Source: a virus
Strand: one strand, 5' to 3'
DNA length: 40,896 nucleotides
Virus record (IMG/VR): IMGVR_UViG_3300027706_000261
Location: 1 to 40,896 of that record
Part shown: one piece after another, positions 1-40,896 of the stretch
How the letters are laid out: every line of letters starts with the position of its first letter
Position numbering within the stretch: the stretch's first letter is position 1
The notes under the pieces: model-generated
What the model saw: only the letters and a program-made list of their open reading frames with translations
Database searches by the model: none
What the model was told of the DNA's origin: nothing
Made by a program: the position numbers and the translations under genes

Positions 1-729
1 ATGCCAATCAAAGTCAAGTACTTACCCAAGCAGCACATTGAATGGAACGCTCAAAAGCTGCTCGCTGAGTACGGCGGCCGCTATGGTGATGTTGTCGTTC
101 CTCCGATCCCTGTCGAGGAGATCCTGGAAAAACACCTCAAGTTGACGCTGGAGATCGACAACCTGGAAGCCCGCCTGGGGCATCCCGATATCCTGGGTGC
201 GCTGTGGGCGCCCGAGAAACTGGTGGCCATCGACGAAAGCATCGAGCCGACCGAACATCCCAACAAGGAAGGACGATTCCGTTACACCGTCGGGCACGAG
301 ATTGGCCACTGGGTTCAACACCGCCACTACTTCCTGGATAACCCGGATCAGGGATCGTTGTTCCCGGATACTACGTCGAAGGCAACAGTGATCTGCCGGA
401 CTAGTCAGTCCAAAGACCCGATGGAACGGCAGGCGGACTACTTCTCGGCATACCTTTTGATGCCCAAGAACATGGTGTACGCGGCATGGGAAAAGCATCG
501 CGGCAGCCTGACTCCGTACATCTTCAACAGGAACGCGCGCGAGAATCTGCGTGCGATGGGTTTCGTGGAGCCCGATGAACTTCTCGCCTCGATGGCCATC
601 GAATTCGTCGCCGGCGAGATTGCGCCGATCTTCCGGGTGTCTGCGAAGGCGATGCAGATTCGCCTCGAGGAACTGAAGCTGGTGCAGCGGGATGATGCAT
701 CGCTGTTCTCCATGGAGGGCGTGGCGTAG
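1..729 (+). CDS. ImmA/IrrE-family metallopeptidase
   Basis: A 242-residue protein with the zinc-peptidase signature HEIGH at residues 99-103 (H99, E100, H103), followed by ERQAD near 142-146, the position of the third metal ligand in the ImmA/IrrE (DUF955) family, and the usual ALLMP-like stretch (AYLLMP). Members of this family cleave or antagonise phage and ICE repressors, usually from a gene beside an HTH repressor, and act in the cytoplasm. No repressor gene is visible downstream, so a partner would have to lie upstream of the window. The ATG is the first base of the window, so the ribosome-binding site and any longer start cannot be assessed. The length fits an ImmA-type protein with a C-terminal extension of roughly 80 residues. 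The family call is firm; the substrate is inferred. Confidence 0.88.
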   Translation: MPIKVKYLPKQHIEWNAQKLLAEYGGRYGDVVVPPIPVEEILEKHLKLTLEIDNLEARLGHPDILGALWAPEKLVAIDESIEPTEHPNKEGRFRYTVGHEIGHWVQHRHYFLDNPDQGSLFPDTTSKATVICRTSQSKDPMERQADYFSAYLLMPKNMVYAAWEKHRGSLTPYIFNRNARENLRAMGFVEPDELLASMAIEFVAGEIAPIFRVSAKAMQIRLEELKLVQRDDASLFSMEGVA

Positions 730-751
730 TTGTTCGGCAAAGGCGTTTAGT

Positions 752-1021
752 ATGGACATGACTCTGGACAGTCGCGCTACCAAACATTCGTACCCTTCCC
801 GGTACGAAACTGGCGACTTCTACCTCGCGTGCTTCCTGCGCTGCATTGGATATGACCTGCAGGGTCTGCGTCGTGAAGGACGGCGGGCTTTCTTTGTGTT
901 TGAGGATCGGCCGAGCCGACAGACCGATCTGATGGAATTCTTCGGCAACAAGGCCGAAGTGAAACCCTTGCAGTTCGTTTCGGCCATTAAGGATTTAAAG
1001 GCACTGATTCACAATTCATAG
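752..1021 (+). CDS. small DUF5659-like protein
   Basis: An 89-residue protein beginning MDMTLDSRAT. The central part (GDFYLACFLRCIGYDL, then RRAFFVFEDRP) resembles the DUF5659 family: small phage and plasmid proteins with a hydrophobic strand, an aromatic FxFE segment and a charged C-terminus. No catalytic motif is visible. An upstream in-frame start at 692 would overlap the protease gene by 38 bases. The ATG at 752 was chosen because it leaves a short gap after the preceding stop and because the conserved-looking part begins there. The function is unknown. Confidence 0.7.
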   Translation: MDMTLDSRATKHSYPSRYETGDFYLACFLRCIGYDLQGLRREGRRAFFVFEDRPSRQTDLMEFFGNKAEVKPLQFVSAIKDLKALIHNS

Positions 1022-1030
1022 GAGATGCTG

Positions 1031-1240
1031 ATGCAAAAGCCGCCGACCTCTGAGACCAACGTGCTGGCGAAGGCCATCGCGAAGATTGAAACCGAAGTTC
1101 GCGAGGGCGTATCTCACGGGCATTTTGATCTGGCGATCAGTTGCAAGATCGGCAACAGCGGGAAACGCGAGCTCCTCGTAAGAGCGGGCAAAAACCACAA
1201 GTACCTCATCCCCGAGGATGAACTGAAACGGTCCGCGTAA
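1031..1240 (+). CDS. small hypothetical protein
   Basis: A 69-residue soluble protein of unknown function (MQKPPTSETN...), rich in Lys and Glu, with a helical first half (LAKAIAKIETEVREGV) and a C-terminal segment ending LIPEDELKRSA. GGAG at 1021-1024 directly abuts an ATG at 1025 but sits 6 bases before the in-frame ATG at 1031, so 1031 is the better start. It begins 9 bases after the DUF5659-like gene and is probably co-transcribed with it. A hairpin just beyond its stop may end this small operon. Confidence 0.55.
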   Translation: MQKPPTSETNVLAKAIAKIETEVREGVSHGHFDLAISCKIGNSGKRELLVRAGKNHKYLIPEDELKRSA

Positions 1241-1248
1241 AGTAGCGT

Positions 1249-1273
1249 GAGGACCCCCGCCAACGGGGGCCTC
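1249..1273 (+). terminator. possible terminator hairpin
   Basis: GAGG-A-CCCCCG pairs with CGGGGG-CCTC around a CCAA loop: a 10-bp stem with one bulged A, starting 8 bases after the stop at 1240. The following bases (GATCTGTCAAC) are not a good T-tract, so termination may be weak or Rho-assisted. What is seen is the stem; the role is inferred from its position. Confidence 0.4.
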
Positions 1274-1377
1274 GATCTGTCAACACCATAGATCGCTCAC
1301 CATCGGCGCGACGCCGAGGTGGAGGGTCGAAGCCGGATGGCGTGAATGCGCCCTCCGACAGGATCTCCACTTTTCGG

Positions 1378-1572
1378 ATGAGCGAGCCCAAAGAACAGTT
1401 CCTCGAACAAACCCGGCGCTTCTGGCAAGAGCAGACGGATCGACCGCTGTCGGTCGAAGACGCCCGTCAGATCGCGGCCAATGTGACAGGCCTCTTCCAC
1501 GTCCTGGCAGAGTGGGCCGCCGCCGAGGTTCGTCCTCACCCGAACGAGACCAAGGAGCGGGTGAGTCGATGA
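1378..1572 (+). CDS. small hypothetical phage/ICE protein
   Basis: A 64-residue protein (MSEPKEQFLEQTRRFW...) of a type seen in mobile elements, with an acidic helix containing RPLSVEDARQIAANVTGLF and an aromatic/acidic segment. The function is unknown. A GTG at 1342 would add 12 residues and has GGATGG close upstream, whereas 1378 has only a distant AGGA; 1378 is preferred because it gives the usual-looking N-terminus, but the start is uncertain. The stop overlaps the ParB-like start as ATGA at 1569-1572, implying translational coupling. Confidence 0.55.
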   Translation: MSEPKEQFLEQTRRFWQEQTDRPLSVEDARQIAANVTGLFHVLAEWAAAEVRPHPNETKERVSR

Positions 1573-2498
1573 CTTCCAATCTCGATCTTCGAGAAGTCCC
1601 TGGCGACAGCATCCGGGTAGTTGGCCGCCACCGGCGTGACATGGGCGAGCTCGAGGTACTCGCCGCCAGCATCGCCACCGTCGGGCTGCTGCACCCGCCA
1701 GTGATCACGGAAGATGGTCGCCTCATCTGCGGTGAACGGCGACTGCGGGCGATGCGCGACATCCTGCGCTGGACCATGATCCCGGTCACCGTTCTCCAGG
1801 TTTCCACCATCCTCGATGGCGAGTACGCGGAGAACGAGATCAGGAAGGACTTCACCCCGTCCGAACGCGTCGAGATCGGCAAGGCCCTCGAGGCGCAGCT
1901 CGGCGAGCGGCGCGGAAGGGATAATCGGCAAAATGTTGCCGAATTAAAGGGCCGACGATCAGACGATCTCGCCGCACAGAAGGCCGGCTTCGGCAACCGG
2001 ACCACCTACGAGCAGGCCAAGAAGGTCGTCGAGCGGGCTGTGGCTGAGGTGGTCGCCCAGATGGACACCGGCGACCTGTCAGTCAACGCCGCCGCGGTGA
2101 TCGCCGAGCAGCCATCAGAGCGGCAACGCGAAATCGCGCAGATGCCGGAGGGCGAGAAGAAGGCCGCCGTCCGCAAGTTGCGCCGCCAGGATCTTCCCAC
2201 CCCAACCACCGCCCGAAAACAGGCATTGGAAAGCGGCATGGCCATTTTGGACCGCAACCTGAATTACCAACTGCCCACGCCTGAGTCGCAGCGGCCCGTC
2301 GTGGAGCGCAACTACGCAGCCATGGCCATTGCGGATGCGGCGCGAGCCATATCCGGCTGCCAGCACTCCGCGTTGGAAATCGCTGCCGGCATTCGGAGTT
2401 TGGACACCCCCGACATGGATTTTGCAGGGCACTGTCGAAAGGCGGCGGCCTTCCTCGAAGCAATCAACCAGGAGATCGAACGCAATGAGAACAAGTAG
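1569..2498 (+). CDS. ParB/Spo0J-like nuclease-domain protein
   Basis: A 309-residue protein. The N-terminal ParB/sulfiredoxin-like domain (about residues 5-100) carries the characteristic order of a promoter-like GLLHPPVIT, then ICGERRLRA (the GERRxRA box that binds nucleotide in ParB proteins) and an ENEIRKDFTPSER segment. A central region with an AAQKAGFGNRTTYEQAKKVV motif is typical of phage and plasmid ParB-like proteins and is probably a DNA-binding helical domain. The start is the ATG in the ATGA overlap with the previous gene; a start at 1512 would lie inside that gene. No ParA is nearby, so a role in replication or gene control is more likely than partition. A palindrome (1926-1945) is embedded in the coding region. 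Confidence 0.85.
   Translation: MTSNLDLREVPGDSIRVVGRHRRDMGELEVLAASIATVGLLHPPVITEDGRLICGERRLRAMRDILRWTMIPVTVLQVSTILDGEYAENEIRKDFTPSERVEIGKALEAQLGERRGRDNRQNVAELKGRRSDDLAAQKAGFGNRTTYEQAKKVVERAVAEVVAQMDTGDLSVNAAAVIAEQPSERQREIAQMPEGEKKAAVRKLRRQDLPTPTTARKQALESGMAILDRNLNYQLPTPESQRPVVERNYAAMAIADAARAISGCQHSALEIAAGIRSLDTPDMDFAGHCRKAAAFLEAINQEIERNENK
1926..1945. repeat. palindromic repeat, copy A
   Basis: CGGCAA-AATG-TTGCCG followed by AATT. The right arm TTGCCGAATT is identical to the right arm of the perfect palindrome at 32892-32915; the left outer arm is degraded here. It lies within the ParB-like gene, where it encodes RQNVAEL in a linker between the N-terminal domain and the AAQKAGFGN segment. 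Confidence 0.5.
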
Positions 2499-3003
2499 AC
2501 GTTCCGAACTGACCGAGGCGATTCGGGAGACCGTGGCGGCGTTTTGCGCCGCGGGGCGGCGTTTCTGGAACCGCGACATCGTCGATACCGTGATCGAACA
2601 GAACGGCGACTTGTTCGCCGACCTCGGCCGGCAGCTGGCGCGGGAGAAGCTCTTCGACCTTACCCGTCGCGTGATGAAAACTGCGGCCGAAGTCACCGAG
2701 GCTGAGGCGCGCCTGCAACTCGGCCTGGACCTCCCGGAATTCGAGATGCCCAACTTGATCGCCGTGCCCGTCGACATCTTGAATCCTCTGAATGGCGACT
2801 GCGAGTGGGTGCCCGTGATGCACGCGACGGTCGCGGACCTGGATTCCAACCTGCGCATGCTGGATGTCCAGATCGCCGCAGATCAGCGTAGGCGCCGCCA
2901 CATTGCCATGCTGCGGCAGCGCGTGGTGGCGGTCGTCGGAGAGAAGACGGAGCTAACGGTTGCGGAAGCGGCGGCCCTGGCGCGGGAGATGCAATCGGCA
3001 TGA
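2485..3003 (+). CDS. hypothetical protein in replication operon
   Basis: A 172-residue protein, mostly predicted helix. The first half (AIRETVAAFCAAGRRFWNRDIVDTV) looks like a winged-helix or small helical bundle; an IPV/DILNPLNGDCEWVPV segment sits in the middle; and the C-terminal 50 residues are rich in Arg, Ala and Gln and are probably a coiled coil (DQRRRRHIAMLRQRVVAVV). It overlaps the ParB-like gene by 14 bases with GGAG 10 bases upstream of the ATG, and its stop overlaps the helicase start (ATGA). A helicase accessory role is suggested only by this coupling. Confidence 0.7.
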   Translation: MRTSRRSELTEAIRETVAAFCAAGRRFWNRDIVDTVIEQNGDLFADLGRQLAREKLFDLTRRVMKTAAEVTEAEARLQLGLDLPEFEMPNLIAVPVDILNPLNGDCEWVPVMHATVADLDSNLRMLDVQIAADQRRRRHIAMLRQRVVAVVGEKTELTVAEAAALAREMQSA

Positions 3004-4400
3004 ACCCGCCTCCGACAGTCTCGGTGCTGCGGACTCTCCCCTGGCGGCATCAGGCGGAGGCCGTCGCTTTCGTCCGGCAACTGTACCGGCGCGGCAAACG
3101 CGGCGCCATGATCGCGGCCATCATGGGCACCGGCAAATCGGCCATGACGGTGTACCTCTGCACTGAGGAAGGCTTTCAACTGATCCTAATCGTCTGCCCC
3201 CTCCGCGTGGTGCAGGTGTGGCGTCCGCAGTTCGAGATGCACTCGAACGCCCCGTTCATGGTCGTGCCGCTCGATGATTCCAACTCGAATGTCCGCGCGA
3301 AGCGGGATGAGGCGGAACGCCAGATCAAACTGGCCAAGGCGCGGGGCGTGCCGGTGGTGGTCGTTATCAACTACGATTCCGCCTGGCGCACACCGTTCGC
3401 GGAATGGGCCATCAAACAGAAATGGGACTTGGTGGTGGCCGACGAGATCCACCGCTGCAAGGCTCCCGGTGGTAAGGCCAGCCGATACCTTGCGCGCCTG
3501 GGGAAGTTCGCACGGTTCCGGTTGGGCCTCAGCGGCACGCCGATGCCCCATTCGCCGCTCGACGTGTACGGCTACTTCCGCTTCATCGATGCCACGGTTT
3601 TCGGCTGGTCGTTCAACCGCTTCCGGCAGCACTTCGCCGTGATGGGCGGCTACCAGAATCACCAGGTCGTGGGCTACAACAACCTCGACGAGCTGAACCG
3701 GAAGTTCTACTCCGTCACGTTCGCCTGCGGCAAGGACGTCCTCGATCTGCCGCCGGAAGTGCACATCACCTACAACTGCCACCTCGGCAGCGAGGCGCGC
3801 AAGGTCTATCGGTCGCTCGAGCGGGATCTCATTGCCGAAGTTCAGTCCGGTGAGGTCACCGCCGCGAACGCCCTGGTAAAGCTGCTCCGGCTCCAACAGA
3901 TCACGGGCGGTTACGTTCGCACGGACGACGGGCAAGAGATCCAGATCGATTCCGCCAAGATGAACCTCCTGCGCGACGTGCTCGAAGACATCGCGCCCGA
4001 CGAGCCGGTGGTGGTCTTCTGCCGGTTCCACCGGGACCTCGACGCAGTGAACCGCGTTGCGGATGAAGCGGGCCGGCGATCGCTCGAGTTGTCCGGCCGG
4101 ATCGACGATCTGAAACGCTGGCAAGCCGGAGAGGCGCCGGTGCTGGCTGTCCAGATTGATTCCGGCGGCGTCGGCGTCGATCTCACCCGGGCGCGCTACT
4201 CGATTTACTATTCGCTCGGCTTTTCGCTGGGCTCCTACGAACAGAGCCTGGCGCGCATTCACCGCCCTGGCCAGACACGGCCCGTGGAATACATTCACCT
4301 GCTCGCCGCGGGCACCGTCGACGAGAAGGTCATGGCCGCGCTGGCGCAGCGCTCCGATGTCGTCAACAGCGTTCTCCAGCAGATGAAAGGCGGCCAGTAA
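3000..4400 (+). CDS. SNF2-type DEAD/DEAH helicase
   Basis: A 466-residue superfamily 2 ATPase. Walker A is MGTGKSAM (residues 42-49, K46), motif II is DEIH (148-151), SGTPMPHSP is motif III, and ARIHRPGQ (418-425) is the SNF2-style motif VI with arginine fingers. The short length fits phage SNF2-like helicases without accessory chromatin domains. Such proteins translocate on double-stranded DNA and may remodel replication or recombination intermediates. It is translationally coupled to the preceding gene, and the next gene begins on the base after its stop. The class is certain from the motifs; the exact role in the phage cycle is inferred. Confidence 0.93.
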   Translation: MNPPPTVSVLRTLPWRHQAEAVAFVRQLYRRGKRGAMIAAIMGTGKSAMTVYLCTEEGFQLILIVCPLRVVQVWRPQFEMHSNAPFMVVPLDDSNSNVRAKRDEAERQIKLAKARGVPVVVVINYDSAWRTPFAEWAIKQKWDLVVADEIHRCKAPGGKASRYLARLGKFARFRLGLSGTPMPHSPLDVYGYFRFIDATVFGWSFNRFRQHFAVMGGYQNHQVVGYNNLDELNRKFYSVTFACGKDVLDLPPEVHITYNCHLGSEARKVYRSLERDLIAEVQSGEVTAANALVKLLRLQQITGGYVRTDDGQEIQIDSAKMNLLRDVLEDIAPDEPVVVFCRFHRDLDAVNRVADEAGRRSLELSGRIDDLKRWQAGEAPVLAVQIDSGGVGVDLTRARYSIYYSLGFSLGSYEQSLARIHRPGQTRPVEYIHLLAAGTVDEKVMAALAQRSDVVNSVLQQMKGGQ

Positions 4401-5423
4401 ATGCCTCGGTTCATCGATCGGCTGTTGGCCGCCAAGAGGTGGAAGACCGAATCGTTTGATCTGCCGGCCACCTTGTTCGAAAGCGCCGCTCGATTGCAGG
4501 CCCGCGATGCTTTGATCCGCCAGGACCTCCACTCGGTGACCGTGCTCGCCATCGACAACGTTGCCCAGTACTACTTCCAGCACCACACCTGCAGAGATGG
4601 GCGCATGGACGGTCCGGAACAGTTCCCGCAACTGGCGCCGCCGTTCCCCTCGGCGTTTTATGAATACACGCTCGAACCCTCGATGTACGACGTCATGTTC
4701 ACCGAGGCCGAGCGGGCACTGCCGCGCGCCATCAATCAGGTCGGCATTCTCGTGCAGAGCGTGGACACCGGGCGCTTCGGCGATTTGTTCGCGAATTGGG
4801 GCGAAGTCCTCCAGGAGCATCGTAGCGACGTTCCCGCGAAGTGGGTCTTGTTCATCACGGTCTTCGCAGGGCACAAGGACGACCGTGAAGTTCGTGGTCC
4901 ATGCACGCTCCTGCTTCTTGTTGTGGGAGAAGACGGTCAGGCGACCAGTAGGCTGCGCTGCCGCATTTGGGGAATCGAGGATGAGCAGTACGATCTAATC
5001 CCCGAAGAACGCCTCGTTGCAATCGGATCGATGGGAAGCCTCGCATTCCCCGCATTCCTGGCAACGTCGTTCCTGCACTGCCGGAACGTCACTACCGAAG
5101 AAAACCTTCCTCCCGCCAAGCTCAGCAAGGCCCACCGCCGGCGGCACGGACAGCCCCTCGTCCGGTTCAAGACGCTCAGCATCGAACCGATGAAACAGGT
5201 TCTGCGCAAGCTGGGGCGAATCGAAAACCACGGCCTCAGCCAGGCACTCCACCTTTGCCGCGGCCATTTCAAGGATTACCGGAATTCCTCTGGGCTGTTC
5301 GGGAAGCACAAGGGGCTTTTCTGGTGGGACATGCACGCGAGAGGCGCGCTCGATCAAGGCGCGGTCGTGAAGGATTACGCAATCAAACTACCCGAATCAG
5401 GAGACTCACTTGAACACAGATGA
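4401..5423 (+). CDS. hypothetical phage protein
   Basis: A 340-residue soluble protein that I cannot assign. It is mixed alpha/beta with many aromatic residues, has YYFQHHTC near residue 55, a basic segment KAHRRRHGQPLVRFKTLSI around 240, and a C-terminus containing HFKDYRNSSGLFGKHKGLFWW. The basic, aromatic C-terminal part recalls DNA-interacting proteins but shows no diagnostic fold motif. The start is the ATG directly after the helicase stop, and the tail overlaps the next gene by 14 bases, so it belongs to the same replication operon. Confidence 0.7.
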   Translation: MPRFIDRLLAAKRWKTESFDLPATLFESAARLQARDALIRQDLHSVTVLAIDNVAQYYFQHHTCRDGRMDGPEQFPQLAPPFPSAFYEYTLEPSMYDVMFTEAERALPRAINQVGILVQSVDTGRFGDLFANWGEVLQEHRSDVPAKWVLFITVFAGHKDDREVRGPCTLLLLVVGEDGQATSRLRCRIWGIEDEQYDLIPEERLVAIGSMGSLAFPAFLATSFLHCRNVTTEENLPPAKLSKAHRRRHGQPLVRFKTLSIEPMKQVLRKLGRIENHGLSQALHLCRGHFKDYRNSSGLFGKHKGLFWWDMHARGALDQGAVVKDYAIKLPESGDSLEHR

Positions 5424-5805
5424 ACTAAAACGCTTTGTCGCCCTCGAAGAGCGGCGGCACCAACTCGAAGCCGAGGTCGACACCATCAAGGCCGAGGCCG
5501 CGGAACTCGAAGGCCGGCTGCTGCCGCAGTTTGAGCAGAGCGGCATGGAAAGGGTCGCCATCGATGGGCGCACCGTCTACGTGGAACGTAAGCTCTGGGC
5601 GAAAGCAAAGGATGGCGATAAGAACGCCGTCTGCAAAGCCCTGAAGCGGTGCCGCCTCGGCGACTACGTCGAGGAAACGTTCAACACCAATTCCCTCAGC
5701 GCATACGTGCGGGAACTCGACCGGGAGAGCCGGCAGTTGTCGCCGGCACTGGCTTCGGTACTCGAAGTCAGCGAAGTTTTCAAACTCAGAACCAGGAGAA
5801 GCTAA
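5410..5805 (+). CDS. coiled-coil phage protein (Gp157-like architecture)
   Basis: A 131-residue protein. Residues 1-45 form a clear heptad-rich coiled coil (LKRFVALEERRHQLEAEVD...), followed by a beta-type segment (VAIDGRTVYVERKLWAKAK) and a helical C-terminus. This coiled coil plus small beta domain resembles Gp157-type and nuclease-associated small phage proteins, but the match is weak. The start is TTG at 5410 with AGGAG at 5399-5403, 6 bases upstream. It overlaps the previous gene and sits directly before the four-cysteine protein. Confidence 0.65.
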   Translation: MNTDELKRFVALEERRHQLEAEVDTIKAEAAELEGRLLPQFEQSGMERVAIDGRTVYVERKLWAKAKDGDKNAVCKALKRCRLGDYVEETFNTNSLSAYVRELDRESRQLSPALASVLEVSEVFKLRTRRS

Positions 5806-5807
5806 CG

Positions 5808-6560
5808 ATGGCAAAAGAAGTCGTGAAAAAGGAAAAGGAAACCGCGATCAGCCCTTTCGTGATTTTCAAAACGGAGATTGCTGAAATCCGCGAAGCTATG
5901 AACGCCAACGTCGGGGACAACGGCCTCACCGCCGGTGACCTCGAACGCATCAAGATCCCCGCGGGCGGCGGCACCGCCTGGACCATCCAGGGGCTCGACG
6001 GCGAGGAGATGGTGAAGGAACTGTCCGGGATCATCATCGCCTGGCGCGATACCCGGGCCTATTGGAGCGTGCCGATGGAAGAGTCCGACGGCAACATGCC
6101 CCCGGACTGCTACTCGCTCGACGCGCGCACCGGAATTGGTGAGCCTGGCGGGAACTGCCACAAGTGCGCATTCGCGGAGTTCGGTAGCGATCCGAAGGGC
6201 GAAGGCCAGGCATGCAAGCTGATCCGGCAGTTGTTCCTCATCCGCGAGGACAACCTCCTTCCGGAGATCGTGAACCTGCCGCCCAGTTCGCTCAAGCCCG
6301 CGCGGCAGTATTTCCTGCGCCTCGCATCAAAGGGAGTGCCGTGCTACAGCGTCATCACCAAGATCGGTCTGGAGAAAACCAAGAACGGTCAGGGCATCGT
6401 CTACGCGAAGGCCGCGCTCACCTCCGGCGGCCGCCTTACCCCCGAGCAAACGCAGCGGGCGAAGGACTACGCTGCCATGATCGACCCGTTTCTGAAGGCC
6501 GCGCCGCCGGTGAAGGTGGCCAAAGACGTCGTCGAGACGGTTGAGGGTGAGGTGGTGTAG
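5808..6560 (+). CDS. four-cysteine phage protein, SSB-like position
   Basis: A 250-residue protein starting MAKEVVKKEK, with AGGAG 9 bases upstream of the ATG. Cysteines C101, C117, C120 and C136 form a C-x15-C-x2-C-x15-C pattern ending in GQACK, a likely zinc site. It is followed by LFLIREDNLLPEIVNLPPSSLKPA-type sequence and a beta-rich segment. The family occurs in phage replication modules in the place where a single-stranded DNA-binding protein would be expected, and the C-terminus is acidic (VVETVEGEVV), as in many SSBs. The zinc site is inferred from the cysteines; the SSB role is a hypothesis. Confidence 0.7.
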   Translation: MAKEVVKKEKETAISPFVIFKTEIAEIREAMNANVGDNGLTAGDLERIKIPAGGGTAWTIQGLDGEEMVKELSGIIIAWRDTRAYWSVPMEESDGNMPPDCYSLDARTGIGEPGGNCHKCAFAEFGSDPKGEGQACKLIRQLFLIREDNLLPEIVNLPPSSLKPARQYFLRLASKGVPCYSVITKIGLEKTKNGQGIVYAKAALTSGGRLTPEQTQRAKDYAAMIDPFLKAAPPVKVAKDVVETVEGEVV

Positions 6561-6564
6561 CGGG

Positions 6565-9132
6565 ATGGAGGCTGACCGGCATGCAATCCGGCAGTTCCTC
6601 GAGCGCGTCCACGGTCCCGAGCCTACGGGCTGGCTCATCCTGTGGACGCGCCAGGATAAAGCGACCCGGGCGTTCAACTTGGGCGAGGAGGGCGCGCTCG
6701 ATCAGGCGGTCGAATACTGCGCCGCGAGGGCCTCCACCTTCGACGTGTACGCCGCCGTCGGCCTCCAGCACGAAAGGCCCGCCAACAGCAGTCGCGGAGC
6801 GGAGGCGGGCGTTTCCGTGCTTCCGGGCCTTTGGGCCGACGTCGATATCGCGGGTGCCGCGCACAAGGCCGAAGCATTGCCGCCAACCGAGCAGGATGCT
6901 CGGAGTCTCATCGATACCGCAGTCCTGGAGCCGAGCCTAGTTGTGCACAGCGGGTTCGGACTCCAGCCCTACTGGCTTTTCCGTGAGCCCTACCAGATTG
7001 AGAGCGAAGACGAACGGAAGCAGTTGAAGTCGCTCTCAACGCGATTCCAGTTGAACCTTAGGCTGCGCGCCAATGTGCGGGGCTGGACGATGGACTCGAC
7101 CGCGGACCTGTGCCGTGTGCTCCGGGTGCCCGGCACGTTCAACCACAAAGTCGATGGCGACATCCGGATGGTCACCGCCGAGTACGCCGATCATGCCTAC
7201 AACCTCGCTGACTTCGAAGACCTTCTCGGTGGCATTGAGGATCCGGGGGATGGCGAGCGTGTGACGCAGCCCCCGTTGGATCTGCCCGCGGCCAAACTGC
7301 CTCCGATCCTCGACGGCTGCGTCTGGATGCGTCATTGCCGCACCGACGCTGCCGCCCTTGCCGAGCCCGAGTGGTACCGGATGTTGACGGTGGTCGCCAG
7401 GTGCGAGGATGCAGAGCGGTGGGCGCATGAACTGAGCCAGGCCTATCCGAAATACTCCCGGCGAGAAACGCAGCGAAAACTGAAGCAGGCGTCCAGCGAC
7501 AAGGTGGCGCCGGTGACGTGCGCCTACGTGCAGTCGAACCTCAATGGCGGCCGCTTTTGCGCGGAGTGCCTGTTTCGCGGCAACGTGAATTCGCCCATCG
7601 CGATTGGCAGGATCGAGGGGTTTGAAGCCGCACCCGCACCCGAACCCCCGCCCGCGTCCGGCGATGATCCTCCGCCACCGGAACAACCGCAGCCCACCGA
7701 GGCCGCGGCAACGAAGATTGAAAAGTACACGGACCTGGGAAATGCGCGAAGGTTCGTCGCCCGCTATCGCGGCACTGTTTTGTATTGCGAGGCATGGGGC
7801 CGATGGTTTCACTGGGACACCGCGCGATGGGCCGAAGATGAGCGGCTCGAGGTCTTTGCCCGCGCCACCGATCTGATTCGCAGCTTGTATGCGGTCGCCA
7901 AGAAGATCAAGGACGAAGACGAGCGGAAAGCGTTCCTCAGCCACCTGATCAAGTCGGAATCGCACCGCTCGATTCACGCGATGGTCACGCTGGCGAAATC
8001 GGATCGCACCGTGGCGCGCCATCCCGATGATTTCGACAACAACCAGTGGCTGTGCGCGGTCAAGAACGGCACGCTCGATCTGCGGACCGGGCAGCTGCGA
8101 TCCCATGACCCGAAGGACATGATCACCAAGCTCGCCCCCGTCGTGTACGACCCTTCGGCGCGATGCCCGAACTGGCTGGAATTCCTGAACATGATCATGC
8201 TCGGCCGGAAAAGTCTGGTCGATTTTCTGAAGCGCGCCCTGGGGTCGAGCCTGACTGGAATCACCAGCGACAAGGCGATGTTCATTCTCTACGGGCCCGG
8301 TGGCGACAACGGCAAATCCACCATGGTCGAAGTCATGGAAATGCTTCTGGGGAACTACGCCCGGCGAACGCCGGTAGAGACGTTCCTCAAGAAGCGGGAG
8401 GGCAGCATTCCGAATGACATCGCCCGTCTCCGCGGCGCGCGGTTCGTTTGGGCCGCCGAAAACGATCGGGGCGTGCGGCTCGCCGAATCCCTGATCAAGG
8501 AAATGACGGGCGGCGACCGGATGGCCGCGCGCTTCCTGCACGGCGAGTTCTTCGAGTTCATGCCCACGTTCAAGATCTGGTTCGCGACGAATCATAAGCC
8601 CACGATTCGCGGCGACGCAGCCATCTGGCGGCGGCTGAAGCTCGTGCCCTTCGACTACACCATCCCCAAGGATCAGCAGAAGAAACGTCACGAGGTCATG
8701 GCGATGTTCCAGTCAGAACTGCCGGGCATTTTGAACTGGGCCATCGAAGGGTGCTTGGAGTGGCAGCGTGACGGGCTGGGCGTGCCGGAGGAAGTCATTA
8801 ACGCGACGCGGGAGTACGAGTCGGAACAGGATACGTTCTCGATGTTCCTGGAAGAGAAGTGTGTGCGCGCGCCGAATGCGCGGGTGCTTTCGCTGGCACT
8901 TTACCGCGAATACAAAACCTGGGCCGAGGAGCATGGGGAGACACCGGCCAGCCACAAAACCTTCGCGTCTCTGATGAGCGAACGGGGATTTGCAAAGTCG
9001 AAAACCATGAAGGGCGCCCTTTATTCCGGCGTCGGTCTTCGGACCGAAGACCACTACGATACGCCGAAGGCGGCGCAAACGACGCCGAGGCAAACACGCT
9101 TTGATCGTGACGATGACGGTGAGGAGGTTTGA
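6565..9132 (+). CDS. primase-helicase (AEP-type primase + D5/P4-type SF3 helicase)
   Basis: An 855-residue replication protein. The N-terminal third contains WADVDIAG (about 90-97), the DxD metal motif of archaeo-eukaryotic-type primases, and further on RVPGTFNHK, as in RepB-like prim-pol domains. A proline-rich linker (about 355-385) separates it from a D5_N-like region and a superfamily 3 helicase domain with Walker A GPGGDNGKST (about 577-586) and downstream WFATNHKPTIRGDAAIWRR, the P4/D5 sensor motif. It would prime and unwind DNA at the phage origin. The start is ATG 6565, with GAGGTGG about 10 bases upstream; an in-frame TTG at 6541 would lie inside the previous gene. The 189-base gap after it holds the repeat cluster. 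Confidence 0.93.
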   Translation: MEADRHAIRQFLERVHGPEPTGWLILWTRQDKATRAFNLGEEGALDQAVEYCAARASTFDVYAAVGLQHERPANSSRGAEAGVSVLPGLWADVDIAGAAHKAEALPPTEQDARSLIDTAVLEPSLVVHSGFGLQPYWLFREPYQIESEDERKQLKSLSTRFQLNLRLRANVRGWTMDSTADLCRVLRVPGTFNHKVDGDIRMVTAEYADHAYNLADFEDLLGGIEDPGDGERVTQPPLDLPAAKLPPILDGCVWMRHCRTDAAALAEPEWYRMLTVVARCEDAERWAHELSQAYPKYSRRETQRKLKQASSDKVAPVTCAYVQSNLNGGRFCAECLFRGNVNSPIAIGRIEGFEAAPAPEPPPASGDDPPPPEQPQPTEAAATKIEKYTDLGNARRFVARYRGTVLYCEAWGRWFHWDTARWAEDERLEVFARATDLIRSLYAVAKKIKDEDERKAFLSHLIKSESHRSIHAMVTLAKSDRTVARHPDDFDNNQWLCAVKNGTLDLRTGQLRSHDPKDMITKLAPVVYDPSARCPNWLEFLNMIMLGRKSLVDFLKRALGSSLTGITSDKAMFILYGPGGDNGKSTMVEVMEMLLGNYARRTPVETFLKKREGSIPNDIARLRGARFVWAAENDRGVRLAESLIKEMTGGDRMAARFLHGEFFEFMPTFKIWFATNHKPTIRGDAAIWRRLKLVPFDYTIPKDQQKKRHEVMAMFQSELPGILNWAIEGCLEWQRDGLGVPEEVINATREYESEQDTFSMFLEEKCVRAPNARVLSLALYREYKTWAEEHGETPASHKTFASLMSERGFAKSKTMKGALYSGVGLRTEDHYDTPKAAQTTPRQTRFDRDDDGEEV

Positions 9133-9136
9133 GAAC

Positions 9137-9308
9137 AACCCGTCATGCCCTATCACTTAAGCCCTTTAGATTCAGTGACTGCATATGACGGATGACGGAT
9201 TATGACGGATTCTCCCATTTTGCACACATGGCGCGCGCACGCGCGCACACACCTGAGAGCTAAATGCGAAAACCCGTCATAACCCGTCATCCGGCATTGA
9301 TCCGTCAT
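9137..9308. repeat. ATGACGG repeat cluster, candidate origin or operator
   Basis: Seven copies of ATGACGG lie in about 170 bases: three on the plus strand (9185, 9192 and 9202, each ATGACGGAT) and four on the minus strand (AACCCGTCAT at 9137, 9271 and 9281; TCCGTCAT at 9301). Between the two groups is a 22-base perfect alternating purine-pyrimidine tract (9231-9252), and a relatively AT-rich stretch lies at 9150-9184. Clustered short repeats beside a primase-helicase gene are typical of iteron origins, but operator sites for the MerR-like regulator downstream are an alternative. The repeats are directly seen; the role is inferred. Confidence 0.6.
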
Positions 9309-9321
9309 GGAGAGGTTGGCT

Positions 9322-9765
9322 GTGGATATTGAAGCTGTGCTCGACCGGCTCATGGAAGCGAGCGTCTCAGTTTGGCTGGACGCCGAGGGCAAATTGCGCA
9401 TCGACAAGGACGCGCCCGCGGACCTGAAGGATCTCGTCCGGCAGCACAAGCAGGAATTGACGGACGTGCGGAAAGCGCAGGCCGTGATGAACCGTCCGGG
9501 CATGCGCAGCATCCGCTTGCCATTGGGTCACCCTGCCGTCGCCTATCCGCTCGGCGCGGATCTGGATGAGATTCGCTGGGCGATGAAAGTGCTTCGCATG
9601 GATTCGATGCCGTTAGTGATCAATGACGAAGGGTTGGAGTGGATCAGCCCCGAGGAGTGGCGCCGCCGTCAGGTGGCCAGGATCTTCGCGGAACAGCGGC
9701 AGGAGCGATTGAAGCAAGGGGCTGAGGTAGTGGATCGGCAACCCCTGAAGAGGCGACGGGCATGA
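9322..9765 (+). CDS. TubC N-terminal docking-domain-like protein
   Basis: A 147-residue protein. Residues 1-50 (VLDRLMEASVSVWLDAEGKL... then DLKDLVRQHKQEL) match the TubC_N fold: a helix, a WLD..GKLRI hairpin and a helix ending HKxEL, best known as a docking domain in NRPS/PKS proteins but also found in phage and plasmid proteins. The remainder is helical and basic (EEWRRRQVARIFAEQRQERLK). GTG 9322 was chosen because GGAGAGG (9309-9315) lies 6 bases upstream; ATG 9307 has no ribosome-binding site and overlaps the last ATGACGG repeat. The stop overlaps the nuclease start (ATGA). A protein-protein adaptor role near the primase is an inference. Confidence 0.7.
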   Translation: MDIEAVLDRLMEASVSVWLDAEGKLRIDKDAPADLKDLVRQHKQELTDVRKAQAVMNRPGMRSIRLPLGHPAVAYPLGADLDEIRWAMKVLRMDSMPLVINDEGLEWISPEEWRRRQVARIFAEQRQERLKQGAEVVDRQPLKRRRA

Positions 9766-10049
9766 CGAGCGAACGCGCAATCGTGAAGGCGATCCTGGCC
9801 TATCTGAACTCGCTGCCTTGTTGCCTCGCCCGGAAACGCTGGGGCGGCGGGATGGGTGTTGCCGGTGATCCGGATATCGATGCATGCCTTCGCGGGCGCA
9901 GCGTTCAGCTCGAGGTGAAGCGCCCAGGCGAGAAGCCAACGCTGCTCCAACTGAAGCGGCTCGAAGAGTGGCGGCAGGCCGGCGCACTGGTGGGAGTGGT
10001 CGTGAGCGTGGACGATGCCAAGTCGCTGTTGGCGAAGGAGGGGTGGTGA
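9762..10049 (+). CDS. VRR-NUC domain nuclease
   Basis: A 95-residue single-domain nuclease of the VRR-NUC/PD-(D/E)XK type. The GDPDID segment (D36, D38) precedes LEVK (E51 and K53, the ExK catalytic pair), followed by PTLLQLKRLEEW, in the usual order. The length fits stand-alone phage VRR-NUC proteins, which cut branched DNA or act as Holliday-junction-type resolvases. It is coupled to the genes on both sides through ATGA and GTGA overlaps, in keeping with a role in processing replication intermediates. Confidence 0.88.
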   Translation: MTSERAIVKAILAYLNSLPCCLARKRWGGGMGVAGDPDIDACLRGRSVQLEVKRPGEKPTLLQLKRLEEWRQAGALVGVVVSVDDAKSLLAKEGW

Positions 10050-10471
10050 TACCGATTCGGAACATCACGTTTAGAACCGCTGAGGTCGCCCGTTTCGCTG
10101 AGGTCAGTCTGCGCCAGCTCCAGATCTGGGAGGAGAAGAAAGTGGCAGTCGCGTCCCGGTGCGGGCGTGTGAGAGTCTACGATGCCAACCAAGCGGTCTT
10201 CGTCGTGGTGTGCGCGGAATTGCGCCGTCGCGGCCTCTCCTTTCAGCGACTCCACCGGTTAGCACCAGAGATGCGGCAGATCCTCGCGGATCATGCCGTC
10301 GCAGACATCGCCGGCCAACGCCAGGTTTTCCTTCTGACGGACGGCCGACAGATCTACCTTGCCGATTCTCCAAACATAATCTGCGAACTTGTTTCAAACT
10401 TTTTCAGGCCAGTTCTCTGTGTGAATGTCTCAAATTGCGTGCAAAGGATTCATAACGCTGTGGTTGCGTAA
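10046..10471 (+). CDS. MerR-like HTH regulator
   Basis: A 141-residue protein with an N-terminal winged-HTH of MerR type (TAEVARFAEVSLRQLQIWEEKK, then SRCGRVRVYDANQAVFVVV), with the second wing replaced by a LRRRGLSFQRLHRL helix. The C-terminal half (ILADHAVADIAGQRQVFLLTDG) resembles a small ligand or dimerisation module of no recognised family. The start is GTG 10046, overlapping the VRR-NUC stop; AGGAGGGG lies a few bases before it. It may control early/late switching, with the ATGACGG cluster as one possible target (inference). Confidence 0.75.
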   Translation: MIPIRNITFRTAEVARFAEVSLRQLQIWEEKKVAVASRCGRVRVYDANQAVFVVVCAELRRRGLSFQRLHRLAPEMRQILADHAVADIAGQRQVFLLTDGRQIYLADSPNIICELVSNFFRPVLCVNVSNCVQRIHNAVVA

Positions 10472-10577
10472 TTGCGTCAAGGACCTTGTTCGGTTATCGC
10501 TGTTCGGTCAGAATAAGATCGAACCAAGAGAGACGGGACTCTCGTAAAACTCCTTCCCTCCTGCATCAACACTCCAC

Positions 10578-10916
10578 GTGTCTTCAAAGAACCAACAAAT
10601 CCCCCTGTACGCGCCGGACGGTACGTCGCTTGGGTTCAGGACTCTCGAAGCGGCCAAACGCCTCGTTGAAGGCGGCTTCGTGAAGCCGGCGTACGGCCGC
10701 AAGGGGCACTTGAAAGCCATTTGGCTGCGGAGCGAGGACGGGGCCAACCCGATTCAATCGTCCGTGCGACCCGGCACCCGTTACAGCTTCATCGAGAATC
10801 TGGAGCATGGTCGATGCTGGAAACTGCGGCGCGTGGATCGCCGCGACGAGGACGGCGTGCCGTTTACGACACGTGGCATCTTCGCTCAGGTCGTGATGGA
10901 TTGCCTGGTCACGTGA
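10578..10916 (+). CDS. hypothetical phage protein
   Basis: A 112-residue protein with a GFRTLEAAKRLVEGGFVKPAYG segment (a helix plus basic strand, HTH-like in pattern) and a charged C-terminus. It occurs in an early-gene context but I know no function for it. The start is GTG 10578, with no visible Shine-Dalgarno, so the true start is uncertain. The 106-base gap before it (10472-10577) has no clear promoter; TTGTTC near 10486 and AGAATAAG near 10510 are weak candidates. Confidence 0.55.
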   Translation: MSSKNQQIPLYAPDGTSLGFRTLEAAKRLVEGGFVKPAYGRKGHLKAIWLRSEDGANPIQSSVRPGTRYSFIENLEHGRCWKLRRVDRRDEDGVPFTTRGIFAQVVMDCLVT

Positions 10917-11041
10917 AGCAGAGAAAGAAACAGATCGGCGGCCGCTATCTCGCCCGAGTCCGCGGCGCATTCGGCAAATTGAAAGTCTTGCAGCGAGACG
11001 GAGCTCTCCAATGTGTCCGGAGTGCGGCAGCAGTCAAGTAA
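10913..11041 (+). CDS. possible short basic peptide
   Basis: A 42-residue, very basic reading frame (VKQRKKQIGGRYLARVRGAFGKL...) beginning at a GTG that overlaps the previous stop as GTGA, the junction type used throughout this region. There is no good ribosome-binding site, so it would depend on translational coupling. The last 10 residues overlap the next gene in another frame. It may be a genuine small DNA- or RNA-binding peptide or chance. Confidence 0.3.
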   Translation: MKQRKKQIGGRYLARVRGAFGKLKVLQRDGALQCVRSAAAVK

Positions 11042-11256
11042 CGATTGAGGCGTTCGACTTCGGCATCTGTTCGCAGACGGGCTACCACGATGCCGGAGAG
11101 CGGTTTCGATGCCGCGAGTGCGGTGCGACCGGGGACGCCTCGGACTGCTGTGAGACCGATGGGTCCTTCCTGCGCGCCGGCGGCGGCGCGTTGCAGTGTG
11201 GCGCGATTTCGCTAGCGTCAGGCCGGAAAAGTGGTTGCCAGAGGTTGCCAGTCTAG
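11011..11256 (+). CDS. small zinc-ribbon protein
   Basis: An 81-residue protein with two CxxC pairs (MCPECGSS at the N-terminus and FRCRECGATGD near residue 35), a classic small zinc ribbon. GGAG lies 8 bases upstream of the ATG. After about residue 55 the sequence loses family character and the C-terminus (GAISLASGRKSGCQRLPV) is poorly ordered in composition. Such ribbons in phages bind nucleic acid or RNA polymerase; the target here is unknown. Confidence 0.6.
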   Translation: MCPECGSSQVTIEAFDFGICSQTGYHDAGERFRCRECGATGDASDCCETDGSFLRAGGGALQCGAISLASGRKSGCQRLPV

Positions 11257-11279
11257 GGCGCTTCGACAGGGTGCGGTTT

Positions 11280-11543
11280 ATGATCGTTTCGTACTGGCGG
11301 CGGATCGCCGCACCGATCATCGCGCGAGTGCTTGAACAGACGGCTGGCCGGCCCGAAAGTGAGGTGCGCGCCGGCCTATTGGCGGCTTACCCGTTTGGGC
11401 CTCGCAAGCACCACCCGTACAGAATCTGGCGCGACGAGATCCGGATACAGACCGGCAAGCGTCGAATTCATTTGGTCACTCGAAAGTTGCAGGGTCGACC
11501 GCCCGCGCCTCCGGACCCGTTGCAGGGAGCACTGTTCCAGTGA
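11280..11543 (+). CDS. hypothetical phage protein
   Basis: An 87-residue basic protein containing SYWRRIAAPIIARVLEQTAG and AAYPFGPRKHHPYRIWRDEI, a pattern I recognise from small phage proteins of unknown function. The ATG at 11280 was chosen because the family-like part starts there; an in-frame GTG at 11196 would extend it across the preceding gene. It ends with a GTGA overlap into the first methyltransferase gene, so it may be co-expressed with it. Confidence 0.6.
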   Translation: MIVSYWRRIAAPIIARVLEQTAGRPESEVRAGLLAAYPFGPRKHHPYRIWRDEIRIQTGKRRIHLVTRKLQGRPPAPPDPLQGALFQ

Positions 11544-13063
11544 ATCTTGCGCCGCAGATGGCCAGCCGGATCGAACTCTGGCCAGTGGAGAAACTGATCC
11601 CGTATGCCCGCAACGCGCGTACGCATTCGGACGCACAGGTGGCGCAAATCGCGGCGAGCATCATGGCCTTTGGTTTCAACAACCCGATCCTGGTGGATAC
11701 CAACGCTGGAATCATCGCCGGCCACGGCCGCCTGCTCGCCGCGCGCAAGCTGCGGATGGAACATGTGCCGGTGGTCGTGTTGGATCACCTCACGGAAACG
11801 CAGAGGCGGGCCTACGTTTTGGCCGATAACAAGCTGGCCGAGCAGGCCGGCTGGGACGACGAGATGCTGCGGGGCGAGTTGGCCGACTTGAAGGACGCCG
11901 ATCTCGACCTTGAGGCGCTCGGGTTCAGCGAGGATGAGCTTCGAACGCTGCTGGCAGAGACGGAACCGGCACCCACCGGTACGCCAGAAGTGGAGGAAGA
12001 GATCCCCGAGGCGCCGGTCGAGCCGGTCACGCGCACCGGAGACGTCTGGCTGATTGGAAAGCATCGCCTGGTGTGCGGTGACTGCCGCGACTTCCGCGCA
12101 ATTGAGCGGAAGTTCGAGGGCGTGAAGGCGAACGTTGTTATCACCTCGCCACCCTACGCCACACAGCGCGAGTACGATCCCGCCAGTGGCTTCAAACCGG
12201 TACCACCGGAGGAGTACAGCGACTGGTTTCGGGACGTCGCCGCCAATATTGCCGCGATTCTTGCCGCTGATGGCTCGTACTTCCTCAACATCAAGGAACA
12301 TGCGGCCGATGGCGAGCGTGATCTGTACGTGAAGGACCTGGTCATCGCGCACCGGCGGCAGTGGGGCTGGCGATTCGTCGATGAGTTCTGCTGGCGCAAG
12401 ACCGATAACGGCGTGCCGGGTGGATGGGGCAATCGCTTCAAGAACGCCTGGGAGCCGGTGTTCCACTTTTGCAGGCAGCCAGAGATCAAGTTCCGGCCGC
12501 AGGCCGTCGGCCATGTCTCGGAAGACTGCTTTGACTACTCGCCGAACAACCCGAAATCGACCTCCGGAAGCGGCCTCCTGGGAACCGGGGCGCGCGGATC
12601 AGCGGCGGGCCAGCCGGGCGCGGCGGACGAGGATGGCAGATTCACCGGCATCGCGCGGCCGAGCAACGTTGTCGAAGTGAAGTCCGAGAGCAGCCAGGGC
12701 TCGCACTCCGCTCCCTTCCCGCGTACTCTGGTCGAGTTCTTTGTGAAGGCGTTTTCCGATGCCGGCGACATTGTCTTTGACCCGTTTCTCGGCAGTGGAA
12801 CCACGATGGCCGCCGCCCACGTGCTGGGCCGCGTCGGGTACGGCATTGAGATCAGCCCGGCGTATTGCGACGTGATCCTCCGGCGTATGGCCAACCTCGC
12901 CGGCGAAGAACCGGTGCTCGCCGAGAGCGGCGAGCAGATGGGCGCGGTCGCTGCCTCGCGCGGCGTGCCCATCGAGCAGGTCGACAACCCTCGCCTCCGC
13001 GACGCGCGCCGGATTCAGCATCACGGTCCCGCGCCGTTCTACGGGAGCCGCAAAGCTTCGTAA
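11540..13063 (+). CDS. ParB-domain DNA methyltransferase, predicted N4-cytosine type
   Basis: A 507-residue fusion. Residues 8-140 form a ParB-like domain (PYARNARTHSDAQVAQIAAS, GIIAGHGRLLAARKL). After a Pro/Glu linker (about 145-175) comes a class beta methyltransferase: catalytic motif IV TSPPY (202-206) precedes the SAM-binding DPFLGSGTT (414-422). SPPY is typical of N4-cytosine enzymes, although N6-adenine cannot be ruled out. The start is GTG 11540 in a GTGA overlap. No restriction enzyme is adjacent, so it is an orphan that may protect phage DNA or control transcription. It is paralogous in its first 130 residues to the product of 13950-15221. Confidence 0.9.
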   Translation: MNLAPQMASRIELWPVEKLIPYARNARTHSDAQVAQIAASIMAFGFNNPILVDTNAGIIAGHGRLLAARKLRMEHVPVVVLDHLTETQRRAYVLADNKLAEQAGWDDEMLRGELADLKDADLDLEALGFSEDELRTLLAETEPAPTGTPEVEEEIPEAPVEPVTRTGDVWLIGKHRLVCGDCRDFRAIERKFEGVKANVVITSPPYATQREYDPASGFKPVPPEEYSDWFRDVAANIAAILAADGSYFLNIKEHAADGERDLYVKDLVIAHRRQWGWRFVDEFCWRKTDNGVPGGWGNRFKNAWEPVFHFCRQPEIKFRPQAVGHVSEDCFDYSPNNPKSTSGSGLLGTGARGSAAGQPGAADEDGRFTGIARPSNVVEVKSESSQGSHSAPFPRTLVEFFVKAFSDAGDIVFDPFLGSGTTMAAAHVLGRVGYGIEISPAYCDVILRRMANLAGEEPVLAESGEQMGAVAASRGVPIEQVDNPRLRDARRIQHHGPAPFYGSRKAS

Positions 13064-13138
13064 GCAGTTCGAAAGCGGCCTGGCGGTCCAGGCTGCATGA
13101 CCCTCACTTCCTCAAACCAACCGAAAGGACTTTCCCGT

Positions 13139-13654
13139 ATGGCAGAAACCAATCCCAATCTCTCTCCGGGCGTCACCCACCAGCCCAGCCTGATGGGTGG
13201 CGCGGAGAACATCAAGCTGCTCTTCGACGAAGAGCTGGACAACCGGCGTGAAACCCTGGCGCGCGCTCGCGCCTGGGAAGCCATCTCGCTCGACATGGCG
13301 CAGACCGCCAGCCGCCGCGCGCAGAACGCGGCCACGATCGATCACGCCGTCAACGCAGGCATCGTGCTCGCCGGCCAGGTCGGCACCACCGAGAGCCAGC
13401 AGACCGTTTCGCCCGCTGGCATTGCCGCCAGCGAAACCACCAAGGGCGCCGTCGCGGCGGCGGGCGCGGGCGAGGCCGTCAGCGCCGAGGGTGTCACGGC
13501 GAATGTCGTGAACCTGTTCACCTCGCTGACGCCGGTGATCGCCAGTTCCCTGGCGACCGCCATCTCGCAGACCATCGCGGCGCTCGTGCCGGTTGTGGTC
13601 ACCTCCTCGGGGGGCGCCTCGACCCCTTCCCAGACGGAGGCCAAGGCCGCCTGA
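13139..13654 (+). CDS. Ala-rich hypothetical protein between the methyltransferases
   Basis: A 171-residue protein starting MAETNPNLSP, with AAAGGA about 10 bases upstream. The N-terminal half is helical (LLFDEELDNRRETLARARAWEAISL) and the C-terminal half is rich in Ala, Val and Thr with a hydrophobic stretch (PVIASSLATAISQTIAALVPVVV) that could be a membrane helix or an aggregating segment. There are no catalytic motifs and the function is unknown. The gene stands apart from its neighbours with spacers on both sides, so it may have its own control. Confidence 0.65.
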   Translation: MAETNPNLSPGVTHQPSLMGGAENIKLLFDEELDNRRETLARARAWEAISLDMAQTASRRAQNAATIDHAVNAGIVLAGQVGTTESQQTVSPAGIAASETTKGAVAAAGAGEAVSAEGVTANVVNLFTSLTPVIASSLATAISQTIAALVPVVVTSSGGASTPSQTEAKAA

Positions 13655-13656
13655 AG

Positions 13657-13721
13657 CTCCCATACGGGAGGCCCTCGCCTGGGGCGGCGTCCGGAACATC
13701 CTCCGATTCCGGTGTCGCCCC
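13657..13721 (+). other. tandem hairpins in spacer
   Basis: CTCCC-ATAC-GGGAG (13657-13670) lies 2 bases after a stop codon. It is followed by a larger stem in which GGGGCG (13681-13686) pairs with CGCCCC (13716-13721) and, inside it, CCGGAA (13691-13696) pairs with TTCCGG (13707-13712). There is no good T-tract. Possible roles are a transcript-stabilising structure, attenuator or small RNA; the structure is seen and the role unknown. Confidence 0.45.
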
Positions 13722-13760
13722 AAGGGGCTTCTCCACGGCGGATCAGAAAGGACAATCACG

Positions 13761-13940
13761 ATGAACTTCCTACAAATCATCCAAACCATTCTCAAGGTCG
13801 CTCCTGCAGGCATTCAGTTGACGCAGGAGGTCGTGGCGCTCGTGCAGGCCATCGAGACCGCATTCAGCGCCGGCCAGACTCCGGTTCCGCACCAGGAAGC
13901 CGTGGCATCGGCTCTGGGTGCTCATCTCGCCAAGCAGTAG
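13761..13940 (+). CDS. small hydrophobic protein
   Basis: A 59-residue protein with an amphipathic, largely hydrophobic helix (FLQIIQTILKVAPAGIQLTQEVVALV) and a polar Ala-rich tail ending AHLAKQ. GAAAGGA lies about 9 bases upstream of the ATG, almost the same leader as that of the 13139 gene. It could be a membrane-associated or holin-like peptide, but no clear transmembrane segment longer than 18 residues is present. The 106-base spacer upstream holds the hairpins. Confidence 0.5.
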   Translation: MNFLQIIQTILKVAPAGIQLTQEVVALVQAIETAFSAGQTPVPHQEAVASALGAHLAKQ

Positions 13941-13949
13941 CCCAACCCG

Positions 13950-15221
13950 ATGACGAACCTGCAGGTAGTTACGTGGCCGGTCGAGCGGCTGATCCCTTAC
14001 GCCCGCAATGCGCGCACCCACTCGGACGAGCAGGTTGCGCAGGTTGCAGCGTCGATCGCCGAGTTTGGGTTCGTCAACCCGATCCTGATCGGATCAGACG
14101 GCGTCATCATCGCCGGCCACGCCCGCCTGCTTGCAGCGCGGAAGCTCCGAATGACCGAGGTGCCCGTGGTCGTCCTCGGGCACCTCACCGAAACGCAACG
14201 CCGGGCGCTGGTGCTGGCCGATAACCGCCTGGCGCTCGACGCCGGGTGGGACGAGGAGATGTTGAAGGTGGAGTTGGAGTCGTTGCGAGAGGACGGCTTC
14301 GACCTCGACATCGTCGGCTTCACGGACGAGGAAATCGAAGACCTGCTGCGCGATCCCGATCAGGTCGTTGAAGGGAACACCGACGAGGATGCCGCGCCGG
14401 AGTTGCCGGAGACGGCCGTCACCATGCCCGGCGATGTGTGGGTGCTGGGCGAGCACCGGTTGCTCTGCGGCGACTCGACCCATATGGAAGCTGTCGAGAA
14501 GGTCCTGGCCGGCGGCCTCGCCGACGTGACCTTCACCGACCCTCCGTACAACGTGAACTACGGCGCGACCATGAAGGACAAGCTCCGCGGGAAGAAGCGG
14601 AAGATCGCCAATGACGATCTCGGCGCAGGCTTCGATCAGTTCCTGCGCGACGCCTGCGTCAACATGCTCGCCGTGACCAAGGGCGCCATCTACATCTGCA
14701 TGTCGTCGTCGGAGTTGCACACGCTGTACCGGGCGTTCACCGAGGCGGGCGGCCACTGGTCCACGTTCGTCATCTGGGCCAAGAACACGTTCACCATGGG
14801 GCGGTCGGATTACCAGCGGCAGTACGAACCGATGCTCTACGGGTGGAAGGAAGGCACGGACCACTTCTGGTGCGGCGCGCGGGACCAGGGCGACGTTTGG
14901 TTCATCAAGAAGCCGGTGGCCAACGATCTGCACCCCACGATGAAGCCTGTGGAGTTGGTGGACCGCGCGTTGCGCAACTCCAGCAAGAGCCGGGACACAG
15001 TGTTCGATCCGTTCGGCGGATCGGGTTCGACGCTGATCGCGTGCGAGCGGTCGGGCCGCCAGGCGCGGCTGATCGAGATGGAGCCGAAGTACTGCGATGT
15101 GATCATCCGGCGGTGGCAGGAATACTCGGGCAAGCAGGCTCAGCACGCCGAAAGCGGGCGCCCTTTCGCGGACGCGTGCCGGCCGGAACAGGAGGCTCAA
15201 TGCCAACTCCAGGAATCCTAG
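13950..15221 (+). CDS. ParB-domain DNA methyltransferase, predicted N6-adenine type
   Basis: A 423-residue fusion of a ParB-like domain (about 5-135; PYARNARTHSDEQVAQVAAS and GVIIAGHARLLAARKL) and a class beta methyltransferase with DPPY (197-200) before DPFGGSGST (353-361). DPPY indicates N6-adenine methylation. The N-terminal domain closely matches that of the enzyme at 11540, but the catalytic domains differ in motif and length, so either an ancient duplication or domain exchange is possible. The start is the ATG 9 bases after the preceding stop. It overlaps the next small gene by 22 bases. Confidence 0.92.
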   Translation: MTNLQVVTWPVERLIPYARNARTHSDEQVAQVAASIAEFGFVNPILIGSDGVIIAGHARLLAARKLRMTEVPVVVLGHLTETQRRALVLADNRLALDAGWDEEMLKVELESLREDGFDLDIVGFTDEEIEDLLRDPDQVVEGNTDEDAAPELPETAVTMPGDVWVLGEHRLLCGDSTHMEAVEKVLAGGLADVTFTDPPYNVNYGATMKDKLRGKKRKIANDDLGAGFDQFLRDACVNMLAVTKGAIYICMSSSELHTLYRAFTEAGGHWSTFVIWAKNTFTMGRSDYQRQYEPMLYGWKEGTDHFWCGARDQGDVWFIKKPVANDLHPTMKPVELVDRALRNSSKSRDTVFDPFGGSGSTLIACERSGRQARLIEMEPKYCDVIIRRWQEYSGKQAQHAESGRPFADACRPEQEAQCQLQES

Positions 15222-15370
15222 TGGCCTCGATGGCGGTCGCGCTCGTGGTCATCGGAGTACAGAAGACCGTCCACGGTGTGAAGAAAGTGGGCCATCAGAT
15301 CGGATGCCTCGCAAAGACAGGTCACAAATGTGCGCCGAAGCCGCCGCCTGCGGTCGTGACGCCGAAGTAA
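15200..15370 (+). CDS. small membrane protein
   Basis: A 56-residue protein. AGGAGG lies 5 bases upstream of the ATG, inside the end of the methyltransferase gene. Residues 5-21 (GILVASMAVALVVIGVQ) form a single hydrophobic helix, followed by a positively charged segment (KTVHGVKKVGHQIGCLAKTGHKC) and a proline-rich tail. It is a bitopic membrane peptide that could take part in lysis or superinfection control; no family is recognised. Confidence 0.55.
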   Translation: MPTPGILVASMAVALVVIGVQKTVHGVKKVGHQIGCLAKTGHKCAPKPPPAVVTPK

Positions 15371-15378
15371 CAGCGGAC

Positions 15379-15693
15379 ATGGAACGCGAGATGGCGCGGT
15401 GCCGCACTGAGATCGCCGATATCGAAGCGTTGCTCCGGGGTGGTCACCCAGATGTTCAGGGGCTTTGTCTCGCGCTATCGGATTGGTCAGCGGAACTCCG
15501 CATTCTGCAGAGGGAAAGTGAACGATCATCTATTTCAGTTTCTGATTCCGGTAACTGGACTGGTCTCCGGTCTGATCGCCACATATGTCAGCTTGCAGAA
15601 CCGGGCACTGCTGGCGGAAGTCCGGAAGGAACTGGCGGAACTCGAGAATCGGATCATCGCCAGGATCAACGGGACGTACGTCCGCGCTGGTGA
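15379..15693 (+). pseudogene. small gene with probable one-base lesion
   Basis: A reading frame of 104 residues. Residues 1-47 look like a real helical protein (MEREMARCRTEIADIEALL... WSAELRILQRE), whereas from about 15520 the frame reads as low-quality Gly/Ser/Arg sequence that overlaps the next gene in another frame. Adding one A to AGGGAAAGTGA at 15511-15520 would give AAG-TGA, ending this gene in a GTGA overlap with the next start, exactly the junction style used elsewhere here. A recent deletion or sequencing error is therefore likely. The start (ATG 15379 or ATG 15328) is uncertain. Confidence 0.4.
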
Positions 15694-15778
15694 GTGCAAA
15701 CTGCGGGAGGAACTGGTCCATGAGCGGCTTGCCGCCATTACCGAGGAGATGAAGAACAGAACCGCCGCCGGCGATTGA
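15518..15778 (+). CDS. single-TM coiled-coil protein
   Basis: An 86-residue protein from GTG 15518 with GGGAAA just upstream. A hydrophobic helix (FLIPVTGLVSGLIATYV, about 7-23) is followed by a long charged coiled coil (LLAEVRKELAELENRIIARI... REELVHERLAAITEEMK). A membrane anchor plus coiled coil resembles inner-membrane spanins or signalling anchors, but no partner lipoprotein is visible. It is the last plus-strand gene before the convergent minus-strand island. Confidence 0.6.
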   Translation: MNDHLFQFLIPVTGLVSGLIATYVSLQNRALLAEVRKELAELENRIIARINGTYVRAGECKLREELVHERLAAITEEMKNRTAAGD

Positions 15779-15790
15779 GCTAGGCGGCGG
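15762..15790. terminator. probable convergent-transcript hairpin
   Basis: CCGCCGCC (15762-15769) pairs with GGCGGCGG (15783-15790) across a 13-base loop that spans the stop codon. It lies in the short gap between a plus-strand gene ending at 15778 and a minus-strand gene ending at 15816, the expected place for a two-way terminator. There is no T-tract on either side. Confidence 0.4.
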
Positions 15791-15815
15791 CAGGAGGGGT
15801 TCGTTGCTGGATTGG

Positions 15816-16109
15816 TTACGGCATCAGGCGCTTCACTTCGCGGTAGTCGCCTTCGAGTCCCTGCGCCCAGACCACGTAGCTTTCCGGGCAAGCTGGTGTC
15901 CCTCCGGCTTCCAAGTCGCGCATGCGGCCGCGCATGTCGCTGGCAGCGATCTCGCGGGCCTCGTTGATGCTGACCACCACGCCGATCGGTTGGTAGTGGC
16001 CGTCGCCCAGGTCGGCGATCAGCATCGCGAGCCCAAGCTCGGTGTCGTCCTTGATCTCGATTGCGAATCCTGGTGTTGCGTTCGTTCTGCTCTGTTTGGT
16101 GCGTGCCAT
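15816..16109 (-). CDS. hypothetical protein in minus-strand island
   Basis: A 97-residue protein (MARTKQSRTN...) with a basic N-terminus and an alpha/beta body (FAIEIKDDTELGLAMLIADL... VVVSINEAREIA). AAGGAG (plus-strand 16119-16124) is 9 bases before the ATG; an ATG nine bases further out abuts the ribosome-binding site and is less likely. No family function is known to me. It is separated from the other two island genes by a terminator and has its own upstream copy of the AGTGATGAAT motif, so it is probably transcribed separately. Confidence 0.65.
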   Translation of the reverse strand: MARTKQSRTNATPGFAIEIKDDTELGLAMLIADLGDGHYQPIGVVVSINEAREIAASDMRGRMRDLEAGGTPACPESYVVWAQGLEGDYREVKRLMP

Positions 16110-16132
16110 CGTGTTCATCTCCTTGCATGACG

Positions 16133-16181
16133 ATTCATCACTCGGAAGCCGGAAACGATCAAGCGGAATCTGCGTGATGAA
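16133..16181 (-). promoter_or_regulatory. candidate promoter/operator with TTCATCAC inverted repeat
   Basis: TTCATCAC (16134-16141) and its inverse GTGATGAA (16174-16181) are 32 bases apart, upstream of the minus-strand gene starting at 16109. Read on the minus strand, TTGATC followed 17 bases later by GATGAA resembles a weak sigma-70 promoter between the arms. The same ATTCATCACT sequence recurs at 17046-17055. Confidence 0.35.
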
Positions 16182-16212
16182 CGAAGAAACCGCCGACCGT
16201 GTTGGCCGGCGG
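16182..16212 (-). terminator. intrinsic terminator of minus-strand operon
   Basis: On the minus strand CCGCCGGCC pairs with GGTCGGCGG around a 5-base loop (one A-C mismatch) and is followed by TTTCTTCG. It begins 28 bases beyond the stop of the DUF3489 gene at 16240. This is the clearest stem plus T-tract terminator in the window. Confidence 0.7.
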
Positions 16213-16239
16213 CGGAAGGCGGGTTTGGAGGTTGGTTTG

Positions 16240-16788
16240 CTAATGCGCGACGTAAGCGCGCTCGCCATCTTCGCGTTTAATGCTCTCGATTTTGAGGCCC
16301 ATCTTCTTGGTGAGGCTGCCGGAGATGAAGCCGCGTACGCTGTGAGCCTGCCACGAAGTGGCGGCCATGATCTCTTTGAGAGTCGCGCCACCGGGCCGGC
16401 GGACCAGTTCGAGGACCGTGGCCTTCTTGCTGCCCTCGCGCGCCGTGGGCGCGCCGTCCGCGACCTTGGTAGCCTTCCTCGACTTCTTGGTCTTCGTCGC
16501 AACGTTGGCGGCCTGGGGCGCGGGGGCGGCGTCCAGGCGTTGGATGGCCTTCCAGATCCGGGCCACGGCGCTCTTGCGGTCCGTGAATTTCTTGACCGGT
16601 TTGAGTTCGTCGAAGGGCGTGACGCCGGCGAAGCCATTCCATACCTGGATCAGACGGTCGCCGGGCCAGGTCGTGGCGAGCTTGGCGAGTTCCTTCTCGC
16701 TGGCAAAGTGCTCTTGGCCTTCGGGGATCTGCTCGGCGGCAGGGAAGGCCGTGATGTTGTTGTCGGTATCGATGGCAAACAGTCTCAT
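16240..16788 (-). CDS. DUF3489-domain protein
   Basis: A 182-residue protein. The N-terminal 85 residues (MRLFAIDTDNNITAFP... VWNGFAGVTPFDELKPVKKF) form an unassigned alpha/beta region, a Lys/Ala/Thr linker follows (about 95-115), and the C-terminal 65 residues match DUF3489, a winged-helix-like domain (SKKATVLELVRRPGGATLKEI... WQAHSVRGFISGSLTKK). Such proteins are common in mobile elements and are presumed DNA-binding. AAGGAG lies upstream of the ATG. It follows the 16806 gene after 17 bases in the same orientation and is closed by the terminator. Confidence 0.85.
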   Translation of the reverse strand: MRLFAIDTDNNITAFPAAEQIPEGQEHFASEKELAKLATTWPGDRLIQVWNGFAGVTPFDELKPVKKFTDRKSAVARIWKAIQRLDAAPAPQAANVATKTKKSRKATKVADGAPTAREGSKKATVLELVRRPGGATLKEIMAATSWQAHSVRGFISGSLTKKMGLKIESIKREDGERAYVAH

Positions 16789-16805
16789 GGTTCGATTTCT
16801 CCTTG

Positions 16806-17036
16806 TTAACGAGTCATGCCGGCGAGTTTCCCGTCGGCGGTAATGCTTAGGTCCTTGTAATAGCCGCTCCGGAGGCGAGCCCATCCGAACGGCGTCGAGA
16901 TTTCGTGGCGGGCGGCAATCCGACTGAGCTTGATTCGGTTGGTGCCGTTCTCAAACTCCTTCTTCAGATGGCCGAAGCGATCGAGCTTCCAAGCCTCGCT
17001 GGTGGCCCACTTGATCAGTTCGTCCTTGGTGATCAT
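16806..17036 (-). CDS. hypothetical protein, first gene of minus-strand operon
   Basis: A 76-residue basic protein (MITKDELIKWATSEAWKLDRF...) with a C-terminal segment PFGWARLRSGYYKDLSI. No function is recognised. Two further in-frame ATGs lie upstream (17048 and 17075); 17036 was chosen for its natural N-terminus, but no start has a good ribosome-binding site. It runs divergently from the terminase genes and probably shares a control region with them. Confidence 0.6.
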   Translation of the reverse strand: MITKDELIKWATSEAWKLDRFGHLKKEFENGTNRIKLSRIAARHEISTPFGWARLRSGYYKDLSITADGKLAGMTR

Positions 17037-17098
17037 CGCGAACCCATTCATCACTTCGGGTGCGCGAAGAAGCAAGCGGAAAGTTCGAGGAAAAGACC
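17037..17098. promoter_or_regulatory. divergent control region
   Basis: This 62-base gap separates the minus-strand operon from the packaging genes. It contains ATTCATCACTTCGG (17046-17059), a near copy of the sequence at 16133-16145, and GAGG (17087-17090), the likely ribosome-binding site for the gene at 17099. No convincing -35/-10 pair is visible for either direction. Confidence 0.3.
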
Positions 17099-17641
17099 GT
17101 GCCCTTGGTGAGCATCCGCGGTTACGCCAAGCATCGGGGCGTGAGCCACACGGCTGTGGAGAAAGCCGTCAAACAGGGCCGGATTCGGATCGTGGACGGC
17201 AAGATCGACGTCGAACAGGCGGACCGCGATTGGAATCGCAACAGCAGTCCGGTGAACAAGCCGGAAACCGCGCCGCGCGCCGCCGCCTCTGTCGAACCGC
17301 TGGTTGCCGGGCCCAGCTTTGCGCAGTCACGCGCCGTACGGGAGGCCTACGAGGCGCGCCTGGCGAAGCTGACCTACGAAGAGCGCATCAAGAAGCTGAT
17401 CAACGCCGACGAGATGCGCGTGGCGGCTTACAACTTCTCGCGCATGATCCGCGACCGCGTGCTCGGCGTTCCGGATCGCGTGGTGGGCGCGGTGCTCGCC
17501 GAGATTCGTGCGGCGTTGGCAGCCGGTGGAGTGGACCTCGCATTGATCGATGGCCTGAACATGGCGAAGGTTCACGGCATCATGCTCGCGGAGATGCGAA
17601 ACATCCTGGAGGAGTTCGCCGATGAGCTCGGCCAGCGCTGA
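17099..17641 (+). CDS. terminase small-subunit-like protein
   Basis: A 180-residue protein. The N-terminus (SIRGYAKHRGVSHTAVEKAVKQGRI... GKIDVEQADRDW) is a clear winged HTH of the kind in Nu1-type small terminases, with the wing formed by the IRIVDGKIDV hairpin. The C-terminal two-thirds is helical (ARLAKLTYEERIKKLINADEM...), suited to oligomerisation and binding the large subunit. The start is GTG 17099 with GAGG 8 bases upstream; an earlier GTG at 17060 lacks one. It overlaps the large terminase by 20 bases. Its role, recognising the packaging site, follows from fold and position. Confidence 0.8.
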   Translation: MPLVSIRGYAKHRGVSHTAVEKAVKQGRIRIVDGKIDVEQADRDWNRNSSPVNKPETAPRAAASVEPLVAGPSFAQSRAVREAYEARLAKLTYEERIKKLINADEMRVAAYNFSRMIRDRVLGVPDRVVGAVLAEIRAALAAGGVDLALIDGLNMAKVHGIMLAEMRNILEEFADELGQR

Positions 17642-19523
17642 ACAGATCTACTTCGGCGCCGCCGCCGCGGGCGTCCGGCCGGATCCTCTGCTCACCATCT
17701 CGCAGTGGGCGGACAAGTACCGGAAGTTGTCGCAACGGGCGTCGGCAGAGCCGGGCCCTTGGCGCACGGATCGCACGCCATACCTGCGCGAAATCATGGA
17801 TTGCCTCTCGCCGTCATCGCCCATCGAACGCGTAGTGTTCATGAAGGGCGCGCAGATCGGCGGCACAGAGTGCGGCAACAACTGGATCGGCTACGTCGTG
17901 CACCAAGCGCCGGGACCGATGATGGCCGTGCAGCCCACAGTCGAGATGGCCAAGCGCAACTCGAAGCAGCGCGTCGATCCGCTGATCGAGGAATCGGACG
18001 TGCTGCGCGACCTGGTGCAGAGTCCGCGTTCGCGAGACTCCGGGAACACGATTCTCTCGAAGGAGTTCCCTGGCGGTGTGCTGGTGATGACAGGCGCGAA
18101 CTCGGCGGTCGGCCTGCGCTCGATGGCGGCGCGCTTCCTCTTTCTCGACGAGGTGGACGCCTACCCGGGCGACGTCGAGGGCGAAGGCGATCCGGTCAAC
18201 CTGGCCATGGCCCGCACGCGCACGTTTGCGCGCCGCAAGGTGTTTCTATGCTCCACGCCGAAGATCACCGGCATGAGCCGGGTCGAGGCGGCCTTCGAGG
18301 AGAGCGACCAGCGACGCTACTGGGTTCCGTGCCCGCACTGCCGCGAGTTTCAGGTTCTGAAGTTCGCGCAGCTCCGGTGGCCGAAGGGCGAACCAGAGAA
18401 GGCCGTCTACGTTTGCGAGCACTGTCGGGAGGAGATTCAGAATCACCAGAAGCAATGGATGCTTCCGCGTGGGCAATGGCGTGCCGCAGCCGCCGGTGAC
18501 GGGCGCACGGCGGGCTTCCACCTGTCGAGCCTCTACTCGCCGGTAGGCTGGTTTTCCTGGGGTGATGCGGCCAAGCAGTTCGAGCAGGCACAGAAGAATC
18601 CGGCACTGCTTCAGGTCTTCGTCAACACGGTCCAGGGCGAGACGTGGACGCTGCTCGGCGAAGCTCCCGAGTGGCAGAAGCTGTATGACCGGCGGGAGGG
18701 TTATCGAATCGGCGTTGTGCCAACTGGTGGCTTGTTCCTGACGGCGGGTGCGGACATTCAAAAGGACCGCATCGAGGTGGAGATTGCCGCGTGGGGCCGT
18801 GTGAAGGAATCCTGGTCAGTCGATTACCGCGTGTTCGAAGGCGACACTTCACGCCCGGCGGTGTGGGAGAAGCTCACGGGCCTGCTGAACGAAACATTCA
18901 CGACTGCATCTGGTTTGGAGTTGCCCATCTTGCAGCTCGCCGTCGATTCGGGATTCGCCACCACGGAGGTCTACCAGTGGGCCCGGCGACAGGGCGGCCG
19001 CGTGCTGGTAATCAAAGGCGACTCGCGCGCACCGGCCCTACTGGGTGCGGCGTCGCCCGTGGATGTGGGCCCGCTGGGCGCCAGGATCAAACGCGGGATT
19101 CGCGTGTGGCCAGTGAACTCCGGCATGGCGAAGGAGGAACTGTACCGCTGGCTGCGCCTGGAGCGCCCCACCGACGAGGATCTCGAAGAAGGCGTCCCCT
19201 TCCCGGCTGGCTACTGCCACTTTCCGAAGTACAGCGACGAGTACTTCAAGCAGATCACTGCTGAGCAGCTCGTCACGAAGCTGGTGAAGGGCTACCGACG
19301 GCACGAGTGGCAGAAGATGCGCGAGCGCAATGAAGCCCTCGATTGCCGCGTCTACGCCCGCGCCGCGGCGGGTCGGATCGGAATTGATCGTTTTCAGGAG
19401 AAGCACTGGGCGGAGTTGGAGCGGCGCGTGGCGGCGTCGCCCGTGAAAGAACCAAGGCCACAGGCGCAGCGGACGCCGGTGACGCAGCCGCGCAACCAGG
19501 TTCGGTTCAAGGTGGAGATCTAA
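17622..19523 (+). CDS. terminase large subunit, GpA family
   Basis: A 633-residue packaging motor of the lambda gpA type. It carries the family's ATPase signature MKGAQIGGTE (74-83; the P-loop-like Q/GxGKT variant), Walker B LFLDEVDAYPGD with D176 and E177, and LCSTPKITGMSR as the coupling motif. The C-terminal nuclease half includes TAGADIQKDRIEVEIAAWG, where the Asp residues bind metal. The length matches gpA. It cuts and translocates DNA into proheads through the portal encoded downstream. Confidence 0.95.
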   Translation: MSSASAEQIYFGAAAAGVRPDPLLTISQWADKYRKLSQRASAEPGPWRTDRTPYLREIMDCLSPSSPIERVVFMKGAQIGGTECGNNWIGYVVHQAPGPMMAVQPTVEMAKRNSKQRVDPLIEESDVLRDLVQSPRSRDSGNTILSKEFPGGVLVMTGANSAVGLRSMAARFLFLDEVDAYPGDVEGEGDPVNLAMARTRTFARRKVFLCSTPKITGMSRVEAAFEESDQRRYWVPCPHCREFQVLKFAQLRWPKGEPEKAVYVCEHCREEIQNHQKQWMLPRGQWRAAAAGDGRTAGFHLSSLYSPVGWFSWGDAAKQFEQAQKNPALLQVFVNTVQGETWTLLGEAPEWQKLYDRREGYRIGVVPTGGLFLTAGADIQKDRIEVEIAAWGRVKESWSVDYRVFEGDTSRPAVWEKLTGLLNETFTTASGLELPILQLAVDSGFATTEVYQWARRQGGRVLVIKGDSRAPALLGAASPVDVGPLGARIKRGIRVWPVNSGMAKEELYRWLRLERPTDEDLEEGVPFPAGYCHFPKYSDEYFKQITAEQLVTKLVKGYRRHEWQKMRERNEALDCRVYARAAAGRIGIDRFQEKHWAELERRVAASPVKEPRPQAQRTPVTQPRNQVRFKVEI

Positions 19524-19736
19524 ATGCCGTTCAGCCAGGCTGACCTCGACGCCCTCGATGCCGCGCGGAAACAGGGCGCGAAGCGAATCCGCTTCCAGGA
19601 CCGCGATTTCGAGTTCGACACGGTCGACGACTACATCAAGCTGCGGAACTTGATCCTCAACGACATTGCCCAGCAGAACGGGCCACAGCAGATCCGCCAG
19701 GTGCGCATCTACACGAATTCGGGATGGGGTCAGTAA
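19524..19736 (+). CDS. gpW-like head-tail joining protein
   Basis: A 70-residue protein encoded between terminase and portal, the lambda gpW position. It is helical (SQADLDALDAARKQGAKRI) with a central beta hairpin (RFQDRDFEFDTVDDYIKL), consistent with the gpW fold, which plugs the portal after packaging. The start abuts the terminase stop. The call rests on size, pattern and position. Confidence 0.75.
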   Translation: MPFSQADLDALDAARKQGAKRIRFQDRDFEFDTVDDYIKLRNLILNDIAQQNGPQQIRQVRIYTNSGWGQ

Positions 19737-19742
19737 AGCAAA

Positions 19743-21344
19743 GTGCCTATCGAGACGCTGATGTCGCTGGCCCGCGCCGCTGGCCACGAGCCACCGTCCG
19801 TGCCGCGCGTGCCGCGTGGCACGCGGAGCATGGGAACCACGCCGTTCGACGCCGCCGGCAAAGGAAGGCGTGGGTACGGCTGGAACCCGAGCTATCTCGG
19901 TCTCAACACGCTCCTGTTCTCGCACGGGCTGGAGCTGCTGACACGGAACCGCGACGCGATCCGAAACAGCGCGTGGGCGGCCGGAGCTGTGGATTCGTAT
20001 GTGGCCAACGCGATCGGACGCGGCATTCGGTTGATCCCGCAGCACCTGGACGAACAGGTTCGCGAATTGATCCGGCAAAAGTGGGCGCGATGGATTCGGG
20101 AATCGGATGTCGAATACGACCCGCGGAATCCGGCGTCAGGGCAGACGGACTTCTATGGCCAGCAGATGATCATCGCCCGCGAGGTGATGGAGGCCGGCGA
20201 ATGCTTCGTACGCTTCCGGCCGCGATCGCCGAAGGAAGGGCTTTCCGTCCCGATTCAGTTGCAGTTGATCGAGGCCGAACAGCTACCACTGTGGCGCAAC
20301 CAGCCGACGCAGGATGTGCCGGAGGCGAATCGCGTGCGGTGCGGAGTCGAGTTCCGGCCGGACGGCCGCCGCGCCGCGTACCACTTCTGGCGCGCGCACC
20401 CGGGCGAGACGATGTTCTACCCGCTCGAGTCGTTGCAGGTGGAGCGCGTGCCGGCGAGCGACGTCCTGCACGTGTACAAACCGATCCGCGCCGGTCAGTT
20501 CCGCGGCCAGCCCTGGCTCACCACGGTGCTGGCCAAGCTCTACGAGTTGGAGCAGTACACGGATGCCGAGATCGTCCGCAAGAAGATCTCGGCGATGATC
20601 ACCGGCTTCATCAAGCAGGTGAGTCCGGACAACCCGGTGATGGCCCCGGATCAGACTTCGACCGGGCAGAGCCAGGCCGACCCGGGCACACAAATCTCCA
20701 AGCTGGAGCCGGGCACCTTCCCGGTGCTGGGCTTCGGCGAAGAGGTGCAGTTCGCGGAGGTCAAGGACAGCGGAGATTACAAGGCGTTCGTGCGGGCGTG
20801 TCTGCAGGCGTTCGCGAGCGGCGCCGGTCTGGCGGAATACCAGATCAGTGGGGACCTCTCCGGGATCAACTACTCGTCGATCCGCGCGGGCCTGCTGGAG
20901 TTTCGCCGCAAGTGCGAGCAGTTCCAGTATTCGGTCTTCATCTATCAGGTCTGCCATCCGATCTATCGCCGCTGGCTGCGGGAGGCAATGCTCGCGATGG
21001 TGTTCGGGGTCGAGTTGCTGAACGCCTACGACAACGATCCCGCGCCGTTTGAAGAGGCGCAGTGGGTAACGCCGGGCTGGCCGTGGGTCGATCCGGAGAA
21101 GGACATGAAGGCTGCCGAGCGTGCCATCCGGGATGGCCTGTCGACTCGCTCAATCGAGTGTGCGGCGCAAGGGTACGACGCGACGGTGATCGATGCCGAG
21201 CAGAAGGCTGACAACGACCGGGCGGATCGGCTTGGCCTCTCGTATGACTCCGACGGCCGGAAGATCCTCACGGGACGGAACGCCGGGATGACGGAGGAAG
21301 AAGTGGAGAAAGACGCCGCAAGCGGAAAGGTGGAAGTTCAGTGA
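19743..21344 (+). CDS. portal protein, lambda gpB family
   Basis: A 533-residue portal protein. It shows family features such as LNTLLFSHGLELLTRNRDAIRNSAWAAG near the N-terminus, an RPDGRRAAYHFWRAHPGE stretch, VLHVYKPIRAGQFRGQPWL, and GDLSGINYSSIRAGLLEFRR. It forms the dodecameric DNA channel at the capsid vertex. The annotated start is GTG 19743; ATG 19761 is a plausible alternative. Its stop overlaps the protease start (GTGA), as in lambda B-C. Confidence 0.95.
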   Translation: MPIETLMSLARAAGHEPPSVPRVPRGTRSMGTTPFDAAGKGRRGYGWNPSYLGLNTLLFSHGLELLTRNRDAIRNSAWAAGAVDSYVANAIGRGIRLIPQHLDEQVRELIRQKWARWIRESDVEYDPRNPASGQTDFYGQQMIIAREVMEAGECFVRFRPRSPKEGLSVPIQLQLIEAEQLPLWRNQPTQDVPEANRVRCGVEFRPDGRRAAYHFWRAHPGETMFYPLESLQVERVPASDVLHVYKPIRAGQFRGQPWLTTVLAKLYELEQYTDAEIVRKKISAMITGFIKQVSPDNPVMAPDQTSTGQSQADPGTQISKLEPGTFPVLGFGEEVQFAEVKDSGDYKAFVRACLQAFASGAGLAEYQISGDLSGINYSSIRAGLLEFRRKCEQFQYSVFIYQVCHPIYRRWLREAMLAMVFGVELLNAYDNDPAPFEEAQWVTPGWPWVDPEKDMKAAERAIRDGLSTRSIECAAQGYDATVIDAEQKADNDRADRLGLSYDSDGRKILTGRNAGMTEEEVEKDAASGKVEVQ

Positions 21345-22882
21345 CGCTGACTCACGTCGCATCACGGTTCGTGAACTGCCCGCTGATGATTCACCCGCCC
21401 AAGTTGGAAGTGATCATCAAGGCACTCGGGCCGCGTCTGGGGATAGACCCCGACGCCGTGCTCGCACGACGCGTGCCGATGGATGCAACTGCCACTCTGA
21501 TGGCGCGCTACTCGGACGCCGGTGACGAACGGGACTACGCCGTGCTGGATGGCGTGGCCGTGGTCCCCGTGCAAGGGACTCTGCTCAAGAAGGAATCGTT
21601 CCTGTCCGCGTGGAGCGGCGCCAGTTCCTACGAACAGATTCAACGCCAGGTGGCGCGGGCGGTGGACGATGCCAGCGTGCGCGCCATTCTGCTGGATATC
21701 GATTCACCGGGCGGCGAGACGACCGGCTGTTTCGAACTTGCCGACTACATCTACTCGATCCGCGGTGTGAAGCCGGTGTATGCCGCCGCGAATGACATCG
21801 CCCTGTCGGCCGCCTATGCGATCGCGAGTTCGGCCAGCAAGGTGTTCGTGACGCGGACCGGCGCCGTCGGATCGATCGGCGTATACGCGCTGCACGTGGA
21901 TCAGTCGGAGTTCGACAAGGAAATCGGCGCAAAGTACACGTTCATTTTCGCCGGCGACAAGAAGGTCGACGGCAACCCGCACGAACCGCTGGGCGAGAGC
22001 GCCAGGGGCGACATCCAGGCGGAGGTGGATCGCGAGTACGCGATCTTTGTCGAAACGGTAGCGCGGAATCGCAAGGCGAGCACCAAGGCGATTGTAGGGA
22101 CGCAGGCGGGTTTGCTGTGGGCCGAAAACGCGTTGCCGCTACTGGCTGACCAGGTCGGCACGCTCGAGGACGCGCTGACCCAACTACAAACGCAAACCGG
22201 TTCGCGAACGCGGGCCGCAATCTCAACCCGAGGAGAACACATGACAGAAGATCCCCAGGCCCTCGCCGCGAAAAGGGAATGCGACGAAAAGGCTGACGAC
22301 AAAAAGTCGAAGAAAGACGACGCGAAGGAGCGCGAGGGCAAGAAGCCTCCCGCGGATGACGACGAGGACGATGACAAGGAAGAAGCGAAATCCAAAAAGG
22401 CCGCCGCCACCGTCCTGCCCATCTCCGGCGAACCGTTGAAGGGTATGCGGGCCGAAACCGACATTCAGGCCATCGCGGCGCTCTGCAAGATGGCCGGTTG
22501 CCCGGAAAAGGCCGCCGAGTTCCTGATGCTGAAGAACCCGCGCGGCGAATACATGAGCGTCGCGGAGGTCAGCGAGGCTCTGACCAGTTCCCGCGTCGCG
22601 GAAAGCGAGAAACGCATGATCAGTTCGCACGTGAATCCGAACGCCGGTTCCGGCGGCGTGCAGGAATTAGAGGCTCAGGCAGTCTCTTTGGCGCGGCAGA
22701 ACCGTGGCCAGGTGACCAACGGCCTGTACGTCTCCGGTACTGCCACGCGGGTGACCAAGGAGCGCGCCTACGCGCAGATGCTCGAAGAACACCCCGAGGC
22801 GTATGCGGCGTTCCGCGCGCAGCACAACGCCAAGGGCCTGATCGCCACGCTGGAGGCGGCGGGCGTCCGCCTGGCGCGGTAA
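21341..22882 (+). CDS. S49-family head maturation protease with scaffold domain (gpC-like)
   Basis: A 513-residue protein. The protease part (about 60-270) has the ClpP/SppA crotonase fold pattern: ILLDIDSPGGETTG for the oxyanion-hole strand, TGAVGSIG with catalytic Ser178, and FAGDKKVDGNPHE with Lys207 or Lys208 as the likely general base. After residue 300 comes a very charged Lys/Asp/Glu region (about 310-355) and a helical tail, the scaffold domain. As in lambda gpC/Nu3, the scaffold is also likely made separately from the internal start at 22241. It processes the prohead and is then lost. Confidence 0.93.
   Translation: MTLTHVASRFVNCPLMIHPPKLEVIIKALGPRLGIDPDAVLARRVPMDATATLMARYSDAGDERDYAVLDGVAVVPVQGTLLKKESFLSAWSGASSYEQIQRQVARAVDDASVRAILLDIDSPGGETTGCFELADYIYSIRGVKPVYAAANDIALSAAYAIASSASKVFVTRTGAVGSIGVYALHVDQSEFDKEIGAKYTFIFAGDKKVDGNPHEPLGESARGDIQAEVDREYAIFVETVARNRKASTKAIVGTQAGLLWAENALPLLADQVGTLEDALTQLQTQTGSRTRAAISTRGEHMTEDPQALAAKRECDEKADDKKSKKDDAKEREGKKPPADDDEDDDKEEAKSKKAAATVLPISGEPLKGMRAETDIQAIAALCKMAGCPEKAAEFLMLKNPRGEYMSVAEVSEALTSSRVAESEKRMISSHVNPNAGSGGVQELEAQAVSLARQNRGQVTNGLYVSGTATRVTKERAYAQMLEEHPEAYAAFRAQHNAKGLIATLEAAGVRLAR
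22241..22882 (+). CDS. nested capsid scaffold (Nu3-like), in-frame internal start
   Basis: A strong internal ribosome-binding site, GAGGAGAACAC, precedes an in-frame ATG (MTEDPQALAA) at codon 301 of the protease gene. Translation from here gives a 213-residue protein equal to the gpC C-terminus: a highly charged, helical protein suited to scaffolding. Lambda encodes its Nu3 scaffold in the same way. The ribosome-binding site and phase are seen; expression is inferred. Confidence 0.75.
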   Translation: MTEDPQALAAKRECDEKADDKKSKKDDAKEREGKKPPADDDEDDDKEEAKSKKAAATVLPISGEPLKGMRAETDIQAIAALCKMAGCPEKAAEFLMLKNPRGEYMSVAEVSEALTSSRVAESEKRMISSHVNPNAGSGGVQELEAQAVSLARQNRGQVTNGLYVSGTATRVTKERAYAQMLEEHPEAYAAFRAQHNAKGLIATLEAAGVRLAR

Positions 22883-22909
22883 CCAACCCAACCGAAGGAG
22901 CACACCACC

Positions 22910-23278
22910 ATGGCTTACGAACAAACTCTTCACACCATCAGCGCGCCGGCGAGCGCGGACCTGAGCGCTTCGCAGTTCTGCTTCGTCGCGGTGAATTCGA
23001 GCGGGCAGCTCGCGTTGCCGTCGGCGGGCGGCGAAGCCGAAGGCATTCTCCAGGACAAACCCAACGGGGCCGGTGTCGCCGGCGAAGTCGGCATCCTCGG
23101 CGTCAGCAAGCTCGTCGTCGGTACGGGCGGCGTCACTGCCGGCGATCTGCTCGCGACCGACGTCAACGGCAAGGCGGTCACCGCCACCACCGGCAACAAG
23201 ATCCTCGGTCGAGCGCTGGCAACCGGGGCTGCCGGAGTCATTATCCCGGCGCTCATTCAACAGAAGGGCAAGCTGTAA
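22910..23278 (+). CDS. capsid decoration protein (gpD-like/DUF2190)
   Basis: A 122-residue beta-rich protein with GAGVAGEVGILGVSKLVVG and VTAGDLLATDVNGKAVTA segments, as in the DUF2190/HK97-type decoration family that trimerises on the expanded capsid. AAGGAG lies upstream of the ATG. It sits between scaffold and major capsid genes, as lambda D does. Confidence 0.85.
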   Translation: MAYEQTLHTISAPASADLSASQFCFVAVNSSGQLALPSAGGEAEGILQDKPNGAGVAGEVGILGVSKLVVGTGGVTAGDLLATDVNGKAVTATTGNKILGRALATGAAGVIIPALIQQKGKL

Positions 23279-23310
23279 TCGCTCAATTCACGAAAAGGAG
23301 AACAACCTAA

Positions 23311-24315
23311 ATGCCTCAACCGACTTTGGGCGATGTCCATGTGAACCGCCCGCTGACGAACATTTCCGTGGCGTACAGCCAGGAGGCGGCCGGCGTGGAG
23401 TTCGTCGCCGACCGCGCATTCCCTGGGATTCCCGTCGAAAGCAAAAGCGACCTGTACTACACCTACAAGCGCGCCGACTTCAACCGCGACGAAATGCAGA
23501 AGCGCGCGCTCGCGACCGAGTCCGCTGGCACGGGCTACGGGCTGGATTCCACCGGCACGTATAACTGCGACGTGTGGGCGCTGCACAAAGACGTGGACGA
23601 CCAGATCCGCGCCAACAGCGATTCGCCGCTCGCGCCCGACCGCGACGCCACCATCTTCCTCACCAACAAAGCGCTCATCCGGCGCGAGAGCCAGTGGGTG
23701 TCGCAGTACTTCAAGACCGGGATCTGGACCGGCGAAGTGGCCGGCCAGGCGACTGCCGACAGCACCCACGTAACCTACTGGGATTACGCGACCGCGCAGC
23801 CGATCGTGGACATCCGCCACGCGAAAACGCAAGCGCGCCTGAACTCTGGCGGCTTCGTGCCGAACATCGCGGTGTTCTCGCGCCCGGTATTCGACAAGCT
23901 GGTCGATCACCCTGATTTCATCGACCGCACCAAGTACGGCCAGACTGCCCCGAACCCGGCGATGGCCACGCGGCGCATCATGGCCGAAATCCTCGAACTG
24001 GAAGAGGTCCTGGTTGTGGATGCGGTCTACAACACCGCAGCTGAAGGCGCCACCGAGTCCAACGCCTTCATCGGAGGGCTTTCCGCGGCACTCTTCTACC
24101 GCCCTCGGAATCCCGGCCTGATGACGCCGAGTGCCGGGTACACCTTCAACTGGACCGGCCTGATCGGGTCCACCGGCGGCGCGGGCGTGCGGATCAAAAC
24201 GTTCCGCATGGAGCACCTGGCTTCGGACCGCGTCGAGATCGATGCCGCTTTCGACATGCGTGTGGTGTCGAAGGATTGCGGCTTCTTCTTCAACAACGTC
24301 ATCACGGCGGTGTAA
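23311..24315 (+). CDS. major capsid protein
   Basis: A 334-residue protein (MPQPTLGDVHVNRPL...), preceded by AAAAGGAG at a good distance. Its length, position right after decoration and scaffold genes, and mixed alpha/beta composition with an RRESQWVSQYFKTGIWTG region agree with an HK97-fold shell protein of the lambda gpE type. The exact subfamily is not recognised; nothing else in the head module could be the shell protein. Confidence 0.8.
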   Translation: MPQPTLGDVHVNRPLTNISVAYSQEAAGVEFVADRAFPGIPVESKSDLYYTYKRADFNRDEMQKRALATESAGTGYGLDSTGTYNCDVWALHKDVDDQIRANSDSPLAPDRDATIFLTNKALIRRESQWVSQYFKTGIWTGEVAGQATADSTHVTYWDYATAQPIVDIRHAKTQARLNSGGFVPNIAVFSRPVFDKLVDHPDFIDRTKYGQTAPNPAMATRRIMAEILELEEVLVVDAVYNTAAEGATESNAFIGGLSAALFYRPRNPGLMTPSAGYTFNWTGLIGSTGGAGVRIKTFRMEHLASDRVEIDAAFDMRVVSKDCGFFFNNVITAV

Positions 24316-24317
24316 CC

Positions 24318-24623
24318 ATGTTCCTTCGCAGACCTGAATGGGCGCAGCTAATCCGGAACGGCGTGCCGCCGCTGTTCGTGCTGCGCCCGCTTGCCGGCGG
24401 TTTCACGCCGCTCAACGTGGGCGACCTGTATCCCGCTCCGGACCCGAACGACAAATTCCAGTTGATGCGCGCGCGGCAAATGTACCAGCAACGGCGAGTG
24501 GGGACGGGACCGGAGTTGGAAGTGACGATGGCGAAGTCCGGGCGTCAGCCAGTTCCGGCGGAGGAGCCGAAGGCCTCCACACCCGCGAAACAGAAGAGGG
24601 AGAAATCGCATGGTCGAAGTTAA
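24318..24623 (+). CDS. hypothetical head protein
   Basis: A 101-residue protein (MFLRRPEWAQLIRNGVPPLFVL...) starting 2 bases after the capsid stop. The N-terminal half is compact; the C-terminus is a low-complexity Lys/Pro/Ala tail (PAEEPKASTPAKQKREKS). It is probably a capsid-connector or completion protein by position only. Confidence 0.6.
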   Translation: MFLRRPEWAQLIRNGVPPLFVLRPLAGGFTPLNVGDLYPAPDPNDKFQLMRARQMYQQRRVGTGPELEVTMAKSGRQPVPAEEPKASTPAKQKREKSHGRS

Positions 24624-24897
24624 GAAGGTGCCGATCAACGCGCCCGAGTTCCAGAGCAACGGGCCGCACCCGAAGTTGAAAGGGATCTACCCTTCGCTGC
24701 AGAAGCAGTTCTTTGCGAGCCAGCAGGTGGGAACCGGGGCGAGCCAGAACATCGCCCACGGCCTTGGCGCGGTGCCCGCCGGCGTGATCTGCATTCCAAC
24801 AGACGGCGGCACGGTGACGTACGGCACGCACACGTCGACGAACGTGGTCGTGACCGTGACCAACGCGAAGCACTTTGACGTGCTGGCCTGGTTATGA
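24610..24897 (+). CDS. hypothetical structural protein
   Basis: A 95-residue protein with a GTGASQNIAHGLGAVPAGV segment followed by beta strands (VTYGTHTSTNVVVTVTN), similar to domains of phage surface proteins. AGGGAGAAA precedes the ATG, which overlaps the previous gene by 14 bases. Its exact place in the virion is unknown. Confidence 0.6.
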   Translation: MVEVKKVPINAPEFQSNGPHPKLKGIYPSLQKQFFASQQVGTGASQNIAHGLGAVPAGVICIPTDGGTVTYGTHTSTNVVVTVTNAKHFDVLAWL

Positions 24898-25241
24898 CGC
24901 CGACTTCATTGGGCCGGGTGAACGTGCCCACGCCGGGCACGCCCGTACATCTCGCGGCCACTCGCACGCCGTGCTGCCGCATCCGCGTTCAGGTCGTGGC
25001 GGGGCTCACCGGTAAAATGTACCTCGGCACTGCCGGGCTGAACAAGAACACGCTTGCCGGCGTGATCAAGGAGCTCTGGCCGAATCAGTCCGGCGGCGTC
25101 GATGACTCCTACGAGGTGTGGTCGAGCACGGACGAGGACACACTCGATCTTTCCGATTACTGGATCGACGCTGCGATCGCCGGCGAGGGGCTGATCGTGT
25201 CGTATTGGAATAAGCCCTCGTACACGTACCCCGCTGGATAG
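24894..25241 (+). CDS. hypothetical structural protein
   Basis: A 115-residue beta-rich protein with LTGKMYLGTAGLNKNTLAGV and a Trp/Ser/Asp-rich second half. It overlaps the preceding gene as ATGA. Position between capsid and connector genes suggests a head or neck component. Confidence 0.6.
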   Translation: MTPTSLGRVNVPTPGTPVHLAATRTPCCRIRVQVVAGLTGKMYLGTAGLNKNTLAGVIKELWPNQSGGVDDSYEVWSSTDEDTLDLSDYWIDAAIAGEGLIVSYWNKPSYTYPAG

Positions 25242-25244
25242 CCG

Positions 25245-25562
25245 ATGGCCTGGTCGGATCTCGTTAACACGCTGGACGCGGCCTGCCTCGCCACCTTTGG
25301 GACGCCGGTCACGTTCACTCCGCAGGATGGCTCCGGCGCTCAGCAACTCAGCGGCATCATCCAGCGTCCTGCGATCGCCGAAGATTACGTGCCGGGCAGT
25401 GTCCAGGGTACGTCGGTGATCCGTCTCTTCGTGCGCTTCGCCGCCATCACGCCGTCGCCGCGGCATGGCGACACGATCACGATCAACTCGATTGTTTACG
25501 ATGTGGTCGACGTGAATGTGGATGCGGAGGGCGGCGCGGTCCTGAAGCTGAGAGTCACGTAG
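25245..25562 (+). CDS. head-tail joining protein (gpFII-like)
   Basis: A 105-residue protein. The beta-rich body with HGDTITINSIVYDVVDVNVDAEG and LKLRV resembles the lambda gpFII/ATPase-inhibitor head-tail joiner family. The length fits gpFII. The ribosome-binding site is weak (GGAT). Assignment is by size, beta pattern and position. Confidence 0.7.
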   Translation: MAWSDLVNTLDAACLATFGTPVTFTPQDGSGAQQLSGIIQRPAIAEDYVPGSVQGTSVIRLFVRFAAITPSPRHGDTITINSIVYDVVDVNVDAEGGAVLKLRVT

Positions 25563-26027
25563 ATGCTGAACCCAGCACCGATTAGCGACGCGATCGCGAG
25601 CGTGCTTCTGTCCATCCCGGAGTTGAACGCGGCGATGGGCGGCCGCATCAACGCCTTCCACTACCGCCTTGGCCAGGAGCATCGGCTCGCTGAGGCCATC
25701 TACAAGATGCCGGCGCCTTCGATGCTAATCGCGTGGGAAGGCTCGAAGGGCGGCAACTTCGATGGGCAGACCATCTGGAAGCATCGGTGGGGCGTTTATT
25801 ACCGGATGGGCAACGCGGCCGGCGTCGCCGATCCGGTGGGTTACGAGGACCTGTGGTGGATAACTTGCAACCGCCCGCCTGGCGGCAGGGGGCCCAACAT
25901 CCGCTATCTGCAACTCTACTCGGGTCTGGACATCATGGACACGCCGAGCATCGACCACGAACTCGATGAAGACCTGATCGACCGCTTCAAGGGCGTCTTC
26001 ATCATCCCGGAGATCGGAGACAACTGA
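25563..26027 (+). CDS. tail completion/terminator-like protein
   Basis: A 154-residue protein starting immediately after the previous stop. It lies between the head-tail joiner and the tail-tube gene, where lambda encodes gpZ and gpU. Features such as SVLLSIPELNAAMGGRINAF and a C-terminal FKGVFIIPEIGDN strand fit a minor tail completion role. Family certainty is moderate. Confidence 0.6.
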   Translation: MLNPAPISDAIASVLLSIPELNAAMGGRINAFHYRLGQEHRLAEAIYKMPAPSMLIAWEGSKGGNFDGQTIWKHRWGVYYRMGNAAGVADPVGYEDLWWITCNRPPGGRGPNIRYLQLYSGLDIMDTPSIDHELDEDLIDRFKGVFIIPEIGDN

Positions 26028-26176
26028 TGGACGAACAAGAGAATACGCCAGCACGGGATACCGTGCGGCTTCGGCACCCGCACACAGGGGACATCCAGGA
26101 AGTGGAAGCCACGCCGGAGAAACTCGTGCCGTTGATGGGCCTGGGCTATGTGCAGGTCAGGGAGGTAGATGAGTAA
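26027..26176 (+). CDS. 49-residue small tail-module protein
   Basis: A 49-residue frame (MDEQENTPARDTVRLRHPHT...GYVQVREVDE) joined to its neighbours by TGATG at the start and TAATG at the end, so it is almost certainly translated by coupling. It is short and charged, with a beta-like TVRLRHPHTGDIQEV stretch. The tail-tube gene follows directly. Function is unknown. Confidence 0.7.
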   Translation: MDEQENTPARDTVRLRHPHTGDIQEVEATPEKLVPLMGLGYVQVREVDE

Positions 26177-27189
26177 TGCCCGCGAGAGTACAGCAGTTAA
26201 TCATGGGCCTTGGCAAAGGCAAGCAGACGAACATCTCGACCGCCGGGACGACGTTCTTGCGCTTCAAGAAGCTCGACACCAGCCTGACGACACCGAAGCC
26301 GGTGTTCGAAAACGACGCCGCCGAAATCGGTAAAGGTCACGAGTTCATCACGCAGACCTTTCCTTCCCACTACGAGGTGGCGAATCGTCTGGAGAAGTAC
26401 GCAAGCGCCGAGTTCGTCACGTGGGCCGTTGCATTTGCCCTCGGCAACATCGCGCAGACCGGCTCGTCGGCCCCGTACACCTACACGATCACGCCCATCA
26501 ATCCGGGCGTCACGCTCGAACTGCCGTACTTCTCGCTAGTCGAGCAGGTGGCCGAGGGCGGCGGCAACGCCATCGACAACCTGTATGTCGGTTGCGCCAT
26601 CGAGGATTTCACCTACCAGTTCAACTTCGGTCCTGGCCGCGCGTCTTCGAAGATGACCGTGAACTGGGTCGGTTCCGGCCTGCTGACAACGCCGAGCGGC
26701 ATCACCGTCCCGGCGCTCACCACCGAGAACAACATGCTGGCGGCTTCGATGTCGCTGTCGGTGAACGGCGTCGATTACGTCTCGACGAAGCGGATTCTGT
26801 CCGGGTCGGTCGGCTGGAAGAACAACCTGCTGCTGAATGCGGGCTTCTATCCCGGCTCCGGTCTGCAGAACGGCCTTCAGGTGCGCGGCCGCATGGAGAT
26901 CGGCGCCCGCGTGCCGTCGTTCCAGTTCACCGCACGGCTGCTCGCCGGATCGCCCGAGTACACCACGCTGGTCAATCAGACCACCGGGACCGCGACTCTC
27001 AGCGTGCAGCACGACGCCAACAATTCGGTGAGCTTCAGCTTCCCGCAGATGGCGTTCCAGGTGGCCGAGAACGCCGAAGCCGACGGCATTGTAGCGGTGA
27101 CGGTCACTGGCGCGCCGCAGTACAGCAACTCGCAGAACACCGTGATGTCCGTAACGACGCTGTGCGGCGTCACGGGCATCGCTCAATAG
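26176..27189 (+). CDS. major tail tube protein
   Basis: A 337-residue beta-rich protein with a repetitive Thr/Ser/Val composition, including GFYPGSGLQNGLQVRGRMEIG and TTGTATLSVQHDANNSVSF. Length, composition and position before the tail-assembly chaperones point to the tail-tube protein, as lambda gpV. The start is the ATG of the TAATG junction. Confidence 0.85.
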   Translation: MPARVQQLIMGLGKGKQTNISTAGTTFLRFKKLDTSLTTPKPVFENDAAEIGKGHEFITQTFPSHYEVANRLEKYASAEFVTWAVAFALGNIAQTGSSAPYTYTITPINPGVTLELPYFSLVEQVAEGGGNAIDNLYVGCAIEDFTYQFNFGPGRASSKMTVNWVGSGLLTTPSGITVPALTTENNMLAASMSLSVNGVDYVSTKRILSGSVGWKNNLLLNAGFYPGSGLQNGLQVRGRMEIGARVPSFQFTARLLAGSPEYTTLVNQTTGTATLSVQHDANNSVSFSFPQMAFQVAENAEADGIVAVTVTGAPQYSNSQNTVMSVTTLCGVTGIAQ

Positions 27190-27197
27190 GAGGAACC

Positions 27198-27812
27198 ATG
27201 TACGGAGATATCCCAGTTGAGGGCATCACCATTCGCGTGCCCAATCCGCCGAAGACCGCTTTCCTGCGGTTGCCCACCAACCAGGAGATGCTGGAACGGC
27301 TGGACCAGCAGAGGTCCATTCGGCGCACCATCGGCCGCCGCAAGTCGCAGACGGAGTTCGTGCCCAACCTCAAGGCCGATCTGGACCTATTCAATAAGAT
27401 CCGGCTCGACAAAGACGGCGCGGAGTTTGACGAGTTCGAGGCCGGCAACGCCATCTCGAAGCTCTCCTTCTGCGAAGTGACCGACTGCCAGCGTGCCGGC
27501 GACGAGTACCGGATCGCCCTCCGGACGCCCTTCGGCGAAACAATCCACCAGGTGAAGATCCCGATGCAGCGCGACATCACCGTCTATCGGCGGACTGTCG
27601 TGTCGTCGACCGATCTTCCGCACGGTCAGGAGGAACTGCGGTATCGCATCGAACCAGCCGTCGGCCTGTACGACTCGGTGGTGACCAAGGTCGAAGGATA
27701 CGCCGCGTCGATTAAGCCCGCCGACGTGCCTCCCCACCACAAATCGTCGGTCGTTGTGGAACTGGTCCAGGCCATCGACGATCTCGACCCGGCGCTCGAC
27801 CCAAACTCTTAG
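27198..27812 (+). CDS. tail assembly chaperone, short (G-like) product
   Basis: A 204-residue protein (MYGDIPVEGITIRVPNPPK...) with AGGAGGA before the ATG. It has the charged helical composition of lambda gpG-type chaperones (RSIRRTIGRRKSQTEFVPNL...) and lies between tail-tube and tape-measure modules. Its final codons carry the slippery heptamer CCCAAAC, so most ribosomes should end at TAG 27810 while some shift to make the longer fusion. Confidence 0.8.
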   Translation: MYGDIPVEGITIRVPNPPKTAFLRLPTNQEMLERLDQQRSIRRTIGRRKSQTEFVPNLKADLDLFNKIRLDKDGAEFDEFEAGNAISKLSFCEVTDCQRAGDEYRIALRTPFGETIHQVKIPMQRDITVYRRTVVSSTDLPHGQEELRYRIEPAVGLYDSVVTKVEGYAASIKPADVPPHHKSSVVVELVQAIDDLDPALDPNS

Positions 27813-28261
27813 CACCGGACGAGTGGCCCACGCCGGTCCCTCTCCGGTTGCTGATCTTCCGGTCGGTGCGCGCGGCCGAGTTGTGCGATGGCGGCGCTGA
27901 CGGTCCGCGCGGCTGCCCTGACGCCAATGACGTCAGGTGCGGCAAGTGCGGCCTGGCGCGCACCGTGGACGACACCAACGCTCCTGGTGCCTGCCCGCAG
28001 TGCGGTGGCTGGCAGTTCACTGTCAGCCGCTGCGCCCACTGCAAGCTCGACGATCTCGACTACGCGCGGACCCACTCCAATGCCGGCCGCCTCTTTGAGC
28101 GGCTGCTGGAACTGGAGTTCGACGCGGCCCACTTCAGCATTCCCTGGAGCGACGTGACCGCGGAGGAGGTGCGCGGGCTCCAGATTCTCAAGGAAGAGCG
28201 CAACCGCTACCAGCGGGAGCAGATGCAGAAACAACCCCATGCCTTTCCATGCCCGAGTTAG
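27198..28261 (+). CDS. tail assembly chaperone, frameshift fusion (GT-like)
   Basis: A -1 shift at 27800-27806 moves translation from the G-like frame to the frame ending at 28261. The product would have 203 G residues plus 151 from the second frame, 354 in all. The new part starts LLAPDEWPTPVPLRLL and contains a zinc-ribbon-like array CGKCG, CPQCGGW and CAHC, then a helical acidic C-terminus (LKEERNRYQREQMQKQ). Meaningful sequence continues upstream of the first in-frame start (TTG 27848) back to the heptamer, which favours fusion over separate translation. In lambda-type phages the GT protein and excess G assemble the tape measure and tail tube. Confidence 0.75.
27800..27837 (+). promoter_or_regulatory. 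-1 ribosomal frameshift signal
   Basis: The heptamer CCCAAAC (27800-27806) is in the required phase, C-CCA-AAC, 3 bases before the TAG at 27810. Seven bases later a hairpin begins: ACCGG (27814-27818) pairs with CCGGT (27833-27837), and the loop itself can form GTGG/CCAC. Heptamer, phase, spacing and structure all fit the classical signal. Confidence 0.8.
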
Positions 28262-28688
28262 CCGCGCCCGCTTCGTGCTTGGGCCGTTCACAGCCGAGGA
28301 CATGCAGACCATCGGCGGCGTCCTGGTGGACAGCATCTCTACGCGCATCCGGAAGGCCCTCAACGTGAACGACGCTCCGGCGAAAGCCCTGAAGCCGGGT
28401 CGCAACGGGCGGCGAGGGTACCCGGATTACAAAATCGCACGTGGCCTGATGCCGATCCGCGACTGGATTTGGACAGGGCGCACCCTGCGGTCGCTCAAAG
28501 TGAAGAGCGCGAACGAGAATCAAGCCGTGCTCGGGTTCGTCGATCCCACTGTGGATCGCGTCGCGCATGTGAACAATCTGCGCGAGAAACAGTTCGGGGT
28601 CTCGCCCAAAGACCGGAGCGCGCTCAACGCGGCAGTCCTGGCTGTGCTCCGGCAGGCGCGGGCCATTCGCGTAAAGAGAGCGGCATAA
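28239..28688 (+). CDS. phage morphogenesis-like minor tail protein
   Basis: A 149-residue basic protein overlapping the chaperone frame by 23 bases. RNGRRGYPDYKIARGL, RDWIWTGRTLRSLKV and REKQFGVSPKDRSALNAAV form a pattern of tail-completion or virion-morphogenesis proteins. An extra gene at this point, between chaperone and tape measure, is not the lambda order. Function is inferred from pattern and position. Confidence 0.65.
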   Translation: MPFHARVSRARFVLGPFTAEDMQTIGGVLVDSISTRIRKALNVNDAPAKALKPGRNGRRGYPDYKIARGLMPIRDWIWTGRTLRSLKVKSANENQAVLGFVDPTVDRVAHVNNLREKQFGVSPKDRSALNAAVLAVLRQARAIRVKRAA

Positions 28689-31600
28689 GTGCCAGACCAG
28701 GAATCCATCGTCCTCGAAATCGACCCGCGCAGCGTGCTTGCTGCCATCAAACAGGCGAATACTGCCGTCGAGGGTTGGGAAAAGGGCACGGTCGGCGCCG
28801 GCGAGCGGATGCAGAAATCCCTCGAGCGGATGTCCGAGATGCTGATTAAGGTGAATGACCGCTCCCGCAGTTCGATGGAGCGGCTCACCCAGTCCATCGA
28901 GAAGCAAGCCGCCGCGTATGGAAAGACAGAAGTCGAACGGCTGATCGCCGACCGTGACCGGTATATCAAGAAGCTCGGTGACGAGCAGGGGATGGTTGAC
29001 CGCGTAACGGCAGCATACAACAAGATGATCGAGGCCGCAGGCAAGTCGGGTGGCTCCGAGATCAAACAGCTTGGTGCCGAAGCGCGCGAATCGAAGGCGT
29101 CGCTGGCCCTGATGGGTGAAGAGATCGGCGTCCACATCCCGCGACATATCCGCGGCTTCATCTCTTCGATGCCGGGCGTCGGCGCGGCGCTGAGCGCGGC
29201 CTTCAGCGGGATCGCGGTTGTCGCGTTGATCGGAGTCATTGTGGAAGCGATCAAGAAGGTGGTGGAGTTCCACGAGAACCTCGAAAAGCTGCGCGAGGCG
29301 CCAGAACGGATCGAAGCCGAATTCGCGCGCCTCACCGGCGCTACGAAAACCGCCAATGACGAGATGCGCGTCGCCAACGACCGGCTGGAGAACGCCATCG
29401 CAAAACTGGAGCACCGCCCCCAGAACAACCTAAAGCTCGCGATCGACGAGGCGGCGGTTGCGGCCGACCACCTCTCCGAGAAGATGGACAAGGCCCTGCG
29501 CTCCTTCGCCGATGTGGCCATCAAGAATGCGCCGGGAGTGTTCGCCAACATCATCGGGGGACAGGCGGGCATCGACGACATCGTGAAGCTCGTCCAGGGC
29601 AAGTCCGGATACGGCGGCCTCATCGGCGACCTCTATAAGGCAACTTCCAGCGGCGCCGATCCCACCAAGGTGCTCGGGCAGTATCGCGCGGCCGTGGGAA
29701 CGATGATCCGGCAATCCGAAATGGCCGAGGCGTACCAGCAGGGCAAGGGATTCGAGGGCGTCAGTTACGAAGACATCCGGGGCGCGATGACGGGGCGCGG
29801 GAAGCTGCCGCCCGGACTCCGCTTCGAGAACATGCTGGCCGATCAGGCACCGAGGCTCGAAACTCTGCGCGCGCTCGATCGGGAGATTGATCTGCTGGGC
29901 CAGAGCTACGGCCTCGAAAAGAAGAACACGTCCCTGACCGGTCAGGAAGATCGTCTCAAGGAGGTTGCAAAATCGACCGGCGTCAAGGAAGAACTGCGCC
30001 AGCAGGTGGCCCGCGCCCAGGAAGGCGAGCTGAACGGCCTGGCCCGCATCAATGCCGCCCACCAGGAGCGCCTGCGGCATCTGAAAGAAGAAGGCCAACT
30101 CAACACCGCGAACGCGAAGCTCGCCGGCCAGATCCGGGATGCGGAGATCGCCCGCTTCGAAAAGGAAGAGCAGCGGAAGACCGCCGCTGCCGTGTTCGGC
30201 GCAAACACTTCTCTGGGCGAAGCAGGCATTCGATCGAACTACGCGATCTTCCAGGCCAACCGAAAGGCCAGTGGCGCGGCGTTCGGCGCGGCTGACATCA
30301 ATGCCGAGTACGACACCTCCATGGCGCTCGCGCAAAAGCAGTTCGACCTTGCCGCCCAGCATGTCCGCGAACTGCGGGACATGAACGCCACGGATGGCGA
30401 GATTCAGCGTGCCCAGATCGAGGCGACGAAGGCCTTCGCGTTGGCGGCTCTTGATGCAGAGACGAAGAGGCGGGTTGAGTTGATCGACCTGGCTCGGCAG
30501 CAACGGGACGAAGAGTCGAAGACCGCCCGTGCCAACTACGACAACGCCCGCAGACTCAGCGACGCCATGGCCACCGAGCAGGAACGCCGTGAGAGGGACG
30601 TGGTGCAGCGGCAGATCAAGATGGCCGAGGCGCTTGGCTTGAAAACCGCCGGCGGCCAGGTCGCGACGGCGCTGACTGTGGAGCAACTGCGCACCGCGGC
30701 TGCGCAGATGCAGCACGACCAGGCCATCGCGCGAATCACGCAGGAGACCATCGACGCGCGGAAACTGTCCGGCGGTACGCCCGAGGAGCAACGCCAGCGA
30801 GAGGCCGAACTGAACCGGCTCAAGATCGAGGGCATCAAGGCCGAGGGCGAGTTGCAGCGGCAGATCGACGATGCCCACCAGGACCGCGTGGTGAAGCTCC
30901 TGGAGATCCAGAAGCGCGAGATGGACGAAATCCAGAACAAGGCCTCGGGCCTGTTCCACACGCTGTTCACGAAGCCGCAAGATTTCGGCAAGCAGCTCGG
31001 CAGCACGCTGAAAGAAGCCATGCTGAAGCCGATCACGGAAGGGCTCGGCGGCCTGGTCGCTAAGGCAGTCCAGCCGATCGTCTCTGGCATTGGCGGGATC
31101 TTCAACGGGATCTTCGGCACCAAGCAGGACCCGATGAAGATTGCAACCGATCTGAACACGGCCGTGACCGCGCAGAACTCTGTCGCGATCGCTTCTCTGA
31201 CGGCGGTGATGGCGGCGGTCATGGGGATGGGTGCGCCAGCGATCGCCGCCCCGAGCGGCGTTCCCGGTGGGATCTCGCTTCCAGCGATTTCGGTCCCTGC
31301 TCCAGCCGGCGGCGTCGCCGGTATCGGTGGGAGTGGTGCGCCGATTCCCATTGCAGTGGCTCCGGGCGGCGCGGCGGCGGCTTCGATTGGTGCCTCGCCG
31401 GCGGACATTCTCAATCTGCCCGCAATGCACAACGGTGCCTCGATGAACCCCTTGGGAATGATCCTCGGTGCTAACCGGCCAGGGGGCACGTCGGGCATCT
31501 ACAGCCTGTTCACGAAGGCGGGTTTCTCAAAGACGTTGTCCAACCTGAAGGGAACCGTCTGGAACCAGCAGGCGTGGGACGCTTCGGGAGGCGGGTTTGG

Positions 31601-32339
31601 CGGTGGCGTCCAAGCCATCGCTAAATCGCCCGCCGCTGGCGCGGCCGGGATGATGCTGGCGATGAACGGCCTGTTCGGTTCCAGCCGCGGCACCTGGGGC
31701 GGGATCGCGCAGAGCACCGCCGGTGGCGCGCTCATCGGAGAGCAGATCGGTGGCCCGCTTGGCGCGGCGATCGGCGCAGGTGCCGGATTCCTCGCCGGCT
31801 TGGGCGAGAAGCTGTTCGGCGTGGAGTCCCCGGAGAACGAGGCGAAGCGCCTGGTCAAGCAGCTCTACTCGATCAACATCGATAACTCGATGGCAAAGCA
31901 GATCGCCGGGATCGCGCAGCAGAAGTACGCCGGCCACGTGAGCATCGCCGTCCGCGACCCGGACGTCCGCAAGATGCTGATGCTCTATTCGGAGGCGACG
32001 GGCCAGAAGATGCCGCTCTCGGCCACGACGCCGCAGTCGGCAAGCCTTGCGGAGATGGGCGGCAAGCTCTACCAGCAGGCGACGTACGTCAATGGCAGCC
32101 CCTACGCCTTCCAGAGCAACCTGTCTGTGCTCGGAGGGTACGCCACCGGCACATACCCGAGTTCCGGCCCGATGATGCTCCAGGTCAACGTCCAGGGCCA
32201 GGGCGCCGCGCAGTTCGTCGCCGGCCAGGTCGTGACACCGGAGTTCGTACAGGCCCAGTGGTCCAGCGCGGCGGCTGGGAGCAACGGGCGACTGCAGAAT
32301 TCGGCAGTGATCCAGCAGCCGGGATTGGTGATTGCTTAG
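28689..32339 (+). CDS. tape measure protein
   Basis: A 1216-residue protein starting at GTG. Long coiled coils rich in Lys, Glu, Gln and Ala dominate (for example about 60-150 and 430-750). A hydrophobic stretch (FSGIAVVALIGVIVEAI, about 175-195) may insert into the host membrane. After about 870 the sequence is Gly/Ala/Pro-rich, with hydrophobic MLAMNGLFG and AAIGAGAGFLAGLGEKL segments. This is the typical tape-measure plan: it sets tail length and helps DNA entry. No lysozyme-type domain is apparent. Confidence 0.93.
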   Translation: MPDQESIVLEIDPRSVLAAIKQANTAVEGWEKGTVGAGERMQKSLERMSEMLIKVNDRSRSSMERLTQSIEKQAAAYGKTEVERLIADRDRYIKKLGDEQGMVDRVTAAYNKMIEAAGKSGGSEIKQLGAEARESKASLALMGEEIGVHIPRHIRGFISSMPGVGAALSAAFSGIAVVALIGVIVEAIKKVVEFHENLEKLREAPERIEAEFARLTGATKTANDEMRVANDRLENAIAKLEHRPQNNLKLAIDEAAVAADHLSEKMDKALRSFADVAIKNAPGVFANIIGGQAGIDDIVKLVQGKSGYGGLIGDLYKATSSGADPTKVLGQYRAAVGTMIRQSEMAEAYQQGKGFEGVSYEDIRGAMTGRGKLPPGLRFENMLADQAPRLETLRALDREIDLLGQSYGLEKKNTSLTGQEDRLKEVAKSTGVKEELRQQVARAQEGELNGLARINAAHQERLRHLKEEGQLNTANAKLAGQIRDAEIARFEKEEQRKTAAAVFGANTSLGEAGIRSNYAIFQANRKASGAAFGAADINAEYDTSMALAQKQFDLAAQHVRELRDMNATDGEIQRAQIEATKAFALAALDAETKRRVELIDLARQQRDEESKTARANYDNARRLSDAMATEQERRERDVVQRQIKMAEALGLKTAGGQVATALTVEQLRTAAAQMQHDQAIARITQETIDARKLSGGTPEEQRQREAELNRLKIEGIKAEGELQRQIDDAHQDRVVKLLEIQKREMDEIQNKASGLFHTLFTKPQDFGKQLGSTLKEAMLKPITEGLGGLVAKAVQPIVSGIGGIFNGIFGTKQDPMKIATDLNTAVTAQNSVAIASLTAVMAAVMGMGAPAIAAPSGVPGGISLPAISVPAPAGGVAGIGGSGAPIPIAVAPGGAAAASIGASPADILNLPAMHNGASMNPLGMILGANRPGGTSGIYSLFTKAGFSKTLSNLKGTVWNQQAWDASGGGFGGGVQAIAKSPAAGAAGMMLAMNGLFGSSRGTWGGIAQSTAGGALIGEQIGGPLGAAIGAGAGFLAGLGEKLFGVESPENEAKRLVKQLYSINIDNSMAKQIAGIAQQKYAGHVSIAVRDPDVRKMLMLYSEATGQKMPLSATTPQSASLAEMGGKLYQQATYVNGSPYAFQSNLSVLGGYATGTYPSSGPMMLQVNVQGQGAAQFVAGQVVTPEFVQAQWSSAAAGSNGRLQNSAVIQQPGLVIA

Positions 32340-32350
32340 GTGGAGGTCGA

Positions 32351-32470
32351 ATGATCGCATCGATCCGTGCCTGGTGGTGTCGCACATTTCACCGCAGGGG
32401 ATGGCCGATCAAGGGATATGCGGAATGCCCGAGGTGCCTCCGGCGCATTCGGGTCCATTGGGAAGCGTGA
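32351..32470 (+). CDS. 39-residue zinc-knuckle-like peptide
   Basis: A 39-residue basic protein (MIASIRAWWCRTFHRRGWP...) ending CPRCLRRIRVHWEA, one CxxC pair. TGGAGG lies 5 bases upstream of the ATG, and the stop joins the next start as TGATG. Small proteins of this kind follow the tape measure in related phages. Function is unknown. Confidence 0.6.
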   Translation: MIASIRAWWCRTFHRRGWPIKGYAECPRCLRRIRVHWEA

Positions 32471-32874
32471 TGCCTGGCAGTATTTTGAACGCTGTGCCCA
32501 GCGGCGTGATGCCATACGCACTCTGTACCGCATTCTCGGAGTCCCGCGAGTTCGTCCAGCTTCAGGCGCAGTATCATGACGGCACCACGGAGCGCTCCCA
32601 ACTCGCCCAGACCTCACGCATGGCGTTCAAGTTGGTGCAACGGTTGACTGCCGCGCGCGTCGCCGCACTCAAGGCGTTCTGGGATGCCCAGCAGGGCGGC
32701 GTTGCGCCGTTCTTGTTCTACAACCTCGCTGAAGGCGCCTATGACCCGACCGGCAATTCCACGCAGGGCCGCTACACAGTCGTGTTCCGCAGCAACTGGG
32801 CACAGGTCACCGGTGGCGGAACCGCACTGTTGCGCACTGACATACAGCAAATCGAACTGATGGAAGTCGGCTGA
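32470..32874 (+). CDS. minor tail protein
   Basis: A 134-residue protein with an aromatic, beta-rich body (PFLFYNLAEGAYDPTGNSTQGRY... IQQIELMEVG) and a helical middle (MAFKLVQRLTAARVAALKAFWDA). It resembles small minor tail proteins located between tape measure and tail tip. Start is the ATG in the TGATG junction. Confidence 0.6.
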   Translation: MPGSILNAVPSGVMPYALCTAFSESREFVQLQAQYHDGTTERSQLAQTSRMAFKLVQRLTAARVAALKAFWDAQQGGVAPFLFYNLAEGAYDPTGNSTQGRYTVVFRSNWAQVTGGGTALLRTDIQQIELMEVG

Positions 32875-32891
32875 CGAACGGTTGGTGGCCA

Positions 32892-32915
32892 AATTCGGCA
32901 AGATTTTGCCGAATT
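32892..32915. repeat. palindromic repeat, copy B
   Basis: AATTCGGCAA-GATT-TTGCCGAATT, a perfect 10-bp inverted repeat with a 4-base loop. It sits in the gap between a stop (32874) and the probable true start of the tail-tip gene (32942). It shares CGGCAA-N4-TTGCCGAATT with copy A at 1926-1945. Confidence 0.6.
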
Positions 32916-32941
32916 CCCAACTACGCAGCGTACCCACACCG

Positions 32942-35900
32942 ATGGACAACATTGGCCGCATCTCGGTCCCGACGCTCGTCGACTCGGGTCTGACCTTCCC
33001 GTTGACCAGCGACTTCGGCTACGGTTTCAGCCAGGACCGCCCTGTCGTCGTCCACCAGTTCGGCGAGCTCGATGCCAAAGCCGAACAACGCTACGCCGTC
33101 GGTCTCGGCCCGCGCCGATTCGCTTTCCGCCGCCAGCATCTCAGCATGCGCGATCGCGCCTCCCTGGTGTCGTTCTGGGAGGCCTTGCAAGGCGCCTGGA
33201 AATCGTTCACCTACAACGCCCCCAATCCCGACCAGACCACGACGCCCACCAAGGTCACCTGGGAGTACGCGCCGCTCGCAATTCAGTACCTCACCAACGC
33301 CTGCCAGACCGGCTTCAACTTCATCGAAGTCCCCGATCCAACCGCCGCTCCCAACTACGCGGTGAACAGCACCTGCCTGCGGTTCCCTTCGGCGGCGCTT
33401 CAATCGGCGCTCCTTTCCCAAGTCCAGCAGATCATCCCCCTCGTCCACATCCGCGTGCGCGAATCCGCGGTTCCGGACATCTACCTATCCGATCGCCGCG
33501 TCACCGTCGCCGGGCAACTCTTCCTGCCGCGCGTGCTCGGCATTGGCGAACCCGGGTCGGACGTCATCATCTCCCAGGACATCAAGGGAACCGCCGACAA
33601 CGTCCAGTTCACCTTCGGCAATGCCGACCGCGTGATGACGCAGTTGGCGAACGATACCGATCTGAAGTACGCCCAGATCGACCTGTCGCTGTTCCACGTA
33701 AACTCCGGCATCCTGTTGCAGTTGTGGTCAGGCTTCATCATCAGCTTCGTCGCGGACGGCAGCCCGCAGTTCACCGCGCAATGCAGCGACGGGCTGTACC
33801 AGATCACGCAGATGTACCCGGTGCGCGCGATTTCGCGGCAGTGCTGGAAGACGTTCAACGATGGCGTCAACTGCCCGTACGCTGCGCACGGCAGCGGCGG
33901 TGATCCGGCCTCCTGCGATTACTACTTCGATTCGGCCAACGGCTGCCAGGCGCACGGCATGACGCAGTACTTCGGCGGCCATCCCGCCGCGCCGCAGGGT
34001 GTCGTCATCAAAGACAACTCGACCGGCCTGTGGGGATTCGGACGCAGCACCGTCACCGCGACGTCGATCATCTCCGACACGATCTGGGGCAACGCGCTTC
34101 AGGAGATCTGGTGCAACGACGACGGCGACCCGGGCAAGGCGTTCTGGGTGAACTGCATGATCGCCGCCGGCCGCGACGAGTCCGACTTCTATGACGCCCT
34201 CGGCATTGTGGGCGCCGGGCCGATCGGCAGGTACACCGGCATGCTGGTCTACCAGAACGCCGACGGCTACCGCTATATCATCGCGCCCATGCTTGATGGC
34301 CAGCCGCCGCACGGTTTCAAGGTGGATGGCGGCCTGAACGTGATCTCGGATAATCCCACGATGGGGCTGCGTGAGGTCGCTGGCGCCGATCCGCAGACGG
34401 ATTCCTTCTCGCTGGGTCAAGGCACGCCGCAGGTCTGGGGACCGCAGCGGGCGGCGGGCACGGCGTTCGTCGAGATCCGCCGCACCGATCAGTCCGGCAT
34501 TCAGCCTTCGACCACCGATCAGCACCAGATGCAGGTGCCGATCTCCCAGGGACTCACCGGCTGGACTTGGGACCAGAACGGTAACCGCACCGCTGTGACC
34601 GGTCTGACGAACCCATTCTGGATCGCGGTCAACAGCCTGTTGCGCGCCCTCGGCGTGGCTGGCGCGCTGTCGGGAACGCAACTGAACCGGATCGTGCTTC
34701 CGTCGCTCGTTGTGGGCGACGGCAGCGGGGCGGCCGAAATCGCGGACACACTCGTGACTCCGGTCGTCGGCTCCGGCGTGGAGAAGCAGTTCCGTTTCCA
34801 GGGAGTGATCGCGCAACAGAAGCCGTTCCGCGACTGGCTGGTCGAGATCCTGGCCTGCGGTCTGGGCTTCTTCACCTGGGAGTTCGGCAAGCTGAAAGTC
34901 GGCTGCCGCATCAACGCCTCCGCCGTCGATGCCTTCACGCTTGGCAACATCCTCTTCCAAAGCCTGCGCCTCGAGCCCATCGATGCCTCGTTCGAGCACC
35001 TGATCATCGACTTCGCCGACCAGGCATATCAGTACCAGGCCAACACCGCCGAATACCAGGACAAGAGCCACGCCGCCTACTTCGGCCGCGCCGGCGCACC
35101 GCTCACCGCGCGCCAGCATCTGGTCGGCTGCGCCACCATCTCCCAGGCACTGCGCCTGGCGGCCACGCGCACCCGCGAGGAGATCGGCGGCGTGAATGCC
35201 GCGGAGTGGCGCAACGCCCGCGCAGCCACATGGAAGACGACGCTGCTGGGCCTCAACAACGAAGTCGGCCAGGTGGTTTCGATGACCCATCTGGACGTGC
35301 CCGGAATGAAGGGGACGTGCTCGGTCACGAGCGGCCAGTGCGGCAATCTCGGTGGCGACCCCCTCGACAAGTTCATCGTCAACAAGGAGGTGCTGATCAA
35401 CGGTGTCCAGTGCACCGTGACGCAAATCTTCACGACGCCGGACTACAAAACCGTCACCGGCTTCGCGGTCTCGCCGGCTCCCGCGGACTCGTCGAACGCC
35501 ACCTTCCGCTTCATCACCGCCGATTTCCGCATCCAATCGTGGCGGCTTCACAAGGATTGGAGCGTCACCATGGCCGCCAAGACGGTCACGGCGTCCATGT
35601 ACGATCTGGACGTCGGACCCAAGCCGCTGGATGTGACGCCAGCCCCGCTACCTGCGCTCTTCTACCCGATCCCGCTCGGCCCAGCGTGGGCACCGTACCA
35701 GATCCAGGCGCGCGGCGACGATGCCTTGTTTCCCGGCGAGTGGACCTTCGACACCAACCAGTCCTATGCGCAGATGGCCGATGGCAGCATGCTCGCCAAC
35801 CTGGTCATCACCGGCAAGCTGCCGGTGAACTCATTCAGCCCGGGCGTGGGCGCGCCCGTCGCGGGGAGCATCACGGTGAACACTGCCGGAGGTTCTCTGG

Positions 35901-37312
35901 CGGGTGGAACGACGATCCGGCTGTCGCTCTGTGCGCTGGATTCCAACGGGCTGCCGTCTGTGCCCATGCCCATCGCGATCGTTCCGCTCCCGGCCGGCGG
36001 CTCGACCTGCTCGATCGTACTGAACAGCATCGTCTGGCCGGCAGTAGCTGTTTTGAAGAACTACGTGATTTTCGCCGCCGCCCAGGACGACCTGATCTGC
36101 GGCCAGCAGCTCGGCACGTATGGCGGCGTGGTGGCGAGCGGCGCGCTCACGCCGACCGGCGACGGCACCGTCTACACGCCGGAGACCATAACCTTCACCG
36201 GTCCGCTCCTCCGTTCCACCTTCGCGCTTCCGTCTCCGTACGTTAGCAAGGTCCGGCTGAAGGCGAAGCACCTGATCCACGGCGGTATTATCGGTGCCAC
36301 GGTGGATAGCGTCTCGGCTGGCGTGTTGGTCTGCGGGAGTCTGAAAGGTGCGCCACCATCGAGCAATGCGAGTTTCACGCCGGTCGGCCGCATCATCTCC
36401 ATAATCGGCAGGCCCGAGACTGCCACGCCGTACTTCAGTGGGCGAGTCACTTCATGGGACCAGGCCACCGGCACCATCGGCGTCACGCCGGACCCGAACG
36501 GCATCGTACAGGAAGGCGATTGCTTCGTCCTCCGGTTCAACGCCGACGCCTCGAACACCACCTCACCGACAGCCATCACCGATTCCGGTTGCCAGAACAT
36601 CGTTTATCCCAACGGGATGACATCGGGCGCAGAAGTCGGCAACCTGATCCGCGTGATTCAGGGTGCCTCGCGCGGGACGCCACCGCGGAAGATCATCGCG
36701 AACACGGCAACTTCGATCACCTGGGACATTCCCATGGTGATCAATCCCGGCGACGTGTGGATCATCGAAGAGGCGACCTGGCCCTACTCCTACGACACCA
36801 CGTCGTTCAGCAACGCGGACCCGCTGGCGTCGGCGACGATCAACATGCCGACGAATAACTTCGTCGACACGAGCCTGTTAATTTCCGGCTTCACCATCGA
36901 CGTGAACGGCAACGAGTCTCCCGATGGAGACGCACCGATCCGGGAGGACTGGGTGTTCGGCGCAGAGGGCCTTTCCAAGGTTGCTGGCCTCGTGTTCCAG
37001 ATGCAGGGCACGCTGGGTATCGAGTCGAACGCCGCCCAGCCGCTCTATTTGAACCGCCCGGTCACTGCCGGCGATGTGAAGGGCTACGTGCAAGCCGCGC
37101 CGACCGGCTCCGGGATCACGTTCACCGTTTACGTGGGCGGCGCGGCCTGGCTGACGCTGACCATTCCCGCCGGCCAGACGGCGGTTGTGGCGACTCCGTC
37201 GCAGATCAGCGCGTTGACCGAGATCCCCGCGAACACGGCGGTATCGATCGGCATCACCGCCGTAGGGACCACGTTCCCTGGTTCGAACCTCTCGGTCTTC
37301 ATCTATTCGTAA
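32942..37312 (+). CDS. fused tail-tip/hub protein
   Basis: A 1456-residue protein. The first 200 residues resemble a DUF2460-type distal tail domain; about 160-330 resemble DUF2163/BR0599, with CWKTFNDGVNCPY near 301-313 and a further Cys cluster; the middle (about 560-850) includes FLVEILACGLGFFTWEFGKLKVG-type hub sequence; the last 500 residues are beta-rich domains. In many siphoviruses these are separate genes. A TTG at 32882 would extend it through the palindrome, so ATG 32942 (MDNIGRISVP) is preferred, although it lacks a ribosome-binding site. It ends in an ATG overlap with the fibre-like gene. Confidence 0.8.
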   Translation: MDNIGRISVPTLVDSGLTFPLTSDFGYGFSQDRPVVVHQFGELDAKAEQRYAVGLGPRRFAFRRQHLSMRDRASLVSFWEALQGAWKSFTYNAPNPDQTTTPTKVTWEYAPLAIQYLTNACQTGFNFIEVPDPTAAPNYAVNSTCLRFPSAALQSALLSQVQQIIPLVHIRVRESAVPDIYLSDRRVTVAGQLFLPRVLGIGEPGSDVIISQDIKGTADNVQFTFGNADRVMTQLANDTDLKYAQIDLSLFHVNSGILLQLWSGFIISFVADGSPQFTAQCSDGLYQITQMYPVRAISRQCWKTFNDGVNCPYAAHGSGGDPASCDYYFDSANGCQAHGMTQYFGGHPAAPQGVVIKDNSTGLWGFGRSTVTATSIISDTIWGNALQEIWCNDDGDPGKAFWVNCMIAAGRDESDFYDALGIVGAGPIGRYTGMLVYQNADGYRYIIAPMLDGQPPHGFKVDGGLNVISDNPTMGLREVAGADPQTDSFSLGQGTPQVWGPQRAAGTAFVEIRRTDQSGIQPSTTDQHQMQVPISQGLTGWTWDQNGNRTAVTGLTNPFWIAVNSLLRALGVAGALSGTQLNRIVLPSLVVGDGSGAAEIADTLVTPVVGSGVEKQFRFQGVIAQQKPFRDWLVEILACGLGFFTWEFGKLKVGCRINASAVDAFTLGNILFQSLRLEPIDASFEHLIIDFADQAYQYQANTAEYQDKSHAAYFGRAGAPLTARQHLVGCATISQALRLAATRTREEIGGVNAAEWRNARAATWKTTLLGLNNEVGQVVSMTHLDVPGMKGTCSVTSGQCGNLGGDPLDKFIVNKEVLINGVQCTVTQIFTTPDYKTVTGFAVSPAPADSSNATFRFITADFRIQSWRLHKDWSVTMAAKTVTASMYDLDVGPKPLDVTPAPLPALFYPIPLGPAWAPYQIQARGDDALFPGEWTFDTNQSYAQMADGSMLANLVITGKLPVNSFSPGVGAPVAGSITVNTAGGSLAGGTTIRLSLCALDSNGLPSVPMPIAIVPLPAGGSTCSIVLNSIVWPAVAVLKNYVIFAAAQDDLICGQQLGTYGGVVASGALTPTGDGTVYTPETITFTGPLLRSTFALPSPYVSKVRLKAKHLIHGGIIGATVDSVSAGVLVCGSLKGAPPSSNASFTPVGRIISIIGRPETATPYFSGRVTSWDQATGTIGVTPDPNGIVQEGDCFVLRFNADASNTTSPTAITDSGCQNIVYPNGMTSGAEVGNLIRVIQGASRGTPPRKIIANTATSITWDIPMVINPGDVWIIEEATWPYSYDTTSFSNADPLASATINMPTNNFVDTSLLISGFTIDVNGNESPDGDAPIREDWVFGAEGLSKVAGLVFQMQGTLGIESNAAQPLYLNRPVTAGDVKGYVQAAPTGSGITFTVYVGGAAWLTLTIPAGQTAVVATPSQISALTEIPANTAVSIGITAVGTTFPGSNLSVFIYS

Positions 37313-40300
37313 TGGACCAGATCTTTAAGCTGCAGCCGCATCGCACGATGCATCTGCAGGGCTTCGATGATTACGGCGCGGCCGCGGCGCTGTGGGGCGC
37401 ATCGGACACGGGATTCACGGTCTCCGGCGTGTTCCGCGACCTGGCAGACTTCGCCGTGCTGGTCCTCTTCCAGAAGGATGATCCGTTCGGCCACCCTCTG
37501 TTCTCCTACCTTCCCGACGGCGATCTCACCGGCCTCGTCCTCGACTTCGATGTGACCTGGCAGGGCATCCAGTCCTGGGAGTCGCTCAAGAACGCCTGGA
37601 CGGACTGGAACACCCTCGACTGCACCGTGAACGGCGTGGGTCAGAAGGTGCTATGGTTCGGCACCAGCGGCATCACGATCACGTGCAACACGACCGGCCG
37701 CACTGGCGCCTCAGCCATCTACACCCTCAACCTGGCCAGCCCGCAGCCCGGCGACAAGGTCACGCTCTGGTATCAAAACCAGTCGTTCATCAGCCCGGCG
37801 ATCTCCACATCGCACACGACCACCGACCAGGCTATGTGGTGGCAAGGCAACGCGGCCTACAACCACTGGGTGAAGATCGGCTCTGCCACGTACTCATGTC
37901 TTGAGGATTCGTTTAATAGCGCCGGCGTCGCGGGCAACATCGCTGCCCAAATCAACGCCTCCGATCCCACCTGCACCGCCACGACCGGTGGCACGTACGG
38001 CAACGAGATCTTCATCACGCTGAAGACCGGCGTCGCCGGGCCCGTGGCAGTGTCGAGTTCCGATGGATCGGCCGCCGACTCTCTCTCGCAGGTCAGCGCC
38101 GCGACCATCCTTCAATCGATTGGGCAACAGATCAATGCCGTGAACTGGGTGCAGAACGGCCCAGTCGTGCTCAGCGCTGCCGTGGTGCTGCCGAACCAGT
38201 TGGTTGTTACGGCCGCGCCCGGAGCCGACGGCAACATGGTCGCCTTTTACCAGACCGATAACACCGGCGGCAGCCGTCTGTACTTCACCGCAAGCAACTG
38301 GAACCTGGCCGGCGGCTCGTCGGACAACATCTCCTGGCACGTGAGGATCGACTTCACTGCGCTCGGCTGGAGCAACGTGGACAAGGTCTGGTGGACCATC
38401 GCGCCAGCCCTCCCGAACAGCCAGGCGTACCAGCCGACCGAGTTCCAGATGGTGGTCACCAACTGGACCGTGGCGAGCAATCCCGCCGGCAAGCGCGCGC
38501 TCAAGGTAGCCGGACCTGGTTCGGTCCGGATCGAAGAAGACAGCACGTGGGTGGGCACGTCGGGGTACTGGGAGCCCGCGCCCGGTAACGATCCGGCGAA
38601 CGGCGCATTCGCGTTCTGGAGCCAGGGGCGCGCGAACCGCGCAGCGGCCGCCGGTGCCAAGTTGAGCATCGAGACGCACTGCCAAGCCACGCACGACATC
38701 TACGTGGGCACCCGCCTCGATACAACTTGCGGCATCGTGAGCGCCACGCTCGATGGCGGCTCGCCGGTGACGCTCGATTGCTACTATCCCACCGCCACCA
38801 CTTCCCAGACGCGGCGTCTACTGTTCTCCGGTGTCGCCGCCGGCCAGCACAAGGTGGTGATCACCCTCACCGGCAGCAAGAACCCGTCGAGCCAAGGCTG
38901 GTACTTCTACTTCGACTTCCTGGAATGCGCCGTGAAGACCGACGTGCCGGATCCGGTATCAACGACCACCGCCGTCGGCGTGGCGACCGACTTCGACACG
39001 GACAACACCTACAAGCTCTCGCCGCAACGGCTGGTGTGGAATATCCGGAAGCTCGGGCTGCTCGGCGAGATCGACCACTACTGCGGCGTTTTCTGGTGGA
39101 AGCAATCGGTGGCTGCGAACCCGTCTTACCCGCAATGCACCGTCACGTTCTCAGGCAACTGGAACGACCAGGATGTCGTCTGGCTGCATGTCGGCGGCTC
39201 CGCGATCGGCAAAACGGTCTTCGGCGGGCAGGACAACAGTAACACCATCGCCCGCCACTTCGCCAACTTCATCAACGCGATTTTCGATGGCGTCTGGGCG
39301 TCGGCCTCCGGTACGGTTCTTACGATCACCTCGCACTCTTTCTCCAGCGTCTGGCAATTCCACGTGTATACGGAACTGCCGCTGTCGAACACCGGTTCGG
39401 GCCACGCGACGGTGGCCGGCGACCTCCAGGGCGGCACGTACGGCGTGAAGTGGGTGATCGATCCGACGCAGACAGCGGTGCTCAATCGCGCCTTCCGTGA
39501 CTGGAACAGCGATTTCTTCGCGCTCCTCAAGGCGAACGGCATGGCCACTGTCTGCTCGCTGTCGCAAGAGCTCGTGAACCCTCCTGATAATCCACCGTCC
39601 TCCGTCTGGGTCCAGCGTTTCCCTGATGGCTCACCCGTCGAAACCGCGACCGGATTCGGAACCCTGAACAGTTCGCAGGTCGCCTTCAGCGTCGGACCGC
39701 AGAACTACATGGCCCAGGCGCACGCCGCCATCGCCAGTCTGATGCAGGCAGCGGGACTGCCGCCGCGGCTCCAGTTCGGGGAGATCTTGTGGTGGTTTCT
39801 CGCGAACGCGTCCGGGATGGCGTTCTACGATGTCGACACTCAGTCAGCGGCATTGTCCACGCTCGGCCGCGCGTTAGCCACGTTTCACACGCCGAACGAC
39901 GATCCCTCGATCAACAGCTACGCCGACGCGAACTTTCTTCGGACGAGGCTGTACAACTACGTCGCCGCGATCCAAAGCGCGGTCCTGGCGCTGTGTCCTT
40001 CGGCGATGTTCGAACTGCTCTGGCCGATGGACGTGAACGACCCCGATAACTGCAAGCTGCTGCGGTACATCAACCTGCCGCCGCAATGGACGACGCGCGC
40101 CGGATCCGGCTTCGACACGTTCCTCATCGAGGGCTACCAGTATCCGGGCATCAACCACAACCTCGACCAGGCCGTCCAGTGCGCCCAGTATCCGTGGACG
40201 CAACTGGCCTGGGACCCAGCCCACTGTCGATACCTGATGGGCCTCTACTACGCGACGTGGCCGTGGCTACGTGAGTTCGTGAACGTGAACCGGCTCGGCC

Positions 40301-40395
40301 TTCCCGCCATCAAGATCTGGGCCTACGATCACCTCTGCCTATTCGGCTGGCCCGTTCCTCTACCCACGGTTGACGACCGCTCCTTCATCTACTGA
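37312..40395 (+). CDS. tail fibre-like protein with probable glycosidase-like C-terminus
   Basis: A 1027-residue protein. The N-terminal 400 residues are beta-rich with Thr/Ser/Asn repeats; a carbohydrate-binding-like domain with WEPAPGNDPANGAF and SSQGWYFYFDFLECAV is near 410-545. The C-terminal 300 residues look like an alpha/beta TIM barrel: QFGEILWWFLANASG, FELLWPMDVND, FDTFLIEGYQY and LMGLYYATW follow in the order expected of barrel strands, with E and D residues at strand ends. A glycan-binding or cleaving receptor protein is inferred; no exact family is identified. Confidence 0.7.
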   Translation: MDQIFKLQPHRTMHLQGFDDYGAAAALWGASDTGFTVSGVFRDLADFAVLVLFQKDDPFGHPLFSYLPDGDLTGLVLDFDVTWQGIQSWESLKNAWTDWNTLDCTVNGVGQKVLWFGTSGITITCNTTGRTGASAIYTLNLASPQPGDKVTLWYQNQSFISPAISTSHTTTDQAMWWQGNAAYNHWVKIGSATYSCLEDSFNSAGVAGNIAAQINASDPTCTATTGGTYGNEIFITLKTGVAGPVAVSSSDGSAADSLSQVSAATILQSIGQQINAVNWVQNGPVVLSAAVVLPNQLVVTAAPGADGNMVAFYQTDNTGGSRLYFTASNWNLAGGSSDNISWHVRIDFTALGWSNVDKVWWTIAPALPNSQAYQPTEFQMVVTNWTVASNPAGKRALKVAGPGSVRIEEDSTWVGTSGYWEPAPGNDPANGAFAFWSQGRANRAAAAGAKLSIETHCQATHDIYVGTRLDTTCGIVSATLDGGSPVTLDCYYPTATTSQTRRLLFSGVAAGQHKVVITLTGSKNPSSQGWYFYFDFLECAVKTDVPDPVSTTTAVGVATDFDTDNTYKLSPQRLVWNIRKLGLLGEIDHYCGVFWWKQSVAANPSYPQCTVTFSGNWNDQDVVWLHVGGSAIGKTVFGGQDNSNTIARHFANFINAIFDGVWASASGTVLTITSHSFSSVWQFHVYTELPLSNTGSGHATVAGDLQGGTYGVKWVIDPTQTAVLNRAFRDWNSDFFALLKANGMATVCSLSQELVNPPDNPPSSVWVQRFPDGSPVETATGFGTLNSSQVAFSVGPQNYMAQAHAAIASLMQAAGLPPRLQFGEILWWFLANASGMAFYDVDTQSAALSTLGRALATFHTPNDDPSINSYADANFLRTRLYNYVAAIQSAVLALCPSAMFELLWPMDVNDPDNCKLLRYINLPPQWTTRAGSGFDTFLIEGYQYPGINHNLDQAVQCAQYPWTQLAWDPAHCRYLMGLYYATWPWLREFVNVNRLGLPAIKIWAYDHLCLFGWPVPLPTVDDRSFIY

Positions 40396-40401
40396 ACGCT
40401 T

Positions 40402-40896
40402 ATGGAAAACCTCGAAACCCGCCTCAACGAGGTGGCGCGGATTGCCGTGCACCTCGAGCAAGAAACCGGCTGCCCAGCCCAACTAATGATCGCTCAATGG
40501 GCCATCGAATCGGCATGGGGCGCAAAGCCTGTCGGCTACGCGAATTATTTCGGTATCAAGAAGGCTGATCGCCACACGAAGTGCTGCACAGTCACGACGC
40601 GCGAGGTGATCAACGGCAAGGCCGTCATCGAGAATCTCGAATTCGCCGACTACGACTCGCTCGCGGACGCCTGCCGTGACTATGCTTGGTTGATTACCAG
40701 GGGGGCGCCTTACAGTGCATCCTGGGAGGAGTATAAGAGCGATCGCGATTTGAATGCCTTCATTGCGGCAGTCGGCCGCGTCTATGCCACCGACCCGAAT
40801 TACGTGCATCTGGTCCGCGCCATCGTCAGCCAGGGCAACATTGCAGAGGCCATCGCTGCCGCACGCCAGAATGGATCTGCGACGGCGGTGCTTTGA
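40402..40896 (+). CDS. glucosaminidase-type endolysin
   Basis: A 164-residue protein with LMIAQWAIESAWG (Glu36 the likely catalytic acid), ANYFGIK and DYDSLADACRDYAWL, the signature order of the FlgJ/glucosaminidase (GH73-type) family. There is no signal peptide, so release would need a holin, which is not visible in the window. It ends exactly at the window edge with TGA. Confidence 0.9.
   Translation: MENLETRLNEVARIAVHLEQETGCPAQLMIAQWAIESAWGAKPVGYANYFGIKKADRHTKCCTVTTREVINGKAVIENLEFADYDSLADACRDYAWLITRGAPYSASWEEYKSDRDLNAFIAAVGRVYATDPNYVHLVRAIVSQGNIAEAIAAARQNGSATAVL

Follow-up and report, generated by a model that had tools for sequence, protein, structure and literature searches.

Convergent ATGACGG repeats 3' of a primase-helicase gene as a likely replication origin in a phage

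The cluster of ATGACGG repeats located directly 3' of the primase-helicase gene of this phage is very probably its replication origin, read by the phage's own primase-helicase; there are no binding or replication data. Both the origin reading and the choice of the primase-helicase as the likely binder rest on a repeat design shared with other phages, on wing residues of the protein that track the repeat word, and on structural matches of its winged-helix domain. The repeats, their geometry, the composition of the gap between them, the wing-iteron co-variation and the predicted domain fold were all established computationally.

Results

The window analysed was a complete virus record of 40,896 bp, within which 15 copies of ATGACGG were counted, against 7.3 expected from shuffles. 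Seven copies lie within 170 bp, three direct (9185-9191, 9192-9198 and 9202-9208, + strand) and four inverted (9140-9146, 9274-9280, 9284-9290 and 9302-9308, − strand); as only about 0.03 copies per 170 bp would be expected at the shuffle rate, this number is far above chance. One further copy (9113-9119, +) is present within the end of the primase gene, with the same offset in close relatives. The remaining seven are single and dispersed, and no second cluster was found in the 40,896-bp record. A sequence-only reading had reported seven copies, three direct and four inverted, beside the primase-helicase gene and had considered chance very unlikely. The positions (9140-9308) and the improbability were both confirmed, and the outcome that would have refuted the claim, an equal frequency of the word elsewhere in the genome, was not observed. 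The perfect 22-base alternating purine-pyrimidine run that it had described between the repeats is also present (9231-9252); this Z-prone run is the longest in the record, with the runners-up measuring 14 nt.

The copies are arranged in two facing arms. The innermost left iteron (9202-9208) is accompanied by iterons at offsets of 10 and 17, and the innermost right iteron (9274-9280) by iterons at offsets of 10 and 28, all assigned by word count and geometry. At offset 17 in the right arm lies a degenerate copy, CCGGCAT (9291-9297, −), with one mismatch, assigned from its sequence and from the 17-18 bp offset peak across loci (at most one mismatch). The inverted copy at 9140 is an outlier, the position of which is kept in close relatives. 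The 65-bp inner gap (9209-9273), a putative unwinding element, contains the alternating run and is 45% AT, compared with 37% for the genome. The two arms form an imperfect inverted repeat of 44 bp with 82% complementarity, and the strand folds into a hairpin (approximately 9185-9297) with an energy well under that of shuffled sequences (DNA z = −5.9), meeting the criterion of a stem-loop of about 100 bp. The pairing arises because the iterons face each other, and the hairpin of this strand is stable both as DNA and as RNA. The repeats themselves are asymmetric and not palindromic. Rfam and tRNA searches of the element gave no match, a nucleotide search against the phage collection returned chance short matches only, and nothing relevant was found in the literature on the 7-mer word itself.

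The element (9140-9308) lies directly 3' of a gene (6541-9132, +) encoding the putative initiator, a protein of 863 aa comprising an AEP-type primase, a D5/SF3 helicase and a C-terminal winged helix, as assigned by Pfam, PHROG and structure matches. Pfam identified D5_N (8.5e-35) and, weakly, Pox_D5, and the PHROG matches were to DNA primase. The top PDB match of the whole-protein model, which is of moderate confidence (pLDDT 71), was the ASFV PrimPol (8iqi). No TOPRIM family was found in the protein by Pfam, and the whole model matched AEP PrimPol structures. The repeats occupy an intergenic gap of 190 bp ahead of a co-directional gene (9323-9765, +) with no Pfam or PHROG match. For this gene, a GTG start at 9323 appears likelier than an ATG at 9307, judging by the relatives, which begin with ATGGAAATTGA there, so that the iterons would be noncoding save for the copy at 9113.

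The primase of a Solibacteraceae MAG contig (L223) is 100% identical to that of the phage. On this sequence evidence the phage infects a soil bacterium of the Acidobacteriota and is probably temperate. Two prophage-like copies belonging to this family were observed in each of four Acidobacteria MAGs: L219 and L225 (JADLBD010000042.1), L221 and L224 (JAHCHE), L231 and L233 (JAKOTR), and L223 and L229 (JAJPJX). The iteron words differ between the copies in three of the four genomes, a number too small for a test; differing words in one genome would separate the replicons of the two prophages. The phage also encodes a ParB-like protein (1512-2498; Pfam, PHROG), near a gene for an SNF2-type helicase (3000-4400). 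The GC-skew check that the sequence-only reading had suggested gave loose support only for an origin near 9.2 kb, as the cumulative skew has its minimum at 5.3 kb and its maximum at 32.5 kb.

Related loci were sampled by a motif-led pattern scan for paired CCGTCAT, which returned many unrelated places together with clusters directly 3' of primases in L014, L031, L070, L085, L113 and L139. These primases are only 31-38% identical to that of the window. A second sampling used the primase alone, to lessen motif bias, after which any repeated 7-mer was sought; the loci obtained were pooled with some loci found through the motif itself. Extra genome sampling within the class of the host gained few close relatives. 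Significant repeats, exceeding nearly all dinucleotide shuffles, were present near the primase stop in 72 of 177 dereplicated loci, and were absent 3' of the primase gene in the other 105 of the 177 sampled. Among 175 dereplicated loci, 35% have a 7-mer with at least five occurrences in a 530-bp stretch across the primase stop; the corresponding figures are 2.2% for random windows drawn from these loci and 0.7% for sequence upstream of the gene. The words vary among loci, with a core that is mostly [ACG]TG[AT][CA], and the convergent-iteron design recurs in phages of many phyla among the relatives sampled by primase. The idea that the element had been lost in relatives without TGACGG (L148, L225, L226, L228 and L230) proved wrong, as other words are present there.

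The occurrence of repeats 3' of the primase is not a universal rule, since many primase loci, L149 included, are without them. In L149 (approximately 6553), the primase is 65% identical, the wing is altered (KTKTVMLYHG) and repeats 3' of the gene are absent; either the origin of this phage may be at another place, or the phage may be defective. Two cultured Bacillus phages carry repeats around AT-alternating runs 3' of the primase, namely AGTAACA in phi105 (L357, after 3934) and GGGTTAA/ATTAACC in A9Y (L360, after 3931), and these are likely to be unannotated origins.

Of the 57 loci that carry TG-core words, 54 show convergent orientation, with gene-near copies forward and far copies backward. 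The two innermost copies face each other across 57-102 bp (median 73.5), and offsets within the arms peak at 9-10 and 17-18 bp when up to one mismatch is allowed. The window fits this shared geometry (left 9202, 9192 and 9185; right 9274, 9284, the degenerate 9291 and 9302). The inner gap is richer in AT than its own locus in 64/64 cases, with a mean excess of 18 points, although that of the window is only 8. Alternating runs of at least 12 nt fall inside the inner gap in 29 of 33 instances, and runs of at least 15 nt are present in 28% of repeat-bearing loci versus 6% of loci without repeats, a count inflated by the close clade. Distant loci with runs of at least 15 nt include AcaML1, L191/L204, L197, L217 and L350. 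Given the AT excess of the gap and the location and recurrence of the runs, the core, as far as these sequences allow, takes two alternative forms, AT-rich DNA or an alternating run. The Z-DNA-prone tract of the sequence-only reading therefore holds up in part: it recurs in several lineages, but many distant loci lack a run and have AT-rich gaps instead, and the tract was rejected as a constant part of the design. Only position and recurrence underlie the role assigned to the alternating run, and a Z-form core under supercoiling is just one possible reading of it.

The coding part of the C-terminal winged-helix domain (approximately residues 783-837; 8887-9051, +) was delimited using AF2 models and VIA-align. 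A sequence search of the PDB with this domain found no relative, and the matches came from the fold search. The best structural match was the DNA-binding domain of human RFX1 (1dp7, Z 9.9 by VIA-align), a eukaryotic transcription factor for which no replication role is claimed. The P4 origin-binding domain (1ka8) matched with a Z of 8.4 and an rmsd of 2.8 over 75 aligned residues, a Z close to what unrelated winged helices can attain; the alignment tool cautions that values around 8 may represent a common arrangement. Residues 821-826 (K-T-M-K-G-A; codons 9001-9018, +) make up a wing, a beta-hairpin after the recognition helix in both AF2 models, and track the iteron word in the column scan described below. 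The DNA-binding domain of RFX1 reportedly reads DNA through its wing, as Gajiwala et al. are said to have found in 2000 (title cited in PMC10516667), and this agrees with the co-varying residues of the initiator being wing residues.

Among primases 62-83% identical to that of the window, the words ATGACGG, GTGACGG, GTGAAGG, GTGTAGG and ATGTAGG occur. When the winged helix was excluded from tree building, approximately 8 word changes were required, against a mean of 8.8 for shuffled labels. Between L221 and L233 (6578-6990 in each), almost every iteron has changed together, from A to G at base 1 plus flanking bases. The spacer and the next gene remain similar in this pair. In a scan of every protein column across 24 close relatives, residues 823, 824 and 826 were the three best predictors of the iteron word among all columns, and residue 821 (K or R) corresponded one-to-one with iteron base 4 (A or T) in the close relatives.

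The relationship was then tested beyond the close clade, with the orientation of the word set by geometry alone. Methionine at residue 823 was accompanied by A at base 1 in 23/23 loci, and other residues by A in 3/33. K, R and N at this residue always occurred with G at base 1, and E mostly with C (4/5). Of eight phylogenetically independent pairs separated by supported branches, seven to eight agreed with the rule and none opposed it (p ~0.01). Three M loci with no significant word (L163, L167 and L333), which had not contributed to the rule, showed ATGTA or ATGAA; their iterons were read by eye at a point when the rule already existed. The K loci L164, L166, L169 and L192 showed GTGTA. L163/L167 and L164/L166/L169 constitute a second, distant lineage with a natural M/K difference in the wing and ATGTA versus GTGTA. 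For residues 821 and 826, the rules apply in the close clade and only partly in distant loci.

We tentatively propose a wider interpretation, which falls somewhat short of an even chance of being correct: that an RFX-like wing reads the iteron by a simple code (at 823, M for A; K, R or N for G; E mostly for C) in a phage-wide class of origins, that wing and iterons have switched in concert repeatedly between close relatives, and that the place of the AT-rich unwinding element can be taken by a long alternating run, possibly one that forms Z-DNA.

Discussion

Of the two functions that the sequence-only reading had offered, an origin with iterons is supported by the 3' position, the convergent geometry, the AT-enriched gap, the wing co-variation and the tentative P4 fold match, and is still an inference. 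The other, an autoregulatory operator, is weak: the element is downstream of the primase gene, and a sigma-70-like promoter was not found in it. A broader operator model, in which a repressor or activator, either the primase or a separate regulator, for example the MerR-like protein, binds the repeats and controls the genes downstream from 9323, gains from the placement of the repeats in the 190-bp gap ahead of a co-directional gene, and the element could have both origin and operator roles. We nevertheless consider it highly unlikely: no sigma-70-like promoter was found anywhere in 8900-9500 (other promoter types were not covered), the two arms converge around a fixed AT-enriched gap, the words follow the primase wing and not a separate regulator, and the downstream gene differs (L148 and L226 versus L124) though the design is kept. 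As to the binders that had been proposed, the evidence points to the primase-helicase and not to the ParB-like or the MerR-like protein, in the absence of any binding data.

The hairpin, stable as it is in both nucleic acids, could suggest an RNA structure or a transcription terminator 3' of the primase gene. This was rejected, with only a very slight chance left to it, given that there is no terminator-like site and no Rfam family, that the iterons switch in concert as the spacer stays similar, and that outlying and tandem copies beyond the hairpin are kept. Almost no credence is given to a partition site (centromere) for the ParB-like protein of 1512-2498. The phage does encode such a domain and clustered repeats can serve as partition sites, but ParB sites are usually palindromes, whereas these repeats are asymmetric 7-mers, and in many phages the element accompanies the primase. 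That same linkage with the primase gene among the loci sampled, together with the co-variation of the repeats with the primase wing, reduces to a negligible prospect a packaging or integration site, for which the noncoding location of the repeats and the probably temperate lifestyle would speak.

For the preferred reading, a replication origin, the following mechanism may be envisaged; binding, head-to-head loading, melting and replication start are all inferences. The 863-aa protein would bind the ATGACGG iterons through its C-terminal winged helix, with the wing hairpin (residues 821-826) performing the base reading, as in RFX1. Each of the two facing arms has iterons 0, 10, 17-18 and in some cases 28 bp away from its inner edge; on these arms a pair of SF3 helicase assemblies would be loaded, oriented head to head, and would melt the 65-bp gap between them. 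The 22-nt alternating run and the modest AT excess may reduce the cost of unwinding, and the attached AEP domain would then prime both strands.

An origin of this kind is already known from P4 crr, the SaPI/SCCmec Rep origins and pRN1; what appears to be new is the wing-iteron code, together with the geometry shared among loci and the alternating core. P4 gp-alpha is likewise a primase-SF3 helicase-winged helix initiator with short repeats in both orientations (type I repeats GGTGAACA), and its crr immediately follows the alpha gene on the 3' side, as the element of the window follows its primase gene. The residue rule accommodates P4, whose repeat reads GTGAACA (core GTGAAC) and whose wing is HTKQGI: K goes with G and a bulky residue with A. 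The P4 primase is, however, of TOPRIM type (PMC4234260), whereas that of the phage is AEP, and P4 has two separate cis sites, ori and crr, in place of one cluster with convergent arms and another word. In the staphylococcal islands, the C-terminal domain of Cch2 binds repeats 3' of its own gene, as does SaPI Rep, and Cch2 and SaPI5 Rep are self-loading helicases of D5_N type (PMC7581432). A D5_N/SF3 initiator and multiple short repeats directly downstream are both found in the window; the Cch2 repeats differ in containing AAGTG, and neither a wing-to-repeat rule nor an alternating core is described in the portion of that source consulted (PMC7581432).

The ORF904 protein of pRN1 is a PrimPol-SF3-winged helix protein, and a 100-bp stem-loop 3' of its gene is needed for replication; a similar stem-loop origin has been proposed for phage BIP-1, and the pRN1 paper reports no iterons and gives the recognition motifs as unknown (PMC4234260). 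The window shares the stem-loop of about 100 bp 3' of a PrimPol-SF3-winged helix gene, but its stem is built of iterons, and distant loci retain the iteron spacing with other gap sequences. Acidithiobacillus phage AcaML1 has an element with this same layout: three copies of CTGACGG, an alternating run of 20 nt and two copies of CCGTCAG directly 3' of its primase, all unannotated; it differs in its word, and its primase is ~42% identical. The classical plasmid iteron origin of RepE or pi type, with tandem direct repeats of 17-22 bp beside an AT-rich region, is not matched by the window, which has 7-mers in convergent arms.

PrimPol-helicase initiators occur widely across phages, islands and plasmids, and their recognition motifs are mostly unknown (PMC4234260). 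Because the wing and the DNA word are swapped in natural pairs, the binding code could be tested with natural proteins. If the interpretation is true, the role of an alternating Z-prone tract at an origin would be directly testable, the primase sequence would predict origins in many phage genomes, and the replicon compatibility of co-resident prophages could be forecast.

What the first reader, a model, noticed from the sequence alone, without database searches (positions are those of the whole stretch)
27198..28261. Canonical -1 frameshift signal fusing a zinc-ribbon-like T domain to the tail chaperone
Seen: CCCAAAC in the correct phase 3 bases before the TAG of the G-like gene, a hairpin 7 bases downstream, and coherent protein sequence in the -1 frame from the heptamer onward. 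Known: lambda-type phages make G and GT this way. Unusual here: the T part carries three CxxC groups, not typical of lambda T, and an AAC-ended A-site codon is not the common GGGAAAG or AAAAAAG choice in phages.
Basis: partly seen in the sequence, partly recalled or inferred. Interest (0 to 1): 0.75.

Follow-up and report, generated by a model that had tools for sequence, protein, structure and literature searches.

The report
Zinc-ribbon tail chaperone via -1 frameshift
A soil phage of acidobacteria appears to make two versions of a tail-building helper protein by letting some ribosomes slip back one base at a fixed seven-base signal, and more than a hundred related phages keep a slip signal at the same spot even when its letters change.

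Summary
In the window the 0-frame gene (27198-27812) ends GAC CCA AAC TCT TAG. C_CCA_AAC (27800-27806) is in phase, and an 8-bp stem with one bulge starts 8 nt later. The -1 frame codes for a 151-residue T domain. In 42 distinct relatives of this clade C_CCA_AAC is kept 42/42. In seven of them the T frame opens exactly at the heptamer, and in one the 0-frame stop follows it directly, so the shift must lie inside it. T is under coding selection upstream of any shared start codon. RNA folding exceeds synonymous randomisation only just downstream of the heptamer. A more distant group keeps an in-phase heptamer in 62/63 junctions (44 C_CCA_AAC, 18 A_AAT_TTY), against 0.09% of other codon pairs. 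A sister clade uses CCCGGAA. T carries eight conserved cysteines, fitting two zinc sites; the distant group lacks the inner CxxC-CxxC ribbon. Hosts are Acidobacteriota. This is the lambda G/GT strategy on an unrelated-looking protein pair: a new variant of a known kind. Frameshifting, its efficiency, zinc binding and chaperone function are not measured.

The parts
27198..27812 (+). G-like 0-frame gene, 204 aa (putative tail assembly chaperone), own SD AGGAGG upstream
27800..27806 (+). slippery heptamer C_CCA_AAC, in phase, one codon before the 0-frame stop
   Evidence: kept in 42/42 distinct junctions of this clade; CCA is 8% of Pro codons elsewhere in G
27810..27812 (+). 0-frame stop TAG of G
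27815..27823 (+). 5' arm of the downstream stem, CCGGA(c)GAG; C27820 is a bulge that falls on a wobble position
27840..27847 (+). 3' arm of the stem, CTCTCCGG, with strongly restricted synonymous codons (CCT CTC CGG)
27806..28261 (+). T domain in the -1 frame, 151 aa, made as GT fusion of 354 aa
27884..28042 (+). zinc-binding part of T: outer ligands C27, C37, C76, C79 and inner ribbon C45, C48, C63, C66
28689..32339 (+). putative tape measure gene downstream (1216 aa), the expected partner of G/GT
   Evidence: NCBIfam RcGTA_tape E 1.1e-5, below curated cut-off
26176..27189 (+). gene directly upstream of G (337 aa), position of the major tail protein; identity inferred from order only
   Evidence: no convincing family match

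Best explanation
Most ribosomes translate gene G to its TAG and make the short chaperone (204 aa). A minority, paused by the hairpin that starts 8 nt downstream, slip back one base with tRNA-Pro on CCA (to CCC) and tRNA-Asn on AAC (to AAA). They continue in the -1 frame and append the T domain, giving a 354-aa GT fusion. By analogy with lambda, G coats the tape measure protein and the T part recruits the tail tube protein; GT is needed in small amount, which suits a heptamer that E. coli rules predict to be weak. T is built around a four-ligand zinc site (C27, C37, C76, C79), and in this clade an additional CxxC-CxxC zinc ribbon sits between its second and third ligands. Shown here: the signal, its phase, its conservation, coding selection in the T frame, the local RNA folding signal, the conserved Cys. 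Inferred: that frameshifting occurs and its level, zinc binding, tail-assembly role.
For: Heptamer 42/42 in distinct relatives although CCA is 8% of other Pro codons. T frame opens exactly at the heptamer in seven loci (L015, L023, L024, L025, L036, L041, L042) and L101 has its 0-frame stop directly after AAC, so a shared mechanism must act within the seven bases. T-frame pN/pS is 0.37 for codons 3-14, upstream of any widely shared start, against 1.5 and 3.3 in the other frames. No conserved start; L034, L044 and L100 have no ATG/GTG/TTG within 210 nt. Folding is more stable than synonymous randomisation only at +6..+51 (mean z -1.85), and again in the ribbon-less group (-1.94). Homologues with 31-40% identical T keep C_CCA_AAC or use A_AAT_TTY, A_AAA_AAC or CCCGGAA at the same place. 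Gene order puts G/T just before a putative tape measure gene in a lambda-type siphophage module (GpA terminase, lambda portal, S49 protease).
Against: No direct product evidence. AAC-ended heptamers are inefficient in E. coli (PMC4066793). Stem covariation is modest (3 pairs with double changes, 39/500 shuffles as high) and a few relatives (L041, L099) show little folding excess. G and T show no similarity to lambda G/T, and G's predicted fold has no clear PDB match, so the chaperone role is by position only.
Confidence: 0.93

Rival explanations
1. T is a separate gene started by its own ribosome-binding site or by termination-reinitiation after G stops.
For: A GTG/TTG is present in the T frame in many loci (window TTG 27848, GTG 27866); G stop and T overlap, as in coupled genes. 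In the sister clade an AUA or AUG overlaps the stop (GGAATAG, GGAATGA), so reinitiation is not excluded there.
Against: In this clade no start codon is shared, several loci lack any near one, no SD precedes the window TTG, and coding selection reaches back to the heptamer, upstream of the candidate starts. Reinitiation does not explain 42/42 CCA AAC.
Confidence: 0.03
2. The frame change is a disabling mutation or a sequencing error.
For: The window is an assembled metagenome record; two sister-clade records (L104, L176) do show ordinary frame errors inside T.
Against: The same frame change at the same base occurs in 42 distinct junctions of this clade and in two other groups, with purifying selection on both sides.
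Confidence: 0.005
3. Frame change by transcriptional slippage, not ribosomal.
For: Some bacterial frame changes arise so, at long A or T runs (general knowledge; PMC5009743 reviews them).
Against: CCCAAAC has no homopolymer beyond three bases; slippage by RNA polymerase would not need codon phase or a downstream hairpin.
Confidence: 0.01
4. Frameshifted fusion is real but the pair is not a tail assembly chaperone (for example a zinc-dependent tail or neck component, or a regulator).
For: No sequence or clear fold match of G to known chaperones; T zinc ribbon resembles ribosomal and RNA-polymerase ribbons.
Against: Position between the presumed tail tube gene and a tape measure-like gene in a lambda-type module, the G/GT overlap architecture itself, and weak BFVD structure matches to 'tape measure chaperone' proteins and Mu FS-gp41.
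Confidence: 0.1

Closest known systems
Phage lambda G/GT tail assembly chaperones (-1 frameshift; reviewed in PMC5009743)
   Same: Gene order (tail tube, G, T, tape measure), 0-frame short product and -1 fusion, heptamer next to the 0-frame stop
   Different: No detectable sequence similarity; heptamer C_CCA_AAC, not lambda's G_GGA_AAG; T has eight Cys and zinc-ribbon profile matches; one extra gene (28239-28688) between T and the tape measure gene
[quoted passage not shown] PMC5009743) and Acinetobacter phage Loki (AAAAAAC; PMC5313236)
   Same: AAC-ended heptamers at a tail chaperone
   Different: Different X triplet; Loki is a prediction; no zinc domain in the chaperone mentioned in the passages read
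C_CC.A_AA.G in E. coli reporter and IS studies (PMC4066793)
   Same: Same first six bases; the most efficient family in E. coli (up to 54% with a strong pseudoknot)
   Different: Last base C instead of G, which E. coli data class as low efficiency
PRFect 'threetwotwo' motif CCCGGAA in actinobacteriophages (PMC10885494)
   Same: Same heptamer as the sister clade found here (66 of 71 distinct junctions), explained there by G:U re-pairing
   Different: There a hypothesis from annotation; here it occupies the place of C_CCA_AAC in homologous genes of another phylum's phages
Zinc ribbons (Pfam Zn_ribbon_6, RUBY_RBDX, Zn_ribbon_LapB)
   Same: CxxC-x14-CxxC knuckles and profile matches in T homologues
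   Different: Set within the -1 frame domain of a frameshift product, nested inside a second Cys site

Membership tests
Programmed -1 ribosomal frameshift signal | X_XXY_YYZ heptamer in the 0-frame phase near the 0-frame stop | tested here: met
Programmed -1 ribosomal frameshift signal | Downstream stimulatory structure a few bases from the heptamer | tested here: met
   Stem at 8 nt; folding excess over synonymous randomisation confined to this place, synonymous constraint; covariation alone is weak
Programmed -1 ribosomal frameshift signal | -1 frame under coding selection from the heptamer on, no independent start | tested here: met
Programmed -1 ribosomal frameshift signal | Fusion product observed | not testable with these tools
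   needs mass spectrometry or a reporter
Lambda-type G/GT tail assembly chaperone | Lies between major tail protein and tape measure genes | tested here: inconclusive
   Tape measure supported weakly (E 1.1e-5, 25 bits against a cut-off of 220); upstream gene has no family match
Lambda-type G/GT tail assembly chaperone | Sequence similarity to lambda G or T | tested here: inconclusive
   None detected by hhalign against the single lambda sequences; such chaperones are known to diverge beyond sequence recognition
Lambda-type G/GT tail assembly chaperone | Fold of known tail chaperones | tested here: inconclusive
   Model pLDDT 86; no PDB match with E <= 0.001, VIA Z at most 4.0; weak BFVD hits to Mu FS-gp41 and 'tape measure chaperone' entries
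Lambda-type G/GT tail assembly chaperone | Excess of G over GT, binding to tape measure and tube proteins | not testable with these tools
   needs expression and binding assays
Zinc ribbon | Two CxxC knuckles with conserved Cys | tested here: met
   C45, C48, C63, C66 invariant in 29 T sequences (L030 has a one-residue gap within the second knuckle)
Zinc ribbon | Profile match to zinc-ribbon families | tested here: met
   Over 29 members: RUBY_RBDX best 2.6e-5, Zn_ribbon_LapB 1.9e-4, Zn_ribbon_6 9.5e-4; the window protein alone reaches only E 0.008 (HypA), below the curated cut-off
Zinc ribbon | Bound zinc | not testable with these tools
   needs metal analysis

The most novel reading that the evidence does not exclude
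An old tail-chaperone family of Acidobacteriota phages keeps programmed frameshifting while swapping its slippery heptamer (C_CCA_AAC, A_AAT_TTY, A_AAA_AAC, C_CCG_GAA) and its hairpin, and uses heptamers that E. coli rules rate weak or would not recognise. If so, frameshift rules drawn from E. coli do not hold unchanged in this phylum, or the phages tune GT to a low level by choice of the last base. T is a zinc protein in which a second zinc module was gained or lost.
Probability: 0.6. Interest if true: 0.6.

Novelty: new variant of a known kind. Interest (0 to 1): 0.5.

Why it matters
Frameshifted G/GT chaperones are known mostly from phages of well-studied bacteria. Here is a well-sampled family from uncultured acidobacterial phages with over 150 distinct junctions, in which the place of the slip is fixed while its letters changed several times. 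It is a natural experiment on which heptamers work and can replace one another. It gives comparative support to CCCGGAA as a real slippery site, and it suggests a metal-binding T domain, which would give a structural handle on the less understood half of GT.

Tried and rejected
Rfam (0 hits) and tRNA scan (0). Relatives of G or T among 50,697 GenBank phages: none. RNAalifold consensus on the 37-row alignment gave little covariation, so I relied on synonymous-codon randomisation instead. Foldseek and VIA-align searches of the G and T models gave no clear PDB match; I draw no conclusion from that beyond 'not recognised'. BFVD's best G match, A0A6M2VCE7 (E 1.5e-3), has no name. Full-text searches for CCCAAAC with frameshift, and for zinc ribbon or zinc finger with tail assembly chaperone, turned up no paper whose title or listed abstract describes such a T domain; most subscription papers, including Xu et al. 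2004, are not held, so earlier mention is possible. The polarity of the ribbon (gain or loss) could not be settled: the tree is only midpoint-rooted and has long branches.

Full report
What is there. The window is an IMG/VR virus record, 62.9% G+C, with a lambda-type head and tail module: GpA terminase 17622-19523, lambda-type portal 19743-21344, S49 protease 21341-22882, capsid protein 23311-24315, head closure Hc1 25245-25562, a 337-aa gene at the tail-tube position, then G, T, a 149-aa gene and a 1216-aa tape-measure-like protein (NCBIfam RcGTA_tape, E 1.1e-5). G runs 27198-27812 behind AGGAGG. Its last codons are GAC CCA AAC TCT TAG, so C_CCA_AAC at 27800-27806 is in the tandem-slippage phase. 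The -1 frame from 27806 is open to 28261 and codes for 151 residues.

Is it more than chance? The heptamer as a string is not rare. Comparison decides. Forty-six relatives of G were found in IMG/VR, 24 and later 47 of T, and seven in bacterial genome assemblies. Of 53 junctions that could be read, 42 are distinct; all 42 keep C_CCA_AAC. CCA makes up 8% of the other Pro codons in these genes (of 575), AAC 68% of Asn and GAC 65% of Asp. The sequences are related, so these are not independent draws, but G identity to the window falls to about 50% and T to about 42-48% without one exception.

The shift is inside the heptamer. In seven loci a stop codon in the -1 frame ends at the base before CCC, so T cannot be entered earlier. 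In L101 the 0-frame stop follows AAC directly, so it cannot be entered later. If the mechanism is shared, it acts on these seven bases.

T is translated from there. For T codons 3-14, upstream of the first start codon that many loci share, pN/pS is 0.37 in the T frame and 1.5 and 3.3 in the other two; 16 of 39 sequences have stops in the last of these. No ATG, GTG or TTG is shared by all, and three loci have none within 210 nt.

The hairpin. In the window CCGGA(c)GAG (27815-27823) pairs with CTCTCCGG (27840-27847), 8 nt after the heptamer; the bulged base falls on a wobble position. The 3' arm shows strong synonymous constraint: Pro CCT 34 of 37 (background 17%), Arg CGG 35 of 38 (29%), Leu CTC 35 of 37 (36%). 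Against randomisation of synonymous codons the 45-nt window starting at the heptamer's last base has mean z -1.85 over 42 sequences, while the other 26 windows along T lie between +0.43 and -0.91. Covariation is modest. By eye, L015, L016, L042 and L099 have other hairpins at the same place.

Deeper relatives. A profile search of 396 Acidobacteriota genomes found T relatives that lack the inner CxxC-CxxC. Their kin in IMG/VR gave 63 distinct junctions: 44 C_CCA_AAC, 16 A_AAT_TTT, 2 A_AAT_TTC and one imperfect A AGT TTT; L273 has A_AAA_AAC and L272 and L274 A_AAT_TTT. All are followed by a stop at once or after one codon. Elsewhere in the same G genes an in-phase X_XXY_YYZ occurs in 18 of 19,433 codon pairs. 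The local folding excess recurs (mean z -1.94). A third group (125 relatives found by G, 80 kept) ends GAC CCG GAA TAG: CCCGGAA in 66 of 71 distinct junctions and CTCGGAA or ATCGGAA in five, with GAA in 71 of 71 against 22.5% of other Glu codons. PRFect's authors name CCCGGAA as the commonest form of a hypothetical motif that can re-pair through G:U (PMC10885494). In this group an AUA or AUG overlaps the stop, so reinitiation is not excluded. A tree of T places A_AAT_TTY inside the C_CCA_AAC part of the ribbon-less group and CCCGGAA in one clade, so heptamers have been exchanged while the place stayed.

The zinc question. In the window's clade C27, C37, C45, C48, C63, C66 and C79 are invariant and C76 nearly so. 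Pfam zinc-ribbon models match individual members (RUBY_RBDX 2.6e-5, Zn_ribbon_LapB 1.9e-4, 'double zinc ribbon' Zn_ribbon_6 9.5e-4). The ribbon-less group keeps the equivalents of C27, C37, C76 and C79 only. The CCCGGAA group has H-x3-C where the window has C76-x2-C79; a Cys-to-His exchange is what a zinc ligand tolerates. I therefore read T as a core with one zinc site plus a nested ribbon. Zinc was not measured, and the predicted model (pLDDT 82) gave only weak matches, among them ribosomal zinc ribbons covering residues 31-83.

Function. The G/GT architecture next to a tape measure gene is that of lambda, where G binds the tape measure and T recruits the tube protein (PMC5009743). Sequence gives no link to lambda, and G's model shows only weak resemblance to Mu FS-gp41 and to proteins named tape measure chaperone. 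The role is inferred, at about 0.85.

The AAC A site. In E. [quoted passage not shown] AAC-ended sites are reported for haloarchaeal viruses (PMC5009743) and predicted for phage Loki (PMC5313236). A weak heptamer with a strong hairpin could suit a low GT level. This is inference.

Hosts. Genome relatives lie in Solibacteraceae and Bryobacterales assemblies; one Solibacteraceae assembly holds six T loci on different contigs. These are metagenome bins, so the host link is likely, not proven. Acidobacteriota proviruses specific to Bryobacterales are described (PMC11924767), without mention of frameshifting.

Verdict. The observation and the main interpretation stand. The kind is known. The variant is new as far as the held literature shows: an unrecognised protein pair, a probably zinc-binding T, an invariant AAC-ended heptamer in this clade and heptamer replacement between clades.

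Noticed in passing
L078, L047, L102-L180 (sister clade): G ends GAC CCG GAA TAG/TAA/TGA with T in the -1 frame; CCCGGAA in 66 of 71 distinct junctions, and an AUA or AUG overlaps the stop. Slippage by G:U re-pairing and reinitiation are both possible.
   Followed up: partly
L272, L273, L274, L276-L355: Related G/T pairs whose T lacks the inner zinc ribbon and keeps only one four-Cys site; heptamers C_CCA_AAC, A_AAT_TTY, A_AAA_AAC.
   Followed up: yes
L016 junction (about 3603-3660): Insertion of 18 codons between the heptamer and the T domain that itself can form a long hairpin at the usual distance.
   Followed up: no
window 11540-13063 and 13950-15221: Two neighbouring genes each join a ParB N-terminal domain to an N6/N4 DNA methylase domain.
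   Followed up: no
window 3000-4400 and 6541-9132: SNF2-type helicase and a D5_N primase-helicase-like protein.
   Followed up: no
genome G001 (Solibacteraceae bin; L072, L075, L076, L270, L271, L274): Six T loci of all three groups on different contigs, suggesting several related prophages in one host or a mixed bin.
   Followed up: partly
IMGVR_UViG_3300048503_000180 (L124, L151): One 85.6-kb record carries two different sister-clade G/T loci.
   Followed up: no
L104, L176, L077: Broken reading frames in T (L104, L176) or G with an ambiguous base (L077), most simply assembly errors.
   Followed up: no
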